Source: a virus
Length of the DNA: 64,000 nucleotides
Virus record (IMG/VR): IMGVR_UViG_3300028025_000091
Coordinates: 1 to 64,000 of that record
Direction: 5' to 3' (one strand)
Below are positions 1-64,000 of the stretch, one piece after another. The number at the start of each line of letters is the position of its first letter. The first letter of the stretch is position 1. Made by a program: the position numbers and the translations under genes. The notes beneath the pieces were generated by a model. That model did no database searches. It saw nothing but the letters and a program-made list of their open reading frames with translations, and was not told the origin of the DNA.

Positions 1-2
1 AG

Positions 3-107
3 TGGAAGTCTATAGTTAAAAGTAAAGAAGGTAGCGATGTAGATTTTAAATACCATTTCCAAGAAATCATTCAATCTATCAATCAAATTAAACTACAAGA
101 ACAATGA
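3..107 (+). CDS. Hypothetical protein, 3' end only
   Basis: Reading frame open from the window edge to a TGA at 105-107; only about 34 C-terminal residues are visible. It ends in Gln-Glu-Gln and its stop overlaps the next ATG (ATGA). The same QEQ-stop junction recurs at the ends of the next two genes. No function can be given. Confidence 0.6.
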   Translation, partial: WKSIVKSKEGSDVDFKYHFQEIIQSINQIKLQEQ

Positions 108-352
108 ATGATTGGAAATTAAAAAAGATAACTCTTGAGTTTAAACAAGGTTACTCTTTCAACAAAACAGAGGATAGATATGAAGGTAAGATTGAATTTG
201 ATAATGATGAATTTGAATCGTTTTCAGTCAAAGTAACTGATGAAATGTCTAAGCCATACTTAAAGTTAATTGCAGGAGAAGTCGTAAAAAACGCACAGCA
301 GTTAGCGGATAAATTAGAAAAATCTTTACTAACTAAACAACAAGAACAATGA
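104..352 (+). CDS. Hypothetical protein (82 aa)
   Basis: Small, charged, soluble-looking protein with no recognised domain. The start is set by the ATGA overlap with the upstream stop, and the end overlaps the next gene in the same way. It belongs to a run of short translationally coupled early genes (3-752). The C-terminus is Lys/Gln-rich and ends QQEQ, like its neighbours. Function unknown. Confidence 0.7.
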   Translation: MNDWKLKKITLEFKQGYSFNKTEDRYEGKIEFDNDEFESFSVKVTDEMSKPYLKLIAGEVVKNAQQLADKLEKSLLTKQQEQ

Positions 353-522
353 ATAAAATAGAAAGAGCAATCTATGATGTGAAATTATTCATCCAAGCGA
401 AAGAGCAGGAAATTTTAATATGTAAGACAGAACTTAAAGTTTACCAATCTTATTTGAGAACTTTAGAATGTATCGAAATCGATACTTCAATACCACATCA
501 AACTGAAAAACAAGAACAATGA
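349..522 (+). CDS. Hypothetical protein (57 aa)
   Basis: Short ORF between two better-supported genes, coupled to both by 4-nt ATGA overlaps at 349-352 and 519-522. Predicted mostly helical and charged. It ends EKQEQ, again copying the CAAGAACAATGA junction. No known domain is recognised. Confidence 0.65.
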   Translation: MNKIERAIYDVKLFIQAKEQEILICKTELKVYQSYLRTLECIEIDTSIPHQTEKQEQ

Positions 523-752
523 CACCAAAAGAAAAAGCAAAAGAATTAGTAGATAAGTTTAACTATGAGTCAAAACACTATTTAATGTTAGATGCTAAGC
601 AATGTGCGTTGATTGCAATTGATGAGTGTATCAAATACGAAAAACAAATAGTTGAGCAAATTAAGTCATTGCAGTTACCGAACTCGTTTATTGCAATTAT
701 AAATCAGGGTTCATATTGGATGCAAGTAAAACAAGAAATAAATAACCTTTAA
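519..752 (+). CDS. Hypothetical protein (77 aa)
   Basis: Begins MTPKEKAKELVDKF, an opening common in small phage proteins, and is predicted helical, with one Cys near the middle. It is the last gene of the coupled run. Downstream, at about 751-768, lies a fourth copy of the ACAAGAACAAT junction without a following gene. Function unknown. Confidence 0.75.
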   Translation: MTPKEKAKELVDKFNYESKHYLMLDAKQCALIAIDECIKYEKQIVEQIKSLQLPNSFIAIINQGSYWMQVKQEINNL

Positions 753-791
753 ACAACAAGAACAATAAAGGAATAACTTTAGTAAGTAATC

Positions 792-812
792 TTTCGTATA
801 TTAAAGTATAAA
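792..812 (+). promoter_or_regulatory. Early promoter cassette, copy 1
   Basis: TTTCGTATATT followed by GTATAAA, ending 10 nt before the ATG at 823. It is a member of the recurrent cassette that precedes most early genes here. The promoter role is inferred from position and repetition. Confidence 0.7.
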
Positions 813-822
813 ATAAGAAAAT

Positions 823-1329
823 ATGTCAATAGTTCGTTTCATCGCAGATTTACATTTATCACATCAAAACATGGCTACTCGTCGTGGTTTCTCAACTATA
901 GAGGAACACGACGAGCACATTATTGCAAAATGGAATAGTGTGGTAAACAAACGAGACGTTACCTATATTTTAGGTGATGTGACGATGGAAAAATCATCAC
1001 CATACCCATTACTTGATCGTTTAAACGGTATCAAACACATCGTGTTAGGAAACCACGATCGCCGTCAAGATGTTAAAAAACTATTTGACTATGCTGAAAG
1101 TGTAGGTGGAATGATACAATACAAAGGTATATTTCTCACTCACTGCCCAATACACTCAGATGAACTTGAGTATGGAATCGTAAAAAATATTCACGGACAT
1201 ATTCATGATAAAGTTGTTATGAAGATGCTTGATGGATGGGAAGTACCAGATGAACGTTATTTCTGTGTTAGTTGTGAGCGAGTAGATTATATACCAAAAT
1301 CACTTAAGGACTTAGGTATTGAAAGATAA
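823..1329 (+). CDS. Metallophosphoesterase
   Basis: Calcineurin-like metallophosphoesterase of 168 aa, a normal length for the small single-domain phage members. The metal-binding blocks are all visible and in order: D9-x-H11 with H14 nearby, GDV at 51-53, GNHD at 76-79, THCP at 106-109 and GHIH at 125-128. The family hydrolyses phosphomono- or diesters with a two-metal centre; the substrate cannot be told from sequence. It has its own early promoter cassette, so it is probably expressed at once after infection. Possible roles are nucleotide or 2',3'-cyclic phosphate hydrolysis, or removal of a signalling nucleotide. Confidence 0.92.
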   Translation: MSIVRFIADLHLSHQNMATRRGFSTIEEHDEHIIAKWNSVVNKRDVTYILGDVTMEKSSPYPLLDRLNGIKHIVLGNHDRRQDVKKLFDYAESVGGMIQYKGIFLTHCPIHSDELEYGIVKNIHGHIHDKVVMKMLDGWEVPDERYFCVSCERVDYIPKSLKDLGIER

Positions 1330-1330
1330 A

Positions 1331-1351
1331 TTCGTATATTAAACGTATAAA
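1331..1351 (+). promoter_or_regulatory. Early promoter cassette, copy 2
   Basis: TTCGTATATT at 1331-1340 and GTATAAA at 1345-1351, followed by AGAGAAAGTTATGACA, the cassette's typical start-codon context. Confidence 0.7.
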
Positions 1352-1362
1352 AAGAGAAAGTT

Positions 1363-2094
1363 ATGACAGGAAAACAGTTAGATATGTTTGCAGGTGTGTT
1401 ATTAACAGCTGATCAACAAGAACAAGTAAATACCTATATTGAAAATTGCAAGAAAAGTTCAGAGTTTGCTCAAACAAAACACAACAATATTGTAGGGTTG
1501 TTACTTATGAATGGTTTTTGTAAGAATACTCATTTTGAAGAAAGTTGTAAAACAACTATTGAAACACGTACTGTAAAATTAGGTTATACCTATAATAACA
1601 CTGATTTTGAAACAGAAGTTACAGCTGAATATAGCCAATCAGAAATTTATCTATTAGGACAAAGTTTTGATTCATATAAAGGTAAAGTTAAACCAACCAA
1701 GTTCTACTTTGATGTTGAAAAAGATAAGATTCAATGTGGTTCAATCACAGAACAATATCGATATTACAAACCAAGAACATTACTTGAAAAACTTCAACGA
1801 CATAATGAAAATGCTATGTATCGTTTTGAGGAACATCAGAAGAAAACAAACCTAGAAAAAAACACAATTGAAAAATACACAAAACTATATCCAAACACTA
1901 CAATAGAAGCTAAAGATGGTTGGAGTAAATATGCTGGTTCATATCGATTAATTGAAGTTAAATTTGAATCAGGCAGTTATGTTCAGTTTAAGTTAGATAC
2001 TTACAACAACAAAGAATATATGTGTAATAAACATGATGCTTTAACTGATAAGCTTACAGCAGATGAATTGTTAGATAGATTCTCAAAACAGTAA
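1363..2094 (+). CDS. Hypothetical protein (243 aa)
   Basis: The longest protein of the first 9 kb after which the ORFs stay small. It begins MTGKQLDMFAG; the N-terminal third is helical and contains several Cys residues, and the rest is rich in Thr, Tyr and Lys and probably beta-containing. No family is recognised. It has its own promoter cassette and is followed directly by a terminator hairpin, so it is a monocistronic early unit. Confidence 0.85.
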   Translation: MTGKQLDMFAGVLLTADQQEQVNTYIENCKKSSEFAQTKHNNIVGLLLMNGFCKNTHFEESCKTTIETRTVKLGYTYNNTDFETEVTAEYSQSEIYLLGQSFDSYKGKVKPTKFYFDVEKDKIQCGSITEQYRYYKPRTLLEKLQRHNENAMYRFEEHQKKTNLEKNTIEKYTKLYPNTTIEAKDGWSKYAGSYRLIEVKFESGSYVQFKLDTYNNKEYMCNKHDALTDKLTADELLDRFSKQ

Positions 2095-2101
2095 AAAAAG
2101 G

Positions 2102-2124
2102 AAGCCCTCAATTAAGAGGGCTTT
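2102..2124 (+). terminator. Rho-independent terminator fused to next promoter
   Basis: Stem AAGCCCTC (2102-2109), loop AATTAA, stem GAGGGCTT (2116-2123). The trailing T residues are the first bases of the next TTTCGTATATT cassette, so terminator and promoter share bases. Confidence 0.8.
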
Positions 2125-2138
2125 CGTATATTTCAAGT
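2122..2138 (+). promoter_or_regulatory. Early promoter cassette, copy 3
   Basis: TTTCGTATATTTCAAGTAA overlapping the 3' end of the terminator; the downstream half is the less conserved CAAGTAA form. It leads into AAAGGTTATGACA at the 2157 start. Confidence 0.65.
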
Positions 2139-2156
2139 AAGAAAAAAATAAAGGTT

Positions 2157-2318
2157 ATGACAAAATTTGAATTTAATAATCCAACAAGATTAAAAGAATT
2201 TTTAAAGCAGTTAAATGAACTTGTAGATGAATTTCATCCAAACATATATTTGATGGATGATGTGTGTGAAGCACTAGAAAAAATTGATGAAGCAATTAAA
2301 AAAGAACTAAGCAAATGA
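2157..2318 (+). CDS. Hypothetical protein (53 aa)
   Basis: Short helical, acidic ORF beginning MTKFEFNNPTRLKEF. It is supported by the promoter cassette, the GGTTATGA start context and a 4-nt ATGA overlap with the next gene at 2315. Function unknown. Confidence 0.7.
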   Translation: MTKFEFNNPTRLKEFLKQLNELVDEFHPNIYLMDDVCEALEKIDEAIKKELSK

Positions 2319-2836
2319 AATTTAAAAAAGGAGACATATTAGAATTTAAAGGAGTACCAACATACGCTGCTAAAAAGGGAGCAAAAGCTATTTGTGTTAG
2401 TAATGGTGATTATGTCTATGTAGAATGGATTCGAAATGGAGATGACAATGATCAAGGCAACGGTGGTTATGAGGAATCATGGTTTACAAAAGTAGAGGAA
2501 GTTTATACACAAAAAGAAGATCGTATATTGGAAGAAAATAAGAAGGTTATGAAATTTGATTTAGAAAAAGGTAAACAAGGGTTAGTAGAGTATTTCGAAA
2601 CGGAATTTGAAAGAGCATCAATATATTCACTTGAGTATATTAAGAGTTGTGATGATATGGATTTGGTTGAAAGTGAAGCAAGATCGTTTCGTGCCTTTAA
2701 GGAAGAAAACAATAAAGTAATAGGTAAAATTGAACGCGCCTCATCATTATCATCAGTATTTGAAGCATTAGTAGATACTATTTTAGAGGATGACGATGAA
2801 ACTATTTTATCATTTTTTATTGAAGGGCTACAATGA
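2315..2836 (+). CDS. Hypothetical protein, possible fusion of two ORFs (173 aa)
   Basis: Residues 1-70 look like a small beta-barrel/SH3-like unit (MKFKKGDILEFKG...YVEWI). Residues 79-173 are a separate acidic helical unit. At the join (2520-2551) the DNA carries a copy of the promoter/leader cassette ending in AGAAGGTTATGAAA, with the ATG at 2549 in frame. The C-terminal half could therefore also be made alone as a 95-aa protein, or two genes became fused by loss of a stop. Neither half matches a family I can name. Confidence 0.75.
   Translation: MKFKKGDILEFKGVPTYAAKKGAKAICVSNGDYVYVEWIRNGDDNDQGNGGYEESWFTKVEEVYTQKEDRILEENKKVMKFDLEKGKQGLVEYFETEFERASIYSLEYIKSCDDMDLVESEARSFRAFKEENNKVIGKIERASSLSSVFEALVDTILEDDDETILSFFIEGLQ
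2520..2551 (+). promoter_or_regulatory. Internal promoter/leader cassette inside a reading frame
   Basis: ATCGTATATTGGAAG then an A-rich leader and GGTTATGA, lying in frame within the 2315 gene. Same spacing to ATG as in the genuine leaders; the GTATAAA half is not preserved. Confidence 0.45.
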
Positions 2837-2937
2837 GAAAGTCAGCAAAACAACAAGTAGAGGAAATAGAAATGGCACGATTCGAAATGTATATGGCCTT
2901 ATTCTTACTTGACTTAGGAATAGAATTATCAAAATAG
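2833..2937 (+). CDS. Hypothetical micropeptide (34 aa)
   Basis: ORF beginning MRKSAKQQVEEIEMARFEMY, coupled by ATGA overlap to the gene at 2315 and ending just before the next cassette. Amphipathic helix with a hydrophobic C-terminal third. Coding status rests on context only. Confidence 0.5.
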   Translation: MRKSAKQQVEEIEMARFEMYMALFLLDLGIELSK

Positions 2938-2938
2938 A

Positions 2939-2960
2939 TTTCGTATATTAATTGTATAAA
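2939..2960 (+). promoter_or_regulatory. Early promoter cassette, copy 4
   Basis: TTTCGTATATT (2939-2949), spacer AATT, GTATAAA (2954-2960); ATG follows at 2972. Confidence 0.7.
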
Positions 2961-2971
2961 AAAAGAAAAAT

Positions 2972-3349
2972 ATGTCAACAAGAAGTAGAATAGCAATAGA
3001 AAACCAAGACGGATCAGTAACATCAATTTATTGTCACTTTGATGGTTATACAGATGGAGTAGGAAAAAAGTTAGAAAAATGGTACACAACACAAGCCAAA
3101 GTAGAAGCATTGATTGAATTGGGAGACATTTCATCATTAGACATGACTCCAACATCTACAGTAGCGTATCATCGTGATCGAGATGAAGATTTTAACCAAA
3201 CAACATATGACAATGTTCCAACACTATTTGAATCAGGATTCAACATTGGAGTAGAATACATTTACTGCTACACCAAAAGTGGACAATGGTTAGTATCTGA
3301 TGATGGCCCAGTTATGGAATTGGAACGAGCAATCGAGGAGGGATTATAA
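2972..3349 (+). CDS. Conserved phage protein of unknown function (125 aa)
   Basis: Begins MSTRSRIAIENQDGSVTSIYC and continues HFDGYTDGVG. This opening, with a Cys-His/Trp-x-Gly motif, is typical of a family of unknown function that is widespread in phages and some bacteria. Length is normal for the family. It has its own promoter cassette and a 1-nt overlap (TAATG) with the following gene. No catalytic role is known to me. Confidence 0.8.
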   Translation: MSTRSRIAIENQDGSVTSIYCHFDGYTDGVGKKLEKWYTTQAKVEALIELGDISSLDMTPTSTVAYHRDRDEDFNQTTYDNVPTLFESGFNIGVEYIYCYTKSGQWLVSDDGPVMELERAIEEGL

Positions 3350-3564
3350 TGAAATTTGAAAACAAAGAACAAGTAGTAGATGCATTGGTAACGGAGTGGA
3401 ATCGTAAAAGAACAAGTTTTTACAACACTCCAACCAATCAAACCAATGAAGATTATTGGACGTTTAATCGCACATTGGCTTACTACAACAAATTGAAAAA
3501 AGAATATTTCATTACTTGTGTAGGGAATTTAGCTCACAACAGCTTAAAAGGAATATTGAGTTAA
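3349..3564 (+). CDS. Hypothetical protein (71 aa)
   Basis: Coupled to the upstream gene through a TAATG junction. Contains several Trp/Tyr residues in the middle. No recognised domain. It ends just before the next promoter cassette. Confidence 0.7.
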   Translation: MKFENKEQVVDALVTEWNRKRTSFYNTPTNQTNEDYWTFNRTLAYYNKLKKEYFITCVGNLAHNSLKGILS

Positions 3565-3571
3565 AAATATC

Positions 3572-3593
3572 TTTCGTATATTGACTGTATAAG
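3572..3593 (+). promoter_or_regulatory. Early promoter cassette, copy 5
   Basis: TTTCGTATATT, spacer GACT, GTATAAG. The leader to the ATG at 3632 is longer than usual and almost pure A-rich sequence, ending AAAGGTTATGAGC. Confidence 0.7.
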
Positions 3594-3631
3594 AAAAGAA
3601 AAACATTTAAAAAAACAAAAAAATAAAGGTT

Positions 3632-3850
3632 ATGAGCAAATTAAATCAATTTCAAAAAGGTACAATTAGAGAAGCATTAACAATGTATGGCAATGCTCTA
3701 AAACAAGAAATCGCTGATGCTGAAGCAGCAGGTAAACGACCATTCATGACACAAGGTTTTGTGGATATGCAAATCAATGAGTTACTAGACACATTAAAAG
3801 TTGTAAGCGAAACAAAAACAAAAACTCTAAACAGTGGATATGAGCGATGA
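3632..3850 (+). CDS. Hypothetical protein (72 aa)
   Basis: Small helical protein beginning MSKLNQFQKGTIREAL, preceded by an ideal GGTTATGA start context. It overlaps the following micropeptide by 11 nt in another frame. Function unknown. Confidence 0.75.
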   Translation: MSKLNQFQKGTIREALTMYGNALKQEIADAEAAGKRPFMTQGFVDMQINELLDTLKVVSETKTKTLNSGYER

Positions 3851-3917
3851 AGAAGCATTGCTCATACTTGAGCAAATGGAAGAACTAGATTTTGGAGCTA
3901 GGGACATAGGTTTTTAA
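3840..3917 (+). CDS. Hypothetical micropeptide (25 aa)
   Basis: Acidic ORF MSDEEALLILEQMEELDFGA plus six residues, overlapping the 3' end of the previous gene. It ends immediately before the next cassette. Supported only by position and composition. Confidence 0.4.
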   Translation: MSDEEALLILEQMEELDFGARDIGF

Positions 3918-3923
3918 GAGTAA

Positions 3924-3945
3924 TTTCGTATATTGATTGTATAAA
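3924..3945 (+). promoter_or_regulatory. Early promoter cassette, copy 6
   Basis: TTTCGTATATT, spacer GATT, GTATAAA, then AAGAAAGGTTATGAAA at the 3956 start. Confidence 0.7.
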
Positions 3946-3955
3946 AAGAAAGGTT

Positions 3956-4195
3956 ATGAAAAAGAAAGATATTATTGAATTACTCCAAAACAAAGAAGCA
4001 TTAGCTTATTTAGATCTACAACAATGTAACGACGTGTTTGGTACAGATCATCAATACACAAAACAAACAAGACGGACATGGGGTGTTTTAAATGAAATAT
4101 TGGATGAAATTAAAGTAAAACCAAATATGGAATTAGAAGCAGCTAAACAAGCTCAAAAAATGATTTTAAATAGATATAAAAAAGAATTTGCTTAG
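3956..4195 (+). CDS. Hypothetical protein (79 aa)
   Basis: Lys-rich helical protein beginning MKKKDIIELLQNKEAL. Start fixed by the cassette and GGTTATGA context. No domain recognised. Confidence 0.75.
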   Translation: MKKKDIIELLQNKEALAYLDLQQCNDVFGTDHQYTKQTRRTWGVLNEILDEIKVKPNMELEAAKQAQKMILNRYKKEFA

Positions 4196-4239
4196 CTTGC
4201 TTTACCCCACACCACAATACTCAAATACGTATATACAAA

Positions 4240-4410
4240 ATGAAATTAAAACAATGCGATAAAGTAACATGCATGACACACCCAGGTGTGTGGACGTTAG
4301 TGTGGTATAAAGAAGGAGACACAACGTGTGCAATACAAAACTACAAATATAGGTGTATTGTTAAAACAGCTACTTTAAAGAAAGTAGTTGAGGACAAAGA
4401 AAATAAATAG
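4240..4410 (+). CDS. Hypothetical protein (56 aa)
   Basis: ORF with four Cys residues and a compact beta-like pattern (MKLKQCDKVTCMTHPGVWTL). A degenerate TACGTATATAC lies directly upstream at about 4226-4236, much closer to the ATG than the usual cassette. Function unknown. Confidence 0.6.
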   Translation: MKLKQCDKVTCMTHPGVWTLVWYKEGDTTCAIQNYKYRCIVKTATLKKVVEDKENK

Positions 4411-4413
4411 AGA

Positions 4414-4434
4414 TTTCGTATATTTCAGTATAAA
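4414..4434 (+). promoter_or_regulatory. Early promoter cassette, copy 7
   Basis: TTTCGTATATT, spacer TCA, GTATAAA; an A-rich leader reaches the ATG at 4467. Confidence 0.7.
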
Positions 4435-4466
4435 TAAAGAAACATAAATTAAAAAAAGAAAAAGTT

Positions 4467-4655
4467 ATGATGTTATCAATCGCAATTATTTTAGGAGTAG
4501 CAATGGTATTAAATATTATTGATACAGAAGGGAATTACAATGTATTAATGGCCGCGGCGTTAGTTGTTTCATTGTTTGCTTTAAACATTGTTTTAGCAAT
4601 TGTTATTTTGAGTGTATTAGCACTATTGGGAATTGCAAAAGCACTTAGTAACTAA
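4467..4655 (+). CDS. Small membrane protein, two transmembrane segments (62 aa)
   Basis: Almost wholly hydrophobic. Two predicted membrane helices, roughly residues 3-18 and 26-58 (the second long enough for one or two spans), are separated by a short polar turn (DTEGNYN). It is expressed from its own early cassette and followed by a terminator. It could act on the host envelope early (superinfection exclusion, membrane remodelling) or be a holin-like peptide; nothing decides between these. Confidence 0.75.
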   Translation: MMLSIAIILGVAMVLNIIDTEGNYNVLMAAALVVSLFALNIVLAIVILSVLALLGIAKALSN

Positions 4656-4659
4656 AGCA

Positions 4660-4680
4660 AATAACCAATAGGTTATTTTT
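4660..4680 (+). terminator. Rho-independent terminator
   Basis: AATAACC (4660-4666), loop AATA, GGTTATT (4671-4677) running into T residues, just after the stop of the membrane protein. Confidence 0.65.
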
Positions 4681-4705
4681 AAGGAATAAAAGATATAAAG
4701 GTAAG

Positions 4706-4725
4706 TTCGTATATTTCAGTATAAA
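4706..4725 (+). promoter_or_regulatory. Early promoter cassette, copy 8
   Basis: TTCGTATATT, spacer TCA, GTATAAA; 21 nt later the ATG at 4747 in an ACAGTTATGACA context. Confidence 0.7.
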
Positions 4726-4746
4726 TAAGAAAATAAAAAGACAGTT

Positions 4747-5172
4747 ATGACAAAAGAAACATTAGTAAACCAATTAGAAGCAGCAAAAGCATTATCATCA
4801 CAAGTTGATATTGATAAAGTAATTGAATTGATCAAACAGATCGAAACACCAACAAAAATTACACAGGAATTAGTAGATGATATGTGTAGTAAAATTGAGC
4901 GTTGTTTAGATAACAATGCCGATGATTTAGTTGATAAGGACAACGTTTCATTTAGCATTGGTTATGGAAATGTAATTGAAATAGATGATGCGCAAATTGA
5001 TACTTATGAAGTAATGAAACATATCTCAGATATATTAGATGAGTTTGTAAATGATGAAGATGATGAAGAAGGAATGGAAGAAATTATTCAAGATGAAGAT
5101 GTTGAAGAAATTCCTAATGAGTCGGGACTAGTTCAATCCGCAATGCGAGAATATAGTAATTTAGGTAATTAA
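4747..5172 (+). CDS. Hypothetical acidic protein (141 aa)
   Basis: Helical N-terminus followed by a very acidic C-terminal third with runs of Asp/Glu (residues about 99-125). Strongly acidic small early phage proteins are sometimes DNA mimics, but no such family is recognised. Monocistronic: promoter cassette upstream, terminator hairpin downstream. Confidence 0.8.
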   Translation: MTKETLVNQLEAAKALSSQVDIDKVIELIKQIETPTKITQELVDDMCSKIERCLDNNADDLVDKDNVSFSIGYGNVIEIDDAQIDTYEVMKHISDILDEFVNDEDDEEGMEEIIQDEDVEEIPNESGLVQSAMREYSNLGN

Positions 5173-5184
5173 GTAAAATAAAGG

Positions 5185-5207
5185 AAGCCCTCAATCAAGA
5201 GGGCTTT
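5185..5207 (+). terminator. Rho-independent terminator fused to next promoter
   Basis: AAGCCCTC (5185-5192), loop AATCAA, GAGGGCTT (5199-5206), with the T tract doubling as the start of TTTCGTATATT. It is nearly identical to the hairpin at 2102-2124. Confidence 0.8.
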
Positions 5208-5221
5208 CGTATATTTCATCA
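5205..5221 (+). promoter_or_regulatory. Early promoter cassette, copy 9
   Basis: TTTCGTATATTTCATCAAATA, the variant lacking a clear GTATAAA, overlapping the terminator; ATG at 5239. Confidence 0.65.
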
Positions 5222-5238
5222 AATAAAAAGAAAAACAT

Positions 5239-5640
5239 ATGAATTTACAAAATTTAGATAGAAACGAATTACTAGCATTACAACAGCTAATCAATAAAGC
5301 ACTTGATCAACCAAAAGAAAAGGATGTTGATGATATGATTAAAGAAATCATAGATAATTTTAATTTTGCTAAAGTGGAAACTGTTATGGATGCTTTAGAT
5401 TGGCAGTGGAGAGGAGAAACACCAACAATTGATGATTTATATGAAGAAGCAAAACGTTTACTACGAGGTGCAGCGGAAAGTAGATTAGGTGCTTTTAAAA
5501 ATGAACATCATGGTGTAGCAATCATAAATGCTTGTGGTGGATTTGAAGCTAAGGCATTTTGTAATGAAGATAAAACTAAAATTACAGGACTAGACCTTGC
5601 ATTTGTAGTTGCAAGTTGGGATTCAAGTATAGAGGAATAA
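5239..5640 (+). CDS. Hypothetical protein (133 aa)
   Basis: Helical N-terminus (MNLQNLDRNELLALQQL) followed by a mixed domain around residues 45-133 with the pattern DWQWRGETPTIDDLYEEAKR. A motif of that shape recurs in small uncharacterised phage proteins. It is a single-gene unit with its own cassette. Function unknown. Confidence 0.8.
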   Translation: MNLQNLDRNELLALQQLINKALDQPKEKDVDDMIKEIIDNFNFAKVETVMDALDWQWRGETPTIDDLYEEAKRLLRGAAESRLGAFKNEHHGVAIINACGGFEAKAFCNEDKTKITGLDLAFVVASWDSSIEE

Positions 5641-5655
5641 GCTTATTAAAATTGT

Positions 5656-5677
5656 TTTCGTATATTGATTGTATAAA
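5656..5677 (+). promoter_or_regulatory. Early promoter cassette, copy 10
   Basis: TTTCGTATATT, spacer GATT, GTATAAA, leader ending GAAAGTTATGAGT at 5698. Confidence 0.7.
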
Positions 5678-5697
5678 AAGAGATAAAAAAGAAAGTT

Positions 5698-6009
5698 ATG
5701 AGTAAATACAGAGAATTAAGAATAAACCAACCAAAACTAACCATCAAAGAAGGGGCACGTGAAGTGATTTTCAAACTAGTATCGTGCATGTGTGATAATG
5801 TTAGTTATATTAAATTTTATCAAAATGATAAAGAGTATTTTCGAATGCAATCAACTACAAGTCATGGAATGGGAAATGCATTATCTAATTATCAAATGAA
5901 ACACACTAAAGAAGAAATTGAGTGGGAAGCAGATGAAAATATGTGGGGTGGAGTTATAGCAATGGTTAATTCAGGTACATCAGTTATTGAATCAGTAAAA
6001 AGTAGATAA
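5698..6009 (+). CDS. Hypothetical protein (103 aa)
   Basis: Soluble protein beginning MSKYRELRINQPKL with no recognised domain. The start is fixed by the cassette. A second short gene follows one base after its stop. Confidence 0.75.
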   Translation: MSKYRELRINQPKLTIKEGAREVIFKLVSCMCDNVSYIKFYQNDKEYFRMQSTTSHGMGNALSNYQMKHTKEEIEWEADENMWGGVIAMVNSGTSVIESVKSR

Positions 6010-6010
6010 T

Positions 6011-6157
6011 ATGAATAGAGATATAAATTTTACAGATGAGTTTGGTAATGAATTCTTTGTTAAAGTAAGAGAAGATAAAGTAAAAGTATTTAAGAATAAA
6101 ATCGAAATAACAGATGTAAGATTTTATGTAGATGAATTAGGGGAAGAAGATTATTAA
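6011..6157 (+). CDS. Hypothetical protein (48 aa)
   Basis: Starts one base after the previous stop (TAATATG) and ends just before the next cassette. Short beta-strand pattern (FFVKVREDKVKVFKNKIEI). Function unknown. Confidence 0.6.
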   Translation: MNRDINFTDEFGNEFFVKVREDKVKVFKNKIEITDVRFYVDELGEEDY

Positions 6158-6163
6158 AGTAGA

Positions 6164-6184
6164 TTTCGTATATTTCATCAAATA
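6164..6184 (+). promoter_or_regulatory. Early promoter cassette, copy 11
   Basis: TTTCGTATATTTCATCAAATA variant, as at 5205, leading to the ATG at 6198. Confidence 0.65.
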
Positions 6185-6197
6185 AAAAGGATAAGAT

Positions 6198-6413
6198 ATG
6201 TTAAAAGAAGCAATTGAATTATTAAGTAAATTTGGATTAGTAGATGGCAATTCATTACCAGACTCAACACCAGGTCATATGTACCAATTCCGATCAAGTT
6301 CACCTAACTTAATTGTACCTGCTCCGGGGATGAAAACAACTATATCAGGGTTTTTAAAGGATAATGGTTTCACAGTTAAACCAATGGGTACAATGTTAAA
6401 AATTAGTAAATAA
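6198..6413 (+). CDS. Hypothetical protein (71 aa)
   Basis: Small protein beginning MLKEAIELLSKFGLVDGNSL with a central Ser/Pro-rich stretch. The next ATG lies 8 nt downstream, so the two genes are probably co-transcribed. Not assigned. Confidence 0.7.
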   Translation: MLKEAIELLSKFGLVDGNSLPDSTPGHMYQFRSSSPNLIVPAPGMKTTISGFLKDNGFTVKPMGTMLKISK

Positions 6414-6421
6414 AAAGTACA

Positions 6422-6649
6422 ATGACAAACTCAATAGTAAACGGAAACATATATGACATTGGTCAAACAGTAAACGGAGTATCAAAGTTTCTATGGTTTA
6501 ATGGGAAATGGTATTATTGTAATGAGGAAAGATTTTCATACTTAGATGAATATGAATATGACCAAGATGATTTAACAAAACTTGTTAATGATAACGACTT
6601 TAATGAAGTAACATTAGTAGGAAATATTTTAGAACCCTCTAGACAATAA
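6422..6649 (+). CDS. Hypothetical protein (75 aa)
   Basis: Second gene of the 6164 unit. Aromatic-rich (Trp/Tyr/Phe), acidic. No recognised domain. Confidence 0.7.
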   Translation: MTNSIVNGNIYDIGQTVNGVSKFLWFNGKWYYCNEERFSYLDEYEYDQDDLTKLVNDNDFNEVTLVGNILEPSRQ

Positions 6650-6676
6650 ATTAAGGACAAAAGTTATCAAATAAAC

Positions 6677-6698
6677 TTTCGTATATTTCGGGTATAAA
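6677..6698 (+). promoter_or_regulatory. Early promoter cassette, copy 12
   Basis: TTTCGTATATT, spacer TCGG, GTATAAA; ATG at 6710. Confidence 0.7.
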
Positions 6699-6709
6699 AA
6701 GAGATAAAT

Positions 6710-6898
6710 ATGGTACAATTTAGGTTTGAAACAGAAGTAGAAACAACAGTAGTAGTAGAGTATTTCATTGATGCTGAAACGTTAGAGGAAGCACTTGAAC
6801 AATTAAAAAGTGGAGAACATAGAGATGAAGGGATTATATTGAGAGAGAACTTTAATTGGGAAACAGAAGTAATTACTGTAGAAGAGGAACTAAATTAG
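6710..6898 (+). CDS. Hypothetical protein (62 aa)
   Basis: Beta-strand then helix pattern (FETEVETTVVVEYFIDAETL, then EEALEQLK), like many small phage proteins of one alpha/beta unit. Monocistronic with its own cassette. Function unknown. Confidence 0.75.
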   Translation: MVQFRFETEVETTVVVEYFIDAETLEEALEQLKSGEHRDEGIILRENFNWETEVITVEEELN

Positions 6899-6908
6899 TG
6901 AGATAGAG

Positions 6909-6928
6909 ATCGTATATTCCAGTATAAA
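6909..6928 (+). promoter_or_regulatory. Early promoter cassette, copy 13
   Basis: ATCGTATATT, spacer CCA, GTATAAA; ATG at 6944. Confidence 0.65.
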
Positions 6929-6943
6929 TAAAGAAAGAAAATT

Positions 6944-7099
6944 ATGTATAGTTTAAAATGTGATTATTATAAAAAGGAATTCAATCATTTACATGAATTA
7001 ATTGATGATGTATTGATGAGTGGAATGGACCCAAATTATGAAATAACTAAGAATGGGAAACAAATGGGTGAATATTTAAACGAATTAATAGGATTCTGA
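6944..7099 (+). CDS. Hypothetical protein (51 aa)
   Basis: Short ORF beginning MYSLKCDYYKKEFNHLHELI, with promoter cassette and AAAATTATG start context. A micropeptide ORF begins one base after the stop. No assignment. Confidence 0.6.
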   Translation: MYSLKCDYYKKEFNHLHELIDDVLMSGMDPNYEITKNGKQMGEYLNELIGF

Positions 7100-7100
7100 T

Positions 7101-7166
7101 ATGACTACATTTATAGTAATACTGGTAATAGCAATGTTAATCGTCAATGGGATAGATGAAAAATGA
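7101..7166 (+). CDS. Possible membrane micropeptide (21 aa)
   Basis: MTTFIVILVIAMLIVNGIDE plus one residue: a single hydrophobic helix with a charged tail, starting one base after the previous stop. Very short, so coding status is uncertain, although single-span peptides recur here (8630, 8743, 10702, 11273). Confidence 0.4.
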   Translation: MTTFIVILVIAMLIVNGIDEK

Positions 7167-7356
7167 TCATCAACAAATGGAAATTAACAATGAAAATCAA
7201 CGAGGATTAACGTGTATAAAACGAGAAAGATCATCATCAATGACGATCATCAACAAAACGGAAATTGTCGAAGATCATCACCAAGGAAATCGTCAATGTG
7301 TGGAATGAACATCAACATGGGGAACGTCAATCATCAACAATGATCATCAACAAATG
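7165..7356 (+). repeat. Degenerate GATCATCA repeats, gene-free
   Basis: Five copies of GATCATCA (about 7165, 7228, 7246, 7272, 7341) plus an AATCATCA variant near 7329, most followed by ACAA and an A-rich tail. They are interspersed with GGAAAT/CGTCAA words. No reading frame stays open. The TGATCA core is a palindrome, so the unit could bind a dimeric protein. Possible iteron-type element or decayed repeat; the role is unknown. Confidence 0.55.
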
Positions 7357-7383
7357 AAAATCGTCGGAACGTAGGTGGAATGT

Positions 7384-7451
7384 TGGTTGTCCACGAAGGG
7401 TATGTAAAAGTGGTGTGTCTAACCCTTCCATGACGCAACCACGTCCTTTTT
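7384..7451 (+). ncRNA. Structured RNA with nested stems and T tract
   Basis: Outer stem TGGTTG (7384-7389) with CAACCA (7436-7441) encloses inner stem GAAGGGT (7395-7401) with ACCCTTC (7422-7428). A T-run follows at about 7445-7450. This could be the 3' end of a small RNA or a terminator for the unit started at 6909. No protein reading frame crosses it convincingly. Confidence 0.5.
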
Positions 7452-7744
7452 AATACTTTTCCAAAAATATATACAAAACTTGTGAACAACCATATGTTCC
7501 CCACGGGAAAACGCGGGGAAAGGGGGATAAAATTATTTGGATACCTGGGTTATCTTTCGTATACTCCACATATGTATAACGGAACAAGCGGGACACGGTT
7601 TAAAGAATAGCAACAGCGTATAGGGCACAAAAGTATTCCCAGGTAATCACAAGCAATGTTCACACATATTCACAAATAAAACAAAAGCATGCCATAAACG
7701 GTATGCTACAATACTGCTTAGATGATAAAACAACAGTTTTACTT
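7452..7744. other. Gene-free stretch with several hairpins
   Basis: Holds a 9-bp hairpin with one mismatch (TTCCCCACG at 7497-7505 with CGCGGGGAA at 7512-7520). It also holds a long-range pair TACCTGGG (7542-7549) with CCCAGGTA (7638-7645), and a hairpin AGCATGCC (7686-7693) with GGTATGCT (7700-7707). A degenerate cassette TTTCGTATACT sits at 7555-7565. No convincing ORF or tRNA is seen. GC is higher than in the neighbouring genes. Confidence 0.5.
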
Positions 7745-7867
7745 ATGAAAACAATTGAAGTGACTATACAAGAAATTCAAGCCGCGACACGGCCAAACGT
7801 GTACCGGAATAGAAAGAAGTATACACGTAAAGACAAGCACCGAGGGAATAAGGGGTGTGATGATTGA
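7745..7867 (+). CDS. Hypothetical basic micropeptide (40 aa)
   Basis: MKTIEVTIQEIQAATRPNVY followed by an Arg/Lys-rich tail (NRKKYTRKDKHRGNK). The first half is a beta/helix pattern and the second is strongly basic, suggesting nucleic-acid or ribosome contact. It ends one base before the next cassette. GC content is higher than nearby genes. Function unknown. Confidence 0.6.
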   Translation: MKTIEVTIQEIQAATRPNVYRNRKKYTRKDKHRGNKGCDD

Positions 7868-7887
7868 TTCGTATATTGGGGTATAAA
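7868..7887 (+). promoter_or_regulatory. Early promoter cassette, copy 14
   Basis: TTCGTATATT, spacer GGG, GTATAAA, directly after the stop of the upstream micropeptide; ATG at 7899. Confidence 0.7.
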
Positions 7888-7898
7888 TAAGATAAGAC

Positions 7899-8144
7899 AT
7901 GAAAAAGTTAATAATGATTTTAGGAGTAATGGTGGTAGCAATGAGTTCATGTACTGAGAATGCTCGAGCGAGACATTTTGGTGGTACTGAGACATTAGCC
8001 CTAAAGCCAAATGAGGTGGTATTAAATGTGACCTGGAAAGATAGTCAAATGTGGATCTGTACTCAAGACACAGTCACACGTGTGGTTTATTTTCGCGAGA
8101 AATCAAGTTGGGGCGTTATGGAGGGTACAGTAATAATTAAATAA
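7899..8144 (+). CDS. Small conserved phage lipoprotein (81 aa)
   Basis: Signal peptide MKKLIMILGVMVVAMSSC with a lipobox-type Cys at residue 18, so probably a lipid-anchored envelope protein. The mature part has a pattern (GGT-x-T, then NVTWKDSQMWICTQ) seen in a family of short phage lipoproteins of unknown role. The early promoter suggests action before lysis. Superinfection exclusion is one possibility, by analogy with other early phage lipoproteins; this is inference. Confidence 0.8.
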   Translation: MKKLIMILGVMVVAMSSCTENARARHFGGTETLALKPNEVVLNVTWKDSQMWICTQDTVTRVVYFREKSSWGVMEGTVIIK

Positions 8145-8170
8145 CCAGGACACCCAGACACTAAATTAAA

Positions 8171-8190
8171 TTCGTATATTTCAGTATAAT
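8171..8190 (+). promoter_or_regulatory. Early promoter cassette, copy 15
   Basis: TTCGTATATT, spacer TCA, GTATAAT; long A-rich leader to AAAAGTTATGACA at 8230. Confidence 0.7.
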
Positions 8191-8229
8191 TAAGATAAGA
8201 CAAAAAATTAAAATTTAAAAAGAAAAGTT

Positions 8230-8565
8230 ATGACAAAAGTAAATGAAGTAAAAGGAATTAAAACAGGTCGTCCAGTTAATCCAAATTCAGCAAGACAAAT
8301 CCGTTTAGCAGAGTTAGAAGCAAAGCGTTCCAATGGTGAGTTAAAACGAGGCCGTCCAGTGGATACAACTTCAGCTAGACAATTTAGATTACAAATTCAA
8401 GCAATCAATAAGCAATTAGGTATAGGTCAAGGCAGACCTGTTAATCCAAATAGTGCTAGACAAATCCGTTTAAATGAATTAGCTGCTAAAGCTGAAATGA
8501 ATGGAGGAGTAGTTAAGCGAGGACGCCCTGCTAAAGTAGTAGTAACAGATGAGGTGGCTGCATAA
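8230..8565 (+). CDS. AT-hook-like repeat protein (111 aa)
   Basis: Three near-identical units built on GRPVNPNSARQIRL or variants, starting at residues 13, 41 and 68, plus a fourth GRP at 98-100. GRP cores preceded by basic residues (KRGRP at 39-43 and 97-100) are the hallmark of AT-hooks, which bind the minor groove of AT-rich DNA. Between units are charged helical spacers of about 14 residues. In an AT-rich phage this could coat phage or host DNA, or act as a transcription factor. Expressed from its own early cassette. No enzymatic motif. Confidence 0.75.
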   Translation: MTKVNEVKGIKTGRPVNPNSARQIRLAELEAKRSNGELKRGRPVDTTSARQFRLQIQAINKQLGIGQGRPVNPNSARQIRLNELAAKAEMNGGVVKRGRPAKVVVTDEVAA

Positions 8566-8596
8566 GCCACTTTGGACCAAGGGGTGTGAGGTCAAA

Positions 8597-8616
8597 TTCG
8601 TATATTGAGGTATAAA
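8597..8616 (+). promoter_or_regulatory. Early promoter cassette, copy 16
   Basis: TTCGTATATT, spacer GAG, GTATAAA; ATG at 8630. Confidence 0.7.
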
Positions 8617-8629
8617 AGAGATAAGACAT

Positions 8630-8737
8630 ATGATAGCAATTGAATTAGTAAAAGTAGTATTAGCAGTTGGAGCACCTGCAATCATGATTATAGCAGCAGG
8701 GTTAGTATGTGAGGGTATTGATAAATTTTCAAAATAA
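8630..8737 (+). CDS. Single-span membrane micropeptide (35 aa)
   Basis: MIAIELVKVVLAVGAPAIMI continues hydrophobic and then ends in a polar tail (CEGIDKFSK). One transmembrane helix, early promoter. Function unknown. Confidence 0.6.
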   Translation: MIAIELVKVVLAVGAPAIMIIAAGLVCEGIDKFSK

Positions 8738-8742
8738 AAGTT

Positions 8743-8820
8743 ATGGAGGTATTAGTAGTATTAGGTTTAACAAGTGTAGTAGTTATGATTAAGTTTTTAG
8801 TAATGGAGATATTATTATGA
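8743..8820 (+). CDS. Single-span membrane micropeptide (25 aa)
   Basis: Starts 5 nt after the previous stop in an AAAAGTTATGGAG context. MEVLVVLGLTSVVVMIKFLV plus five residues is nearly all hydrophobic. Coupled to the next ORF by ATGA. Confidence 0.5.
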   Translation: MEVLVVLGLTSVVVMIKFLVMEILL

Positions 8821-8915
8821 AGAAAAATAAAGTAATACAATTAATCAATCCAGTGGAGCTATTAATGCTGCCCCATGTGTTAAGATTTGAAGACGCAATC
8901 ATACATTTAAATTAG
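8817..8915 (+). CDS. Hypothetical micropeptide (32 aa)
   Basis: ATGA-coupled to the upstream membrane peptide. Begins MKKNKVIQLINPVELLMLPH. Ends shortly before a hairpin. Function unknown. Confidence 0.5.
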   Translation: MKKNKVIQLINPVELLMLPHVLRFEDAIIHLN

Positions 8916-8928
8916 TATAGTACACCTG

Positions 8929-8950
8929 AGCCAACACATGTTGGCTTTCG
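8929..8950 (+). terminator. Hairpin, possible terminator
   Basis: Stem AGCCAAC (8929-8935) with GTTGGCT (8940-8946) around a short ACAT loop, followed by a weak TTCGG rather than a T-run. It sits at the end of the 8597 unit. Confidence 0.5.
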
Positions 8951-8956
8951 GTGGCT

Positions 8957-9124
8957 ATGAGCACGACACAATTTATCCAAGACAATAAGACACGCATTCA
9001 AAATATTGACGGCAATTTAGACCAAGCCGCAATCACAATTATGGCTGAGGGTGGGCGCCTCGAATTTTATTATTTTGAAAATGGGTGTCTGGTGAGTTCG
9101 AGGTCTCGGATTCATAAGTGGTAG
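8957..9124 (+). CDS. Hypothetical protein (55 aa), GC-rich
   Basis: ORF beginning MSTTQFIQDNKTRIQNIDGN. Base composition is much richer in GC than its neighbours, particularly in the 3' half, and it lacks the cassette and the A-rich start context. The protein has a plausible mixed composition but no recognisable family. It may be a recent acquisition or a chance ORF. Confidence 0.4.
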   Translation: MSTTQFIQDNKTRIQNIDGNLDQAAITIMAEGGRLEFYYFENGCLVSSRSRIHKW

Positions 9125-9452
9125 GGGGGTCTGGGGTGTGTACGCCGGCGGTATATATATGTGCGTAATATAGTAGTATGGCCCCACGCGCGCCGGGGTC
9201 AATATATGGCGGGTTGGCGAGGGACATTACTTAGAGTAAAGGGCAGCCACTCCCTTACAAATCCCATCATGATAATATATCCTTATATATTTAACCTGTT
9301 GATTAAATAGCTTGTATATCCCCCACAATCAACCCCTAATTTCCAAAACGGCCAAAGGGGATAAAACCCACGAAAAACTAATCTCCTCTCTTTACAAAAG
9401 TACTTGGCATCGATATAGGATATACGTATATTTAAAACATAATAAATAGGTT
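9125..9452. other. Intergenic region, GC-rich then AT-rich, with hairpins
   Basis: No gene can be supported. It contains GC-rich blocks (CCGGCGG near 9145; CCCC...GGGG at about 9182-9198). A hairpin GTAAAGGG...CCCTTAC lies at about 9235-9258. A CCCCT...AGGGG pair sits near 9335-9360, before an AT-rich leader for the gene at 9453. Confidence 0.5.
9423..9440 (+). promoter_or_regulatory. Weak early-type promoter
   Basis: TACGTATATTTAAAACATAATAA resembles the cassette with a divergent first half. The leader ends in ATAGGTTATGGAA at 9453, which matches the usual start context. Confidence 0.5.
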
Positions 9453-9713
9453 ATGGAATTAGAAAAATTTGAACAAGCAAAAAAAGTAAAAGAAGATCTT
9501 GATAGATTGGAAAGACAAAAACGTAAATTGGAATCCGCCCTTAAATCTTGTGGTTTGGAAGTAAAGATTAAATTTACTCACCCAGGACCATTTTCAAGAA
9601 AAGATGAGGTTAGTTTTTTTAACAGAGAGATTATTAAAGAAATGATTTCTAAAGAACTTGAGAGAGTAACAGAAGAAATAGAATTAGTTAATGAAGAATT
9701 TGAGAACCTATGA
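9453..9713 (+). CDS. Hypothetical coiled-coil protein (86 aa)
   Basis: Helical heptad pattern over residues 1-35 and 62-86, separated by a short loop with a PGPF turn. No known family. Overlaps the next ORF by 4 nt (ATGA), so the two are translationally coupled. Confidence 0.75.
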   Translation: MELEKFEQAKKVKEDLDRLERQKRKLESALKSCGLEVKIKFTHPGPFSRKDEVSFFNREIIKEMISKELERVTEEIELVNEEFENL

Positions 9714-10015
9714 GGTTAACAAGAGAACAAAAGAAAGAAAAAGCCGTTGAGGATCTAATCAACCAGATGTTTATCATAGCGGGACATGACGTTACATTTG
9801 AAGACGTTAAAACGCGCCAAGATGATTGGTTTCAACAGTATACTATGACCATGGCTCAAAATGAGGAATGGCAAAAATGGGGTAAAAAATACCTTCAAAC
9901 CAATTTACGCACACGTGCTAAACTAGCAGAAAAAGAAATGCAATGGTTCAGTTTACAATACGGACTTAAATTTAGTGATTTCCCAAGTTTTGGACCTTAT
10001 AATACGGAAGAATAA
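9710..10015 (+). CDS. Hypothetical protein (101 aa)
   Basis: Helical protein rich in Trp and Gln beginning MRLTREQKKEKAVEDL. Second in a run of coupled genes. No recognised domain. Confidence 0.75.
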   Translation: MRLTREQKKEKAVEDLINQMFIIAGHDVTFEDVKTRQDDWFQQYTMTMAQNEEWQKWGKKYLQTNLRTRAKLAEKEMQWFSLQYGLKFSDFPSFGPYNTEE

Positions 10016-10016
10016 G

Positions 10017-10193
10017 ATGACAGCAGTAGAATGGTTTGTAATGGTAACAGGAGCTTGGAAATATGCATCTAAAGCACAATTGGAACAAGCATTAGAAATG
10101 GAGAAGGAACAAATAGAAAATGCTTCTAAAAGAGGGAAAAAACATAAGAAACCATTAAAAGACTCAAATCCCATAACCAAATATTTAAAATAA
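10017..10193 (+). CDS. Hypothetical protein (58 aa)
   Basis: I chose the ATG at 10017, one base after the upstream stop, over an in-frame ATG at 9975 inside the upstream gene, because it gives the MTAVEWFVM opening seen in a common group of short phage proteins of unknown role. Helical, with a very basic C-terminus (SKRGKKHKKPLK). Confidence 0.7.
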   Translation: MTAVEWFVMVTGAWKYASKAQLEQALEMEKEQIENASKRGKKHKKPLKDSNPITKYLK

Positions 10194-10195
10194 CA

Positions 10196-10456
10196 ATGAC
10201 TTTCAGTGAACTAAAAGTTGGAGATAGAGTTAAAACCAAATACAGTGGTTGGGCAACAGTAGCCCAAGTAGGTTGTTATAACGGAACTATGGTTAAACTC
10301 AATTGTGACGTTAGAAAATGGTGTTGCCCTTACTTTTATGAACGAGAATTAGACTTAAATCAAAATAAACTTAGGGAATTAATTAAAGAGGTCAAACCAA
10401 TGACCAAAGAAGAACATACCAAAGCTAGACTTAACGCTTATAAACCAGTAAAATAA
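10196..10456 (+). CDS. Hypothetical protein (86 aa)
   Basis: The N-terminal half looks like a small beta-barrel (FSELKVGDRVKTKYSG, then WATVAQVG) with three Cys in the following KWCCPY stretch. The C-terminal half is helical. Begins two bases after the previous stop. Function unknown. Confidence 0.75.
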   Translation: MTFSELKVGDRVKTKYSGWATVAQVGCYNGTMVKLNCDVRKWCCPYFYERELDLNQNKLRELIKEVKPMTKEEHTKARLNAYKPVK

Positions 10457-10457
10457 C

Positions 10458-10700
10458 ATGCCATACTATAGAATCAGAATAGACGAATTAAAAAACGGTG
10501 AAATCCGTTACGTGCCCCAAGAAGGTTTCTTAGTTGACTATGGTGGTTGGATCAAACGCCAAACCATTCATTGGCAAGACATACATGATGGATTTACCAC
10601 AGAAGAAGATGCCCTTGAAATGATAGACTATGTTCGTGGATACCGAACTAAAAAAGAAGGCAAACAAGTAAAAAAATCAACTTATAAAATAATTGACTAA
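10458..10700 (+). CDS. Hypothetical protein (80 aa)
   Basis: Begins MPYYRIRIDELKNGEIRYVP, a short alpha/beta protein followed by a Lys-rich tail. Same coupled run. No family recognised. Confidence 0.75.
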   Translation: MPYYRIRIDELKNGEIRYVPQEGFLVDYGGWIKRQTIHWQDIHDGFTTEEDALEMIDYVRGYRTKKEGKQVKKSTYKIID

Positions 10701-10701
10701 T

Positions 10702-10791
10702 ATGGACATAAAAGAAACCCTAAGCCTAGCTATCGGCTTATTCTCCACAGTAATGATGATTATCATTTATATTGTTGGAATTAATGATTAA
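10702..10791 (+). CDS. Single-span membrane micropeptide (29 aa)
   Basis: MDIKETLSLAIGLFSTVMMI continues hydrophobic to IYIVGIND. Starts one base after the previous stop. One transmembrane helix; the role is unknown. Confidence 0.55.
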   Translation: MDIKETLSLAIGLFSTVMMIIIYIVGIND

Positions 10792-10810
10792 TAACTTAAA
10801 TTTAAAAACT

Positions 10811-11176
10811 ATGAAAAAATTATTTTTTATCCTGCTATTAGCCGGAAATGCTTACTCGCAGTGGAAACCTATCGCTGGATTTCAGATTGATGAAACCCCC
10901 AATTACTATAGCTATTATACCTCCGATCGCTCCGATGCTATCGCTAAGTGTAAGCAAGTACTTGAGTATAACAACGTGAATTTAGCTACTATTAGCGTAG
11001 ATAAAACGCATGATCCCATCGTTAACAGCCATTTATATAAAGAAGAGCAACCCGATATGGTCTACATGGTTTATATTGCTAAGACTACTACGGGATATGC
11101 TGTGAGATTAGTGTTTACTAAGGATGAATACTTTGAAATTGAGGAAGAATATATGACTATTGTATACGAGAAATAG
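10811..11176 (+). CDS. Secreted or periplasmic protein (121 aa)
   Basis: The start was taken at 10811 rather than the in-frame ATG at 10772, because 10811 opens a clean signal peptide, MKKLFFILLLAGNAYSQ, with likely cleavage after residue 16. The mature protein is a small alpha/beta domain (about residues 20-120) rich in Tyr, Asp and Thr. No family recognised. An exported protein in the early/middle region suggests action on the host envelope. Confidence 0.75.
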   Translation: MKKLFFILLLAGNAYSQWKPIAGFQIDETPNYYSYYTSDRSDAIAKCKQVLEYNNVNLATISVDKTHDPIVNSHLYKEEQPDMVYMVYIAKTTTGYAVRLVFTKDEYFEIEEEYMTIVYEK

Positions 11177-11192
11177 TATATACGTATCTTTG
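11160..11192 (+). promoter_or_regulatory. Possible host-type promoter
   Basis: TTG at 11160-11162 and TATCTTTG at 11185-11192, 22 nt apart, close to the Bacteroidetes TTG-N19-21-TAnnTTTG form. It lies just after the exported-protein gene and ahead of a short leader. Confidence 0.35.
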
Positions 11193-11272
11193 TAGTTGGG
11201 GTAGTGGTAAGTACTGCCGCATTGGTTTGAAAGAGCTTGGATTATTGGAATATTTATGTTATATTAGTGGCT

Positions 11273-11389
11273 ATGATTTTAAAAATTTTATCTATACCCT
11301 TTTTGTTTACTCTTGGTGCACTAGGGATCGTAGCTTGTGCTACTTTTGAGGTAGTTAATATATTTATAATAAATAAAAATTATGAGTGA
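11273..11389 (+). CDS. Small membrane protein (38 aa)
   Basis: Hydrophobic ORF starting MILKILSIPFLFTLGALGIV. It overlaps the next gene by 8 nt, and the late-promoter motif at 11360 lies within its 3' end. One membrane span. Coding status moderate. Confidence 0.45.
   Translation: MILKILSIPFLFTLGALGIVACATFEVVNIFIINKNYE
11360..11373 (+). promoter_or_regulatory. Late promoter motif
   Basis: ATATTTATAATAAA; the ATG at 11382 follows 8 nt later. Confidence 0.6.
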
Positions 11390-11624
11390 TATTAGACAAG
11401 AAATGGATCAAGTGATCAATGAGTTAGAAAGCAAAGGTATTAACTTTGATACTACAGAACAAGATCTTCAAACACGTGGTTTGGGAGATGTTGTAGAAGG
11501 AACACTTAACAAATTTGGTATTACACAAGAGCGTTATAAACAATGGTTTGGTTTGCAAGAGTGTAACTGTACAAAACGTAAGAAATATCTTAACGGGTTA
11601 TTGAGTTGGACTGTTAATAAGTAA
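11382..11624 (+). CDS. Conserved phage protein with Cys pair (80 aa)
   Basis: Helical protein with a GLGDVVEGTLNKFGI segment (residues about 33-47) and a C-terminal ECNCTKRKKYLN motif. This two-part pattern recurs in short proteins of many tailed phages that have no known function. The CxC could bind metal. Late-promoter motif directly upstream suggests a virion-associated or late role. Confidence 0.7.
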   Translation: MSDIRQEMDQVINELESKGINFDTTEQDLQTRGLGDVVEGTLNKFGITQERYKQWFGLQECNCTKRKKYLNGLLSWTVNK

Positions 11625-11642
11625 TTTATTGTTATACTTGGT

Positions 11643-11657
11643 ATATTTATCAATAAA
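11643..11657 (+). promoter_or_regulatory. Late promoter motif
   Basis: ATATTTATCAATAAA, 6 nt before the ATG at 11664. Confidence 0.55.
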
Positions 11658-11663
11658 CAATAA

Positions 11664-12017
11664 ATGCCTACTCAAAACTATACTTTTGCCGAATTGTTTG
11701 GTTCTCAAGGAGAAGGGACTTCTTCTATAAATCTTACTTCCGGAACTCCTTATACTTTTACTATAACTAATAGTTCGGGATCTTCTTATTTTACTTTAGA
11801 AACAGTTCGTGACTATGTAGGAACAACCCCTAAAAATACTTCAGGATCTTTTGCTTCTCAAACCAATATAGCTACTGCTGTTATTTCTGATTATATAGCT
11901 GGTTTTTCTCTTCCCGTTGGAACAAATTCATTTATTTTTACTCCTGCTACTTCTGTAGTAGGGTCAACCCTTAAATTAAGAGGGGTAGGAGGAATTACTT
12001 TAGCAGTTTCTTATTAA
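11664..12017 (+). CDS. Putative virion structural protein (117 aa)
   Basis: Beta-rich, Ser/Thr/Gly-rich protein without Cys, beginning MPTQNYTFAELFG. Its composition matches the tail and decoration proteins further downstream rather than the charged early proteins. A late-promoter motif precedes it. No named family. Confidence 0.6.
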   Translation: MPTQNYTFAELFGSQGEGTSSINLTSGTPYTFTITNSSGSSYFTLETVRDYVGTTPKNTSGSFASQTNIATAVISDYIAGFSLPVGTNSFIFTPATSVVGSTLKLRGVGGITLAVSY

Positions 12018-12041
12018 AAATCCTTGGAAGGGTGATTTCAT

Positions 12042-12063
12042 TTCCGTATATTAACCGTATAAA
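12042..12063 (+). promoter_or_regulatory. Early promoter cassette, copy 17
   Basis: TTCCGTATATT, spacer AACC, GTATAAA, leader AAAGGTTATGAAA at 12078. Probably drives the operon through the sigma factor gene. Confidence 0.7.
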
Positions 12064-12077
12064 TAAAAATAAAGGTT

Positions 12078-12395
12078 ATGAAAAATGTATTTGAAAATAT
12101 CGAAGAAATTCAAACAAAAGAGCAAGCCGAAGCTCGTATCAAAGAAGTTAAAAGTCAAATCCGTAAACTAGAAATTGCAGTTATTGCAATCGGTTTGATT
12201 GGCTTATCTTTAATTACCCTCCTATTTTTCGGAATCATCCCATTTAATGTATTGTCTGTTTTAGGCATTATTGGAAGTATTATCTTGATTATAAAAGCAT
12301 TTAAGGATGGAGAACCTCTTGAAGCAGAGAAGTTTTTCCTCCTAATTATTTTTTCAAACAATAAAAAAGAAGAAGATGGAGAACCAAGAATTTAA
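12078..12395 (+). CDS. Membrane protein, two transmembrane segments (105 aa)
   Basis: Residues 1-33 form a charged helix, about 34-53 and 58-74 are membrane spans, and an acidic/basic tail follows. Overlaps the next gene by 20 nt. No known family. Confidence 0.7.
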   Translation: MKNVFENIEEIQTKEQAEARIKEVKSQIRKLEIAVIAIGLIGLSLITLLFFGIIPFNVLSVLGIIGSIILIIKAFKDGEPLEAEKFFLLIIFSNNKKEEDGEPRI

Positions 12396-12618
12396 ACCTA
12401 GTAGAAAAATTACAACAGCTGATGGTACTATCATGTACATGTTCGATGGAAAACTCCACAATTGGGAAGGTCCGGCTTTGATCCCAGAAGGTAATACTCG
12501 CAAACGTGAATATTATATTAACGGAATTAAAATGAGTGAATTACAATGGAAAGAAGCTCTTAAAGGTAGAGAAGGTTTACCTTGGTATAAAGGAGCAGGC
12601 GCCAAAGCGCGATTTTAA
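12376..12618 (+). CDS. Conserved hypothetical protein (80 aa)
   Basis: Contains DGKLHNWEGPALIPEGN followed by REYYINGIKMSEL, a hairpin-repeat pattern like MORN-type units found in short phage proteins. Usually annotated only as hypothetical. Overlaps the upstream gene. Confidence 0.7.
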   Translation: MENQEFKPSRKITTADGTIMYMFDGKLHNWEGPALIPEGNTRKREYYINGIKMSELQWKEALKGREGLPWYKGAGAKARF

Positions 12619-12635
12619 CACGCAAAATAAAGGTT

Positions 12636-13088
12636 ATGAAACGTATATCAAACGAGGAAGCTCAAAATTACGTACCCTATGAACGAACCCCTTTATCACC
12701 CCCACCCACGTACTTTTCTGTTTTTGAAGATATTGAAGGGTGGGAAAATATAAAGTATTATACCCATCGTTTTAGGCAAAGTGTAAGTGGTTCAAATGGA
12801 GATCAACACGTCTATATTTTAGAAAGTAGTTCTATGCCTGAAATGGTAAAAATAGGTTACACAAAAAATGATCCTATTGAACGAGCTAATACACTAAGTA
12901 AATCTACAGGTGTGCCTACCCCATTTAATGTTGTATATTCGTACAGTTGCTTTAATGGTGAAAGAATTGAGAAAGCAGTTCATAAACATTTTCGAAAACA
13001 ACGTGTAAGTAATCAACGTGAATTCTTTTATGTTACCGTGGATGAAGCGATTACTATAATAGAATCATTGGGGGCTACGCTTGATTAA
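12636..13088 (+). CDS. GIY-YIG-family protein, T5orf172 type
   Basis: 150 aa. Residues about 53-135 fit the T5orf172 (MUG113) branch of the GIY-YIG nuclease superfamily. The blocks are HVYILESSSMPEMVKIGYT, the RAN-TLSKSTGVPTPF stretch, and FNGERIEKAVHKHFRKQRV followed by REFFYV. Family members are predicted DNA nucleases, often solitary in phages and sometimes fused to other domains. The GIY and YIG cores are diverged to VYI and IGY, as is normal in this branch. Start fixed by the AAAGGTTATGAAA context. It could be a homing-type or DNA-processing enzyme. Confidence 0.8.
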   Translation: MKRISNEEAQNYVPYERTPLSPPPTYFSVFEDIEGWENIKYYTHRFRQSVSGSNGDQHVYILESSSMPEMVKIGYTKNDPIERANTLSKSTGVPTPFNVVYSYSCFNGERIEKAVHKHFRKQRVSNQREFFYVTVDEAITIIESLGATLD

Positions 13089-13103
13089 TATGTATCAATA
13101 AAA

Positions 13104-13541
13104 ATGGCACTAGATAATATATTTTCTTTATTTGGATTTCCTGACAAAGATGATGAGGAAAGAAAGAAATTAGAGGCCGAGTTAGATGTCTTTAAAGAAA
13201 CTCCTCATTTCAAATTAGGAATGTTCCATAAGTTAATAATGAACGGAAGTTTATTTTCAAAACAGGTTGTAAAGTTTTTTGCTAAATCTGATCCTGGGTT
13301 GGATGTAAAAGGAATTGATCAAGCAGGTGAGTACATGATGTATACTCGGGCATGGTATTGGATTGAGCAAGTTAAACTTAGAAAGAAGGAATGGAAAGAA
13401 GCCCTAAAACAATATGCCAGTGAGGAATTTATTGTATCGATAAAGCTGTCTATTAATTACTTTGAAAGTACAGAAGAATATGAAAAGTGTGCTCATTTGA
13501 AGAAAATACAGGACTTTGTTGAGAAATCCTTGGAGAAGTAA
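13104..13541 (+). CDS. Hypothetical helical protein (145 aa)
   Basis: Predicted all-helical. The C-terminal stretch (YFESTEEYEKCAHLKKIQ, about residues 113-131) resembles a UVR-type helical hairpin, as in UvrB/UvrC and Clp proteins. That suggests a protein-interaction role and is a weak match. It lies upstream of the HD-domain gene in a probable operon. Confidence 0.65.
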   Translation: MALDNIFSLFGFPDKDDEERKKLEAELDVFKETPHFKLGMFHKLIMNGSLFSKQVVKFFAKSDPGLDVKGIDQAGEYMMYTRAWYWIEQVKLRKKEWKEALKQYASEEFIVSIKLSINYFESTEEYEKCAHLKKIQDFVEKSLEK

Positions 13542-13627
13542 AAGAAAGTTATTACCTTCAATTATATTTTGATTTTGAAATTATTAGAATATAAAAGGAA
13601 AAAATTAAATAATAAAATAAAACAAAA

Positions 13628-13795
13628 ATGAGAAATAAAGATTTGGTATTGAGACGGATGGAGTCTCTAGAGAGTAAATTAAAACGTATGAGAAATGTTC
13701 TAAATGAACGAAACGTTGAAGCCGCAAGAGAAATTTTGCAAGAAATTTTGGAATTGAGAGATGATACTCAATCAATCATTGAACGTGAAGATTAA
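13628..13795 (+). CDS. Hypothetical helical protein (55 aa)
   Basis: MRNKDLVLRRMESLESKLKR and onward is one long amphipathic, probably coiled-coil helix ending in acidic residues. It stands alone between two genes with A-rich spacers. Function unknown. Confidence 0.6.
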   Translation: MRNKDLVLRRMESLESKLKRMRNVLNERNVEAAREILQEILELRDDTQSIIERED

Positions 13796-13814
13796 TTAAA
13801 AATAAATAAAAGTT

Positions 13815-14609
13815 ATGAATTTGACAGCCGAACAAATCCAATCAAATTGGGATGAATTAATGGGGTATATTAATGAATATATTTCCGAACCTCGTAAAGA
13901 GAAATTATTAGAATTTTATTCAACGTATCAAGAACGTTTAGCTTTAATGCCTGCTGCGCATAAAAAAGAATACCATAACGCATTCCCCGGGGGATATGTA
14001 GAACATGTTTTACGCGTTATTCGATGTGCTATTAAACAAGCTGCATTATGGAATGATGAAGGATGTGATATGACCACATTTACAACTGAAGAATTAGTAT
14101 TTTCAGCCCTGAATCATGATTTAGGTAAAATGGGAGATGAAGAACAAGAATCATACATCCCCCAGACTGATAATTGGAGACGTGAAAAATTAGGAGAGGA
14201 TTATATGTTTAATACTAAAGTCCCATTTGCTTCAGTTCCAGATAGAGGATTATTTATGCTTCAGTCACATGGTATTTCTTATACATTTAATGAAATGTTA
14301 GCAATCCAGACTCATGATGGTTTATACGATAAGGCAAATGAGAAATACCTCATGGCTTATATGCCAGAACAAAAACCAAGAACTTCATTACCTTTTATTT
14401 TACACCAGGCCGATTTGATGGCAGCACGTATTGAATTTGAACGTGAATGGTTACCTAAATTAAAAGGGGACAAAAAGTCCGTGGATAACGGGAAAGGGAA
14501 TTATACATTGGGGAATAAACCCAACATGTCCAAAAAGACATCAACCAAAACTAAAGCTTTAGGAACATTTAAAAGCGATAGTTTAAAAAACATGTTAGAC
14601 AGCTTATGA
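13815..14609 (+). CDS. HD-domain phosphohydrolase
   Basis: 264 aa. The metal-binding HD signature is visible: H64 in GGYVEH, H101-D102 in NHDLGK, H167-D168 in THDG, and H197 with D200 in HQADLMAARIE. HD enzymes of this layout hydrolyse nucleotides or phosphodiesters; in phages they are thought to tune nucleotide pools or signalling nucleotides. The last 45 residues (basic, then KALGTFKSDSLKNML) look unstructured and may be an interaction tail. Overlaps the next gene by 4 nt. Confidence 0.88.
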   Translation: MNLTAEQIQSNWDELMGYINEYISEPRKEKLLEFYSTYQERLALMPAAHKKEYHNAFPGGYVEHVLRVIRCAIKQAALWNDEGCDMTTFTTEELVFSALNHDLGKMGDEEQESYIPQTDNWRREKLGEDYMFNTKVPFASVPDRGLFMLQSHGISYTFNEMLAIQTHDGLYDKANEKYLMAYMPEQKPRTSLPFILHQADLMAARIEFEREWLPKLKGDKKSVDNGKGNYTLGNKPNMSKKTSTKTKALGTFKSDSLKNMLDSL

Positions 14610-14893
14610 TAGTAACAATAACAATTAGCGCATTAGCGATATTAGTAGTGATCCTAGGGTTCACGACTTATAATCTTCTTAAGAAAAATGAAAAACAAGA
14701 AGATATTGTAGCCGGTTATTTAACCTATTTAGACAATTTATCTCGCACAATTGAAATTTCGGACAAGAAATTAAAAGAATTAGATCGTGGAGGTGTATTT
14801 GAAAAAGATGACGAAGTTGGGGTTATATTTCAATCAATTTTAAAAATTCAAGAAATCCTAAATGACTTCAATCTTAGAAAATTCAACAATTAA
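14606..14893 (+). CDS. Membrane-anchored coiled-coil protein (95 aa)
   Basis: N-terminal transmembrane helix (about residues 3-23) followed by a charged helical segment. ATGA-coupled to the HD gene. Small proteins of this form recur next to the late sigma gene in related phages as far as I recall; the role is unknown. Confidence 0.7.
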   Translation: MIVTITISALAILVVILGFTTYNLLKKNEKQEDIVAGYLTYLDNLSRTIEISDKKLKELDRGGVFEKDDEVGVIFQSILKIQEILNDFNLRKFNN

Positions 14894-14894
14894 A

Positions 14895-15599
14895 ATGCCT
14901 AAAAAGAAAGTTAGCAAAAATTATTTTACTCAAGAAACTGAGGATGCTATCGTTCTGTACAATAATACTCCAGACCCAGAGTTAAGAAGTAAAATATATG
15001 AAGAAAAGATTCACTATGCTTTCTTCAAATTAACCCAGAATATAATTCATACATTTAAGTTTTATCATACTGAGGTGAGTGATTTAGAGCATTTACAACA
15101 TGAAATTATAGTATTTTTATTATCTAAAATACATTTATTCGATCCTAGCAAAGGTGCCAAAGCATATTCTTACTTTGGTACCATTGTTAAACGTTGGTGT
15201 ATATTATATAATGATAAAAACTATAAAAGTAAAATTAGTAAAGTATCAACTGATGAATTATTAAAAGATGATACACATTCATATACTATAGAACCATCAA
15301 ATTCAGACGATCGATTGTCTAATTTCATGGATGAGTACGTAGAATTTGTTAGTGTTAACATATATAAATTATTCCCTAAAGAATATGACGCTAAGATTGC
15401 AGATGCTATTTTAGAGTTGTTTCGCAAACGAGAATCAATCGACGTATTTAATAAAAAAGCTTTATACATCTATATCCACGAGATGATTCCAGATGCTAAA
15501 ACTCCAAAAATTACAAAAATAGCAGGCGTTTTATATAGTGTATTTAAGAAAAATTATTTATTCTATTTAGAACAGGGATATACGAGTTTTCAACTCTAG
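14895..15599 (+). CDS. 55: Late-transcription sigma factor, T4 gp55-like
   Basis: About 234 aa from the ATG at 14895, which follows the upstream stop by one base. An in-frame ATG at 14862 overlapping the upstream gene would add 11 residues. The key block IIHTFKFYHTEVSDLEHLQH, followed by FDPSKGAKAYSYFGTIVKRW, is the gp55/sigma-70 region 2 core seen in phage late sigma factors. It contains the helix for core polymerase binding and -10 recognition. In T4, gp55 with the gp45 clamp and gp33 directs host polymerase to TATAAATA late promoters. The ATATTTATAATAAA motifs before virion genes here fit that role. It sits in an early-cassette operon, as needed for an activator made before late genes. Confidence 0.85.
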   Translation: MPKKKVSKNYFTQETEDAIVLYNNTPDPELRSKIYEEKIHYAFFKLTQNIIHTFKFYHTEVSDLEHLQHEIIVFLLSKIHLFDPSKGAKAYSYFGTIVKRWCILYNDKNYKSKISKVSTDELLKDDTHSYTIEPSNSDDRLSNFMDEYVEFVSVNIYKLFPKEYDAKIADAILELFRKRESIDVFNKKALYIYIHEMIPDAKTPKITKIAGVLYSVFKKNYLFYLEQGYTSFQL

Positions 15600-15607
15600 T
15601 AATTTTC

Positions 15608-15617
15608 TATATTTATA
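15608..15617 (+). promoter_or_regulatory. Late promoter motif
   Basis: TATATTTATA, ahead of the baseplate block; the first ATG is at 15633. Confidence 0.55.
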
Positions 15618-15632
15618 CCCAAAAGTACTTAT

Positions 15633-15971
15633 ATGAGTAATTTAGAATCAAACGTTTGGGGTAAGAAGAAATTTTCTGACATCCTCAAAGAAATTTACGA
15701 TAACCAAAAGAAAAAAGAAGCCCAAATATCTGCTTTGATAGGTGAATTAAAACCACTTATTAACGATATTGGTGATGCTACATTGATAGTTCCACTTATT
15801 AAAGAATATATGGAATTAGGTATTAAAAATGATGAGCAATTAGTTAAAATGGCTACCATCATTCAACGTGCTGTTGCATCCAATAAATCAGAAGATGAAT
15901 CATTCGGAATGACCGAAGATGAAAAAGCTCAATTGTTATCTGAAGTTAAGAAATTTAACCCACAAGGATAA
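15633..15971 (+). CDS. Hypothetical late protein (112 aa)
   Basis: Helical protein starting MSNLESNVWGKKKFSDILKE. It sits at the head of the baseplate operon and overlaps the spike gene by 1 nt (TAATG). T4 hub genes occupy this general setting, but no sequence match can be made by eye. Confidence 0.7.
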   Translation: MSNLESNVWGKKKFSDILKEIYDNQKKKEAQISALIGELKPLINDIGDATLIVPLIKEYMELGIKNDEQLVKMATIIQRAVASNKSEDESFGMTEDEKAQLLSEVKKFNPQG

Positions 15972-17284
15972 TGGCAATTTACAAACAAGGCTCTGCTACC
16001 ACCATAGGTACTAAATATGCTAATCCTCAACCAAATTCTGGAGGAAATGCAGATATTAGGAATGCATTTGCTAAAAATGATTCTTTATTTATACGTGTTA
16101 GAGTCCTTGATATTGTATTAAACAATGATCATCCTAGATTTAAAGATGTTGGAGAATGGAATGGAATTGGAACAATATATTTTGAACCATTAGATGGTAA
16201 TTCAATTACTACCAATTACGCATATTCTATTTTCCCACAGATTAAGATGTATCCGTTAGTAAATGAAATAGTATTACTAGCAGCTATACCAAGTAAATTT
16301 TCTGAAGATGAACAAACCATAAGTTTAATATATTACTATTTCCCTCCCATTGGAATTTGGAATCATCCCCATCATAATGCATATCCTAAAATTGTTAGTT
16401 ATGCAAAATTACAAGAAAACCAACAAAATGATTATGATCAGGTAAATGGTGATTATGTAAGAAGAATAGATGAAGATCCAACAGGTATAAATTTAAATTT
16501 TACTCAATACGCAAATCCAAACCAAGATACATTTGTTGAAAAAGCAGATATTCATCCTATTTTACCTTTTAATGGAGATGTAATTCATGAAGGTAGATGG
16601 GGTAATAGTATTCGTTTTGGAAGTACAACTATAATACCTCAAGGTTCACCACAACCATTAGTTCCCAATAATTGGTCATCCACAGGTTCAAATGGAGACC
16701 CAATTACTATTATTAGAAATGGTCAACCTATGGATTCAACTGATGAAGGATGGATTCCTATAACTGAAAATTTAAATAGAGATTTATCCTCAATTTATTT
16801 AACTTCATATCAAAAAATACCATTTAGTATAGCAAATGAAAATTTTGTTTCTTATACAACACCCCCAACAACTCCGTCTCAATTTGCTAACCCCCAAATT
16901 ATCCTCAATTCAGATAGAATTATCATAAATGCAAAATCTGATAGTATTTTAATTAGCGGACAAAATTCAGTTGGTTTATCTTCAAATAATAGTATTAATA
17001 TAGAAGCAAAACAAATATATTTAGATGGAACTGATATTAGATTAGGAAGAAAAGATGCATCTCAATCTGTTTTGAAAGGAAATGATACTGTAGAATACCT
17101 AAAAATATTAATTAATGAGTTAAAAAATATAACTGAAGCTTTAAAAACCATCCAAAATTGGCCTGAAGGAACCCCAGTTCCTAACTCAACAATGTTAACA
17201 GTAGCTAATTCTGCTCAAAAAGTTTTTGAAAACGTTTATGCTAATATAGATAGTGTAAAATCTAATTTTGTAAAAACTATATAA
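15971..17284 (+). CDS. 5: Baseplate central spike, gp5-like
   Basis: 437 aa. Residues about 40-130 are compatible with the OB-fold of T4 gp5, the domain that seats on the hub. Residues about 308-358 are a run of short alternating strands (ILNSDRIIINAKSDSILISG, then INIEAKQIYLDGTDIRLG) typical of the triple-stranded beta-prism that forms the membrane-piercing needle in gp5 and VgrG. The internal lysozyme domain of T4 gp5 is missing; a separate GH19 lysozyme is encoded next door. The C-terminal 70 residues are helical. Confidence 0.82.
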   Translation: MAIYKQGSATTIGTKYANPQPNSGGNADIRNAFAKNDSLFIRVRVLDIVLNNDHPRFKDVGEWNGIGTIYFEPLDGNSITTNYAYSIFPQIKMYPLVNEIVLLAAIPSKFSEDEQTISLIYYYFPPIGIWNHPHHNAYPKIVSYAKLQENQQNDYDQVNGDYVRRIDEDPTGINLNFTQYANPNQDTFVEKADIHPILPFNGDVIHEGRWGNSIRFGSTTIIPQGSPQPLVPNNWSSTGSNGDPITIIRNGQPMDSTDEGWIPITENLNRDLSSIYLTSYQKIPFSIANENFVSYTTPPTTPSQFANPQIILNSDRIIINAKSDSILISGQNSVGLSSNNSINIEAKQIYLDGTDIRLGRKDASQSVLKGNDTVEYLKILINELKNITEALKTIQNWPEGTPVPNSTMLTVANSAQKVFENVYANIDSVKSNFVKTI

Positions 17285-17293
17285 TTTAAAAAA

Positions 17294-18103
17294 ATGGCAT
17301 TACTATTTGAAGAAAATGAGGTGTTAAGTATTTTTGAAAAAAAAGGCCAAAAAACTGATTTTTCGGGATCTTTATTTACAATTTTAACTTGGATACAATC
17401 AGATAATCGCATAAATGATGTAAAAGAAGCTGCTTATCTATTAGGAACTGCAGCCGCCGAAAGTAACTATTCTTTACAACGATGGGAAGCAGATTATGTT
17501 TGTGGAAAAGCGGGGGTTCCTTACTCATCCAAAGGCCCATGTTCAACTGCACTTAACTATTACCGCAGTACGAATGGCAAATCAAATTATTATACACTAG
17601 GAACCGATAAAAAAGGATTACCTTATTTTGGAAGAGGATTAATTCAATTAACGGGAAAAGATAACTATAGAAAATATGGAGAAATACTTGGTATAGATCT
17701 TTTAGGTAATGCTGATTTAGCTCTTAACCAAAGATATAGCTATGATATAGCCGTTGAATATATGACTAGAATAAAAAAGCCTTATACATTAAGTGCATTT
17801 GGTTATGTGAAAAAAGGTGATCTAGGAACAGCAAGAAAAGTTGTTAATGGTGGTAGTAATGGTCTAAATGAAGTTAATAAAAACTATAATCTTTGGTTAT
17901 CTATCTTTAAAGAAACAAATTCAATTTTATTCCCATCCTATGGAACTGTTATTAATGGTGAAAATAATCAACCAATTGGCTTTAAATTTACTGTTAGTGA
18001 AGAAGATCCTACAGAAGGTGCTCCTCTTCCAATAGATGAAATAAATATTTCAAATGAATTTTCCATGCTCCCATCAAATGGATCTAATATGAATTTAAAC
18101 TAA
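17294..18103 (+). CDS. GH19-family lysozyme/endolysin-like hydrolase
   Basis: 269 aa. The glycoside hydrolase family 19 signature is clear: AAAESNY around residues 53-59, with E56 as the likely catalytic acid, and YFGRGLIQLTGKDNYRKYG around 110-128. The family cuts the glycan of chitin or peptidoglycan. No signal peptide or membrane segment is present. The gene lies between the spike and other baseplate genes, so it is more likely a virion tail lysozyme than a free endolysin. The last 60 residues carry a Pro/Glu-rich tail that could dock on the virion. Confidence 0.88.
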   Translation: MALLFEENEVLSIFEKKGQKTDFSGSLFTILTWIQSDNRINDVKEAAYLLGTAAAESNYSLQRWEADYVCGKAGVPYSSKGPCSTALNYYRSTNGKSNYYTLGTDKKGLPYFGRGLIQLTGKDNYRKYGEILGIDLLGNADLALNQRYSYDIAVEYMTRIKKPYTLSAFGYVKKGDLGTARKVVNGGSNGLNEVNKNYNLWLSIFKETNSILFPSYGTVINGENNQPIGFKFTVSEEDPTEGAPLPIDEINISNEFSMLPSNGSNMNLN

Positions 18104-18109
18104 TAATTT

Positions 18110-19189
18110 ATGGATAGTGGAAAACTCTCAATAAAATTATCTTCATCTCTTGACCAGGTAAATCCTAAAAAATTACCTAAAATCCTTATTTCTTCTCCTG
18201 GATATGAATCCAAAGAAATAATTCCTTATAAAGGGGATGGTACTGTAAAAACAGATTTGGGAGTAATAGCATTGACTCCTACCAATATTGCTTTAGAACA
18301 AGATAAAATTAAAGCATCCCAACTAACTACAGATCAAATAAAAGAAATTTCCAAAGGAGAAAAAGGAGCAGATTACTACACTCAAGAACGTTTATCTAAT
18401 CAAATTAATACAGTTAAAACTACATTAATTCCTACAGTATTAACATTAATTGCTGGGTTTGGAGTAACTAAGGCTTCCGATTTAGTAGCTCAAAATCAAA
18501 ACAAGATTTTAGATGTTGTAAAAAATAGAGCTACATGTCCTACTCAAACGGAATTAGAATCTATAATAGATAAAAAAAATAAATTAGTTAAACAATTAAA
18601 TAATACTTTAACTTTAATAGATAATACTACTAAAGCTTTAGGAATTGCTGGGGGTGTTATAGAAGCATTAGATATAGCATATAACGTTTTAAAAAACTTA
18701 CCAATCCCATCTTCAACAGGTGTTCCCGGAGTTCCTGGTTTACCAACTAATGTTATATTAGCGATACAAGACAATAAAGACAAATTAAATACTCTTATTA
18801 GTAAATTAAAAAAGATAAATACTAGTACTTTATCTATTTTAGTTTTATTAAGACAAGTTCTTGTACAAGCTATTCAATTACTTAATTTACTTGATAAACT
18901 TGTTGAAAAATGTTATCCTAATGCTGATCAAGAACAAATTGCTCTTGAATTAACAGCTTTAACTAATCAACAATCTTCAACATCCCCTGTAGTTACAGAT
19001 GTAAACGGATTTACAATGGGTGTTGAAACAGAAGTAACGAATAATTCATTAAAACGTAGAAGAGCCATTGCTACTAATAAACAAAATGTTGTAATGCTTA
19101 AAGGAGAATGGTCATTTAGTTCAATTGATCAAATATTAATAGATGAACTTGTATTCTATATTCAACAAAATAATTTAAAAGCAGATTAA
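18110..19189 (+). CDS. Baseplate-associated structural protein (359 aa)
   Basis: Mostly helical, with a short collagen-like GVPGVPGLP stretch near residues 205-213. The C-terminus ends GEWSFSSIDQILIDELVFYI. This end is shared, as far as I recognise, by proteins encoded between lysozyme and gp25 in related marine and freshwater T4-like phages. A baseplate hub role is likely by position. Three Cys residues are present. Confidence 0.6.
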   Translation: MDSGKLSIKLSSSLDQVNPKKLPKILISSPGYESKEIIPYKGDGTVKTDLGVIALTPTNIALEQDKIKASQLTTDQIKEISKGEKGADYYTQERLSNQINTVKTTLIPTVLTLIAGFGVTKASDLVAQNQNKILDVVKNRATCPTQTELESIIDKKNKLVKQLNNTLTLIDNTTKALGIAGGVIEALDIAYNVLKNLPIPSSTGVPGVPGLPTNVILAIQDNKDKLNTLISKLKKINTSTLSILVLLRQVLVQAIQLLNLLDKLVEKCYPNADQEQIALELTALTNQQSSTSPVVTDVNGFTMGVETEVTNNSLKRRRAIATNKQNVVMLKGEWSFSSIDQILIDELVFYIQQNNLKAD

Positions 19190-19192
19190 CCC

Positions 19193-19207
19193 TATATTTA
19201 TAATCAT
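19193..19207 (+). promoter_or_regulatory. Late promoter motif abutting a start codon
   Basis: TATATTTATAATCAT followed at once by ATG 19208; transcription from such a site would give a leaderless mRNA. Confidence 0.6.
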
Positions 19208-19546
19208 ATGAAAAGCACAGATTTTAAAAAATTAATTAAAGAAGCCGTAAAAGAAGCAATTCAAGAAGAATTGAAGGATATTTTATTGGAGGCTGTAAAA
19301 TCACCTAAACAAGTAGTTAGAGAGTCATATGCTCCACCTGCTCAACCATCACAACCATCTTACGCTCCCCCACCAGTAGACTTCAGATCAAAATATGCTG
19401 AAGTATTAGGCGAAACCGCTATGAGTTTTACATCTCAAAATGCTCAACCCTCATTTAGACCCCAATCAAGTGACCCAGTAAATGGTAATTTAGGTGTAGG
19501 TGAAGTAGATATGAATCAAATTATGGGACTTTTAAACACTAAATAA
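19208..19546 (+). CDS. Virion-associated protein with N-terminal amphipathic tag (112 aa)
   Basis: Residues 1-32 are a strong amphipathic helix (FKKLIKEAVKEAIQEELKDI) of the same type that opens many proteins between 35 and 54 kb here. Residues 40-60 are Pro-rich, and the rest is low-complexity with a helical end (MNQIMGLLN). Overlaps gp25 by 1 nt. No family recognised. Confidence 0.7.
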   Translation: MKSTDFKKLIKEAVKEAIQEELKDILLEAVKSPKQVVRESYAPPAQPSQPSYAPPPVDFRSKYAEVLGETAMSFTSQNAQPSFRPQSSDPVNGNLGVGEVDMNQIMGLLNTK

Positions 19547-19953
19547 TGCCATTTAATCCTCAAACCATTAGTCCTTCTAATTTAAATCCAACTATTGGAT
19601 TGGGGGTTAGTCTTCCTTTTAGTAATCCTAATGTATTTAGTTCAACTTATACTACTCAAGATGCTGTTAAAAGTAATCTTATTAATTATTTTTTAACTAA
19701 TCCTGGAGAAATTCCATTAAATCCAACTTTTGGGGCTGGATTAAGATCTTTCTTATTTGAACAAATGTCTGAAGTAACTGTAGATAATGTTAGATCATTT
19801 GTACAATCTAAATTAAATACTGCTTTTCCTATGATTCAAATAGATTCATTAGAAGTACTAACTGATAAACAAGATTATAACACTCTTATAGTCCGTTTAA
19901 AATACTATATACCAAATTCCAACATTAATGGTACATTAAATTTCCAATTTTAA
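19546..19953 (+). CDS. 25: Baseplate wedge subunit gp25
   Basis: 135 aa, the normal length for gp25/GpW-type wedge proteins. The diagnostic segment is NLINYFLTNPGEIPLNPTFG, followed by AGLRSFLFEQ (residues about 43-73). It is followed by a beta-strand (IQIDSLEVL) and closing strands. In T4, gp25 joins the wedge to the sheath and starts sheath assembly. Located immediately upstream of gp6, as in other T4-like phages. Confidence 0.9.
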   Translation: MPFNPQTISPSNLNPTIGLGVSLPFSNPNVFSSTYTTQDAVKSNLINYFLTNPGEIPLNPTFGAGLRSFLFEQMSEVTVDNVRSFVQSKLNTAFPMIQIDSLEVLTDKQDYNTLIVRLKYYIPNSNINGTLNFQF

Positions 19954-19955
19954 TT

Positions 19956-21800
19956 ATGGCTACAACAAATAGAGATATAAGATATATTAATCGTGACTTT
20001 TCAGATTTTAGGGCACGTTTGATAGAATATGCTAGAACATATTTTCCACAAACATATACAGATTTTTCTCCAACATCACCTGGAATGATGTTTATGGAAC
20101 AAGCTTCATATGTTGGAGATGTTCTATCATTCTATTTGGATAACCAATTTCAAGAAACATTTGTTCAATATGCTCAACAAACAAATAATGTATTTGAATT
20201 AGCATATATGTTTGGTTATAAACCTAAAACCACAGGTGTAGCTCAAACTGTTATTACTTTCTATCAACAATTACCTTCAAAATTAGTAGGTACAGAATAT
20301 GTTCCTGATTATGATTATGCATTAACTATTGAAGGAAATAGTACTGTATCAACTCCAAATAACGCTACTTTTTTAATCCAAGATAAACTAGATTTTTCTG
20401 TTTCAAGTTCTCAAGATCCAACAACAGTTTCAATATATCAAGTAGCCGGAAACGTACCCCAATATTATTTACTTGAAAAAACAAGAAAAGCTATATCCGC
20501 AGATATAAAAACACTTACTTTTTCATTTACCTCACCCCAACCATTTGCTACTGTTAATATAACTGATATCAATATTATTAAAATATTAGATGTCACTGAT
20601 TCAGATGGTAATATATGGTATGAAGTAGATCATTTAGGTCAAGAAATGGTATTAGATACAATTAAAAATACTAATATTAATGACCCCAATATAAATGGTG
20701 ATACACCTTATTTACTTAAACTTAAAAAAGTAGCAAGACGTTTTACATCTCGTTTTACTTCTCTTTCTAATTTACAACTCCAATTTGGAGTAGGAACTCC
20801 AGACACTATTACAGAAGAAATTACTCCAAATCCAGATAATATAGGTATTGGTTTACCATTTGAAAGAGATAAATTAACAACAGCATATTCTCCAACCAAT
20901 TTTTTATATACAGGAACTTATGGAATTGCACCTTCAAATACCACATTAACCGTAAGATATTTATCTGGTGGTGGAATTAATGCTAATGTTAATTCTGGAG
21001 TTTTAACTAATTTGAATAAATCAAATGCACGTTTTACTCAAACAAATCTTAACTCTACTACAGCTAATTATGTATTTAATTCATTAACTACTAATAATAA
21101 TATACCTGCTAATGGGGGAACTGGAGGAGATTCATTGGAAACTATTCGCCAAAATACTTTAGCAGCTGCAGCTTCCCAACAACGTTCAGTTACAGCAGAT
21201 GATTATTTAATTAGAGCTTTAAGCATGCCTTCTGATTATGGTGCAATTTCTAAAGCATTAATTGAACAACCTAAGTTAACAGATAATCAAGTTTCAACTA
21301 TTGAAACATTAAATTTATATGTTTTATCTTTAAATGCTAATGGGCAGTTAGATTACGCTAATACTACACTAAAAAATAATCTAAGAACTTATTTATCTCA
21401 ATATAGAATGATTGGAGATAATATTGAAATTAGAGATGCATTCATAATCAACATAGGTGTTGATTTTGAAATTATAGTACTCCCAGAGTATAATAATAAT
21501 GAAGTGTTATTATCTTGTATTGTAGCTCTACAAGATTATTTTAAAATAGATAATTGGCAAATTAACCAACCTATAATGTTAAAAGATTTATATATTATGT
21601 TGGATAAAATTAAAGGTGTCCAATCTGTTAAAAATATATCTATTACAAATAAAGCAGGAACAACCACAGGATATTCACAATATGCTTACGACATATCAGG
21701 AGCTACTCAAAATCAAGTAATTTATCCTTCCCAAGACCCCAGCATTTTTGAAGTAAGATACCCTAATAATGATATAAAAGGTAAAGTAGTTCCTTTATAA
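19956..21800 (+). CDS. 6: Baseplate wedge protein gp6 (J-like)
   Basis: 614 aa, close to T4 gp6. The N-terminus (YINRDFSDFRARLIEYART, then FPQTYTDFSPTSPGMMFMEQ) is the typical opening. The C-terminal half contains the baseplate-J core (TADDYLIRALSMPSDYGAIS, about residues 409-428, and a strand-rich end). gp6 forms the continuous ring of the baseplate that holds the wedges together. Follows gp25 at 2 nt. Confidence 0.9.
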   Translation: MATTNRDIRYINRDFSDFRARLIEYARTYFPQTYTDFSPTSPGMMFMEQASYVGDVLSFYLDNQFQETFVQYAQQTNNVFELAYMFGYKPKTTGVAQTVITFYQQLPSKLVGTEYVPDYDYALTIEGNSTVSTPNNATFLIQDKLDFSVSSSQDPTTVSIYQVAGNVPQYYLLEKTRKAISADIKTLTFSFTSPQPFATVNITDINIIKILDVTDSDGNIWYEVDHLGQEMVLDTIKNTNINDPNINGDTPYLLKLKKVARRFTSRFTSLSNLQLQFGVGTPDTITEEITPNPDNIGIGLPFERDKLTTAYSPTNFLYTGTYGIAPSNTTLTVRYLSGGGINANVNSGVLTNLNKSNARFTQTNLNSTTANYVFNSLTTNNNIPANGGTGGDSLETIRQNTLAAAASQQRSVTADDYLIRALSMPSDYGAISKALIEQPKLTDNQVSTIETLNLYVLSLNANGQLDYANTTLKNNLRTYLSQYRMIGDNIEIRDAFIINIGVDFEIIVLPEYNNNEVLLSCIVALQDYFKIDNWQINQPIMLKDLYIMLDKIKGVQSVKNISITNKAGTTTGYSQYAYDISGATQNQVIYPSQDPSIFEVRYPNNDIKGKVVPL

Positions 21801-21804
21801 CGCC

Positions 21805-21818
21805 ATATTTATAATAAA
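21805..21818 (+). promoter_or_regulatory. Late promoter motif
   Basis: ATATTTATAATAAA, 8 nt before the ATG at 21827. Confidence 0.65.
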
Positions 21819-21826
21819 ATATATCA

Positions 21827-23026
21827 ATGGCTGTATATAAACTCTTCCCATCTCAAGACACCACCCTGTATTCTGCATACCCAACTATGAATACTGGATT
21901 AGATGCCATTTTAGAAGTTTCTAATAAACTGGGATTAGATGGAACCCCAGATGTATCTCGTTATTTAGTTCAATTTGATCAAGATGAAATTTTAGATATC
22001 TATTCAAATAAGATAGGGATCAATCAGTATGATGTATATTTAAAAAATTTTATAGCAGAAGCTCAAGGTGCTAATCAAAATATTCTTTTAGAAATTCTTC
22101 CCATTGCCCAACAATGGAATAATGGTACTGGGTATTATTTGGATAATCCTATAGAAACCAACGGTGCTTCTTGGATATCATCAATTTACAGCGGTTCAGG
22201 AGCTTGGTCCATGACGGGATCTTATTCGGGTTCAAGTGGAACTTATGGTTATACAGGATCATATAGTTCCATATATTCACCTGCTGGTGGAGGTAATTGG
22301 TTTTATGATCCTAATGGTGGATTTTATGTGGTTGTAGGATATGTCCTCCCAGGATATTTGGCTACATTCTACCCTAGTAGTTCAGCTAACTTAACATTTT
22401 ACCCTAGAAGCATTAAAGATCTTGAAGCTAATGTTAATAATATTGTTGATGGATGGATAGGTGATTCTATACCAAATTATGGATTTATAGTTAAATTATC
22501 TAGTTCATTAGAATTTAAGACAAATCAAGGTATTCAACCTACATTTAAATATTATAGTGTTGACACAAATACAATTTATCCTCCATGTTTAGAATTTAGA
22601 TGGAGAGATTATGAAACAGTCTTAACTGGATCAGCTACTGGAAGTCTAATCAATACAGTAGATTTAAAAATGTCTCTTGCTGAAAACCCAGGAACTTTCT
22701 TTCCAGAAAGTGTAAATAGATTTTACATAAATGTAAGTCCTTTATACCCAGCTAGAACATATCAAACATCTTCAATGTTCACTAATTTGAATTATTTACC
22801 AACTTCTTCATATTATGCAATAAAAGACTTGGATACTAACGAATATGTTGTTAACTTCGACGACAATTATACTCAAATTAGTTCCGATGCAAATGGTAAT
22901 TATTTTGATGTGTATATGAGTGGTCTAGAACCAGAAAGATATTATAAAGTTTTAATTAAAACTATCATCAATGGTTCAACTATTATATTTGACGATAACT
23001 ATTATTTTAAAGTTATTAACGGATGA
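21827..23026 (+). CDS. Tail/baseplate structural protein (399 aa)
   Basis: Beta-rich. It begins MAVYKLFPSQDTTLYSAYPT, followed by a jelly-roll-like region, a Gly/Ser/Tyr-rich loop (about residues 123-155) and a C-terminal strand-rich domain. Its place after gp6 corresponds to wedge or fibre-attachment proteins in T4-like phages. No exact counterpart can be named. Confidence 0.7.
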   Translation: MAVYKLFPSQDTTLYSAYPTMNTGLDAILEVSNKLGLDGTPDVSRYLVQFDQDEILDIYSNKIGINQYDVYLKNFIAEAQGANQNILLEILPIAQQWNNGTGYYLDNPIETNGASWISSIYSGSGAWSMTGSYSGSSGTYGYTGSYSSIYSPAGGGNWFYDPNGGFYVVVGYVLPGYLATFYPSSSANLTFYPRSIKDLEANVNNIVDGWIGDSIPNYGFIVKLSSSLEFKTNQGIQPTFKYYSVDTNTIYPPCLEFRWRDYETVLTGSATGSLINTVDLKMSLAENPGTFFPESVNRFYINVSPLYPARTYQTSSMFTNLNYLPTSSYYAIKDLDTNEYVVNFDDNYTQISSDANGNYFDVYMSGLEPERYYKVLIKTIINGSTIIFDDNYYFKVING

Positions 23027-23385
23027 GTGAAAATGTAAATTTTAATAAACAAGTATATGATAAAAATCAATATACTAAAGTAATAGATACATCTTTTAAA
23101 CAATTAGGTGTTTCTACTATTCAAGAACAAATTACAGCTCAACCAACAACAAATGAGTTTTTTACTATGTATAATGATTTATTTTATGATATACCCGAAT
23201 TGGGAGCAATAAATTCTCATGAATATCTCATTAAAACTAGTAGTGAATATATAGGATTTGAAGCTAACCAAGAAGAAATAACAGCATTACAAGCTGAAAT
23301 TGCTCAATTAAGAATAGATTTATTAGACGCTCAGAAACAAGTAATAGCATTACAAACAGGAACAACCTTAGCTAACCCACAATAA
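23023..23385 (+). CDS. Structural protein with C-terminal coiled coil (120 aa)
   Basis: Overlaps its neighbours by 4 nt and 1 nt. Residues 85-112 form a heptad-rich helix (EEITALQAEIAQLRIDLLDA), suggesting trimerisation or docking to the giant protein that follows. Function unknown. Confidence 0.7.
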   Translation: MSENVNFNKQVYDKNQYTKVIDTSFKQLGVSTIQEQITAQPTTNEFFTMYNDLFYDIPELGAINSHEYLIKTSSEYIGFEANQEEITALQAEIAQLRIDLLDAQKQVIALQTGTTLANPQ

Positions 23386-26300
23386 TGGCATCAGAAATTT
23401 TACAAATAACCCCAGAAAGCTTTTTATCTCAAGATTATAAAATCCAAGATACTAGTTTACTTTCTCCATTCAATGTGGATACTTCTTTATCTTCTAGTGG
23501 TTATATTGAATCTTTTATATACGATAACAATAAAAATGTTTTAAATTCTAACTATAATTTTAGTCAATATACTGTTCTTAATAATGGCCAATCCGCAGGA
23601 TTAGAAAATAATATTTCTTCAATCCAAATGGATCCTGAAAGTGTTTTAACTGATAGTGGATACAATCAAGGAATTTATAATTTATATTTTAATTTCTTCA
23701 ATAAACAAGTAGGTTCTAACCTACAACAACTTTATATATCTGAAATTTCCTCGGATAGAACAGAAATTAGATTAGATAGTACAGCTTTAACAATTGTTGA
23801 TATAATTGAACAAGTAAGTAAATTAATTCAACAACGAGAAAGTAGTCCTTATTTTTTAGATTTTTATTTAAATTTTGGAGAAAATCAATTAGCTATTGCT
23901 AATAATATTCAATTAGATAATCAAGATCCTACCAATCCAACTATATTAATTAAATTATATGAAGCATTACCTGCTCAATTTAATTTAAATTCTACTTTAT
24001 GGATTGTAACTACATTTGATCAACCTATAGCTTACCAGGTTACTTTTGAATCTATTCCTATTGTAATTACTGATACGGTTCCTGTTAAAGGACCTAATTT
24101 TAATTTAGATTTAAAAGACCAAGTTAATAATTCTACTGTATCTTTAGATTATACTAGTTTAACTACTACAACTTTAACAAGTTCATTTAATCAATTAAGT
24201 AGTTTACTTGAGGAAAAAGAAATTGATATAAACATTGACTATACCGATTTTAATAACTTTACCCATTTTAGCTCAGTACAAGCTAGACTTGAAAATTTTT
24301 ATTATAAAGTAAGTTTATTAGAAGATTATTCAGCATCTATTTCTACATTAAATAATACTACCAACAATAATCCAAGTTCTAGTTTAGCAATATATGAATC
24401 TAAAATAAATGATATTATAACTAATTTTGATGGTTATGAGTATTATTTGTATTATACTAGTGGTTCTTGGGCTTGGCCTAAATCAACATCTCAACCACCT
24501 TACCAATTATATACAACAGGTAGTACCGAAGTATTAACTTGGTTTGGTAGCAATGATGATACTAATCCATATTATGGAGGTATTATTTTATCTGCATCCC
24601 TATTTGATAATACAAACCAAAACAATCTTTATTATTCAATCCCAGAATACTTAAGAAACGACCCCGCAAATGAACCATATCAAATATTTGTTGAAATGGT
24701 GGGTCAATTTTATGACAATATTTGGATTTATTATAAAGATGTTACTGAAAAATATAATGCCGATAACCGTTTAGAAAATGGTATTTCAAAAGATATAGTA
24801 GCAGATGCTATTCGTGATTTTGGAATTAAATTGTATCAAAATAATTTCTCAAACGACGATTTATATACTGCATTTTTAGGTTTAACCCCTGGAGGAAGTT
24901 TATTTCCATTCCCTAATATTACGGGTTCATTACCTACACCTAGTGGATTTGAGTATATTGATACATTTATATCTGCTTCTAATGATTATACACCGTTAGA
25001 CGACGTAAATAAGTCGCTATATAAACGTATTTATCATAACATACCGTACTTATTGAAAGCAAAAGGTACATTACCCGCTTTGCGCACACTTATCACTTCA
25101 TATGGTATCCCTGATACTGTATTAAGAATTAATGAGTATGGAGGTAAAGATAAATCCAACACAAATGATTGGGATTATTGGGAAAATACATTTAATTATG
25201 CTTTTTACACTTCAGGTAGCACCTCAGTTACTACTGATTGGGAACTTAACCCAGATTGGAATTCCCCAGATAATGTACCTTCAACCTTAGAATTTAGATT
25301 TAAAATAAAAGATCTATTATCTATTAGTGGTTCTTCTCCTCAAACATTATGGAAAAATGGAGCAGCTTCCATAATCCAACTTAATTACACTGGTTCGGGA
25401 TATAATACTCATCCTCCAACTCCAAATAACCCTTTAGGACTTCCTTATTCAGGTTCTATTATTGATCCATATTACCAATATGCTCAATTAAATCTTTACC
25501 CAGATGCTGCCAACTTTCCTAATTTGTCGGCAAGTATATATCTTCCATTTTGTAATGAAGATTGGTGGTCTGTAATGGTTACTCGAAATGGAGATGATTT
25601 TATATTATATTCTGGAGATAAAATTTATGAAGGAGGAGATAATAATACTTTATTAGGATTTTATGCTACATCATCTGTAAATACTCCTAGTGCTGCTTGG
25701 ACATCCCCAGTCCCTTCTGCCATTTTTGGACCTAGTCCGTTTGATGGCTATTTCCAAGAAATTAGATATTATAATACTGTATTAAGTGAAAGTATATTTA
25801 AGGATTATATTATGAATCCTTGTTCAATTGAAGGAAATTTATTAAATTCTTCACCTGATCAACTTGCATTTAGAGCTTCTTTAGGAGGTGAATTATATAC
25901 AGGATCAAATTCAATTCATCCTAAAGTTACAGGATCATGGCTTGCAACCAGTTCTTTTTCTTCAGGAAATAGTTTATTTGGATTTACTTCTGATACACCA
26001 ATATTTGTACCTAATGTTGAATATTTTTTCTATGATCAAGTAGCAGCAGGGATTAGAAATGCTGTATCTGATAAAATTCGATTAGAAAATAGTGCAATGC
26101 CTTCTGGGGATGTTTTATCACCATTTAGATCATTGGCTCAAAATGTAGCTATTAGTCAAAGTTACACTGCTAATACTAATTTACTTGAAGTAGCATTTTC
26201 TCCCCAAAATGAAATCAACCAAGACATCATGGATCAAATTGGTTATTTCAATATTGGTGAATTAATAGGTGACCCAAGACAACGTTCTTCCTCAGCTACC

Positions 26301-28973
26301 TCATATCCTGATTTAGATGCTTTACGAAATGCATATTTTGAAAAATATACTTCAAATTATGATTTAAATGATTTTATTCGTTTAATTAAATTCTTTGATA
26401 ATTCATTATTCAAAATGATTAAAGATTTTGTACCGGTACGTACAAGTCTCGCTTCAGGAGTAGTTATTAAACAATCACTTTTAGAAAGAAATAAATATCC
26501 TCAACCCCAAGTAAATAACCATTCAACTATAGCTTATACCACTAGTGGGTCAGTTAATAATGTACCTTTTACTTTCCAAAATATCGCAGTCTCAGGTACA
26601 ATAGCTCCTGCTTGGAATAATTTCCAACCGGGAACTATAGAAAACTTTAGTGGTGGTACTGGTGGGTCATTTGAAATATTTAATGGGATTGATACTTCTC
26701 CTTATGGTCCTAATGGAACAGGTCCTCAAAATATATTTAGTATTACTCAAAGCTGGACCGAGGGAGTTACAACTCCTTTAGGAATTGCTAATACTGTTTA
26801 TTCATCACAAGATGAATTTTATGATGGTGAATTTAGTGGTTCACATATAGAAATAGATAATGGAGAATTAAACCCATCAAATCCATATAAATATGCCCCT
26901 ACCCAAGATATACTTTTCAATACATCAGGGTCATCAAATCCAAATCCACCCACAGGATTTATTAATTGGACCTCTGCCATTGGATATAATGGAAGTAATT
27001 ATTCGTTATATGTAAACACATTATATATAAATGAAATCACTGCTAATGGTATTAATATCCAATCAGCCCTACAAAATTTAAGTGCTGGTGATACTATTAA
27101 CTTCACAATTTCAGGCTCAGTAAGTCCTGGAGGAGGACCATATACTAATAGTACTTTAACAGGTATTATTACCTCAATTGCTCCTACATCTACTACAACT
27201 TGGGCTATATCTTTAGGTACAAATTTAGGTAGTCAAGCAACATTTGTTACACCATTTAATCTTACCGGAAGTAATAACCCTAATGTATATTCTAATAGCC
27301 CAATTTATTTAGATCCATACTTAAATGATTCATCTAATTTCTATTATAGTGCTTACAACCCTATAATGAACAATATTGAAGATGAACGTTTAAGTGCTAA
27401 ATTTGAAGAAGTAGAATATTATCCTGGTATAACAACACCTACAAATTTTGGGGTAATTATAAGTGGAAGTGCTTTAAAAGCAGCAGTTCAAGATTCTAAT
27501 TATTCATCAAAACGAGTTATCAATCCAAGATATAACGGTGTTAAATCAACATCACAACATTTAAATTACTGGACTCCTGGTGATACCGGAACCTATGGTA
27601 AAATTCCAACTATAGATAGTTTAAAAACTATGGTTGCTTATTGTGATTGGATTGGAGGATGGCCACCTGATAGAGAAAATGCTTCTGCTATACATGTTTT
27701 ATACTTAATTAAATCAGATGGTTCAGTAATCATTCCTAATACATCTCAGAATTCATTAACTGATATTCAAGGAACCTTTGAATCAGGTGAAAATATTTTA
27801 ATTAGCCCAAAAACAGTTTCTGCAGGACAACCACAACAATCTAGAAAAGTAATTAGAGGGGGTACTCGTATTGAACCTATTTTATATACTCAATATGGGC
27901 AGGCTCCAAATGCTACATGGAATACAACCATGAGCTTTCAAGATATAATTCCTTCAAATACAGGAGCTACTGCAGATTTCTCAGCATTATATAAAACAAC
28001 AACACCTATTACTTTAACTCAAGGAGTAGAAACTTTAGCAGCTGTTAATAATGTTGTATATGGTGCTGCTATTTCCACAGGAAACTCATATGAAATAACT
28101 TCTCAAGCTGTTTTAGATGCATTAGAATTAACTTTTAAATCCCAAAATGTTATAACATTTACTAATATTCAAGGTTCTCTTTCAGGTTATATTATTACTA
28201 AGGTATATAAAAATTCAATATCTCCATCTAATTTAATAGGCCAACAATCAAATCAATTTGATATTAACTTACAACAACCCCAAGGTTTACCATATTTTTC
28301 TAATAAAACAGTTACAATACCTGCTAGTAATCTTAATATTGGAGACAAATATTTTGCTACAGTAACTGTTACATATATCCCTTCAGGCTTTACTCCTACC
28401 ATTAAATTTGATTCTACATTTAAAACCACTCAATACCCTATTTATACCCCCCCAGTTTCATCTTCAGGATATAATTCAATATGGGGGTATTTTGATACTT
28501 CAAATCATCCAAATGTTATAACTTCATCAGTTTTATCCTTAGTTACATTATTTGGTGATCCTAATGCTAAAATGACTGATATAACGGGATCATTATTTAA
28601 TCCTATAACATTACCTTGGTCTATTAAATATGGTGATGAATTTAGATTTGAAGGTAGAGAGGATCTTGTTTATCAAGTAGGAAAAATATATAGCCCCTCC
28701 GATAGTGGATCAGGACGTCTTTCCCAAACAGGATCAATTGAAGTTCACTTTAATAACAATTTACCAATCTCGGCATCTAATTCTGTATTTAACCTAGATC
28801 ATTTCTTAATTAGAAGATACATTGATGATGCTTCTCAAATTATAATGGAAGGATTTAAACCAATTAATTCATCTGGTCCGTTTATTGTAAGACCTGAATA
28901 TATAGTTCCTGAATTAAATAAATCTGTAGATCAATTTATTTTGGATCTTACGCAGAAAGGGTTGATACCATAA
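23385..28973 (+). CDS. Giant tail/baseplate protein with LamG-like domain (1862 aa)
   Basis: The longest gene in the window. The N-terminal 500 residues are mixed; residues about 480-620 contain helices (YKRIYHNIPYLLKAKGTLPA). Residues about 620-820 resemble a LamG/concanavalin-like sandwich, with a strand WWSVMVTRNGDDFILYSG and the closing FDGYFQEIRYYNTVLSE that is usual for such domains. The rest is repetitive beta sandwich. Probably a wedge or peripheral baseplate protein binding sugars or fibres, in the position of T4 gp7-gp10. An exact equivalent cannot be named. Confidence 0.75.
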   Translation: MASEILQITPESFLSQDYKIQDTSLLSPFNVDTSLSSSGYIESFIYDNNKNVLNSNYNFSQYTVLNNGQSAGLENNISSIQMDPESVLTDSGYNQGIYNLYFNFFNKQVGSNLQQLYISEISSDRTEIRLDSTALTIVDIIEQVSKLIQQRESSPYFLDFYLNFGENQLAIANNIQLDNQDPTNPTILIKLYEALPAQFNLNSTLWIVTTFDQPIAYQVTFESIPIVITDTVPVKGPNFNLDLKDQVNNSTVSLDYTSLTTTTLTSSFNQLSSLLEEKEIDINIDYTDFNNFTHFSSVQARLENFYYKVSLLEDYSASISTLNNTTNNNPSSSLAIYESKINDIITNFDGYEYYLYYTSGSWAWPKSTSQPPYQLYTTGSTEVLTWFGSNDDTNPYYGGIILSASLFDNTNQNNLYYSIPEYLRNDPANEPYQIFVEMVGQFYDNIWIYYKDVTEKYNADNRLENGISKDIVADAIRDFGIKLYQNNFSNDDLYTAFLGLTPGGSLFPFPNITGSLPTPSGFEYIDTFISASNDYTPLDDVNKSLYKRIYHNIPYLLKAKGTLPALRTLITSYGIPDTVLRINEYGGKDKSNTNDWDYWENTFNYAFYTSGSTSVTTDWELNPDWNSPDNVPSTLEFRFKIKDLLSISGSSPQTLWKNGAASIIQLNYTGSGYNTHPPTPNNPLGLPYSGSIIDPYYQYAQLNLYPDAANFPNLSASIYLPFCNEDWWSVMVTRNGDDFILYSGDKIYEGGDNNTLLGFYATSSVNTPSAAWTSPVPSAIFGPSPFDGYFQEIRYYNTVLSESIFKDYIMNPCSIEGNLLNSSPDQLAFRASLGGELYTGSNSIHPKVTGSWLATSSFSSGNSLFGFTSDTPIFVPNVEYFFYDQVAAGIRNAVSDKIRLENSAMPSGDVLSPFRSLAQNVAISQSYTANTNLLEVAFSPQNEINQDIMDQIGYFNIGELIGDPRQRSSSATSYPDLDALRNAYFEKYTSNYDLNDFIRLIKFFDNSLFKMIKDFVPVRTSLASGVVIKQSLLERNKYPQPQVNNHSTIAYTTSGSVNNVPFTFQNIAVSGTIAPAWNNFQPGTIENFSGGTGGSFEIFNGIDTSPYGPNGTGPQNIFSITQSWTEGVTTPLGIANTVYSSQDEFYDGEFSGSHIEIDNGELNPSNPYKYAPTQDILFNTSGSSNPNPPTGFINWTSAIGYNGSNYSLYVNTLYINEITANGINIQSALQNLSAGDTINFTISGSVSPGGGPYTNSTLTGIITSIAPTSTTTWAISLGTNLGSQATFVTPFNLTGSNNPNVYSNSPIYLDPYLNDSSNFYYSAYNPIMNNIEDERLSAKFEEVEYYPGITTPTNFGVIISGSALKAAVQDSNYSSKRVINPRYNGVKSTSQHLNYWTPGDTGTYGKIPTIDSLKTMVAYCDWIGGWPPDRENASAIHVLYLIKSDGSVIIPNTSQNSLTDIQGTFESGENILISPKTVSAGQPQQSRKVIRGGTRIEPILYTQYGQAPNATWNTTMSFQDIIPSNTGATADFSALYKTTTPITLTQGVETLAAVNNVVYGAAISTGNSYEITSQAVLDALELTFKSQNVITFTNIQGSLSGYIITKVYKNSISPSNLIGQQSNQFDINLQQPQGLPYFSNKTVTIPASNLNIGDKYFATVTVTYIPSGFTPTIKFDSTFKTTQYPIYTPPVSSSGYNSIWGYFDTSNHPNVITSSVLSLVTLFGDPNAKMTDITGSLFNPITLPWSIKYGDEFRFEGREDLVYQVGKIYSPSDSGSGRLSQTGSIEVHFNNNLPISASNSVFNLDHFLIRRYIDDASQIIMEGFKPINSSGPFIVRPEYIVPELNKSVDQFILDLTQKGLIP

Positions 28974-28990
28974 TATTTATTACATATAAT
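28973..28990 (+). promoter_or_regulatory. Late promoter motif
   Basis: ATATTTATTACATATAAT; ATG at 29010. Confidence 0.5.
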
Positions 28991-29009
28991 ACGACAATAA
29001 TTAAACACA

Positions 29010-29681
29010 ATGGGATATTTAAATAACCAAGTCGTTACAGTCGACGCAATTTTAACAAACAAAGGTAGAGAGCTTTTAGCAAAAAATGATGGTTCATTCC
29101 GAATCACACAATTTGCTTTAGCAGATGATGAAATTGATTATACACTTTATAATCCAACACATCCATCCGGATCTTCATTTTATGGTGAAGCTATTCAAAA
29201 CATGCCTTTATTGGAAGCGTTTCCAATTGAAACACAAATCATGAAATATAAATTAGCTACCCTACCTCGTGGAACAGCTAAATTACCTGTACTTGATTTA
29301 GGATATACTGGAATTACATTACAACAAGGAGCCGCATTAACTATTACTCCTCAAACATTAAACTACTTAGGAAACAACCAAACATATGAAACTACTGGAT
29401 ACTCAGCTACCATTTCAGATGTTCGTCTATTTAGTACATTTACTGGAGTAGGAATTAATACAACGGCAGCAACCGCAGCTAATGCGTCTGTAACATCAAC
29501 AACAACATTAGGAACAAATGTTTCTACAACAGTAATTGGATCTCAAATTAACTTAAGAGCGACTACAGTAAATACATTATTTGGAACTAATACTCAATTA
29601 TCTGCTACATTAACTATTGTAGGTTTAGATAGTGGAGCTCGTTTAACAATTCCTGTTACAATTAATAAAACAAACGTTTAA
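29010..29681 (+). CDS. Virion structural protein (223 aa)
   Basis: Begins MGYLNNQVVTVDAILTNKGR, then ELLAKNDGSFRITQFALADD. This opening is shared by structural proteins of many marine and freshwater T4-like phages. The C-terminal half is Thr/Ala-rich and probably an Ig-like sandwich. Location between the giant baseplate protein and the paralog pair suggests tail decoration or a fibre connector. Confidence 0.7.
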   Translation: MGYLNNQVVTVDAILTNKGRELLAKNDGSFRITQFALADDEIDYTLYNPTHPSGSSFYGEAIQNMPLLEAFPIETQIMKYKLATLPRGTAKLPVLDLGYTGITLQQGAALTITPQTLNYLGNNQTYETTGYSATISDVRLFSTFTGVGINTTAATAANASVTSTTTLGTNVSTTVIGSQINLRATTVNTLFGTNTQLSATLTIVGLDSGARLTIPVTINKTNV

Positions 29682-29691
29682 AATATAAACA

Positions 29692-30699
29692 ATGGCATTT
29701 AAAAGATTCGATCCTGAAGATTTTGTAGTAAGTAGTGATTCAATCACTTCTACACTTTGGTCAACTGGAGTCCCAACATTAACAACATTCTTTACCTCCT
29801 CAATCCAATCAGTTGGATCATCTGGAAATTATTATTTAAGTATTTATCAAACGGCTTCTAATTTATCTACAGCTGCTGTTCAATTTGATATTGCTTATGC
29901 TGATTTATTAGGAAGTGGAAGTACATTATATAATTCAATTGTTCCACAAAATTCATATACTAAAACAATTTACGGTCAATATCGTTCATTAATTTTAGAA
30001 GATGAAAATGCTAACTTTGTATTTGGAACAGGTAATAATGTTTTAACAGGATCTAATTTCTGGGTATTATCTATTGAAAGAGCAAATTATAAACAATCAT
30101 TATTCCCAGGATCATTAAATTTACAAATTTTAGGCCCAGGTGGAACTATTAATTTAACAGATAATTCTTTAGACAACCCAGTCAATACATTTATTGGAAC
30201 ATCTCGTGTTTACCAATTAGTTTCAGGATCAAATGGATCAGGAATATCTGGAGGAGGATATGTTAATAATTCAGGTTCATATGGTTTAGTATTCCCAGAT
30301 TTAGGAACTATTTTATTAAATCCATCCGCACTTTCTCAATCAATCCAACTTGAACCAAGTAGATCAAACAATTCAGATGGTTTAAATAATCAACGTTTAT
30401 TTAATGCGATTAGTGGAGCAGCTTCATTTGCCTTAAATTCTCAAGAAACAGTTACTTCTGATTATGTATTTGTTAGAGCTCGTAACAGTGAATTTAACTA
30501 TTCAGAAAACCCATCATTTATTTCAGGATCAACAGGTGAAGTAATTTATAGCAGTTTTATAAACTCACCACAAGTATATATTACAACAGTAGGAATGTAT
30601 AATGATAGTAATGATTTATTAGCAGTAGCTAAAATGTCACGCCCATTATTAAAAGATTTTACAAAAGAAGCTCTTGTACGAGTAAAACTTGATTTCTAA
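29692..30699 (+). CDS. Tail structural protein, paralog A (335 aa)
   Basis: Beta-rich, Ser/Gly/Asn-rich. Its last 80 residues (SEFNYSENPSFISGS, then VYITTVGMYNDSNDLLAVAK and MSRPLL) match the end of the next protein, so the two are paralogs. Probably parts of fibres or of the baseplate rim. No enzymatic motif. Confidence 0.7.
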   Translation: MAFKRFDPEDFVVSSDSITSTLWSTGVPTLTTFFTSSIQSVGSSGNYYLSIYQTASNLSTAAVQFDIAYADLLGSGSTLYNSIVPQNSYTKTIYGQYRSLILEDENANFVFGTGNNVLTGSNFWVLSIERANYKQSLFPGSLNLQILGPGGTINLTDNSLDNPVNTFIGTSRVYQLVSGSNGSGISGGGYVNNSGSYGLVFPDLGTILLNPSALSQSIQLEPSRSNNSDGLNNQRLFNAISGAASFALNSQETVTSDYVFVRARNSEFNYSENPSFISGSTGEVIYSSFINSPQVYITTVGMYNDSNDLLAVAKMSRPLLKDFTKEALVRVKLDF

Positions 30700-30705
30700 G
30701 AATGA

Positions 30706-31659
30706 ATGAGTGTATTCAAACCATTTATAACTTCTGACGTTATCGTCTCCCCCTTTGAGGTAAACAAATCGTTTACCTTCAAAGGTAATGAACTTACTGG
30801 CTCAAATGTAGAAATTGATAGATATATTGGACGTAATGTTACTTCATCTTTATGGGTTTCCGGTTCATATCCAACAGGACAAATAAATACCCAAGATCAA
30901 ATTTTAGTATATCGCTCTATAAAAGAACTTTATTATTCAAATTATCTTAAATCTCCTAATGGATCCCCAGTAGGAACAGCATCATTTAATGTTGATGGAA
31001 CAATAACCGGTCCTCTTTATACTCCAAATTACTATAATTATCTTTCTACTACTTTACAAGTTAATAGATATTTCCCCACAGGATCAGATGAAACAATAGG
31101 AGTAATTTCCATTCCTTCTAATTTATGGGGAGAATACCTCCAACCAGGATCAGTTATCATATCAAATGGAACCATCACTCTTCAAGATGATGGAAATGGT
31201 AACATGTTATACAACTCACAAAAATATGGTGATGTAATATACGAACATGGAGTTATTATTATTACTAGTGATGGTATAACAGGACAAGGTGGATATGGTG
31301 GTGTATTTTATGGATCTGGTGTGTATGGATTAGGTGTTGCTAATTTAATAAATAGTTTTGCAACAGGATCTAATATAACATGCTCATTTTCCTCATCATA
31401 TACAATATATGAAACTCAATATAAGTGTACTCTTAGAGAAAATGAATTTAACTCCACACAAAATCCTACTGCAGTTTCAGGTAGTTTGAATAGTGGAGTA
31501 TTATATAATTTTGCAACTGGTTCATATTTTACTCCTTATGTAACTATGGTAGGTTTATATGATAACGCCTATAATTTATTAGCTATAGCTAAACTTGCTC
31601 AACCGTTACCAACATCCGCAGTTACTGATACTAGCATATTAGTTAATTTAGATTTATAA
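30706..31659 (+). CDS. Tail structural protein, paralog B (317 aa)
   Basis: The C-terminal pattern NEFNSTQNPTAVSGS, then VTMVGLYDNAYNLLAIAKLA is the counterpart of paralog A. The N-termini also align in places (both contain SLWSTG or SLWVSG). It starts 6 nt after paralog A. A tandem duplication followed by divergence is the simple reading. Confidence 0.7.
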   Translation: MSVFKPFITSDVIVSPFEVNKSFTFKGNELTGSNVEIDRYIGRNVTSSLWVSGSYPTGQINTQDQILVYRSIKELYYSNYLKSPNGSPVGTASFNVDGTITGPLYTPNYYNYLSTTLQVNRYFPTGSDETIGVISIPSNLWGEYLQPGSVIISNGTITLQDDGNGNMLYNSQKYGDVIYEHGVIIITSDGITGQGGYGGVFYGSGVYGLGVANLINSFATGSNITCSFSSSYTIYETQYKCTLRENEFNSTQNPTAVSGSLNSGVLYNFATGSYFTPYVTMVGLYDNAYNLLAIAKLAQPLPTSAVTDTSILVNLDL

Positions 31660-31660
31660 T

Positions 31661-31675
31661 ATATTTATAATAAAA
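31661..31675 (+). promoter_or_regulatory. Late promoter motif
   Basis: ATATTTATAATAAAA, 7 nt before the fibre gene at 31683. Confidence 0.65.
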
Positions 31676-31682
31676 ACAAATA

Positions 31683-33236
31683 ATGGCTAAAATATTAGAA
31701 AATATATTTACTCCGAATGTAGATGAAATTGCCCAAAATTATACTATCGAATCATGGCATGTTTCTCAATCTGTAGATGCTCTTACTGGAATAGATGCCT
31801 ATGATATTACTATTTCAGGTTCATTAGTAGTAACTGGATCTGTTGCTATAAATGGATTAAGTGATATAACTCAAAATAATGTAGTAACAATTGATGCTTC
31901 TACAGGACAATTATATTATACAGCATCTTCAAATTTTAACGTAAATAATTTTTATACTAGTAGTGTTACCCAAAGTATTACATCTAGTGTAGTAAATAAT
32001 GTTGTTAATAACAGCACAGTCAACCAAACTATTATCAGTAGTAGTGTAAATAATGTTGCTCCATCTAATCAATATATCCAATATAACAGTGCTAGTGCTT
32101 TTGGAGCGAGTGCTAATTTTCAATATGTTTATCCAAACGAAAGTTTTCAACAAGGATTAAGTGTTATAGCATCTGGTAATTATTCTCATGCCCAAGGAAA
32201 AGGTACGATTGCTTCTGGAAATAATTCTCATGCTGAAGGAGAATCTACATTATCTATTGGTATTAGTTCTCATGCTGAAGGATATTTTACTTCTGCATCT
32301 GCTGGTTATTCACATGCTGAAGGAAATACAACTAGAGCAACTGCCCCATATGCACATTCCGAAGGAAATTTAACCTTAGCAAGTGCTACAGCATCTCATG
32401 CTGAAGGAAGTGCTACTACATCTAGTGGTATTTTTTCACATGCTGAGGGTGTAGGTACTGTATCTCTAGATGTAGGAGCCCACTCAGAAGGATCTTCTAC
32501 AATGGCTCGTTCCCCATATTCCCATGCTGAAGGATATTTAACTACATCATCCGGTCAATTTTCTCATACTGAAGGAGGATCAACAAGAACAACAGCAACT
32601 TACGCTCATGCTGAAGGACAAAATACTCTAGCATCCAACCAATCTTCTCATGCTGAAGGATATTTTGTTACAGCATCGGGTATATATTCACATGCTGAAG
32701 GTGAATCCACCAGAGCTATAGCCCAATCATCACATGCTGAAGGCTCAACCAATCTAGCCTCAGGACAAGGATCACATGTTGAAGGTATATTTAATACATC
32801 TTCTGGAAATTATTCCCATGCAGAAGGAGGTGGATCAAAAGCATTAGGACTTTATTCACATGCTGAAGGATCTTCTAATACTGCTTTTGGAATTGGAGCC
32901 CATGCTGAAGGATTTAATACTTACGCCCTTGGAAATCAGTCCCATACTGAAGGACAATATACTATAGCTTCAGGTTCTTATCAACATGTACAAGGACAAT
33001 ACAATACTCAAGGAGATTCAACATCTTTATTAATTGTAGGAAATGGAACATCTACTGTAGCTCGTAAAGATGCATTTAAAGTAAGAATGTCTGGTTCTAT
33101 TGTTTTACCTACAACTCAATCAACTGCTCCATCTTGGACAGGTACAGATGGAGAAATTGTTCCCGCAACCGTAGGAGGTGTTCATCGACTTTATATGTGG
33201 ATGTCTGGAGCATGGAGATCATCTACATTCTCTTAA
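31683..33236 (+). CDS. Tail fibre/adhesin with SHAEG beta-roll repeats
   Basis: 517 aa. Residues 1-150 are an attachment region with Val/Thr/Asn-rich strands. From about residue 165 to 440 there are some 20 repeats of 14 residues of the form SHAEGxxTxASGxx. This is the left-handed beta-roll unit of YadA-type trimeric adhesin heads (Hep/Hag family). After it, VGNGTSTVARKDAFKVRMSG is a cap-like end and the last 60 residues are a tip domain. Probable receptor-binding fibre; trimer assembly is expected from the family. Confidence 0.85.
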   Translation: MAKILENIFTPNVDEIAQNYTIESWHVSQSVDALTGIDAYDITISGSLVVTGSVAINGLSDITQNNVVTIDASTGQLYYTASSNFNVNNFYTSSVTQSITSSVVNNVVNNSTVNQTIISSSVNNVAPSNQYIQYNSASAFGASANFQYVYPNESFQQGLSVIASGNYSHAQGKGTIASGNNSHAEGESTLSIGISSHAEGYFTSASAGYSHAEGNTTRATAPYAHSEGNLTLASATASHAEGSATTSSGIFSHAEGVGTVSLDVGAHSEGSSTMARSPYSHAEGYLTTSSGQFSHTEGGSTRTTATYAHAEGQNTLASNQSSHAEGYFVTASGIYSHAEGESTRAIAQSSHAEGSTNLASGQGSHVEGIFNTSSGNYSHAEGGGSKALGLYSHAEGSSNTAFGIGAHAEGFNTYALGNQSHTEGQYTIASGSYQHVQGQYNTQGDSTSLLIVGNGTSTVARKDAFKVRMSGSIVLPTTQSTAPSWTGTDGEIVPATVGGVHRLYMWMSGAWRSSTFS

Positions 33237-33246
33237 AATTTAATTT

Positions 33247-33705
33247 ATGAAAAATTGGTTATATGAAAACAGGGAAATCCAAGAAATAACAGATTTCCCT
33301 GAAGACACATTTGGTTTTATTTATATTACTACTCACATCCCAACAGGTAATTCATATCTAGGAAAAAAATCGTTATACCATAACGTTAAGAAAAAACTAG
33401 GTAAAAAAGAATTAGCTGAACAACCTGTAACTAGAGGTAGAAAATCCACCACAAAACAAATTACGAAAGAATCTGATTGGAAAACCTATTTTGGTTCAGC
33501 TAAACCTATCCTTGAATTAATAAAACAAGGTAAACAAGACGAATTCAAACGTAAAATTCTACATTTTGTAGCCAATAAAAAACTACTTACATATTACGAA
33601 TGTAAATATCTATTTCAATTAGGCGTTTTAGAAAAACCTAATGAATGGATAAACGATAATATTTTAGGTAAGTTTTTCCGAAAAGACTTTGTTTCCCAAG
33701 ACTAG
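33247..33705 (+). CDS. SegE-like GIY-YIG endonuclease
   Basis: 152 aa. The GIY-YIG core is diverged to GFIYITTHIPTGNSYLGKKS (residues about 24-43). It is followed by the basic insert and the SDWKTYFGSAKPI stretch and a helical end with YYECKYLFQLG. These blocks match the SegE-type nucleases of T4-like phages, which are freestanding homing endonucleases. It is found between the fibre gene and the primase, a usual kind of intergenic site for them. Confidence 0.75.
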   Translation: MKNWLYENREIQEITDFPEDTFGFIYITTHIPTGNSYLGKKSLYHNVKKKLGKKELAEQPVTRGRKSTTKQITKESDWKTYFGSAKPILELIKQGKQDEFKRKILHFVANKKLLTYYECKYLFQLGVLEKPNEWINDNILGKFFRKDFVSQD

Positions 33706-33723
33706 GTTCATATCTTGGCATCC

Positions 33724-34653
33724 ATGGTAAATGAACTATTAGTTAATCTAGTCAATGGTGTTTTAGGTACTGGAAAACGTACCGCAAGAGGAAATCAATC
33801 CTATACTTGTCCATTTTGCCATCACCATAAACCAAAACTCGAAGTAAACTTTACTGAAAATACAGAAGGAATTAACCAATGGGCTTGTTGGGCTTGTGGT
33901 AAGAAAGGTAAAACCATAAGAAGTTTATTTAAACAAGTACAAGTTGATGCTAGTTACTTTCAGGAATTAAGTAAGTTAGTTAAAAATGTTTCTCGTGATG
34001 ATATAGGTGAGGTAAAACAATCCATACTTGAACTTCCAAAAGAATATAAATCTTTCTTAAACAATAAAGATATTATTGCAAGACATGCTCTTGCTTATCT
34101 TAAAAAGAGAAACATTACAAAACAAGATATTCTCAAATACAACATAGGCTACTGCAATTCAGGTCAATATGCTAAAATGATAGTTATACCCTCATATGAT
34201 GCTAACGGTAAATTAAATTATTTCACCGCAAGATCATTCGAGAAAGATCCTTACACCAAATACCGCAATCCCGAAACGTCTCGCGATATTATACCGTTTG
34301 AATTGTTTATTAATTGGGATTTACCAATCATATTATGTGAAGGACCATTTGATGCTATTGCTATAAAACGTAATGCTGTACCATTATTTGGTAAAAATAT
34401 TCAAGCTAGTTTGATGAAAAAGCTAGTAGAATCTAAAGTACAAAAAATATATATTGCCCTAGATAATGATGCTGTTAAACAAGCCCTTGGCTTCTGCGAA
34501 CAGCTTTTAGACATTGGAAAGGAAGTCTACTTGGTAGAACTAGAAGGTAAAGATCCTAGTGATATGGGATTTGAAAACTTCACCAAATTAGTACAAACCG
34601 TTTCTCCGTTAACACAATATAAACTGATGGAGAAAAAATTATCTATAATATGA
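33724..34653 (+). CDS. 61: DNA primase, T4 gp61-like
   Basis: About 309 aa from the ATG at 33724; a TTG at 33715 in the same frame would add three residues. N-terminal zinc finger: C29, C32, then C55 and C58 (SYTCPFCHHH, then WACWACGKKG). Toprim domain from about residue 200: EGPFDA with E206, and ALDNDA near residue 246. It makes RNA primers for the lagging strand with the replicative helicase (gp41 in T4), which is not in this window. It sits at the end of the structural block and overlaps the nuclease gene by 4 nt. Confidence 0.88.
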   Translation: MVNELLVNLVNGVLGTGKRTARGNQSYTCPFCHHHKPKLEVNFTENTEGINQWACWACGKKGKTIRSLFKQVQVDASYFQELSKLVKNVSRDDIGEVKQSILELPKEYKSFLNNKDIIARHALAYLKKRNITKQDILKYNIGYCNSGQYAKMIVIPSYDANGKLNYFTARSFEKDPYTKYRNPETSRDIIPFELFINWDLPIILCEGPFDAIAIKRNAVPLFGKNIQASLMKKLVESKVQKIYIALDNDAVKQALGFCEQLLDIGKEVYLVELEGKDPSDMGFENFTKLVQTVSPLTQYKLMEKKLSII

Positions 34654-35423
34654 AAAAACGTAATATTAAACACGTTAATAATCGCATTCTTGAGATTTCA
34701 GATGATGCAAAACAAATTACATTACCCGATTCTAGATACTACAGACGAAATGGAGAATATTATCCTTCAATTACACACGTTTTAAGTTGTTATCCAAAAG
34801 GTAAACACTTTGAAGAATGGTTAAAAAACATGGGTCGTTCAGCTGATTACATTGTTAGAAAAGCTGGTGAAGATGGAACTAAAGTACATGAAATGATTGA
34901 GGAATATTTAGAAGGTAAAGAAATGAACTTTTTAAATGCATCTGGATACCCACAATATGATCCATCTATTTGGCAAATGTTCTTACGTTTTGTTGATTTT
35001 TGGGAAACTCATCAACCTGAATTGATTGATCAAGAAATCCACTTATTCTCAGATGAACTTAGAGTAGCAGGTACAACAGATTTAGTTTGTAGAATTGATA
35101 ATTCTTTATGGATTATTGATCATAAAACCTCAAACCATATCCAAACTACTTATGAATTACAAGCAGCAGTTTATGCTCATTGTTATGAAGAATGTTTTGG
35201 TGTTAAACCTGATAAAACTGGTATTTTATGGTTAAAATCAAACAAACGTAAAGCGTCTAAAGATAAAATGCAAGGTAAAGGATGGGAAATGATTTTACCA
35301 TCTCGCACACAAGAAGAAAATATTGAAATCTTTAAAACAGTAAAACGTCTATTTGATTTAGAAAATCCAAATGAAGCACCTATATTTACTGAATTTAAAA
35401 CGAGCGTTAAGAAAGAGGCGTAA
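34650..35423 (+). CDS. PD-(D/E)XK nuclease, RecB/Cas4-like
   Basis: 257 aa. The catalytic pair is visible: GTTDLVCRID near residue 141, with D in TTD, and IIDHKTS near 155-161, with D-x-K. The helical motif ELQAAVYAHCYEE follows, which is the usual third block. N-terminal PSITHVLSCYPKGKHFEEWL is characteristic of this phage-exonuclease branch. Likely acts in DNA repair, recombination or host DNA degradation. Coupled to the primase. Confidence 0.85.
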   Translation: MKKRNIKHVNNRILEISDDAKQITLPDSRYYRRNGEYYPSITHVLSCYPKGKHFEEWLKNMGRSADYIVRKAGEDGTKVHEMIEEYLEGKEMNFLNASGYPQYDPSIWQMFLRFVDFWETHQPELIDQEIHLFSDELRVAGTTDLVCRIDNSLWIIDHKTSNHIQTTYELQAAVYAHCYEECFGVKPDKTGILWLKSNKRKASKDKMQGKGWEMILPSRTQEENIEIFKTVKRLFDLENPNEAPIFTEFKTSVKKEA

Positions 35424-35434
35424 TATGTATAATT

Positions 35435-36190
35435 ATGATAAGTCTAGTTCAATTATTGAAGGAAGTAAAAGGTACTCCTAAAGCTATATTTTTAGCTGGT
35501 CCTGCGGGAAGTGGAAAATCCTATATATCTTCTAAACTTATCCCCAATACATTTACAGTTATCAATTCAGATGACACTTACGAAGAGTTATTAAAAGCAA
35601 GTGGAATTGGTTTAAAACAAAAAGATTTTACACCTGACCAATTATCTCAAGCTTCTAAATTACAAGCACAAGCTAGAAAAGTTACTCAAGACAAACTAGC
35701 TAAATCAGTAGAAGATAAAAATAATATTGTTATTGATGGAACTGGTGCTGCATCTGGACCTGTATTAAAGAAAAAACAACAACTAGAAGATTTAGGGTAT
35801 GAAACATTGATGTTAATGATCTATGTTTCTCCCTTAACTTCACTTGAACGTAATCAAGAACGTGATAGAAGTTTGATGCCTGGAATTGTATTACGTACTT
35901 GGAGAGATGTAAATAAAAATATTGAAACGTATAAACAAGCGTTTGGTAATAATTTTATCTTATTAAACAACAATCCAAAAGACGCTAAACAAGAGTTTAA
36001 CACTGATTTGCTTGAACCATATATTCAAGCATCTACAGCTGTAGGTAAACCTAAAACACCTGAAGAACAAGCAAAATCAGATGCTGAAAAAGCTCAATTG
36101 AATAAAGATATTGAATCTATGGTTAATCAATTACCTAAATTTGATACTCTAGATACAGCTAAAAATAAAATAAATGAATTCGTTAGTTAA
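35435..36190 (+). CDS. P-loop kinase, zeta-toxin-like
   Basis: 251 aa. Walker A GPAGSGKS at residues 22-29, a lid region with Arg-rich RNQERDRSLMPG (about residues 144-155) and INSDDTY, the arrangement of zeta-toxin and polynucleotide-kinase-like proteins. The N-terminus MISLVQLLKEVKG is an amphipathic helix with an L-K-E tripeptide, of the type discussed in the findings. The C-terminal 45 residues are charged and helical. Substrate unknown; overlaps the next gene by 17 nt. Confidence 0.8.
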   Translation: MISLVQLLKEVKGTPKAIFLAGPAGSGKSYISSKLIPNTFTVINSDDTYEELLKASGIGLKQKDFTPDQLSQASKLQAQARKVTQDKLAKSVEDKNNIVIDGTGAASGPVLKKKQQLEDLGYETLMLMIYVSPLTSLERNQERDRSLMPGIVLRTWRDVNKNIETYKQAFGNNFILLNNNPKDAKQEFNTDLLEPYIQASTAVGKPKTPEEQAKSDAEKAQLNKDIESMVNQLPKFDTLDTAKNKINEFVS

Positions 36191-37871
36191 AGCGCTTATA
36201 CAACCTCTATTAGAAGCAATGCAGAATGGTATTGCTTTAGTACCTGGTGGTTTTAAACCGCCTACAATTGGTCATTTTGCATTGGTAGATGAAGTAGCAA
36301 AATACCCTGGAGTAGATAAAGTGATTGTTCTTATAGGACATAAAACACGTGATGGGGTAACTAAAGAAGAAAGTAAAGCGATATGGGATATTTACAAAAA
36401 ATATCTTCCTTCAAACGTTGAAATACAAATAGCAGATAATGCATCCCCAATTTCAGACGTTGGATCACTAATCAAAAATAATCCGGACACAATGTACTAT
36501 CCTGTAGTAGGGATTAGAGGTGAAATGGATTTAGGTGATTTGAAACGTTTTGATAGCATGAAAGGAAAGTATGAAAATTTTAAACCTATCGTTATTAAAT
36601 CAGAAGAAAGTGAAGACCGTATTAGTGGTACAAACACACGTGCTGCCTTAATTGGTGGGGAAAAAGAAAGATTCCAAACATACCTCCCAACTGAACTCTC
36701 AGATAAAGAAAAAGATGAAGTTTGGAATATATTACAAAAATCCCCTATTGAAGAAATGTATGCTGAACCAAGCAAGTTTAGCTACCCTCCAATGATTAAA
36801 TCACTTACAGAATATATGTTAGATAAAGGTATGAATATTCGTCCTTTACCTAAAGTAAAATTTGTAGATGATGATGCTGAAAACGCTCAAAATTTCTTTG
36901 GTAAAACAGCGTATTATGACCCAAATGAACGCGTTATAGTACTTTACACATATGGACGCCATCCAAAAGATGTTATGCGTTCATACGCGCACGAAATGGT
37001 TCATCATATGCAAAACTGTGATAATCGTTTACAAAATATTTCAACCCAAAATACAAACGAAGAAGGTGATTTACCTGAAATCGAAAGAGAAGCATACGAA
37101 AAAGGAAATATGACTTTCCGTAATTGGACAGATACACTAACTGAAGGTGTATTTGGAGACAGAATAGTATGTGATAATTGTGATTGGAGTTGGAAAATAA
37201 AAGATGGTGGAGATGATTTATACATTTGTCATAAATGTGGGCATGATAATACTCCAACCCCATTAAATGAAGGCCGTTACGATAAAATTACAAATGTTAT
37301 TTCCTCTAAAATCTTTAACCAATGGAGAGAAGATTTTAACAATGGTGCTAAAGCATCTCGTTTAGAACAATTTTTCCCATTTGAAGGTGAAGATATAGAC
37401 ATAGACGCTAATATATCCTTCATTCCAGGAATAGGAGTACTTAGAGTAGATGGAGGTGCTGATGATCAAACAAATTATATTGAAGTAAGATTTGAAATAG
37501 ACCCCGAAAAGCTTCCTGAATTCTGGGAAGAAATTTCAATGAATTTAAAAGATGTTATTCGCCATGAAATAGAACATTTAACTCACGGTGAAGGTGGCTT
37601 ATCTAACCCAGCTAAATATATGGAAGATGATACACTTATTCGTAAAATAATTGATGCTAAATTGTTATCACCTGCTCAATATTTTAAATTAGAAAAAGAA
37701 ATAGATGCTAACCTACAAGGAATGTATCTACGTGCTAAAAAAGAAAAACGTGAATTTAAAGATGTTATAGACACTTATTTGGATGCTCAAGATATAACAC
37801 CTGAAGAAAAAGAAGAAATACTAGATCTTTGGAGAAGCAGATTACCTGCATTAAATTTGCCCAAATTTTAA
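36174..37871 (+). CDS. Nucleotidyltransferase fused to two zinc-protease-like motifs
   Basis: 565 aa. N-terminal part: GGFKPPTIGH at 25-34 and ISGTNTR at 150-156 mark a nucleotidylyltransferase of the NMN adenylyltransferase/cytidylyltransferase superfamily. Middle: HEMVHH at 273-278 in AHEMVHHMQ, an HExxH zincin motif. Zinc ribbon: C333-x2-C336 and C352-x2-C355. C-terminal part: HEIEH at 464-468 in RHEIEHLTHGEGG, a second HExxH. Four modules in one phage protein resemble the polyvalent proteins that some elements inject with their DNA. The N-terminus (LVKALIQPLLEAM) is a short amphipathic helix. Substrates are unknown. Confidence 0.8.
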   Translation: MNSLVKALIQPLLEAMQNGIALVPGGFKPPTIGHFALVDEVAKYPGVDKVIVLIGHKTRDGVTKEESKAIWDIYKKYLPSNVEIQIADNASPISDVGSLIKNNPDTMYYPVVGIRGEMDLGDLKRFDSMKGKYENFKPIVIKSEESEDRISGTNTRAALIGGEKERFQTYLPTELSDKEKDEVWNILQKSPIEEMYAEPSKFSYPPMIKSLTEYMLDKGMNIRPLPKVKFVDDDAENAQNFFGKTAYYDPNERVIVLYTYGRHPKDVMRSYAHEMVHHMQNCDNRLQNISTQNTNEEGDLPEIEREAYEKGNMTFRNWTDTLTEGVFGDRIVCDNCDWSWKIKDGGDDLYICHKCGHDNTPTPLNEGRYDKITNVISSKIFNQWREDFNNGAKASRLEQFFPFEGEDIDIDANISFIPGIGVLRVDGGADDQTNYIEVRFEIDPEKLPEFWEEISMNLKDVIRHEIEHLTHGEGGLSNPAKYMEDDTLIRKIIDAKLLSPAQYFKLEKEIDANLQGMYLRAKKEKREFKDVIDTYLDAQDITPEEKEEILDLWRSRLPALNLPKF

Positions 37872-37872
37872 T

Positions 37873-38406
37873 ATGAAAAAAACACCTACATTATTAGACT
37901 TATACGAGGCCATTAAACCCAAATATACCATTTTTTGTGATATGGATGGTGTGTTAGTTGACTTTGATAAAGGATATGAAGAATTAACGGGTAAACATAC
38001 TAAACACGTTGATTTACAAGACAAAAACGAATTTTGGAGTTTATTAAATCGTAGTTTAAAAGAAAAAGATTTAACAGAATATGATTATTGGGTAAATCTA
38101 GAATGGATGCCTGATGGACAAACACTTTGGGACTATATTAAAGGATACAACCCATATATATTAACGGCTCCTTCAAGAGATCCTGGTTCTAGACAAGGAA
38201 AAACTGAATGGGTTACTCGTTTAGATGGTATGAAAAAATTATATTTTAAACCGGCTTATGCTAAAGCAGAATATGCTGGTAAAAATCGTATACTTATAGA
38301 CGATAGACAAGACACCATTGATAAATGGAATGCTAATGGAGGTATAGGAATTTTTCACACCTCAGCAGCAAACACAATTAAACAACTTCAAAAATTAGGA
38401 CTATAA
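37873..38406 (+). CDS. HAD-family phosphatase, 5'-nucleotidase-like
   Basis: 177 aa. DMDGVLVDFD at residues 23-32 is motif I (D23 nucleophile, D25 acid), LTAPS near 96-100 is motif II, and DDRQDT near 143-148 is motif IV. Length fits the small deoxynucleotidases. In phages these enzymes dephosphorylate nucleotides or DNA/RNA ends. The N-terminus TLLDLYEAIK precedes the domain. It starts 1 nt after the upstream stop. Confidence 0.85.
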   Translation: MKKTPTLLDLYEAIKPKYTIFCDMDGVLVDFDKGYEELTGKHTKHVDLQDKNEFWSLLNRSLKEKDLTEYDYWVNLEWMPDGQTLWDYIKGYNPYILTAPSRDPGSRQGKTEWVTRLDGMKKLYFKPAYAKAEYAGKNRILIDDRQDTIDKWNANGGIGIFHTSAANTIKQLQKLGL

Positions 38407-38978
38407 TGTCAGATTCAGTTTTAAAAAAAGAATTCCAAAAAAGAGACGTAGAACGTTTACGCAACCTGGTAGCAGGTAAACATGGTAATCGTACTACTAT
38501 GGGAATTGGTTATAATGGACCCCAAGAAGAGGAACATAAAGAAGGTGATGTTTGGCAACAAGGTGGTAGAACTTGGACTATTAAAGACGGTATTAAAGAA
38601 AATGTTACTAAGTTAGATAAATTTAAAAAAGTAGCAGTTCCATTATTTTGTCCAAATTGTAAACAAGTAATGGATAAACAATTAGATCCATTTTATTATA
38701 AATCTTATGGTGAATGTTTAGACTGTAGAACAGTTACTGAAACAAAATTAAAAGTTTCGGGTGAATGGCAAGATCATATTAATGAAACATTCAATGCTGA
38801 AATTGATCAACAAATAGAAGAATATAAAAGTTACTTTGAAAATATCCTTTCAGAAGGTAATGAAGGATATGTTTCCGAAAATGGTGAAGTACAAAAATGG
38901 GTTGGTGGAATAGATAGAGAACGTGCAGAACACGCTCTAAGTGAAATGATTAAACATTTAAACTCCCTTAAAAAATAA
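38406..38978 (+). CDS. Hypothetical protein with zinc ribbon (190 aa)
   Basis: Two CxxC pairs (CPNC at about 83-86 and CLDC at about 104-107) form a likely zinc ribbon. It is flanked by an N-terminal charged helix and a C-terminal helical pair. Overlaps both neighbours by 1 nt (TAATG). No family named. Confidence 0.7.
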   Translation: MSDSVLKKEFQKRDVERLRNLVAGKHGNRTTMGIGYNGPQEEEHKEGDVWQQGGRTWTIKDGIKENVTKLDKFKKVAVPLFCPNCKQVMDKQLDPFYYKSYGECLDCRTVTETKLKVSGEWQDHINETFNAEIDQQIEEYKSYFENILSEGNEGYVSENGEVQKWVGGIDRERAEHALSEMIKHLNSLKK

Positions 38979-39601
38979 TGGAAACTTTTGCAATGGTAAC
39001 TACAATTGCTGTAGCGTTAATAACAGCAGTATTTGGCCCAATTATAGTAAATTGGGCTAGATTGAAAATGGAAAAGAAAACTAAAGTAACCCCAATGAGA
39101 GAGGCCCTAGAAGCCTCTACTTTAGTTGATAGTCAACTTGAAATCATTCTTGATGAATTAAAATGTGATAGGGTATGGTTACAACAATTCCATAATGGAG
39201 GCCATTTTTACCCTACAGGTAAATCCATTCAAAAATTCTCTATATTTTACGAGAAAACAACCCCAGATCTACCTCATCTGCAACACACATTTCAAAACAT
39301 CCCAGTATCTTTATTCCCTAGAGTGTTATCTAAAATATATCAAGATAACGAAATTGCAATAGATGATGTATCTACATCAGAAGATACTTATGGTTTAGAA
39401 TACATGACTACCAATTTTGGAACCAAATCAGTATGTATGCTTGGCTTATATAGTTTAGATGACCATTTAATTGGTGTGTTAGGTATTTCATTTAAAAAGG
39501 CTCATCATTTGAAAAGAGATGAATGGGTTCTTATTAGACAGAAAGCAGGAGTTATAGGAACACTAATTTCCGAATATTTATACGCAACAACTAAGAAATA
39601 A
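38978..39601 (+). CDS. Membrane-anchored GAF-like protein (207 aa)
   Basis: N-terminal transmembrane helix (about residues 5-25). Then a domain beginning LEIILDELKCDRVWLQQFHN, followed by GGHFYPTGKSIQKFSIFYE, and ending LGISFKKAHHLKRDEWVLI. This reads like a GAF-type ligand-binding domain and is widespread in T4-like phages as an unknown. Ligand and role are unknown; attachment to the inner membrane is expected. Confidence 0.7.
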   Translation: METFAMVTTIAVALITAVFGPIIVNWARLKMEKKTKVTPMREALEASTLVDSQLEIILDELKCDRVWLQQFHNGGHFYPTGKSIQKFSIFYEKTTPDLPHLQHTFQNIPVSLFPRVLSKIYQDNEIAIDDVSTSEDTYGLEYMTTNFGTKSVCMLGLYSLDDHLIGVLGISFKKAHHLKRDEWVLIRQKAGVIGTLISEYLYATTKK

Positions 39602-39605
39602 CTTA

Positions 39606-39619
39606 ATATTTATAATAAA
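39606..39619 (+). promoter_or_regulatory. Late promoter motif abutting a start codon
   Basis: ATATTTATAATAAA directly followed by ATG 39620; a transcript from here would be leaderless. Confidence 0.65.
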
Positions 39620-40207
39620 ATGGCAGATAATTTTGACCTAAAAAAATTCTTAAAAGAAAGCAAAGCTCTTGAGAATTTAAATCCTTCAATGAAATCAGTT
39701 AACGAAAACGAATCTCGTGAAGAGAGAGCTGACGTAGACAAATACGAATACGAAAAAGGAAAAAAAGCTGGTAAACGCGAAGATATGAAAGCAAAAATCA
39801 AAGAAATGATTGTTGCTGAATTAGCTGAAGAAGTTACTACTGATAATGCAGATACAGATGATGCAGCCTTAAATGCTGATTATAGTTTTCTAGCTGAAGA
39901 AGGTGAGGAAGTAGAAGAAGCTAAGAAAAAAGATAAAGAAGCTGATGTAGAAGACGTTGAAGTAACTGATACTGACGTTGAAGATGTTTCTATGGAAGAC
40001 GAAATTCCTGCTGAAGAAGCACCTGCTGCTGATGGCGGAATCGAAGACTTAGCAGCTGATATGAAAGGTACAGAAGCAGATCTTATGGACCATTTAATGA
40101 AAGCATTCCAGATTGCCAAAGGAATGCAAAATGAAAAACTTGAAACACAAGTAGGAAATACACTGAAATTCTTCGTTAGCGAATATATCGGTGGAGGTGA
40201 GCAATAA
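39620..40207 (+). CDS. Acidic virion/core-type protein (195 aa)
   Basis: Begins FDLKKFLKESKALENL (L-K-E). The middle is extremely acidic (Glu/Asp/Ala-rich, residues about 72-145). The C-terminus is a short helical domain (MDHLMKAFQIAKGMQNEKLE). The pattern resembles prohead-core proteins. It is preceded by a late motif at zero distance. Function unknown. Confidence 0.65.
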   Translation: MADNFDLKKFLKESKALENLNPSMKSVNENESREERADVDKYEYEKGKKAGKREDMKAKIKEMIVAELAEEVTTDNADTDDAALNADYSFLAEEGEEVEEAKKKDKEADVEDVEVTDTDVEDVSMEDEIPAEEAPAADGGIEDLAADMKGTEADLMDHLMKAFQIAKGMQNEKLETQVGNTLKFFVSEYIGGGEQ

Positions 40208-40231
40208 TTAAATCTATAATAAATCAAATCT

Positions 40232-40402
40232 ATGAACACAACAGAAATTTTAAACGCAATCAAAGAAGAATTAGTTACATTAGAGGCTGAACATGGTAAA
40301 ACATCTAAAGCAGCTCGTGGACGCGCACGTAGCGCAGCTAATTCAATTAAAAAATTGGCAGCTGAATTTAAAAAGACTTCAACTGCTGAAGACAAAGCTT
40401 AA
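40232..40402 (+). CDS. Histone-like basic protein (56 aa)
   Basis: MNTTEILNAIKEELVTLEAE followed by GKTSKAARGRARSAANSIKK is a short helix plus Ala/Lys/Arg-rich segment of the histone H1/Hc1 type. Such proteins bind DNA without specificity and are common in T4-like phages. A TATAATAAAT word at about 40215 may be its promoter. Confidence 0.65.
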   Translation: MNTTEILNAIKEELVTLEAEHGKTSKAARGRARSAANSIKKLAAEFKKTSTAEDKA

Positions 40403-40404
40403 CA

Positions 40405-41184
40405 ATGAAACTACACGAGGCATTTTCACCGGAGGAGTCTAATAAAATATATTCAAACTTTTTGGCAATCGTAAATGATCCAAAACGTAGAGATAAATTA
40501 GTTAGAAAACATGGTGCAAATGCCGAGAATGTAGCTTATGGTACTGCTGTTAATCAAGTGAAACGAAAAGCAGCTAATACAATTGAAGAACCCCAACCTG
40601 AAGAAACAATGGAAGATTCTAAATTAAAAGAAATGGTTATTGATGCTTTAACTGAAAAGAAAAAATCATTCCCTGATTTGACCGGAGACGGTAAAGTAAC
40701 TAAAGCCGATATTTTAAAAGCACGTGGTGTTGAATTAGATGAAGATTTAGATCTAGGTCATCAAGATAATGAACCACATATGCTTAAAGCTGATCTGTAT
40801 CGTATTGGAAAATATGCTATGGAACTTTACAAAATGGTTGATCAGTTTGAAGGTGAACAAGAAGTTGACTTCCCACACTGGTGGCAAGCAAAAATTATTG
40901 AAGCCAAAGACATGCTAGTTTCAGCTAAACATTATCTTGATTTTGAAACAAAAGAATCTCAATTAGATGCTATGGTAGACGTAGCTTCAGAAGAAGGTGC
41001 TATTGACGAAAAATTAAAACCTTCTATGGGTGCAGGTGAATATGTTAAAGATTTTAGAACATCTAAAGCACCTCAATTTAAAGGTAAATCAAAAGCGAAA
41101 AAAAGTAAAATGGCTGTAGCTGCTTATTTATCTGCTAAAGATAAAATTAAAGAAACTATTTTAGCTAAACTTAAAAATAAATAA
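40405..41184 (+). CDS. Hypothetical protein with dockerin/EF-hand-like loop (259 aa)
   Basis: Residues about 92-105 (DLTGDGKVTKADIL) match an EF-hand/dockerin calcium loop with D, D, D spacing. The rest is helical and the C-terminus is Lys-rich. N-terminal MKLHEAFSPEES has an L-H-E. Overlaps the next gene by 1 nt. Confidence 0.65.
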   Translation: MKLHEAFSPEESNKIYSNFLAIVNDPKRRDKLVRKHGANAENVAYGTAVNQVKRKAANTIEEPQPEETMEDSKLKEMVIDALTEKKKSFPDLTGDGKVTKADILKARGVELDEDLDLGHQDNEPHMLKADLYRIGKYAMELYKMVDQFEGEQEVDFPHWWQAKIIEAKDMLVSAKHYLDFETKESQLDAMVDVASEEGAIDEKLKPSMGAGEYVKDFRTSKAPQFKGKSKAKKSKMAVAAYLSAKDKIKETILAKLKNK

Positions 41185-41651
41185 TGGATAGCAACGAACT
41201 TAAAAATAGACTTAAGGTATTAGTTAAGCAAGTGTACTCCAATAGGACAGTTACACCTGAAGAAGCCGTTCAATATGATGAACTAACAAAATTCCCTGAG
41301 CTAAAAGCAGTTATCGTTGACCTATTAACCCCAGAATATGATAGCTTTTTAGCTTCAATTGATTGGGTTGCTCCTCGTCCTACTACATTCCGTATCAACT
41401 TAAAAAACGATCAATCATTTTATTTGATATATGGTAAACGTAGTTGGGTTGCTCAAGTAGCAGGCAAAAAATATTATTTACTCAATTTACCTGAAGAAGA
41501 AAGAGCATCAGAAGCGATTGCAAATCTTTTACGTTTTGGGGCTAAAGCAGCAGCTGAAGAAACAGGAGCAGGAATTGATAGTCTTGAAACTCCAGCTGAA
41601 ACTCCATCTGAAACACCACCAATCGAAACACCAGAAGAAACACCAGCATAA
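41184..41651 (+). CDS. Hypothetical protein with Pro/Glu/Thr-rich tail (155 aa)
   Basis: N-terminal amphipathic helix (LKNRLKVLVKQVYSN), a beta-rich centre (FRINLKNDQSFYLIYGKRSW) and a C-terminal tail of ETP repeats (about residues 131-155). No recognised family. TAATG overlap with the next gene. Confidence 0.65.
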   Translation: MDSNELKNRLKVLVKQVYSNRTVTPEEAVQYDELTKFPELKAVIVDLLTPEYDSFLASIDWVAPRPTTFRINLKNDQSFYLIYGKRSWVAQVAGKKYYLLNLPEEERASEAIANLLRFGAKAAAEETGAGIDSLETPAETPSETPPIETPEETPA

Positions 41652-43111
41652 TGGATATTTTAGAAAAATTCATTCGAAATATAGCTTACAAATTCCCTAA
41701 AGGATATCCTGACATGAATGATGATCAGGATATTTTGTTGATGGAAAACGAATTGAAAAAATTAGGTATTGACTTAACAGAAAGCTCATTGTCCCCAAAA
41801 GAATTAGAAAAACCATACCCACCTAGAAATGAATTTTCAGGTAAATATGCTGACCGAGGTGAAAGATTTTTAGAGAAAATATTACAAGGTAGCGAATTTG
41901 AATTAAATGACGGTTCTACTATTGTAATTGATCCTAAAGCATCTGCTGAATTAGTAGATGCTCTTAAAAAGAAACAATATAGTATTTTAAATAAAGGTGC
42001 TAAAGTAATAATTGGTAATGATGGTAAAGCATATGGTATAGCATCATTTAAGAAAACTGAAGAATTTGGTAGTGGAGCTGGACAAGGTGGTGGAGCCGCT
42101 AGTACAGCTGTTCAAGAATCATCTCAAAGTGTAGTTAATTCAATAGCATATAAAATAAAAAAAGGAAATATTACAGCAGAAGATTTAACTGATGCAAATA
42201 TTGACAAAGCATACGAATTAAGTGATGTATCTAGCACATTAGAAGAAGTTAAAGACTTTATCAAAAACCAAAAAAGTTGGACAAACACATTTGTTTCATC
42301 TGCTAACATATTACTAGCTAACTTCCAAAACCCAAATTTCCAACAACATAGAGGCTCTGAATTTGTAAATAAAATTTACGGAGCATTTGCTGTTGCTAAA
42401 AAAGAAGCAGGTTTATCTATGCAATCTGATAAATGGAATCCTGCAGATATTTGGATGGTAGATACTTCTATTTTAGGAATGGAATTTCCAACTGAACTAA
42501 CCGAATTAAACGCTACATTAACTGATTTATATTCAAGTAATAAATTAATCGGAGTATCACTTAAAAAAACAGGTGCCGAAGCAAAATTAGGTACATATAA
42601 TCTAAGTGCCGAAGATAGAGCAGGATACACTTACGAAGGATCCGATTCTAGACCTACCAATAACAATACAGTAATTCTATACAATGATGGTTCTATTACC
42701 TTTAGAACATTTAATTTTGCAGGTAACTTTGCAGGTGAAATAAAAGGTAAAACTGCATCTCATGGTAAAATAGGACAAGGTGCTATAAATGATATTTTAA
42801 GAGCATTTAAAATCGATCCATTACCTGCAGCCGCTGAAGTACAAACTAAATTTAAAGCAAAAGATCCTGACTTGTTAGATAATTTCTATAGTAATTACGT
42901 TAAAATTGTTGGAAATCTTCCAAGAGAAGAATTTGACAAAATAGTAGATGAAAAAGATTTAAACTGGTTAGTTTCCAAATATCTATCCACCAGCTTAGCA
43001 GCAAAAATTGAAGCCCAACCTGATAATATTCAAAATGAAATTATTTCAGATATCATTCGATATGCTTCATCCGCAACAAATTCTAGTTCAGTATTTGCTA
43101 AAATATCATAA
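41651..43111 (+). CDS. Hypothetical protein (486 aa), possible nuclease fold
   Basis: Begins MDILEKFIRNIAYKFPKGYP (I-L-E). Residues about 262-310 contain the pattern WNPADIWMVD...LYSSNKLIGVSLKKTG, which has the acidic and lysine spacing of a PD-(D/E)XK site. This is a guess from spacing only. The remaining sequence is helical. The adjacent late motif at 43111 overlaps its stop region. Unassigned otherwise. Confidence 0.6.
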   Translation: MDILEKFIRNIAYKFPKGYPDMNDDQDILLMENELKKLGIDLTESSLSPKELEKPYPPRNEFSGKYADRGERFLEKILQGSEFELNDGSTIVIDPKASAELVDALKKKQYSILNKGAKVIIGNDGKAYGIASFKKTEEFGSGAGQGGGAASTAVQESSQSVVNSIAYKIKKGNITAEDLTDANIDKAYELSDVSSTLEEVKDFIKNQKSWTNTFVSSANILLANFQNPNFQQHRGSEFVNKIYGAFAVAKKEAGLSMQSDKWNPADIWMVDTSILGMEFPTELTELNATLTDLYSSNKLIGVSLKKTGAEAKLGTYNLSAEDRAGYTYEGSDSRPTNNNTVILYNDGSITFRTFNFAGNFAGEIKGKTASHGKIGQGAINDILRAFKIDPLPAAAEVQTKFKAKDPDLLDNFYSNYVKIVGNLPREEFDKIVDEKDLNWLVSKYLSTSLAAKIEAQPDNIQNEIISDIIRYASSATNSSSVFAKIS

Positions 43112-43122
43112 TATTTATTATC
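43111..43122 (+). promoter_or_regulatory. Late promoter motif abutting a start codon
   Basis: ATATTTATTATC followed at once by ATG 43123, giving a leaderless or near-leaderless transcript. Confidence 0.55.
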
Positions 43123-44088
43123 ATGGATAAAGCACGTTTAAAACAACTTATTAAAGAAGTACTATCTACCCCTCCTAAAGAAAAATGTGATTGTGGTTGT
43201 GGTGGTTGTGACGGCTCAAGTAATTCTGGTGTTACACTAAATGAAAGTTTAGTTAAAAAAGATATATTATCGAAAAATCTGCGATACCACGTTGATAAAC
43301 AACTCCCACTTACCGAAAACACGTTCCGATATGGTTCCGAATCATTCCTTAATTTATGGGCAGAAGCTCGTTCATTATATTTACGTGAAATTATTCATGT
43401 AAACGAAGATGATAAACAGATTCTTGAAGAAACTGATTTAGGTAACTTTGGTTTATATGAAAATCAAAGAGTAGCTTTAGATATGCTTATGTTGGAGGAA
43501 GATGAAGAAGAACTAAACATAGGAGATATTATTGAAATTAACCCTAAAGAATTTCCTAACTTTGAATTTCCATACGGTACTGAAGGCGAAATTGAAGATA
43601 TAAACAAAGCAGATTACGCTAGTGACGATTTAGTCTATACCGTTAAAATCAAATATATTGATAGTCAAGGAGATGAAGCTAATACTTTACATATTGAAAA
43701 TTCATCTCAATACCTAGACGAAAACTCCCCAGCATATAAAGGCCCTGAAGGATATGACGATTCATGTGATTGTTATCCTGAGGATAAACTTGAAGAAGCT
43801 GAAGATAAAAAGAAAAATCCACCACTTGGAAAACCAAAACGTGGAGGATCTAAAAAATTCTATGTTTACGTAAAAAATCCTAAAACTAAAAAAATTAAAA
43901 AAGTTAGTTTTGGAGACACATCTGGTTTATCAGCTAAAATAAACAACCCAGAAGCACGTAGAGCATTTGCTGCACGTCACGATTGTAAAAATAAAACAGA
44001 TAAAACCAAAGCATCTTATTGGTCATGTCGTTTACCTCGATATGCTAAATTACTTGGATTAAAATCATCTTTTTCAGGATTCTGGTGA
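43123..44088 (+). CDS. Cys-rich virion-associated protein with N-terminal tag (321 aa)
   Basis: N-terminal tag ARLKQLIKEVL, then a Cys cluster CDCGCGGCDG (about 22-31). The middle is acidic (residues 120-235). The C-terminal domain from about 245 (GGSKKFYVYVKNPKTKKIKK, then ARHDCKNKTDKTKASYWSCR) is a conserved phage domain with Cys and His. It is found in several T4-like structural or head proteins, function unknown. ATGA-coupled to the next gene. Confidence 0.7.
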   Translation: MDKARLKQLIKEVLSTPPKEKCDCGCGGCDGSSNSGVTLNESLVKKDILSKNLRYHVDKQLPLTENTFRYGSESFLNLWAEARSLYLREIIHVNEDDKQILEETDLGNFGLYENQRVALDMLMLEEDEEELNIGDIIEINPKEFPNFEFPYGTEGEIEDINKADYASDDLVYTVKIKYIDSQGDEANTLHIENSSQYLDENSPAYKGPEGYDDSCDCYPEDKLEEAEDKKKNPPLGKPKRGGSKKFYVYVKNPKTKKIKKVSFGDTSGLSAKINNPEARRAFAARHDCKNKTDKTKASYWSCRLPRYAKLLGLKSSFSGFW

Positions 44089-44492
44089 TGGATAGATTAC
44101 AGAAACTTATTAACGAAGTTCTTGAAGAACAAAAAAGCAAACGTGACAGATGTTTACGTATTGCTGACCGTAAGTTTGATAAACCATCGGCTTACAAATC
44201 CGGTGCTGTAGTTAGATGCCGTAAAGGTAATATTTGGAAAGGTATTAAAGAAGAAGTAATTCGAGAAAAAGCTAAAGAAACTCTCCGCACTTGGTTCAAA
44301 CGTAAAGGTGCACCTGGTAAAAAAGGTGGATGGGTAGATTGCAATACTTGCCGTGAAGTAGACGGTAAAATAAAATGTAAAGCATGCGGCAGAGAAAAAG
44401 GAGAAAAACGTTCAAAATATCCTTCATGTCGCCCTACAGCAGCACAATGTAAAACACCTGGTAAAGGTACTAAATGGGGAAAAACAAAATGA
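44085..44492 (+). CDS. Conserved Cys-rich phage protein (135 aa)
   Basis: N-terminal tag LQKLINEVLEEQ, then DRCLRIADRKFDKPSAYKSG and AVVRCRKG. The C-terminal block is WVDCNTC (about 83-89), CKACGREKGEKRSKYPSCRP and WGKTK. This zinc-like Cys pattern recurs in many phages as an uncharacterised domain. Starts in ATGA overlap with the previous gene. Confidence 0.75.
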   Translation: MMDRLQKLINEVLEEQKSKRDRCLRIADRKFDKPSAYKSGAVVRCRKGNIWKGIKEEVIREKAKETLRTWFKRKGAPGKKGGWVDCNTCREVDGKIKCKACGREKGEKRSKYPSCRPTAAQCKTPGKGTKWGKTK

Positions 44493-44914
44493 TTAAACTA
44501 CTTGAAATATTAAGCGAAGCTGAATCAAATAAATGTCCTATTCCAACTCAAAATATAGAGTTAAATTTGCAAAATAGACAAAAAGCAATTAATGAATATG
44601 GGTATGGGCCTTTAAACCCAAATGAACCAAATGAAAAATTTTGGCAATCCAAAGCAGATATGTGGCAACTTGATTCAGTAGAAGAAGCTAAAACTTCACG
44701 TTGTGGTAATTGTGCTGCATTTGATGTTACAACAAAAACTTTAGATTGCATAGCTAAAGGAATAGGTGATGATGAAGGTACAGAAGATCCATTTGACGTT
44801 ATTAAAGCTGGAAAATTAGGATATTGTAGAATGCTTAAATTTAAATGTGCTGCTGCTCGAACTTGTGATGCTTGGGTTGTTGGTGGTCCAATTACAGATG
44901 ACAAAACCATATAA
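44489..44914 (+). CDS. Conserved Cys-rich phage protein (141 aa)
   Basis: I chose the ATG at 44489, giving a 4-nt ATGA overlap with the previous stop, over an in-frame ATG at 44474. The protein starts MIKLLEILSEAESNKCP. NRQKAINEYGYGPLNPNEPN and RCGNCAAFD, CRMLKFKCAAARTCDAWVVG mark a phage family with paired Cys, presumably metal-binding, of unknown function. Confidence 0.75.
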   Translation: MIKLLEILSEAESNKCPIPTQNIELNLQNRQKAINEYGYGPLNPNEPNEKFWQSKADMWQLDSVEEAKTSRCGNCAAFDVTTKTLDCIAKGIGDDEGTEDPFDVIKAGKLGYCRMLKFKCAAARTCDAWVVGGPITDDKTI

Positions 44915-45161
44915 CGACATAGAAGTTACTGACAAATATATTATTCGTGAATTTAACGAAAATATAGACCCAATAGAACTTATGTGGCACCGTGATGATG
45001 AAGATAGAACCGTTGAAATTTTAAATGAAACAGATTGGCAACTTCAGCTAGATAATAGCTTGCCTACTTCATTAAAAGAACGTATATTTATACCAAGACA
45101 CGAATGGCATCGTGTAATAAAAGGAACAGGAACACTCAAGTTAAAAATACATAAATCATGA
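44898..45161 (+). CDS. Hypothetical protein (87 aa)
   Basis: The ATG at 44898 (MTKPYNDIEVTDKYIIREFN) is preferred over an upstream in-frame ATG at 44847 that would add a spurious hydrophobic stretch from inside the previous gene. Strand-rich with EWHRVIKGTGTLKLKI at the end. Overlaps neighbours on both sides. Confidence 0.7.
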   Translation: MTKPYNDIEVTDKYIIREFNENIDPIELMWHRDDEDRTVEILNETDWQLQLDNSLPTSLKERIFIPRHEWHRVIKGTGTLKLKIHKS

Positions 45162-45508
45162 AATTAGATAACTTAAAAGAATTAGTAAAAGAAGAACTTA
45201 AACGTGCTTTAAATGAAGAAGGTGATGAAATTTCATCTATTAAAACTTTAGAGGATGCTATAGCTTTTTTAAATAACAACAAACAAAAAATTCTCCAAAT
45301 TGCAGATAAACATGCTGGGGATGTTCAAAAAATGCAACATGATATTGATGTATTTCTTCAACCATACCTTATAGACACTCCCGAATTTATAGCTAACAAA
45401 ATCAAAGCAGCTATCGGTGGTGCTATTAGTAAAAGAAACATTAAAAACACACCAGAACTTTCCCAAACATACGATAAACTAAAAAACGTAAAAGGATTTG
45501 TAGGATAA
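45158..45508 (+). CDS. Hypothetical protein with N-terminal tag (116 aa)
   Basis: MKLDNLKELVKEELKRALNE is a clear amphipathic tag; the rest is helical. Last gene of a run ending at a terminator. Function unknown. Confidence 0.7.
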   Translation: MKLDNLKELVKEELKRALNEEGDEISSIKTLEDAIAFLNNNKQKILQIADKHAGDVQKMQHDIDVFLQPYLIDTPEFIANKIKAAIGGAISKRNIKNTPELSQTYDKLKNVKGFVG

Positions 45509-45561
45509 AAATTTATAGACAGATTCATAGCCTGTCGACTTAAAAAAATTAATAGAGATCT

Positions 45562-45588
45562 GTGGCCTCCTTTGGGAGGCCACTTTTT
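45562..45588 (+). terminator. Strong Rho-independent terminator
   Basis: GTGGCCTCC (45562-45570), loop TTTG, GGAGGCCAC (45575-45583), then TTTTT. An early cassette starts 2 nt after it. Confidence 0.9.
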
Positions 45589-45589
45589 A

Positions 45590-45610
45590 TTTCGTATATT
45601 TAAACATAAA
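45590..45610 (+). promoter_or_regulatory. Early promoter cassette, copy 18, isolated in the late region
   Basis: TTTCGTATATT (45590-45600) with AAACATAAAA downstream; ATG at 45618. The only clear copy after 12 kb. Confidence 0.65.
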
Positions 45611-45617
45611 ATAGATT

Positions 45618-46931
45618 ATGGACAAAAAAATAGTAATAGTAGGAGCAGGCGTTGCCGGTGTCAACGCTGCAACAAAGTTAGTGGATAATGGATATCCTGG
45701 AGAATTAATCACAATCATTGATATGGGTAAAGATCCATATAAACGTTTACCTGAAGAAGTAATGACAGGTTTTTTAGGTGCTGGAGGTTGGTCTGATGGT
45801 AAATTAACTTACCACACAGCAATTGGAGGCCAATTGTCAAAATATACAGGCGAGGATAAAGCAATGGAATTGATGGATCAAGTGATTACCAATTTCAAAC
45901 GTTTTCACCCTAAACCTGAAGAAGTACAATGTTCAAATCCTGTTGAGGAACCTGAATTTATTAAACCATATTTCGGTTTACGTTTATTCCCAGTATGGCA
46001 TGTAGGAACAGATTATTTATCTGAAATTGCTAAAAATTGGTACGATTATTTAGTTGATAATGGAGTTGATTTTAGATGGGAAACTAAAGTAACATCTATT
46101 AACTTCAAAAATAATCATGTATCGTGTGATATTTTAAATAGTGAATTAGGACTCCAGTTAGATTATGATGAGCTTATTTTTGGTGTAGGTAAATCAGGTA
46201 TTGATTTCGCTCAACAATTAGCCCAAGAATATGAATTACCAGATGAACCTAAATCAGTACAAATTGGAGTTCGATTTGAGGCACCACAAGAACATTTCCA
46301 AAAACTAATTGATATTTCATATGACTTTAAGTTATATAGAAAATTTGATGATGAAGGAGTATCGTTACGTTCATTCTGTACAAATAATAATGCTGCTTAT
46401 GTTGCTGTAGAAGAAACATATGGAGATCACAGTTACAATGGTCACGCTAAAAAAGACGAAGCATATAGAAACAATATGACTAACTTTGGTATATTAATGG
46501 AAATTAATGGTATTGAAGATCCATTTACTTGGTCACGTGATGTAGTAAATAAAGTACAGGCAAACGGAACTGGTTTGTATTATAGCCCATCTCGTACACC
46601 ATCAACTACATCTGAAGGTAATAATGTAACTTCAACACAAATCAGTTTAGATACACTTACTCATGTTGTAGAACCTGCAATGGGTGGTTATTTCAAATAC
46701 GTTATGGACTTTATCATGGATATGAAAAAAGTATTCCCTACACTTGGAGACGATTGGGGAATGTATATTCCTGAAGTAAAATATTTGTCACCTGAGGTAA
46801 AAGTAGATTATAGTAATCTTAGTCTAATCGATTATCCTAACGTACATTTCGTAGGTGATGCTTTAAGTGCACGTGGTATTACAGTGTCGGGAGCGCAAGC
46901 AATTTATGTAGCAGAAAGTTTTTTAAAATAA
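45618..46931 (+). CDS. FAD-dependent oxidoreductase, COG2509-like
   Basis: 437 aa. Rossmann FAD-binding motif GAGVAGVNAA at 9-18. Further blocks are GVGKSGIDFAQQLA (about 194-207), IGVRFEAP (about 220-227), SLRSFCTNNNAAYVAVEE (about 252-269), SYNGHAKKDEAY and the C-terminal VHFVGDALSARGITVSGAQA, the usual second FAD block. The arrangement resembles uncharacterised FAD-dependent dehydrogenases of the COG2509 kind. Reaction unknown. Rare in phages as far as I know; paired with the P-loop gene that follows at 5 nt. Confidence 0.8.
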   Translation: MDKKIVIVGAGVAGVNAATKLVDNGYPGELITIIDMGKDPYKRLPEEVMTGFLGAGGWSDGKLTYHTAIGGQLSKYTGEDKAMELMDQVITNFKRFHPKPEEVQCSNPVEEPEFIKPYFGLRLFPVWHVGTDYLSEIAKNWYDYLVDNGVDFRWETKVTSINFKNNHVSCDILNSELGLQLDYDELIFGVGKSGIDFAQQLAQEYELPDEPKSVQIGVRFEAPQEHFQKLIDISYDFKLYRKFDDEGVSLRSFCTNNNAAYVAVEETYGDHSYNGHAKKDEAYRNNMTNFGILMEINGIEDPFTWSRDVVNKVQANGTGLYYSPSRTPSTTSEGNNVTSTQISLDTLTHVVEPAMGGYFKYVMDFIMDMKKVFPTLGDDWGMYIPEVKYLSPEVKVDYSNLSLIDYPNVHFVGDALSARGITVSGAQAIYVAESFLK

Positions 46932-46936
46932 AAGTT

Positions 46937-47467
46937 ATGAAAATAGGATTTACAGGAACAATGTCAGTTGGTAAAACAACATTAGTTAATGCATTAAAGG
47001 AATTACCTGAATTTGCTGAATATGAGTTTAGAACTGAGCGTTCAAAATATTTACGTGATATGGGTATTCCATTGAATACTGATTCAACATTAAAAGGTCA
47101 AATTATTTTCTTTGCTGAACGTTCAAGTGAATTATTTCACAATGATATGATTACTGATCGTACTGTGATTGATGTAATGGCGTTTACGCGTTTAGCTAAA
47201 TCGATTCCATATTTTATGGCAGACGCATTGAATGATGCTGTATCGCATTTAATACGCGAATATGATTATATTTTTTATATTTCACCTGAAGGTGTAGAAT
47301 TAGAAGATAATGGTGTTCGTACTATAGATGCAAAGTATAGAAATGAAATTGATAAAGAAATTCAAAAGTTGATTTTGAAACATAAAAGTAAATTTAAATC
47401 ATATCATGAATTATCGGGTACTACCGAGGAGAGAATTGAGAAAATTAAACAAGTAATGTCCCTTTAA
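46937..47467 (+). CDS. P-loop kinase, NadR/AAA_28-like
   Basis: 176 aa. Walker A GTMSVGKT at 7-14, TERSKYLRDMG (about 33-43), FFAERSSELF (about 57-66) and DRTVIDVMAF (about 74-83). These blocks match the AAA_28 group, which includes the ribosylnicotinamide-kinase part of NadR. Substrate cannot be proved here. Start context AAAAGTTATGAAA. Confidence 0.8.
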   Translation: MKIGFTGTMSVGKTTLVNALKELPEFAEYEFRTERSKYLRDMGIPLNTDSTLKGQIIFFAERSSELFHNDMITDRTVIDVMAFTRLAKSIPYFMADALNDAVSHLIREYDYIFYISPEGVELEDNGVRTIDAKYRNEIDKEIQKLILKHKSKFKSYHELSGTTEERIEKIKQVMSL

Positions 47468-47481
47468 TATTTATCAATAAA
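47467..47481 (+). promoter_or_regulatory. Late promoter motif
   Basis: ATATTTATCAATAAA, 7 nt before ATG 47489. Confidence 0.55.
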
Positions 47482-47488
47482 CTACAAA

Positions 47489-48382
47489 ATGAAAAAAGAT
47501 CGTTTACTTGAAATTATACGTGAAGAAATCAACGAAGCATTAAATGTACTAATAACCAATAAAAAAGGTGAAACTACCACAATGCCATATAATACTCCAG
47601 ATGAAAAAAAATCAGTAATGAATCTTAAACAAGATAATAACATTACAAATATTGAAACTACTGCGGGTCAAAATATTAAAGAGGAAGAAAAAGTAAAAAA
47701 ATTAGCTGAAAAATACCAACTTGATGAAGAAACCATCAATGAAATGGCTAGTATTAAACAGTTAAAAAGTGAATTAGCAAGACAAGGAAAAGAAGCTGAA
47801 TTGAAAGCTGTTGCTGATGCCGAACGTGCTGCTTTAGATACTTTAAAAGCAGACCCTACAATTACCCCAGACGGGCGATTAAAAGGATATGTTCCTACAC
47901 TTAAAAAAGAATTGTTAAATACACACAATATTAAATTACAAGATTTATTATCTAAAGTAGCTGGAAAAGCTGAAGATGATGGTGTGAAATTTAGCAGTGA
48001 TATCGCTACTAACACTATTGAAAAAGATGCTGCTAATCAATTAACCGGAAAAGAAGCTGGTCAACGTGGTAGAAAAGCAACTGAAAAACCAGCTAAAGCA
48101 GAAAAAGCACCTAAAGTAGAACCTAAAAAATCAGAATCTACAGATGACGAAGATGTGGAAGCGGTAAAAGCAGCAGGTAGCGACGAAACAGCAAAAGAAT
48201 TAGGTAGCACACCTGAAGAAAAAAAAGTAAAATTCAACCAATTTCTAGCATCCGTTAAGAAAAATAAAGACGATAAAGCTAAAATTGATGGTATTTTAAA
48301 ATTAGCAAAAGATAAATTTAAATTTGCTAAAACAATGATGGATGATTTAAAACGTGCTGCTGGTAGAGAAGTAGAAGCGTAA
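47489..48382 (+). CDS. Hypothetical charged protein with N-terminal tag (297 aa)
   Basis: Tag RLLEIIREEINEALNVL at residues 5-21. Residues 65-160 are helical (coiled-coil-like), a Lys/Pro/Ala-rich linker spans about 190-220, and the C-terminus is a compact helical unit. The composition fits a head-core or internal protein. TAATG overlap with the spanin-like gene. Confidence 0.65.
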   Translation: MKKDRLLEIIREEINEALNVLITNKKGETTTMPYNTPDEKKSVMNLKQDNNITNIETTAGQNIKEEEKVKKLAEKYQLDEETINEMASIKQLKSELARQGKEAELKAVADAERAALDTLKADPTITPDGRLKGYVPTLKKELLNTHNIKLQDLLSKVAGKAEDDGVKFSSDIATNTIEKDAANQLTGKEAGQRGRKATEKPAKAEKAPKVEPKKSESTDDEDVEAVKAAGSDETAKELGSTPEEKKVKFNQFLASVKKNKDDKAKIDGILKLAKDKFKFAKTMMDDLKRAAGREVEA

Positions 48383-48744
48383 TGAAAGATAAAACATTTA
48401 AAATAAAGTTATCCCATCTTATCATAGGTGGGATACTTTTATTGTTACTTATATTTTTAGTTAAATGTAAACCTACTACTACCTTAACCGTAGACAAATA
48501 CGCTAAAGAAAAAAAAGAAATTGATAGTTTACAACACAATATTTTCTTGTTAAAAGAAGGTCAACGTATACTAACTAACAATGTTAATAAACAAGTTATA
48601 GTAATTGATTCATTAGAAGAAGAAATCATTATCACAGAAAAAGAGCTAACACAAACACGCACATACTATGGCAACAAAATTAAGGATCTTACTAGTGCTT
48701 CTGATACTGAGCTTGAACAGTTTTTCACAAATCGATACCAATAG
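48382..48744 (+). CDS. Spanin-like inner-membrane protein
   Basis: 120 aa. Short positive N-terminus, one transmembrane helix (about 11-27, ending in KCKP), then a long coiled coil (about 35-105). This is the layout of an i-spanin (Rz-type). Its 3' end overlaps the next exported ORF by 77 nt in another frame, the arrangement typical of Rz/Rz1. Topology fits; sequence identity to known spanins is not seen, as is usual for these. Confidence 0.6.
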   Translation: MKDKTFKIKLSHLIIGGILLLLLIFLVKCKPTTTLTVDKYAKEKKEIDSLQHNIFLLKEGQRILTNNVNKQVIVIDSLEEEIIITEKELTQTRTYYGNKIKDLTSASDTELEQFFTNRYQ

Positions 48745-49096
48745 AATCTGTTTCTCGTATAGTAAAGCAAAATCAATCGCTCTTGATTTAGTCAAAGGTG
48801 ATTCTGCTATTGCTGAACTTAAATTAGCCAATAAATTGATTTGGCAATTAAATGAAAAAAGCGATGCTCAAGATAGTTTAGTTACTTTATATATAGATAA
48901 AGAACAAAATTACATGGGACAGATAGCAAATTATGATCAAATCCTTTTAAAACAAGAATCAATCATAACAGGTCTTGAAAGTGATGTTAAAACACTAACT
49001 CGCAAAAACGATATCCTTAAAAAAGGACTTAAATGGTTAGGTGGAGGATTCATGGCTTCCCTACTATCTGTTGTTACATTGGTAACAATTAAATAA
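48668..49096 (+). CDS. Exported partner of the spanin-like protein
   Basis: 142 aa. Signal sequence MATKLRILLVLLILSLNSFS, then a coiled coil (about 45-118) and a C-terminal hydrophobic helix (about 122-140). No lipobox Cys, so it is not a standard o-spanin lipoprotein; the C-terminal helix may anchor it instead. Overlaps the previous gene by 77 nt. Ends in TAATG overlap with the terminase. Confidence 0.55.
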   Translation: MATKLRILLVLLILSLNSFSQIDTNRICFSYSKAKSIALDLVKGDSAIAELKLANKLIWQLNEKSDAQDSLVTLYIDKEQNYMGQIANYDQILLKQESIITGLESDVKTLTRKNDILKKGLKWLGGGFMASLLSVVTLVTIK

Positions 49097-50697
49097 TGGA
49101 AGAAAGAAATTTAAAACAGGTAATCCGAGAGGAATATATAAAGTGTGCCCAATCACCGGCTTACTTTATGAAAAAATACTGCTACATCCAGCACCCAAAA
49201 CGCGGACGTATTCAGTTTAACCTGTACCCATTCCAGGAAAAAGTACTTACATTATTTCAAGAAAATCCTTACTCAATAGTACTTAAATCTAGACAGTTAG
49301 GTATCTCAACATTAGCAGCAGGTTATTCACTTTGGTTAATGTTATTCCATGAAGATAAAAACGTGCTATGTATTGCAACTAAACAGGAAACCGCTAAAAA
49401 CATGGTTACCAAAGTTAAGTTTATGTACGATAGCTTACCTTCATGGTTAAAAGAAAAAGACAAACCCCAAGAGTTTAGTAAATTAACCCTCCGATTAAAT
49501 AACGGATCTCAAATTAAAGCCACTTCAGCATCAAGTGATGCAGGTCGTTCAGAAGCCGTTACTTTACTAATAATCGATGAGGCCGCCTTCATCCATAACA
49601 TCGGTGAGATATGGGCATCAGCTCAACAAACCTTAGCTACTGGTGGGGGTTGTATAGCATTATCTACTCCATATGGTACAGGTAACTGGTTCCACCAAAC
49701 ATGGGTTAATGCAGAAATGGGTGAGAATAGTTTCTTACCAATTAGATTACCATGGGAAGTTCACCCTGAACGTGACCAAACATGGAGAGATCAACAAGAT
49801 AAAGATTTAGGTATTCGTATGGCAGCACAGGAATGTGACTGTGACTTTACAACTTCTGGTGATACAGTATTCCAACCAGAAGATATTGTGTTTTACGAAC
49901 AATTTCAAATACAAGACCCTCTAGAAAAACGTGGTATAGACCAAAACTTATGGATTTGGGAACCAGCGGATTATTCAAGGAACTATCTGATAGTAGCTGA
50001 CGTAGCGCGTGGCGATGGTAAGGATAATTCGGCGTTTCACATTATAGATGTTGAATCATTCACTCAGGTAGGTGAATATAAGGGACAAATCAGTACTAAG
50101 GATTATGGACATCTATTAGTTAGCATTGCAACGGAATATAATAATGCACTACTAGCAGTCGAAAATCAAAGTGTAGGTTGGTCTACTGTACAAACCATTT
50201 TGGATAGAGGTTATCAAAACTTTTACTACTCCCCTAAAGGTGGAGTTAACAATACAGATTCTTTCTTTGATCCATATATGGATGTAAGCAAGATGACACC
50301 AGGATTTACAATGTCTTCAACGACTCGTCCTATAGCAATTGGTAAATTCCAAGAAGCTGTTATGGATAAAGGAGTTGTTTTCCGCTCTAATCGATTATTA
50401 GAGGAAATGAAAGTATTTATATGGAGAAACGGTAGAGCAGAAGCGCAAGCAGGTTACAATGATGACCTGATGATGGCATTTGCTATTGGTTGTTACTTAC
50501 GTGATACTGCTTTCAAATTAAGACAAAGTAATATGGATATGACTAAAAGCATGCTTAATGGAATTGCTGGTAATACTTCAAAATATTCCGGTGGCTATAC
50601 AAATGGGCCTTCGTATGCTGATAAGTATAATAATAACCCATATCAAATAGATAACCCTTACTCAAATGGCAAAGAAGATATTTCTTGGCTTTTATAA
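49096..50697 (+). CDS. 17: Terminase large subunit, gp17-like
   Basis: 533 aa. ATPase motor: adenine/Walker A region LKSRQLGIST (about 63-72) and Walker B LLIIDEAAF (about 158-166). Nuclease: ADVARGDGKDN (about 301-311) and DDLMMAFAI (about 456-464), with conserved acids for metal. It packages DNA through the portal and cuts concatemers. Its N-terminus (NLKQVIREEYIK) resembles the tags found on other proteins here, although it is not expected inside the head. Confidence 0.93.
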   Translation: MEERNLKQVIREEYIKCAQSPAYFMKKYCYIQHPKRGRIQFNLYPFQEKVLTLFQENPYSIVLKSRQLGISTLAAGYSLWLMLFHEDKNVLCIATKQETAKNMVTKVKFMYDSLPSWLKEKDKPQEFSKLTLRLNNGSQIKATSASSDAGRSEAVTLLIIDEAAFIHNIGEIWASAQQTLATGGGCIALSTPYGTGNWFHQTWVNAEMGENSFLPIRLPWEVHPERDQTWRDQQDKDLGIRMAAQECDCDFTTSGDTVFQPEDIVFYEQFQIQDPLEKRGIDQNLWIWEPADYSRNYLIVADVARGDGKDNSAFHIIDVESFTQVGEYKGQISTKDYGHLLVSIATEYNNALLAVENQSVGWSTVQTILDRGYQNFYYSPKGGVNNTDSFFDPYMDVSKMTPGFTMSSTTRPIAIGKFQEAVMDKGVVFRSNRLLEEMKVFIWRNGRAEAQAGYNDDLMMAFAIGCYLRDTAFKLRQSNMDMTKSMLNGIAGNTSKYSGGYTNGPSYADKYNNNPYQIDNPYSNGKEDISWLL

Positions 50698-50705
50698 ATT
50701 AAAAC

Positions 50706-52604
50706 ATGGCAAATACAGGACTATTTAGTAGACTACAACGATTATTTTCAACAGATGTAATCATCCGAAACGAAGGAGGATCAAAGTTGAAAGTAATGGA
50801 TGTTAATAAAATCCAAGTTTCGGGTGAATACGAAACAAATGCACTAATCGATAGGTTCAATAGAATCTACACTAACTCACACACATCAATTTATGGTTAC
50901 CAAAGCAGTTTTAATTACCAAACTTTACGCCCCACACTTTATTCCGAATACGATGCAATGGATACAGATGCTATCGTTGCTTCTGCCTTAGACATTATTG
51001 CTGACGAAAGTACATTACGTAATGATATGGGAGAAGTACTTCAAATCCGTAGTTCGGATGAAGATGTACAACAAATTCTATATAACTTATTTTATGATGT
51101 ATTAAACGTTGAATTTAACCTATGGCCTTGGATTCGTAACATGTTGAAATATGGTGATTTTTTCTTAAAATTAGAAATTGCTGAAAAATTCGGTGTATAT
51201 GGAGTAATTCCTTACAACGCATTCCATATCGAAAGACAAGACGGATATGACAGAGACCATCCAGCTTCTGTAAGATTTAGATTTGACCCAGATGGAATTT
51301 CTTCTCCTTCAGATTACGGTTACTACAATGTACCAAACGCTGGTGGACAAGCTAACTCAATTTATTTTGACAACTATGAAATGTCGCATTTCCGTTTGTT
51401 AACGGATACTAACTTCTTACCTTACGGTAGATCTTATTTGGAACCAGGACGTAAATTGTTTAAACAATATACGATGATGGAAGATGCGATGTTGATTCAC
51501 AGAATTGTTCGTGCGCCTGAAAAACGTATATTCTACATCAACGTTGGTAATATTGCACCTGCTGAAGTAGAAAATTTCATGCAGAAAACAATTTCTAAAA
51601 TGAAACGTACTCCATATATTGATCAACAAACAGGTGATTATAACTTGAAGTACAACATGCAAAACTTACTTGAGGATTTCTATATCCCGGTTCGTGGAAA
51701 TGATCAAGCAACTAAAATTGATAACTTAGGTGGTTTACAATACGATGGAATCCAGGATGTTGAATACTTAAGAGATAAATTATTTGCTGCCCTTAAGGTG
51801 CCTAAAGCATTTATGGGTTACGAAAAAGATTTGACAGGTAAAGCTACATTAGCCGCTGAAGACATCAGATTCGCACGCACAATTGAACGCATTCAACGAA
51901 TTGTAGTATCTGAGTTGACTAAGATAGCATTGGTTCACTTATACGCTCAAGGTTATACCGATGAATCATTGACAAACTTTGAATTATCGTTAACTACTCC
52001 TTCTATCATTTACGATCAAGAAAGAATCGCGTTGATGAAAGAAAAAGTTGAATTAGCTAACTCGATGATGGAAGCTAAATTATTACCTACTGACTATATC
52101 TATGAAAATATCTTCCACTTAAGTGAAGATCAATACGATGAATATAGAAACTTAATTGCTGAAGATGCTAAACGCAAATTCCGATTAGCTCAAATTGAAA
52201 ACGAAGGTAATGATCCACTTGAAACAGGAAAATCATATGGTACTCCACACGATTTAGCAGCGCTATATGGTAGAGGTAGATACGATGCAGGTGAAGTACC
52301 TGTTGGATATGATGAAGAAGCTGAATTAGGAAGACCTGAAGAAAAAGTAACTGATAGAGGTACTCAAGACAATGCTTTGGGTAAAGATAGAATCGGATCT
52401 GTAGGTATGAAAAAAGATGGAGATGAATCAGATTCAATAAAACCTAAATTTCAAGGCGGTTCACCTTTAGCGCTAGAGACGAAAACTAAACGAAATCCTA
52501 ACTCAAGAATGTTCAATGATATTAAAAATCAGAAAAAACAAATGATTTTTGAATCGGATATTAAAGGAAACTCGTTATTAGATGAGTCACAGATACGAGA
52601 GTAA
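50706..52604 (+). CDS. 20: Portal protein, gp20-like
   Basis: 632 aa. Typical segments: ALIDRFNRIYTNSHTSIYGY near the N-terminus, YSEYDAMDTDAIVASALDII, then NMLKYGDFFLKLEI, and the DLTGKATLAAEDIRFARTIE clip/crown region. It forms the dodecameric ring through which DNA is packaged. The C-terminal 120 residues are low-complexity and charged. Follows the terminase at 8 nt. Confidence 0.93.
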   Translation: MANTGLFSRLQRLFSTDVIIRNEGGSKLKVMDVNKIQVSGEYETNALIDRFNRIYTNSHTSIYGYQSSFNYQTLRPTLYSEYDAMDTDAIVASALDIIADESTLRNDMGEVLQIRSSDEDVQQILYNLFYDVLNVEFNLWPWIRNMLKYGDFFLKLEIAEKFGVYGVIPYNAFHIERQDGYDRDHPASVRFRFDPDGISSPSDYGYYNVPNAGGQANSIYFDNYEMSHFRLLTDTNFLPYGRSYLEPGRKLFKQYTMMEDAMLIHRIVRAPEKRIFYINVGNIAPAEVENFMQKTISKMKRTPYIDQQTGDYNLKYNMQNLLEDFYIPVRGNDQATKIDNLGGLQYDGIQDVEYLRDKLFAALKVPKAFMGYEKDLTGKATLAAEDIRFARTIERIQRIVVSELTKIALVHLYAQGYTDESLTNFELSLTTPSIIYDQERIALMKEKVELANSMMEAKLLPTDYIYENIFHLSEDQYDEYRNLIAEDAKRKFRLAQIENEGNDPLETGKSYGTPHDLAALYGRGRYDAGEVPVGYDEEAELGRPEEKVTDRGTQDNALGKDRIGSVGMKKDGDESDSIKPKFQGGSPLALETKTKRNPNSRMFNDIKNQKKQMIFESDIKGNSLLDESQIRE

Positions 52605-52615
52605 AAAAACTTCAT

Positions 52616-52630
52616 ATATTTATAAATAAA
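52616..52630 (+). promoter_or_regulatory. Late promoter motif
   Basis: ATATTTATAAATAAA, 13 nt before ATG 52644. Confidence 0.6.
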
Positions 52631-52643
52631 CAAATATAACAGA

Positions 52644-53501
52644 ATGCAAGTTAAACATTCAAAGTATAAAAATACTGGTATCCTTTTCGAACTATTAGTT
52701 CGTCAAATCACCACAGATACATTAGATGGTAAGGATTCACCGGCTAAAGATATACTAAAAAAATATTTCGTTAAAACGGAATTGGGTCGTGAGTACAAGT
52801 TATATGAAACGTTATTGAAAAAAACATCGTTAACTGAAGCTAAAGCAAATATTGTTGTTAGTACATTAACTGAATCTTCACTTACCTTAAATAGAGGGGT
52901 TATTAAACGTCAAAAATATAATCTGATTAGCGAAATCCAAAAACATTATGATTTAAATGAATTTTTTAATCATAAGCTTCCTAATTATAAAGTATTTGCT
53001 GCGTTTTATACGTTGTTAGAAATTACTAACACACCTAAAAACGCTGACCTTGACCAAACGATCAACAATAAAGTGACTATTTTAGAACACTTAACTGCTG
53101 CTCAAATTACAGAAGGTAAAGTACGTGATGAAGTGATGGATGAATTCAATAATGTTGATAAAGATGTACGTTTATTAGCTTATAAAATGCTTTTAGAAAG
53201 TTTCAATACTAAATACGATACATTACATACTAAACAAAAAGAAATTCTTAAAGAGTATATTACTTCAATTGATAATACTTCTCGTTTAAAAGAATTCTAT
53301 ACTAATAAAATTAATGAAATTAAAGAAACATTAACTTCATTAAATGAAAATACTAAAAACGAAGTTACCAAAATCAAAATCAACGAAATTATTAATATCA
53401 TTACCATTCCAGCTAAAAATGCTAAGATAAATGATGATAATCTAGTTGATTTGTTACAATATTACGATTTAATTAATGAATTAGAAACTGTAAATGTCTA
53501 A
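52644..53501 (+). CDS. Head-region protein of unknown function (285 aa)
   Basis: Begins MQVKHSKYKNTGILFELLVR. This opening is found in many T4-like phages between portal and protease genes. All-helical. Probably a head or core component by position. Overlaps the next gene by 8 nt. Confidence 0.7.
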   Translation: MQVKHSKYKNTGILFELLVRQITTDTLDGKDSPAKDILKKYFVKTELGREYKLYETLLKKTSLTEAKANIVVSTLTESSLTLNRGVIKRQKYNLISEIQKHYDLNEFFNHKLPNYKVFAAFYTLLEITNTPKNADLDQTINNKVTILEHLTAAQITEGKVRDEVMDEFNNVDKDVRLLAYKMLLESFNTKYDTLHTKQKEILKEYITSIDNTSRLKEFYTNKINEIKETLTSLNENTKNEVTKIKINEIINIITIPAKNAKINDDNLVDLLQYYDLINELETVNV

Positions 53502-53994
53502 ACTTAAAGAAATAATTCGTAAAAAACTTAAAGAAGTAAGCGCTACCGGAATGGGTGGCGCTACTGCTATTCCTGGTGAAGGTATAGGAATGGCTACTAA
53601 ATATGCCTTTAAAAAAACTAAAATTAAAGAAGGACCTGGAGCTACTTTAGGTATGGGTCCAAGTGCTGGTTCCGAAGGTGTAAAAGATAATGCTTACGTA
53701 AAGCAATTTAAATATAAACTAGTACCTAAAAAAATTAAAGGATCTGGTTTAGAAGTTAAACAACTTTGGGAAGAAGATATACTAAACGAAGTAAATGAAT
53801 TTCAACAAAAACGTTTAGATGCATTAGATGAAATTGAAACATTAATGAATGAAATAGGTCCATTAATTTCAAACGCTAAAAACGAAACAATTGAACTATA
53901 TAGCGGAAACGCAGGTTCGTATGACATAACAAAACCAATTGAAATGGTAAAGAGTTATCTCCAAGACATAAAACAACTATTATCAGAAAAATAA
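53494..53994 (+). CDS. Head-region protein with N-terminal tag (166 aa)
   Basis: Tag KLKEIIRKKLKEVS at 3-16. Then a Gly/Ala-rich segment (about residues 17-60) and a helical C-terminus. Shape fits a packaged or core protein. TAATG overlap with the following gene. Confidence 0.65.
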   Translation: MSKLKEIIRKKLKEVSATGMGGATAIPGEGIGMATKYAFKKTKIKEGPGATLGMGPSAGSEGVKDNAYVKQFKYKLVPKKIKGSGLEVKQLWEEDILNEVNEFQQKRLDALDEIETLMNEIGPLISNAKNETIELYSGNAGSYDITKPIEMVKSYLQDIKQLLSEK

Positions 53995-55433
53995 TGAAAA
54001 AGACACTACAAGATCAGTATTTGTTAATTAAAGAAGGTAAAGGACACAAAGGTGTTTTTTTAACTGAAGCAAAACGTCAATTCCCTAATATCGTTCGTAA
54101 CGCAGCTACATTTGATGAAGCCGCAGCATCTCTTATTACTAAAAACATTATTACAGAAAATGTAATTGGTTTATCGGTAGTTGCTGGATATGAGCCTAAG
54201 AAAAAAGAATCATACGAAACCGCATTTGAAAATTTCTTAGCAGAGGCTGCTAAAAAGAAAGAAAATGAAGACGAAAAAGTAAAAGCTGAAGAGAAAAAAG
54301 TATCTAAAAAAGTTGAAGAAGATGCTTCCCATAACTTCAATAATTCAGATGAAAAAAATCCTGATAATATGATCTTTGGTCAAATTATGATGGGTTATTA
54401 TGCTGAAATGAAAGATCCTAAAAATGCTGATAAAACGATGCAAGAATTAAAAGACATCGTATTTAAAAATTTATCAAAAGACCCAATTTACTATACAAAA
54501 GATGGTCAATTCGGAGTTAAAGATTTAGGATATACAACTGAAGCGCCTGCTTTAGGTGAACCAAAAGAAGCTAAAGGAAAATACAAATCATCAGGATATG
54601 GTGATTTAAAAGAAGGTGTAGAGAAATTTATGTCTGATGTTAAAGATGCTGTAACTAAAAAAGGTGATAGCAAATTTACACCTGAAGAAATTAAAGCTAA
54701 ATTAAAAAAGAAACGCGAAGAAGAACTTGATCGTAGAAAAAAAGCAGGTGAATCACTTGAAGAAATTACATTACGTGAAGTAATTCAAAATATGATTGAT
54801 GAAGAATTAAATAGAGACGAATATAAAGATGCTTTATTTAAAATGGAACAACCACATTTAAATGATAAAGAAGCATTAGATAATATTCAACAAATATATA
54901 AATCCCATATTGCTGGATTAAATTCAATTAGTCAAGATTTAAAAGAAGGTGTAGAAAAAGATTTAGCTGCTATTAATAAAGAAGCAGAACATGAAGTTCT
55001 ACAATCTAAATTAGAAAAAATTCAAGCACTTATCGACAAAAAACAATCCCAACTAACCAAATTAGATGAGGATGAAGATATGAAAAATCTTACTGACGAT
55101 AAAAAAGTTAAAGAAATTTCAAAAGACATTAAAGCTCTAGAAAAAGCAAAAGCTAAATTAGAAAAATTGATGGGTAAAAAAGGTGGTAAAGCTAAAAAAG
55201 TAGAAGTCATTGATGAGATGGATAATGCTGAAGAAGCTGTAGCTGACATTGCTCCTGAATATATTGAAGATGCTGATAAAAGATTAAGAGCTGGAGAAGA
55301 AATTGATTCAATTCTTAGCAACTATCAAAATTTATCATTTGATGATAGAAATCATTTAAGAAATTACCTTGACTGGAAACAATCCTCAGACATTGGACAA
55401 AGTGAAGAATTAGGAGCTGAAGACCAATACTAA
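53994..55433 (+). CDS. Head core/scaffold-region protein (479 aa)
   Basis: Helical and highly charged. Acidic/Lys-rich in residues 80-120 and 320-420, with a coiled coil near 340-400. N-terminal YLLIKEGKGHKGVFLTEAKR carries I-K-E and L-T-E. By position between portal and protease it is likely a prohead core protein. It ends 1 nt before the protease. Confidence 0.65.
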   Translation: MKKTLQDQYLLIKEGKGHKGVFLTEAKRQFPNIVRNAATFDEAAASLITKNIITENVIGLSVVAGYEPKKKESYETAFENFLAEAAKKKENEDEKVKAEEKKVSKKVEEDASHNFNNSDEKNPDNMIFGQIMMGYYAEMKDPKNADKTMQELKDIVFKNLSKDPIYYTKDGQFGVKDLGYTTEAPALGEPKEAKGKYKSSGYGDLKEGVEKFMSDVKDAVTKKGDSKFTPEEIKAKLKKKREEELDRRKKAGESLEEITLREVIQNMIDEELNRDEYKDALFKMEQPHLNDKEALDNIQQIYKSHIAGLNSISQDLKEGVEKDLAAINKEAEHEVLQSKLEKIQALIDKKQSQLTKLDEDEDMKNLTDDKKVKEISKDIKALEKAKAKLEKLMGKKGGKAKKVEVIDEMDNAEEAVADIAPEYIEDADKRLRAGEEIDSILSNYQNLSFDDRNHLRNYLDWKQSSDIGQSEELGAEDQY

Positions 55434-55434
55434 G

Positions 55435-56067
55435 ATGAATAAACAACTACTAATAGAAACCAGACATTTCAGTCCAAAACCACTTACGTTATTGGAAGGA
55501 ATGAAAACCAACGGAAATGTTTTCGTTGAAGGAATATTGGCTACAGTTGAAGTTAAAAACGGTAATGGCCGTTATTACCCTAGAGAATTATGGGAACGTG
55601 AAATCGACAATTTTGCACGTAAAATCCAAATGAAATCTACTGAGACATGTGGTGAATTAGACCATCCTGACTCGCAAGTAATCAACCTTAAAAACGCATC
55701 TCATGCGATACGTGAATTGTATTGGAAAGGTGATGAAATATGGGGTAAAGTAGAAATTTTCTCTGATATGGGTGATTTAGGTACCTCATCTGGTCGTATA
55801 GCTGGAGCGTTAGTTAAAAATGGCCTATTGATTGGTATTTCTTCTCGTGGAATGGGTTCATTAAAACAAGTTGGTGAAATAATGGAGGTACAAGATGACT
55901 TCGAATTATTAACTTGGGATTTAGTTTCCAACCCATCAAATCCAGATTCATGGATGAAAAACGGTGCGTTAAACGAATCACGTACTACATATTTAGATCC
56001 ATACGCTAAAACAAACTCACTTATTACCGAAATTTTATGTGCTAAAGGCACGTGTCCTATATTTTAA
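55435..56067 (+). CDS. 21: Prohead core protease, gp21-like
   Basis: 210 aa, the usual length. GELDHPDSQVINLKNASH with H77 as a catalytic candidate, and GISSRGMGSLK near residues 133-143 with the nucleophilic Ser. Then DFELLTWDLVSNPSNP. Family: S77/U9-type protease that cleaves scaffold and internal proteins after (I/L)-x-E during capsid maturation in T4. Stop is followed by a terminator. Confidence 0.9.
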   Translation: MNKQLLIETRHFSPKPLTLLEGMKTNGNVFVEGILATVEVKNGNGRYYPRELWEREIDNFARKIQMKSTETCGELDHPDSQVINLKNASHAIRELYWKGDEIWGKVEIFSDMGDLGTSSGRIAGALVKNGLLIGISSRGMGSLKQVGEIMEVQDDFELLTWDLVSNPSNPDSWMKNGALNESRTTYLDPYAKTNSLITEILCAKGTCPIF

Positions 56068-56090
56068 AATATGCAAACCGGTGAAAAACT

Positions 56091-56116
56091 AGCCCTCATT
56101 TGAGGGCTTTTTTTTT
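56091..56116 (+). terminator. Rho-independent terminator
   Basis: AGCCCTC (56091-56097), loop ATTT, GAGGGCT (56102-56108), then eight T. It separates the protease gene from the scaffold gene, which has a TTTATAATAAAC late-like word at about 56213. Confidence 0.85.
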
Positions 56117-56255
56117 CTTTGTGACTTTGAATATATCAACACATACATATAACCCGAATATGTCACTCCCTCACACTATCATGTGACATCAATTAAATGA
56201 ATTCTATTACGTTTTATAATAAACGTACTTTCCCAACAAAATTAATTTAGGAAAA

Positions 56256-57491
56256 ATGGCAACAAACAGAGAAATGCTTAAAGAAGCAATCGCTGACGCT
56301 AAAGCTGTTAAAGAAACTGCAATAGCAAACGCAAAAGCTGCTCTAGAAGAAGCCTTCGCACCTCAATTGAAATCAATGTTATCAATGAAACTTCAAGAAA
56401 TGGAATCCGAAGAGGAAGAAATTAAAGAAGCTGGATTTGGAGATTTTGACACTAAAGAAAACACTACATTCAATACAATGGGTGAAAAAGCTTTAGATGA
56501 AGAAGAAGACATGACGAATGAAATTGATTTGGAAGAACTTTTAGCGGAGCTAAACGAAGAGGAAGATGTGGAAGAATCTATCAACGAAGCCGAAGAAGAG
56601 GAAGAAGACGAAGAGTCTGAAGAATCTGAAGAAGGTGAAGAAGAAGGTGAACCAATCGAACTCGAAGACATGACAGACGAAGATCTAAAAGACATGATCG
56701 AAGATGTTATTAAAGACATGATTTCATCCGGAGAACTTGAAGCTGGTCACGAAGGTGGAGAAGGCGAAGAAGAAGGTGAAGAATCAGAAGAAAGCGAAGA
56801 AGAAGAAATCGACTTAGCAGAATTATTAAGAGAAATCGAAGAAATGGAAGAACCAGTAGACGAAATCTTTGGAATTAAACCAGGTGCAGTTAGACGTTTA
56901 GAAAAGTCAATGCCTGGATTCTTAGACAAAGTTAAAGCTATGGATTCCCCAGAAGAGAAAGCAGCTGCATTAAAAGCAATTGCTGATCCTGCAGGTGAAT
57001 TCAAACGTGGATTCGAAAGCGCTTCATCTTGGATGAATGATGTATCTTCAATCTTTGACTATGTAGGTGCTAGAAGCCCATTCAAAACCTCAGTAGGTGA
57101 TACAGGTGTACCATCTCCATCAGGTGCGAATGAAGCTATGAAAGCTGAATTAGACGAAGCTATTTCAACAATCGAAGCTCTTAAGTCTGAATTGAACGAA
57201 ATCAATTTGTTAAATGCTAAATTGCTTTACACAAATAAAATCTTCAAAGCTAAAAACTTGAATGAAAGTCAAAAAGTGAAAGTGTTAAGTTCTTTTGACA
57301 AAGCTAAAAACGTAGGTGAAGTGAAAATGGTATTTGAAACATTAAACGAGGGTATTAAAGTTTCTAAAAACATCATTAAAGAAAACCTAGGTAGTGCTTC
57401 TAAAGGAACAATGACGCCTAACGTTAAAAAACCAATCGTAGAGTCAAACGAGGCATTCTTAAGAATGCAAAAATTGGCTGGAATTATTTAA
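56256..57491 (+). CDS. 22: Prohead scaffold core protein, gp22-like
   Basis: 411 aa, extremely acidic in the middle (Glu/Asp runs across about residues 45-215), with helical ends. It starts MATNREMLKEAIADAKAVKE and ends KKPIVESNEAFLRMQKLAGI. Position directly before the major capsid gene and after the protease is that of T4 gp22. It would be degraded by gp21-type protease on maturation. Confidence 0.8.
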   Translation: MATNREMLKEAIADAKAVKETAIANAKAALEEAFAPQLKSMLSMKLQEMESEEEEIKEAGFGDFDTKENTTFNTMGEKALDEEEDMTNEIDLEELLAELNEEEDVEESINEAEEEEEDEESEESEEGEEEGEPIELEDMTDEDLKDMIEDVIKDMISSGELEAGHEGGEGEEEGEESEESEEEEIDLAELLREIEEMEEPVDEIFGIKPGAVRRLEKSMPGFLDKVKAMDSPEEKAAALKAIADPAGEFKRGFESASSWMNDVSSIFDYVGARSPFKTSVGDTGVPSPSGANEAMKAELDEAISTIEALKSELNEINLLNAKLLYTNKIFKAKNLNESQKVKVLSSFDKAKNVGEVKMVFETLNEGIKVSKNIIKENLGSASKGTMTPNVKKPIVESNEAFLRMQKLAGII

Positions 57492-57517
57492 TTTTAAACT
57501 AAAAACAAAAAACAAAA

Positions 57518-59239
57518 ATGTCAAGTATTAATTCATTACTAGAAAGCGCAGCAAGTGGGTGGAAAAACCTACAAAGCGACGCAGCTCGTATGTCCTCAAA
57601 ATGGGGTAAAACGGGATTATTAGAAGGATTAGGAAGCGAAGTTGATAAAAACAACATGGCTATGATCCTTGAAAACCAAGCAAAACAATTGGTTGTTGAG
57701 CAATCTTCAACTCAAGCAGGAGGTTCAGGATTTACAACTGGAACCGGTGAAAACTGGGCTGGAGTAGCTCTTCCATTGGTACGTAAAGTATTTGGTTCTT
57801 TATCAACTAAAGAATTCATGTCTGTACAACCAATGAATTTGCCATCTGGACTTGTATTCTTCTTAGATTTCCAATATGGTGATTCTAACGGTAAAGCAGC
57901 TCCTACGGGTCCATTTGGTCCTGGTGGAAATCCTTACGGTGCTACATCTTCAATGTACGGTAACACTAACCCAGGTGTTAATGCTGATGCATCTCAAGGT
58001 TTGTATGGTGCAGGTCGTTTTGCATACTCAATCAACCAATTCTCAGCTTCTGTAGCTACAACTCGTACAACTGCTCTTTGGCAAGATGTAGATTATGATA
58101 CAACTTTATCTGCTTCTATAGCTGCTGGTAATTATTCAAAAGTTACTGTTACTGTTGGTGCTGGTACTAACGCATTACGCCCTGATTTCAAAGGTGTTCG
58201 TGCATTCGTATTAGCTTCAGGTTCAGCAACTACTCCTCAAGCTGTACCAGTTGCTAACTTGTTACCTCAATATACAGCTACTGACGGAACTTCTACAGTT
58301 TCATTCATATTCTCAGGATCTGCAAGTGGTCCAGGTGGTGGTGTACCAGGTACTGGTTCAGCAACTACAAACAACTCATTGTTCTACAACGTTCAACCAG
58401 CTGATAACTACAGAGGTGACTTCGAAGATAGCAATGGTGCTGGTTATCCAAATGCTGATTCTACATCTTCTGATCAATTAGCTATTCCACAGATTAACAT
58501 CAACATGAAATCTGAAGCTATTGTTGCTAAAACACGTAAATTGAAAGCACAATGGACACCAGAATTTGCTCAAGATTTGAACGCATACCAATCATTGGAT
58601 GCTGAAGCTGAGTTAACATCTATCATGTCTGAGTACATCGCTCTTGAGATCGACTTAGAAAACTTAGATATGTTGATTCAAGATGCATCTGCTTGGGATG
58701 AGTACTGGTCAGCTAAAAACAACAACTATTTGAACGCAGGTAAAACAGCTTGGGCTGATGATGCTGGTTACTACAACACACAAGGTCAGTGGTTCCAAAC
58801 TTTAGGTACTAAAATGCAGAAAGTTAGTAACAAAATCCACCAGAAAACTCTTCGTGGAGGTGCTAACTTCTTATTATGTTCTCCTTCAGTAGCAACTATC
58901 TTGGAATCAATCCCAGGATTTGCTGCAGGATCTGATGGTGATGTAACTAAAGCGTCTTACGCATTTGGTATCCAGAAAGCGGGTCAAATGAATAACCGTT
59001 ACACAGTTTACAAAAACCCTTACATGACAGAAAACTTGATCTTGATGGGTTATAGAGGAGCTCAATTCCTTGAAACTGGTGCGGTATTTGCTCCATATGT
59101 TCCATTAATCATGACACCTCTTGTGTACGATCCAACTACATTTACTCCACGTAAAGGTTTATTGACTCGTTACGCTAAGAAAATGATCCGTCCGGAATTC
59201 TTCGGTCGTATCTGGGTTAACGATTTGAACGTAATCTAA
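57518..59239 (+). CDS. 23: Major capsid protein, gp23-like
   Basis: 573 aa. Typical blocks: NSLLESAASGWKNLQSDAAR N-terminal, then GENWAGVALPLVRKVFG, AQDLNAYQSLDAEAELTSIM, GGANFLLCSPSVATILESIP and RYAKKMIRPEFFGRIWVNDL at the end. HK97-like fold expected. N-terminal 50-70 residues are probably removed by the protease, as in T4. Flanked by a terminator downstream. Confidence 0.95.
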   Translation: MSSINSLLESAASGWKNLQSDAARMSSKWGKTGLLEGLGSEVDKNNMAMILENQAKQLVVEQSSTQAGGSGFTTGTGENWAGVALPLVRKVFGSLSTKEFMSVQPMNLPSGLVFFLDFQYGDSNGKAAPTGPFGPGGNPYGATSSMYGNTNPGVNADASQGLYGAGRFAYSINQFSASVATTRTTALWQDVDYDTTLSASIAAGNYSKVTVTVGAGTNALRPDFKGVRAFVLASGSATTPQAVPVANLLPQYTATDGTSTVSFIFSGSASGPGGGVPGTGSATTNNSLFYNVQPADNYRGDFEDSNGAGYPNADSTSSDQLAIPQININMKSEAIVAKTRKLKAQWTPEFAQDLNAYQSLDAEAELTSIMSEYIALEIDLENLDMLIQDASAWDEYWSAKNNNYLNAGKTAWADDAGYYNTQGQWFQTLGTKMQKVSNKIHQKTLRGGANFLLCSPSVATILESIPGFAAGSDGDVTKASYAFGIQKAGQMNNRYTVYKNPYMTENLILMGYRGAQFLETGAVFAPYVPLIMTPLVYDPTTFTPRKGLLTRYAKKMIRPEFFGRIWVNDLNVI

Positions 59240-59265
59240 TCGATAGTAAATGATCGAATGTAAAG

Positions 59266-59290
59266 AGCCGGACGAAAGTCCGGCTTTTTT
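59266..59290 (+). terminator. Rho-independent terminator after capsid gene
   Basis: AGCCGGAC (59266-59273), loop GAAA, GTCCGGCT (59278-59285), then T tract. Confidence 0.9.
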
Positions 59291-59302
59291 ATTTTCCCCC
59301 CA

Positions 59303-59312
59303 ATATTTATTA
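59303..59312 (+). promoter_or_regulatory. Late promoter motif
   Basis: ATATTTATTA, 14 nt before the ATG at 59327. Confidence 0.5.
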
Positions 59313-59326
59313 GCAAATATAGTTAT

Positions 59327-60025
59327 ATGAACGATTTTAATAGAACGCCACAAGCGCAAGAGGTTTTTAAAGCAAAAAGAAAACCTAAAGGTCCAATCAA
59401 GTTTGAAATTCAATTAAATGAAGAACAGAAAAGGGCAAAAGAACAAATCCTAAACAATACCGTTACAGTATTAAAAGGTAAAGCAGGTTCTGGTAAATCG
59501 CTCTTAGCGGCTAACATAGCACTTGACTTATTATTTAGTAGAGAAATCGAAAAGATTATCATTACTCGACCAACTGTAGTAGCAGGACAAGACATTGGTT
59601 TCCTACCAGGAGACGTTAATGAAAAACTGGCCCCATTTACAGCTCCAGTGTATGAAAACATGCATCGATTATATAATAAAGAAAAAATCGAAAAATGTAT
59701 TTCCGAAGGTGAAATTGAAATAGTTCCTGTATCGTTTATGCGAGGTAGAAACTTTACTAATTGTTTGGTTGTAATTGATGAAGCACAAAACTTAACAGAT
59801 ACACAAACCGAACTATTGTTAACTCGTATTTGTCACGGGTCAAAAATGATATTTTGTGGTGATGCTGCTCAAATTGACTTAAAAGACAGAAAGCAATCAG
59901 GATTTGACGTTGTATGTAAGCATATGAAAGATGTTCCTGGATTTGAGGTAATCACATTAGAGAAAAACCATAGACACGAGATTGTAGAGTTTATTTTGGA
60001 TGTATATAAGAATCTTAGAGCATAA
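59327..60025 (+). CDS. phoH: PhoH-like ATPase
   Basis: 232 aa. Walker A GKAGSGKS at about 51-58, VVIDEAQN Walker B at about 147-154, RPTVVAGQDIGFLPG and GDAAQIDL. These are the PhoH blocks. The role in phages is uncertain (ATPase, possibly RNA helicase-like). It is common in aquatic phages. Located between capsid and neck genes. Confidence 0.9.
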   Translation: MNDFNRTPQAQEVFKAKRKPKGPIKFEIQLNEEQKRAKEQILNNTVTVLKGKAGSGKSLLAANIALDLLFSREIEKIIITRPTVVAGQDIGFLPGDVNEKLAPFTAPVYENMHRLYNKEKIEKCISEGEIEIVPVSFMRGRNFTNCLVVIDEAQNLTDTQTELLLTRICHGSKMIFCGDAAQIDLKDRKQSGFDVVCKHMKDVPGFEVITLEKNHRHEIVEFILDVYKNLRA

Positions 60026-60048
60026 AATGTAAATCAAGGGTTCTATTC

Positions 60049-60059
60049 ATATTTATAAC
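60049..60059 (+). promoter_or_regulatory. Late promoter motif
   Basis: ATATTTATAAC, 11 nt before the ATG at 60071. Confidence 0.5.
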
Positions 60060-60070
60060 AAAAACCCACA

Positions 60071-60496
60071 ATGGCTAACTTATACATAACAGTTACTGAG
60101 GAAATTACTTTAGCTAATAATGAAACTCAAAAAGTAACCACCCCAACAATAATTTCTAATATTAACTATGTTGATACAAGAAATATGAATTGCCCTACAG
60201 GATCACAAACATCAATTTTTTCCTTAGGAGCAACCCCAGGTGCTGGTACTTTTGTAACTAGTAGTTTACAATATGCTAGAATAACTAATTTATCAACCTC
60301 CACAGTAAAATTATCAATAGAGGCTCCTACAACAGATGTAAGTTTTTTAGTATCTGCTGGTAATTCTTTTTATGTATCTACTAGTAAAATAACAGGTAGT
60401 ATAGATAATGTTTTTACTTTAGAAGATATCCAAAATGTTTACATTGAATCTTCTGGATCATCTGCTCAAATTGAATATTTTATCGCTACAAACTAA
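60071..60496 (+). CDS. Putative virion structural protein (141 aa)
   Basis: Beta-rich with many Thr/Ser/Ile residues, no Cys-rich motifs; probable Ig-like or jelly-roll fold. Located between PhoH and the neck genes. It starts MANLYITVTEEITLANNETQ. Function unknown. Confidence 0.65.
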   Translation: MANLYITVTEEITLANNETQKVTTPTIISNINYVDTRNMNCPTGSQTSIFSLGATPGAGTFVTSSLQYARITNLSTSTVKLSIEAPTTDVSFLVSAGNSFYVSTSKITGSIDNVFTLEDIQNVYIESSGSSAQIEYFIATN

Positions 60497-60503
60497 TTAA
60501 CCT

Positions 60504-61655
60504 ATGAATATTCCAATTTGGCCCGGCTCAAGTTCATTCCAACCAGGAGAAACTCCATTTGGTTTTTATGACAATGATTATCAATTTCAAACAGATGCTG
60601 ATAAATTTGCTAAATTTGCGGCACAACGTTTAGGTTATCCTTTAGTAGAAGTTGAATTACAAAATATTAATTTTTATACTGCTTTAGAAGAGGCAGTTAC
60701 TACATATGGAAATGAATTGTATGCTTATCAAGTAGCAGAAAATTTATTATCTTTCCAAGGAGCATCAACAACAATCAACCCTGGAAATAACGAACTAGTT
60801 GAAGAAAATTTGGCAGCTATAGTACGTTTATCTAATCAATATGGTGAAGAAGCAGGTGTTGGAGGTACTATTACATATCATACAGGATCCATTACCCTAA
60901 TCCCAGGAGTACAAAATTACGATTTAAAATCTTGGGCAACATCCCAAGGTATTCAAGGTGGTATTGAAATGAAAAGAGTATTTTATGAAGCACCCCCTGC
61001 AATCACTCGTTACTTTGACCCATATGCAGGTACAGGTACAGGAATGATGCAAATGATGGACTCATTTGGTTGGGGATCATATTCACCAGCTATTAATTTC
61101 ATGCTAATGCCTATCAGTTATGATATGCAAAAAATCCAAGCAATTGAATTTAATGACCAAATTAGAAAATCACAATATACATTTGAGTTAGTTAACAACG
61201 TATTAAGAATATTTCCAATTCCTCAAGGAGGAGGAATTCGTGAATTACATTTTGAATATATTTTACTTACTGATCGTAATCAACCATATACCGAAAGAAA
61301 CGGACAAAGTATTATTACCAATGCATCTAACGTCCCATACCAAAACCCAACATATACTGCGATTAACTCGATTGGTCGTCAATGGATATTTGAATATGGA
61401 TTAGGTATCGTTAAAGAAATTTTAGGCTATGTTAGAGGTAAATACTCTACCATCCCTATCCCAGGATCTGAAGTAACTTTAAATCAAGGTGATTTAATTA
61501 CTGCTGCAACAAGTGAAAAACAAGCGTTAATTGAACGTTTAAGAGCATATTTTGATACAACTTCCCGCAAAACATTACTTGCTAATAAAGCAGAAGAAGC
61601 ACAAAGTCAAATGAGTATATTAAATGACGTTCCAATGACAATTTTTATAGGATAA
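60504..61655 (+). CDS. 13: Neck protein, gp13-like
   Basis: 383 aa. PSSSF-type N-terminus followed by FGFYDNDYQFQTDADKFAKF and the long helical-beta body with RQWIFEYGLGIVKEILGYVR. These segments are typical of the T4 gp13 neck protein, which with gp14 closes the filled head. It precedes the gp14-like gene in T4 order. Confidence 0.75.
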   Translation: MNIPIWPGSSSFQPGETPFGFYDNDYQFQTDADKFAKFAAQRLGYPLVEVELQNINFYTALEEAVTTYGNELYAYQVAENLLSFQGASTTINPGNNELVEENLAAIVRLSNQYGEEAGVGGTITYHTGSITLIPGVQNYDLKSWATSQGIQGGIEMKRVFYEAPPAITRYFDPYAGTGTGMMQMMDSFGWGSYSPAINFMLMPISYDMQKIQAIEFNDQIRKSQYTFELVNNVLRIFPIPQGGGIRELHFEYILLTDRNQPYTERNGQSIITNASNVPYQNPTYTAINSIGRQWIFEYGLGIVKEILGYVRGKYSTIPIPGSEVTLNQGDLITAATSEKQALIERLRAYFDTTSRKTLLANKAEEAQSQMSILNDVPMTIFIG

Positions 61656-61656
61656 T

Positions 61657-62166
61657 ATGGCATTATTTGGCACCCAACGTGACGTTTCCCTAATTAGACA
61701 CCTTAATCGTGAGTTGTTATGGGATATTATTACTGAACAATGTGTATATTATCAATTTAAAACAGCTGAAACTAAAGTAAACATGTATGGTGAAGCAGCA
61801 GGTGCTAAATATTATGGTGAACCTGTTATCTTAAACATGCTTGTTGATAGAGGTGATAACACTTCACCAACAAGTGATATGGGTGTAGATTATGATCGTC
61901 CTATGACATTTAAATTCTTTAGAGATGATTTAGTTGATGCTAGTTTAGTGCCTGATGTAGGTGATATCATTATGTGGTATGAAGGATATTGGGAAGTTGA
62001 AAACACAAACGCTAACCAATTATTTGTAGGTAAAGACCCAGCATATCCATATAACGAAAATCCACTTAATCCTGGATTAGAAAACTATGGTACCAATTTA
62101 TCTATTATGTGTGTATGTCATTATGTACCTGCTGATAGAGTTCAAATTACTAAAGAAAGGATATAA
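61657..62166 (+). CDS. 14: Neck protein, gp14-like
   Basis: 169 aa, shorter than T4 gp14 but same order and N-terminal style (MALFGTQRDVSLIRHLNREL). VPDVGDIIMWYEGYWEVENT and the Tyr/Asn-rich end agree with this family as I know it. Starts 1 nt after the gp13-like stop. Confidence 0.7.
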   Translation: MALFGTQRDVSLIRHLNRELLWDIITEQCVYYQFKTAETKVNMYGEAAGAKYYGEPVILNMLVDRGDNTSPTSDMGVDYDRPMTFKFFRDDLVDASLVPDVGDIIMWYEGYWEVENTNANQLFVGKDPAYPYNENPLNPGLENYGTNLSIMCVCHYVPADRVQITKERI

Positions 62167-62169
62167 GAC

Positions 62170-63075
62170 ATGCCATCAGTAAGAAAACCCAATCCAAAAT
62201 CTCAATTAGAGATCCAAAACGATCAGATAGAACCTTATGTTTTTCCTGATACCGGAGAATCTTATGGTAATCCTAACATACCTTCTAACTTTAACCAATT
62301 TACAGCAAACGATCAAAGCGGAATAGATTTTAATCGTTCTGAAAAAATGTCTTTTAAAGACGATCCATCCCTTCCATTTACTGTTGGGTTACAAGATATA
62401 GATGAATCCATAATGTATTACTTTCAAAATGTAATTCGACCTACAGTAATACAAAATGGTGTTCGTATTCCGGTTCCTATTATTTATGGTGCACCTGAAC
62501 GTTGGAAATCTGTATCAAAAGATGGATACTATAAAGATAAAAATGGTGCTATTATGTCTCCTTTAATTATGTTTAAAAGAGATACAATGGATAAAAACCG
62601 TTCTCTTACTAATAAACTGGATGCTAATACACCCCATTTATATACATCTTGGGTAAGAACATATAACCCAAAAAATGCATATTCTAATTTTAACGTTCTA
62701 ACTAACCGCAAACCGGTTAAACAGTTTGTAGTAAATGTAGTACCGGATTATGTTACATTAACTTATAGTTGTGTTATTCAAACATATTATGTAGAACAAC
62801 TTAATAAAATTATTGAAGCAGTAAACTATGCTTCAGATTCATATTGGGGTGACCCAGAGCGTTTTAAATTTAAATCAACTATTGACTCATATTCTACAGT
62901 TGTGGAAATAGGTGATACAACAAACCGTGTTGTAAAAGGTACATTCTCAATCAAATTATTTGGTTATATTGTACCAGACACAATTCAAAAAGAGGTTACA
63001 GCTATTAAAAAATATAATAGTAAAGCCCAAGTTATTATTGGTGTTGAAACAGTTAATAATTTAAATAATCTATAA
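62170..63075 (+). CDS. Tail completion/connector protein (301 aa)
   Basis: Pro/Asn-rich N-terminus, then PERWKSVSKDGYYKDKNGAI and SVLTNRKPV-like blocks, ending IPTIQKE-type strands (IKLFGYIVPDTIQKEVTAIK). Located between gp14-like and the sheath, the place of T4 gp15/gp3. Assigned to that group by position; sequence alone is not decisive. Overlaps the next ORF by 1 nt. Confidence 0.55.
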   Translation: MPSVRKPNPKSQLEIQNDQIEPYVFPDTGESYGNPNIPSNFNQFTANDQSGIDFNRSEKMSFKDDPSLPFTVGLQDIDESIMYYFQNVIRPTVIQNGVRIPVPIIYGAPERWKSVSKDGYYKDKNGAIMSPLIMFKRDTMDKNRSLTNKLDANTPHLYTSWVRTYNPKNAYSNFNVLTNRKPVKQFVVNVVPDYVTLTYSCVIQTYYVEQLNKIIEAVNYASDSYWGDPERFKFKSTIDSYSTVVEIGDTTNRVVKGTFSIKLFGYIVPDTIQKEVTAIKKYNSKAQVIIGVETVNNLNNL

Positions 63076-63221
63076 TGGCAGCAAAAGCAAAAGGACAAAC
63101 CGCAGTTTCATTCGTGAGAAAACCTAAAAAGAAAAACCCAGGTGTTCACGCAAAATCAAAATCAAGTAAAAACAAAAACAGTAAAAATTACACTAAAGTG
63201 TATGTTTCACAGGGAAAATGA
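63075..63221 (+). CDS. Small very basic conserved protein (48 aa)
   Basis: MAAKAKGQTAVSFVRKPKKK then KNPGVHAKSKSSKNKNSKNY. The PGVHAK-x-K-x-S motif occurs in a short conserved protein of T4-like phages encoded by the neck/sheath genes. Possibly DNA- or virion-binding. Role unknown. Confidence 0.7.
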   Translation: MAAKAKGQTAVSFVRKPKKKNPGVHAKSKSSKNKNSKNYTKVYVSQGK

Positions 63222-63234
63222 TATTTATAATAAA
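63221..63234 (+). promoter_or_regulatory. Late promoter motif
   Basis: ATATTTATAATAAA, 8 nt before the ATG at 63243. Confidence 0.65.
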
Positions 63235-63242
63235 TTAAAATT

Positions 63243-63506
63243 ATGCCAATCGTTACAGAACAAAAGTTTTTATCAGAAGAAGAAAAAACAGTACTATTAG
63301 AAATTCGTCAAAAAACTCAAGCATTAATTGCTGAATTGGGTGAAATCGAGTTAATTAAATTACAATTAGAAGATCGTCATGATTCTGCTAAAACATTTTT
63401 AAGTGAACTCAAAACCAAAGAACAAGAATTTACTAAATCAGTATTCGACAAATATGGTAAAGTTAATGTTAACCCAGAAACCGGTGAAATTACACCAATG
63501 GATTAA
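63243..63506 (+). CDS. Hypothetical coiled-coil protein (87 aa)
   Basis: One long heptad-rich helix (about residues 10-65) and a small C-terminal DKYGKVNVNPETGEITPMD end that is common in T4-like phages in this place. Function unknown; may help tail assembly. Confidence 0.7.
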   Translation: MPIVTEQKFLSEEEKTVLLEIRQKTQALIAELGEIELIKLQLEDRHDSAKTFLSELKTKEQEFTKSVFDKYGKVNVNPETGEITPMD

Positions 63507-63524
63507 TCTGGATTTAAATACACC

Positions 63525-63538
63525 ATATTTATAATAAA
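63525..63538 (+). promoter_or_regulatory. Late promoter motif
   Basis: ATATTTATAATAAA, 13 nt before the ATG at 63552. Confidence 0.65.
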
Positions 63539-63551
63539 ATAACATATTACA

Positions 63552-64000
63552 ATGGCAGAAACAATTGTATCACCTGGTGTATTAGCAATAGAAAATGATC
63601 AATCATTTATAACACAACAACCTGTACAAGCAGGTGCCGCTATCGTAGGTCCAACAGTAAAAGGTAAAGTAGGTATTCCTACAATTTGCACAACATATAG
63701 TGATTATCTAAATAAATATGGTGCTACTTTTTTAAGTGGAAGTACTACATATACTTATCTTACTTCAATTGCTGCTTACAACTATTTTGCAGGTGGTGGA
63801 AACACATTACTTGTTACTCGTGTAGTAAGTGGTAGTACAACCACAGCTTGGACCCCAGCTACTTCATCATTTATATCCTCATCTGCTCATGCAGCCGGTG
63901 CCCCTTATAATACTTCAACATTTGTTTTAGAAACATTAGCTGAAGGAGAAATTTTAAACAGTGTAGGTCCTACGGGTTCAAATGGTACACTTTTAAGTGG
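63552..64000 (+). CDS. 18: Tail sheath protein, gp18-like, 5' part
   Basis: Open to the window end, about 149 residues visible. It begins MAETIVSPGVLAIENDQSFI and continues with GPTVKGKVGIPTICTTYSDY and YNYFAGGGNTLLVTRVVSGS. These are the characteristic N-terminal blocks of contractile-sheath proteins (SPGV, then GPTVKG, and the YFxxGG-LLVTRV strand). Confirms a contractile tail. Confidence 0.9.
   Translation, partial: MAETIVSPGVLAIENDQSFITQQPVQAGAAIVGPTVKGKVGIPTICTTYSDYLNKYGATFLSGSTTYTYLTSIAAYNYFAGGGNTLLVTRVVSGSTTTAWTPATSSFISSSAHAAGAPYNTSTFVLETLAEGEILNSVGPTGSNGTLLS

Follow-up and report, generated by a model that had tools for sequence, protein, structure and literature searches.

A candidate early promoter class with a GGA box at fixed spacing in a T4-like virus with a probable Bacteroidota host and in uncultured relatives

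The small early genes at the beginning of this viral record are preceded by an array of cassettes of the form AGGAATA-N17-TTCGTATATT-N3/4-GTATA, which we call the GGA class. Together with a second, TTG class, it makes up a pair of putative promoter types whose exact spacing, near-exclusiveness and, for the GGA class, phage-only distribution are established at the sequence level. We read the cassette as an early two-part promoter, in which a factor that the phage either provides or recruits would read the GGA box and the host RNA polymerase the -10 half, and give this reading a probability of about 0.45.

The window (the whole stretch of DNA analysed, 64,000 nucleotides) corresponds to bases 1-64000 of the 173,789 bp IMG/VR record IMGVR_UViG_3300028025_000091. 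Its genes include those for a portal, a major capsid protein and a terminase of T4 type. Among isolates, immuto, a phage of Flavobacterium, has the closest portal protein (59.6% identity over 100%), and the virus is T4-like, probably with a host in the Bacteroidota. No match to the 7-deazaguanine genes of immuto was present in the 98 kb of the record searched. The leaders that follow the cassette are A-rich and devoid of a Shine-Dalgarno sequence, as are Flavobacterium leaders according to PMC6847099.

A cassette repeated before small genes

The initial annotation had described an early promoter/leader cassette with some twenty repeated copies and had listed 19 positions. All 19 carry it (within 1 base), on a single strand and upstream of small genes. 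The name it was given is consistent with where and on which strand it lies, with the type of gene it precedes and with its conservation among related phages. Exact copies of TTCGTATATT number 16 forward and 1 reverse in the window (mean 0.13, maximum 1, in 60 first-order Markov shuffles), and the longer pattern TTCGTATATT-N3/4-GTATA was found 12 times forward, never in reverse and in none of the 60 shuffles, counts that rule out a chance origin. In the whole record there are 26 forward copies and 1 reverse copy of TTCGTATATT; the 10 forward copies beyond the window are all located at 151-172 kb, so that the array seems to run past the end of the record.

GGA is present in all sixteen array copies, as GGAATA, GGAAGN, GGACNN or GGAACT, all on the forward strand. 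Those with GGAATA are at 769..812 (before ORF 823-1329, a calcineurin-like phosphoesterase), 2916..2959 (before ORF 2972-3349), 3549..3592 (3632-3850), 4682..4725 (4747-5172), 5633..5676 (5698-6009) and 7844..7887 (7899-8144). GGAAGC is found at 2099..2142 (before ORF 2157-2318) and 5182..5225 (before ORF 5239-5640), GGAAGA at 6141..6184 (6198-6413) and GGAACT at 6885..6928 (6944-7099), while the GGACNN copies comprise GGACTT at 1307..1350 (before ORF 1363-2094), GGACAT at 3901..3944 (3956-4195), GGACAA at 4391..4434 (4467-4655) and 6654..6697 (6710-6898), GGACAC at 8147..8190 (before ORF 8230-8565, a GRP-repeat, AT-hook-like protein) and GGACCA at 8573..8616 (before a short ORF that begins at 8630). 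Sites of the CGTATATT type also occur within genes, at 2520, 45081 and 51525 on the forward strand and at 31236 on the reverse strand. The first of these, a seventeenth GGA copy (2496..2539, forward) inside ORF 2315-2836, looks like a real nested cassette, given its GGA at -25 and the in-frame AAGGTTATG downstream (ATG 2549).

Two classes with exact spacing

Among the 22 forward CGTATATT sites in the window, 17 carry GGA at a distance of exactly 25 nt upstream of the motif's C, and at ten other offsets tested (-30 to -20) none has it. TTG lies exactly 21 nt before the C at 4 of the 22, including the intragenic site at 45081. The copies at 9423, 12042 and 45590 belong to this TTG class; they correspond to the forward-strand elements at 9404..9442 (before ORF 9453-9713), 12024..12062 (upstream of ORF 12078-12395 and of the genes leading to a gp55-like ORF) and 45572..45610 (directly 3' of a terminator-like hairpin and before ORF 45618-46931). 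A TTG element had been reported missing in the initial annotation; this holds for the array, where 0 of the 17 GGA copies have TTG at -21, which also supports the view that the cassette is not a T4 early promoter, and it does not hold for these three copies. When the whole record was searched for GGAA-N21-CGTA, 18 forward matches, of which 16 are cassettes, and 1 reverse match were obtained, and the reversed-pattern control gave 1 and 3. Of the 30 cores that precede ORFs of at least 40 aa in the record, 20 are GGA, 8 TTG and 2 neither.

The TTG class looks like the host sigma-A promoter (TTG ... TAnnTTTG of Bacteroidota), with TTG 23 nt before TATATT in the copies of this phage, of the related record G003 and of immuto. 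Unlike that promoter, the array lacks the -33 TTG, which the TTG class has, and both classes here are mostly without G at -5 (2% in the GGA class; 5% and 2% in two TTG sets).

In front of late genes another motif is found, ATATTTAT, with 19 forward and 5 reverse occurrences in the window; 15 of the 19 forward ones lie within 12-60 nt upstream of an ORF, the distance to the start codon being 12-46 nt, and 0 of 19 are in 1-9.4 kb. An example on the forward strand is found at 15609..15616 (before ORF 15633-15971), with others at 19194, 21805, 31661, 39606, 52616, 60049 and 63221. The comparison with late genes proposed in the initial annotation came out in its favour, only the copy at 45590 among those listed being in the structural half. 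We also considered GTATAAA as part of an overlapping T4-type late promoter, TATAAATA. This reading was rejected because the late genes of the window bear ATATTTAT and because few forward copies of TATAAATA (2 of 7) lie elsewhere than in the cassettes; the array is not in the late-gene position of the T4 late promoter.

The GGA class in related viruses

The pattern AGGAATA-N17-TTCGTATATT is present in at least 118 stretches of IMG/VR, while the same pattern with one extra spacer base gave 6 matches, none cassette-like. Within the 118 stretches listed, GGA is at -25 in 700 of 851 cores (the largest count at another offset being 21), TTG is at -21 in 86 and neither box is present in 81; with the exact-pattern copies left out, GGA is still at -25 in 460 of 611, all these counts coming from contigs that are non-independent samples. 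Selecting only by AGGA and TA..TT near an ORF start yielded 624 copies at the right offset and 12-15 at each of six others. The near-exclusiveness of the boxes can be seen in 1008 cores, with GGAA in 536, TTG in 99 and both in 13. In the parts of individual genomes that were fetched, GGA predominates in G001 (22 of 28 cores, with TTG at -21 in 1), G002 (19 of 21, TTG in 0) and G005 (3 of 4, TTG in 1), and is absent from the isolate immuto (0 of 14, TTG in 9), G003 (0 of 7, TTG in 6) and G007 (0 of 2, TTG in both). Of the 48 records scanned, 11 have the array and a length of 100 kb or more; the T4 capsid family PF07068 was detected in 9 of these. No cultured phage with the array was found: searches with two array proteins gave no match, and with two other proteins the matches listed came solely from immuto and from phages of other kinds. 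Nor did we find a description of a GGA-class promoter in the open-licence literature, as far as its accessible text goes.

The logo of the GGA class (624 unique copies) reads tttAataaAGGAATAa..taatTAAAAta.atTTCGTATATT.AAgTAtAAAtAAAA. In the same phages, the A at -24, ten bases before the C, is present in 92% of the GGA class and 63% of the TTG class. The commonest hexamers are GGAATA (411 of 891), GGACTA (69) and GGAAGC (57), as raw counts. Overlapping GGAATTG hybrids also exist (18 unique).

Promoters of the ECF sigma family have a GGAA-type -35 and a CGT-type -10, with a usual spacing of about 16-17 nt. One could think of a dedicated alternative sigma factor, encoded by the phage or a host ECF, that reads both GGAATA and CGTATATT, given the GGAA upstream and the CGT in the -10 of the cassette. 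Within the -10, conservation of the C and the G is also higher in the GGA class, at 87% and 96%, against 66% and 60% in the TTG class, and for F. psychrophilum PMC9723704 describes a motif of ECF type whose -10 region contains a CGT box. We regard this explanation as unlikely, since the spacer of GGAATA-N19-CGTA is an invariant 19 nt, around 3 bp above the usual ECF value, TATATT is common to the TTG class, and the single Sigma70_r2 match in the record, a weak one, belongs to the gp55-like ORF at 14862..15599 (forward strand), a candidate late sigma.

The GGA box in bacterial genomes

A 17-base GGA pattern had 35 matches, one per stretch, in 84,980 species genomes. All 35 score negative on the free logo positions, from -4.9 to -49.7, against a viral median of +18.1 on the same positions, which is an in-sample value. 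In 119 genomes of the order of the Kordia genome G031, AGGAATA-N21-TAnnTTTG occurred 38 times (a hand sum) versus 39 for its reversed control, and ATTTGG-N19-TAnnTTTG 256 times versus 125. This difference points to TTG as the host form; as far as these patterns tell, GGA is not a promoter form in the genomes searched. Use of the GGA box by hosts was rejected for these genomes, with no enrichment over the control and none of the few matches fitting the rest of the logo.

These results bear on whether the host RNA polymerase alone would suffice, through extra contacts (sigma region 4, the alpha C-terminal domain, the TAAAA spacer and the extended -10) that would give the promoter great strength. 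The array genes are of the first-expressed kind and DUF932 orthologues switch class, both of which agree with this explanation. T4 early promoters are highly conserved and stand before many small early genes, and the array resembles them in being repeated and conserved in such a position. They have extra conserved positions (PMC2988021) and are reported to need no viral factor (PMC6024815). Unlike the array, they keep the host -35 (PMC2988021). We find it rather unlikely that the polymerase acts alone, as the box is not used in the bacterial genomes searched and as it replaces TTG, starting 4 bp further upstream, rather than supplementing it.

A proposed two-part early promoter

In the promoter numbering of F. 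johnsoniae, as given in PMC6847099, the T of TATATT is at -12, which would put the GGA box between about -40 and -34 and the TAAAA tract between about -26 and -22. With this numbering GTATAA would extend from about -3 to +4 and straddle the predicted start site, so that the earlier proposal that GTATAAA is a transcribed leader could be only partly right. In the proposed promoter, the host RNA polymerase holoenzyme would recognise the downstream half TTCGTATATT as an extended -10/-7 element, GTATAA would be the start-site region, followed by the A-rich leader, and the upstream half AGGAATA (minimally GGA), accompanied by the TAAAA tract, would take the place of the -33 TTG of host sigma-A. A factor bound to the GGA box would aim the host polymerase at the array; it might be an early product of the few TTG-class promoters, or it might be injected.

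A phage factor acting on the host polymerase would fit the shared -10, the replaced box at fixed spacing, the confinement of the GGA class to phages and the spacer tract particular to that class. The idea of a host sigma factor with phage help, raised in the initial annotation, is the leading reading, with the GGA box as its concrete element. We infer from the DNA the start site, the polymerase, the factor and the timing, and likewise the recognition by host sigma-A, since the -7 element is without the host's G at -5.

The closest parallel is found in the T4 middle promoters, where, according to PMC2988021, a phage box replaces the host -35 and a host-type -10 is kept, by means of AsiA and MotA, phage proteins that act on the host polymerase. 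The GGA class likewise has a phage box instead of the host -35 element at fixed spacing. Its -10 has the TA..TT common to the TTG class and lacks the G at -5. Unlike T4 middle promoters, where the MotA box is centred at -30, AGGAATA is centred near -37, the GGA class would drive arrays of small early genes and the TTG class coexists with it. Neither MotA nor AsiA was recognised with Pfam and PHROGs in 68 of 112 early and adjacent ORFs plus ten single proteins, outside the 64-140 kb interval. Given the location of the box and this result, the system would not be that of T4 AsiA/MotA itself.

No credible transcription-activator domain was detected by Pfam or PHROGs in the same 68 of 112 ORFs, and neither the 1363 nor the 13104 family, each modelled with AlphaFold, matched a PDB structure at E<=0.001. 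No family among the candidates tracked the GGA class cleanly (tblastn of 180 ORFs of the record; census in 80 contigs). Two factor candidates were rejected: 8230, present in 14 of 23 records, one of them the TTG-class G003 with a weak match, and 13104, present in 16 of 23, G003 among them.

The presence of the box in dozens of uncultured relatives, and its lack of promoter use in the bacterial genomes examined, suggests a hidden viral redirection of host RNA polymerase. A little more tentatively, the GGA class could be a phage-only class, common among uncultured T4-like viruses of Bacteroidota, in which a phage specificity factor takes over the contact of sigma region 4, appropriation would have been invented twice, and the classes would swap between orthologues, perhaps through GGAATTG hybrids. 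Sigma appropriation in T4 serves as the textbook case in which phage proteins take over the -35 contact. A second case, built independently in Bacteroidota, a group with an unusual sigma factor and unusual promoters, would reveal which of its features hold generally. With hundreds of copies and invariant spacing, the logo is sharp enough for predicting early genes in uncultured viruses, and could also be used in Flavobacterium johnsoniae reporter constructs and for fishing out the factor.

Genes downstream and overlap with terminators

The genes downstream of the two classes number 873 (790 GGA, 83 TTG), in 307 families. The GRP-repeat family of ORF 8230 has GGA in 41 of 42 cases, and the DUF932 orthologues are split between TTG (12 of 25) and GGA (13 of 25), which indicates that the classes can replace each other and fits poorly with strictly different timing. 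Such GGA/TTG pairs before orthologous genes constitute natural promoter-swap experiments.

A strong terminator-like hairpin that ends at a T-run before the CG was found in 124 of 788 GGA-class spacers versus 5 of 788 after shuffling. It is very improbable that the GGA box is no promoter element and instead belongs to the upstream gene, as a signal in its RNA or at its end (3' processing, stop context or terminator): the hairpins, along with a box placed 0-4 nt after the upstream stop codon in 198 of 661 cases, would be expected of such a signal, but 664 of the 788 spacers have no hairpin of this strength, and the distance from box to stop codon varies over tens of bases while that from box to -10 does not vary by one. 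As part of a promoter, the spacers with a hairpin would make the end of the upstream transcript the beginning of the next promoter. In the window they are found at about 2102-2124, where the spacer is an 8-bp hairpin, and 5185-5207, and in the TTG-class spacers of immuto and G003 a hairpin is present in 10 of 52 versus 2 after shuffling.

Late-gene motif and a candidate co-activator

The late-gene motif of the window, ATATTTAT (positions 11360-63221), differs from that of T4, which is TATAAATA, and is similar to TATATTTAT sites that precede late genes of immuto, a Flavobacterium phage and the isolate closest to this virus by portal protein. Near the gp55-like gene, a late sigma candidate, lies an ORF (13104-13541) for an all-helical protein of 145 aa, whose family was found in 16 of 23 records. 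A PDB fold search with the model of this protein gave no matches at E≤0.001. It is possible that this product acts as a late co-activator.

Other features of the virus

Among the early genes, the 111-aa product of ORF 8230-8565 contains three GRPVNxxSARQxRL-like repeats with GRP cores that resemble AT-hooks; its family was present in 38 of 80 contigs carrying the cassette array, and no match was obtained in a search against 50,697 phage records. A nested cassette with an in-frame start (2496-2549), located within ORF 2315-2836, is probably an internal promoter from which a shorter protein would be produced.

In the whole record, our reading of the sequence of the ORF at L040 2804-3118 (record 160804-161121) points to a probable DksA-like zinc-finger protein, and a scan of 68 ORFs returned one member of this type, a result not tied to a particular ORF. 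At the record's end, a gene pair encoding 80 and 67 aa is repeated in tandem (172656-173098 and 173307-173749); both copies were identical across the residues compared, and the repeat is either a duplication or an assembly artefact.

The portal of 'Microcystis phage' Mel-JY01 (PP395634.1) was 52% identical over 89% to that of this Flavobacterium-type phage, and the host stated for it may be worth checking.

Follow-up and report, generated by a model that had tools for sequence, protein, structure and literature searches.

The window spans the first 64 kb of a virus record of 173,789 bases. An ATG-started open reading frame at 36174-37871 (+ strand) in it encodes a 565-residue protein, P0001, which we read as a capsid-targeted polyprotein of injected enzymes, likely to be cut into its modules by the prohead protease. 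Packaging and cutting are both deduced from features of the sequence, and we place the probability of this reading at about 0.68. In the mechanism that we propose, the first 14 residues would serve as a T4-style capsid-targeting sequence and bring the chain into the prohead core, where the S77/gp21-type prohead protease would cut after [L/I]-x-E at sites present at the end of the leader and at the module junctions. The products, a nucleotidyltransferase, an IrrE-like zincin, a small Cys4 ribbon and a second zincin, would lie separate within the head, and would be ejected with the DNA to become active in the cell from time zero. The kinase and nucleotidase encoded on either side would take the same route as the polyprotein via equivalent leaders. 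On this account, the three genes resemble an operon for injected enzymes that act on nucleotides and proteins. The mosaicism described below would also follow from the junction motif, as modules could be exchanged, inserted or split provided that each keeps [L/I]xE in front.

The preliminary description of this stretch, which delimited exactly the same reading frame, had placed a nucleotidyltransferase, two HExxH motifs and a CxxC/CxxC ribbon within it. All of these motifs were found (GGFKPPTIGH at residues 25-34, ISGTNTR at 150-156, HEMVHH at 273-278, CDNC/CHKC at 333-336 and 352-355, and HEIEH at 464-468), and their ligands are conserved. Its proposal of an injected polyvalent protein is strengthened by the T4-type leader and the protease-type junctions, by the S77 protease that this genome encodes, and by a distant cyanophage homologue having been detected in virions; the NMN/NaMN chemistry that it attached to that protein did not gain support, and where it saw a single enzyme of four modules, the evidence better fits a precursor from which separate enzymes are cut.

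Genomic context and flanking enzymes

On profile matches the phage is T4-like, with T4-type TerL, portal, S77 prohead protease and gp23 all encoded in the window. The gp21/S77-type prohead core protease, which is the proposed processing enzyme, lies at 55435-56067 (+; Peptidase_S77, 1.3e-27; phrog_207, 2.7e-48). The major capsid protein gp23 follows at 57518-59239 (+; Gp23, 7.4e-73), and its sequence begins MSSINSLLE/S and contains a further LLE/G (the slash marking a proposed cut), tripeptides of the type seen in P0001.

The polyprotein gene sits in a same-strand run, downstream of a DnaG-like primase and an exonuclease. It is overlapped by 17 nt by the gene for a Zeta-toxin/AAA_33-like P-loop kinase (35435-36190, +; Zeta_toxin, 3.1e-12), with the leader MISLVQLLKE/V, and is directly followed on its 3' side by the gene for an NT5C-like 5'(3')-deoxyribonucleotidase (37873-38406, +; phrog_2643, 3e-31), with the leader MKKTPTLLDLYE/A. 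Among the distinct N-terminal peptides of these two enzymes in relatives, [LI]xE occurs in 40/40 for the kinase and 30/30 for the nucleotidase, or 70/70 together; the leaders vary in sequence and in length, and the tripeptide immediately precedes the domain. Eight relatives have the nucleotidase fused to the polyprotein, where LNE, LFE, VFE or IKE precedes it. The gene is likewise surrounded by primase, exonuclease and nucleotidase genes in Flavobacterium phage immuto. Elsewhere in the window, a protein with many SHAEG repeats and a weak YadA_head match (31683-33236; E 0.0019) is probably a fibre, and the region 45618-47467 encodes an FAD/NAD-dependent oxidoreductase-like protein and then an AAA_28 P-loop kinase-like protein.

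Domain architecture of P0001

The AlphaFold model of P0001, computed from 40 sequences (mean pLDDT 76, pTM 0.42), consists of separate folded units. Module 1 (residues 15-194; 36216-36755, +), which ends in the junction tripeptide IEE194, is predicted to have the HIGH nucleotidyltransferase fold of NadD and PPAT: the best Foldseek match has an E value of 1.3e-4, and 21 chains fall below 1e-3, with target-normalised TM-scores mostly between 0.55 and 0.78. The active-site motifs are TxGH (PPAT-like, with Thr for the first His of HxGH) and ISGTNTR, to be compared with HxGH and SxTxxR in NMN/NaMN adenylyltransferases, and the Pfam family CTP_transf_like scores 13.3 bits against P0001, below its cut-off of 21. 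With this TxGH motif, a sub-threshold Pfam score and no NAMPT-type family found in the record, the specific NMN/NaMN chemistry suggested earlier is not supported. A family search of the record likewise returned no NAPRTase as a partner in NAD salvage. NAD_synthase is matched below threshold (18.2 bits, cut-off 21) outside the window, at record position 117105-117482; with NAPRTase absent from the record and NAD_synthase matched only at this level, we do not propose that the NAD pathway is complete.

Module 2 (residues 195-324; 36756-37145, +) is a candidate zincin-like domain with HEMVH at 273-277 and E304/E306, and ends in LTE324. Module 4 (residues 367-565 and the stop codon; 37272-37871, +) is a second such domain, with HEIEH at 464-468 and E509, and has no known-family match. 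H273, E274, H277, E304 and E306 are invariant in 40/40 aligned relatives, as are H464, E465, H468 and E509 in all 35 relatives whose sequence reaches module 4. Because these downstream glutamates are invariant, both HExxH motifs have a candidate third ligand, the absence of which the preliminary description had named as grounds for rejecting its proposal. Domain 1 has a stand-alone, alignable homologue, gp332 of Synechococcus phage B23; in B23 and its relatives this stand-alone protein begins M(N/L/F)YKQFLxE/S. Domain 1 resembles IrrE/ImmA-type peptidases (Pfam M78) in its HExxH plus downstream ExEA, and B23 gp332 matches Peptidase_M78/IrrE weakly (9e-4), although the score, at 19.5 bits, lies under the Pfam cut-off of 22, P0001 itself has no M78 match in Pfam, and the PDB match to IrrE is not significant. 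For the zincin domains, no significant match came from Pfam, from profile searching of the PDB or from Foldseek with residues 200-565: the best PDB matches have E values of at least 0.08, with IrrE at E 0.9-1.1 only. A BFVD search gave an IrrE-like match at 1.5e-4. As the PDB searches were without significant matches, the zincin assignment rests on the motif, on ligand conservation and on the viral-library match.

Between the two putative zincins lies module 3, a Cys4 ribbon (residues 325-366; 37146-37271, +) that ends in LNE366. The ribbon is optional, being cleanly missing from L009-L011, L013-L017 and other relatives; no zinc-ribbon family exceeded its cut-off in a profile search, and a search of the isolate-phage collection returned no homologue.

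Leader and junction sites

In T4, gp21 cleaves after L/I-X-E, and the first ten residues of IPIII are enough for head targeting (PMC9026906); Alt is cleaved at ITE-6 and LTE-619 (PMC9026906; PMC5694885). P0001 begins with the candidate capsid-targeting leader MNSLVKALIQPLLE (residues 1-14; 36174-36215, +), which ends in LLE, is followed by A, and has pLDDT below 50 at residues 11-16. MNSLVKALIQPLLE is unlike the leader of the cyanophage homologues, and a capsid-targeting role is assigned to it by analogy. The protein contains seven [LI]xE tripeptides, four of which, LLE14, IEE194, LTE324 and LNE366, end at residues with pLDDT below 50; these four lie where the N-terminal peptide stops and at all three module junctions. 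Given that pLDDT is below 50 at 58 of the 565 residues, the chance of four in seven ending there is about 0.003 (binomial, our own arithmetic).

The same sites are retained among relatives. At 194, [LIMV]xE occurs in 36/36 aligned rows with seven different P2 residues, and at 366 in 33/33 rows with eight, while P3 and P1 are kept at both; from the aligned sequences, this constancy of P3 and P1 with a variable P2 is the pattern predicted for a protease site. The motif is found in 29/31 rows at position 14 and in 30/40 at 324, the LTE junction being missing in 10/40; the [LI]xE tripeptides within domains are less well kept (30/40, 34/40 and 19/32 rows). Two relatives without the following module (L039, L042) have LTNNN and a stop in place of LTE324, and two others (L045, L046) keep ITE two residues short of the protein end. 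Eleven of 70 relatives begin directly at the nucleotidyltransferase, without a leader, and in the immuto homologue, with its extra N-terminal domain, no leader is recognisable.

Genome-wide, N-terminal [LI]xE is in modest excess (43/143 against about 26 in control windows), and as the tripeptide is short and common we set this enrichment aside as too weak to be an argument by itself. Several small proteins whose genes lie after the polyprotein operon and ahead of the head genes (39620-40207, 43123-44492, 44474-44914, 45158-45508, 47489-48382 and 53494-53994) begin in a similar way, with an N-terminus that ends in [LI]xE, as in MADNFDLKKFLKE/S, MDKARLKQLIKE/V, and MMDRLQKLINE/V in a protein with DUF5872. 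From these N-termini, we regard them as candidates for further internal head proteins.

Module exchange among relatives

Across 80 relatives, modules have been gained, lost and swapped. The inserted or dropped modules include the ribbon, a 120-residue domain (L025) and others (L031, L038, L036, L047), and L033 carries a different HExxH domain. Relatives without the ribbon read LTEGVLNEGRYDK or similar, so that two junction sites simply adjoin. Insertion events with conserved flanks form 58 clusters; 23 of these are no more than three residues away from an [LI]xE end, where 5.3 would be expected, and 20,000 randomisations never gave as high a count. The control motifs [LI]xD, [LI]xK, [DN]xE and [KR]xE show no enrichment at insertion sites; [VFM]xE is somewhat enriched (6 against 2.4). 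These figures come from stricter alignments, which supersede an earlier version of the test with loose alignments (118/505 against 47). As insertion events are phylogenetically non-independent, and some remain misaligned or are alignment artefacts, the clustering is support, not proof, for the junction sites.

The preliminary description had held that separate encoding of the domains in relatives would count against it. Such cases occur, as zincin 1 stands alone in phage B23 and the nucleotidase is either separate or fused; they support exchange of modules as cassettes and do not refute the polyvalent reading. In nine relatives (L012, L049, L050, L051, L052, L054, L057, L071 and L080) a recurring inter-module spacer, KDPFGLNQ(Y/F)AREL..., is followed by [LI]xE within about ten residues, and in its sequence resembles a leader copied into the interior of the protein. 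Other modular-looking proteins with many [LI]xE between segments are encoded in immuto (L082, 11226-11696) and P-TIM68 (L089, 6946-9966), and the DUF5872-like protein of immuto contains an embedded DPQAGKAAPYGSGY cassette.

Virion data and alternative readings

Published virion data cover distant cyanophage homologues of P0001 (about 28% identity for that of P-TIM68) rather than this phage or its close relatives. The putative cytidylyltransferase T4-GC190 was detected by mass spectrometry in purified virions of cyanophage S-SM1 (PMC3037559), and in the deposited genome this protein (SSM1_190) begins MKKFSAFLNE/A. In S-CREM2 virions, 3 unique peptides identify a cytidylyltransferase, and the two genes that follow it are represented there by their products as well (PMC10665884). 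Detection of these homologues in virions speaks against the reading of P0001 as an ordinary cytoplasmic multidomain enzyme of infection, acting in NAD or other nucleotide metabolism and as a peptidase, with [LI]xE arising by chance in E-rich linkers. That reading would suit the eleven leaderless relatives and the fact that [LI]xE is a common tripeptide; the tripeptide in 70/70 leaders of the neighbouring genes and the result of the insertion-site test are at odds with it, and we consider it improbable.

The protein might instead be packaged and lose its leader, yet remain uncut at the junctions and be injected as one multidomain polyvalent protein, whose internal [LI]xE would be leader remnants of gene fusions. 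Relatives do show gene fusion that retains leader-like sequence, and the N4 virion RNA polymerase is packaged without processing (PMC5512222). The retention of P3 and P1 at 194 and 366 while P2 varies, and the loss of LTE324 where the following module is missing, nevertheless suggest selection on the sites and not decay, which leaves an uncut protein rather unlikely. We give still less credence to a self-processing polyvalent protein, in which a zincin domain would cut the chain and the prohead protease be uninvolved. The two zincin-like domains with conserved ligands are compatible with such a scheme, for which P1 DdrB offers a proposed precedent (PMC5512222), whereas [LI]xE also ends the leaders of zincin-free neighbouring genes and is the known specificity of T4 gp21; self-processing thus appears very unlikely.

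Implications and comparison with known systems

A capsid-targeted polyprotein cut by the prohead protease may exemplify a cassette system general in T4-like aquatic phages, a generalisation that we regard as evenly poised. In such a system, an [L/I]xE-ending leader or junction before an enzyme would load it into the head; enzymes could pass freely from separate genes into fused polyproteins and back, since the prohead protease would restore the individual enzymes in the capsid; and one gene would deliver a fixed-ratio mixture of effectors at infection. If this is true, the T4-like maturation protease unpacks polyproteins of injected enzymes, beyond trimming head proteins, and the leader and junction motif may allow the effectors that uncultured phages bring at time zero to be read from sequence. 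The system would further provide a delivery route for many modular hypothetical proteins, and help to account for the cytidylyltransferases and kinases in cyanophage virions.

The injected internal proteins of T4, polyvalent proteins (PMC5512222) and the virion cytidylyltransferases of cyanophages are already known, and both injected polyvalent proteins and prohead proteases come up in surveys of jumbo phages and of NAD systems. Among the open-access papers searched, we found none that ties prohead-protease motifs to module junctions, and priority is not established; on capsid targeting in cyanophages and on prohead-protease polyproteins, the relevant open-access papers were those on T4 and giant-phage heads.

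One of the nearest counterparts is immuto gp088, annotated as an NMN adenylyltransferase (NadR), which shares the order nucleotidyltransferase, zincin 1, zincin 2 and the gene neighbours, and differs in its length (907 aa), its extra N-terminal domain, and its lack of a ribbon and of a clear leader; its junction tripeptides are LAE, LPE and MAE. The cyanophage cytidylyltransferase T4-GC190 of S-SM1 and S-CREM2 is a nucleotidyltransferase of the same kind, from T4-like phages and found in virions, although no zincin modules were seen in the S-SM1 protein. In polyvalent proteins (Iyer et al. 2017, PMC5512222), a single phage protein that is thought to be injected holds at least two enzyme domains unrelated to each other, zincins among them, and P0001, predicted from fold and conserved ligands to unite a nucleotidyltransferase and two HExxH domains in one polypeptide, is alike in this respect. 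Processing of polyvalent proteins is ascribed to their zincins, whereas the junctions of P0001 match the motif of the prohead protease. With the T4 internal proteins IPI-III and Alt, P0001 shares a short N-terminal leader ending in [L/I]xE, and this genome, too, encodes a T4-type S77 protease and gp23; a review of T4 describes the capsid-targeting sequence as a way of loading varied proteins (PMC9026906). The T4 internal proteins and Alt are, however, single proteins trimmed at their ends, whereas P0001 comprises several enzyme modules, with a candidate site at each junction.
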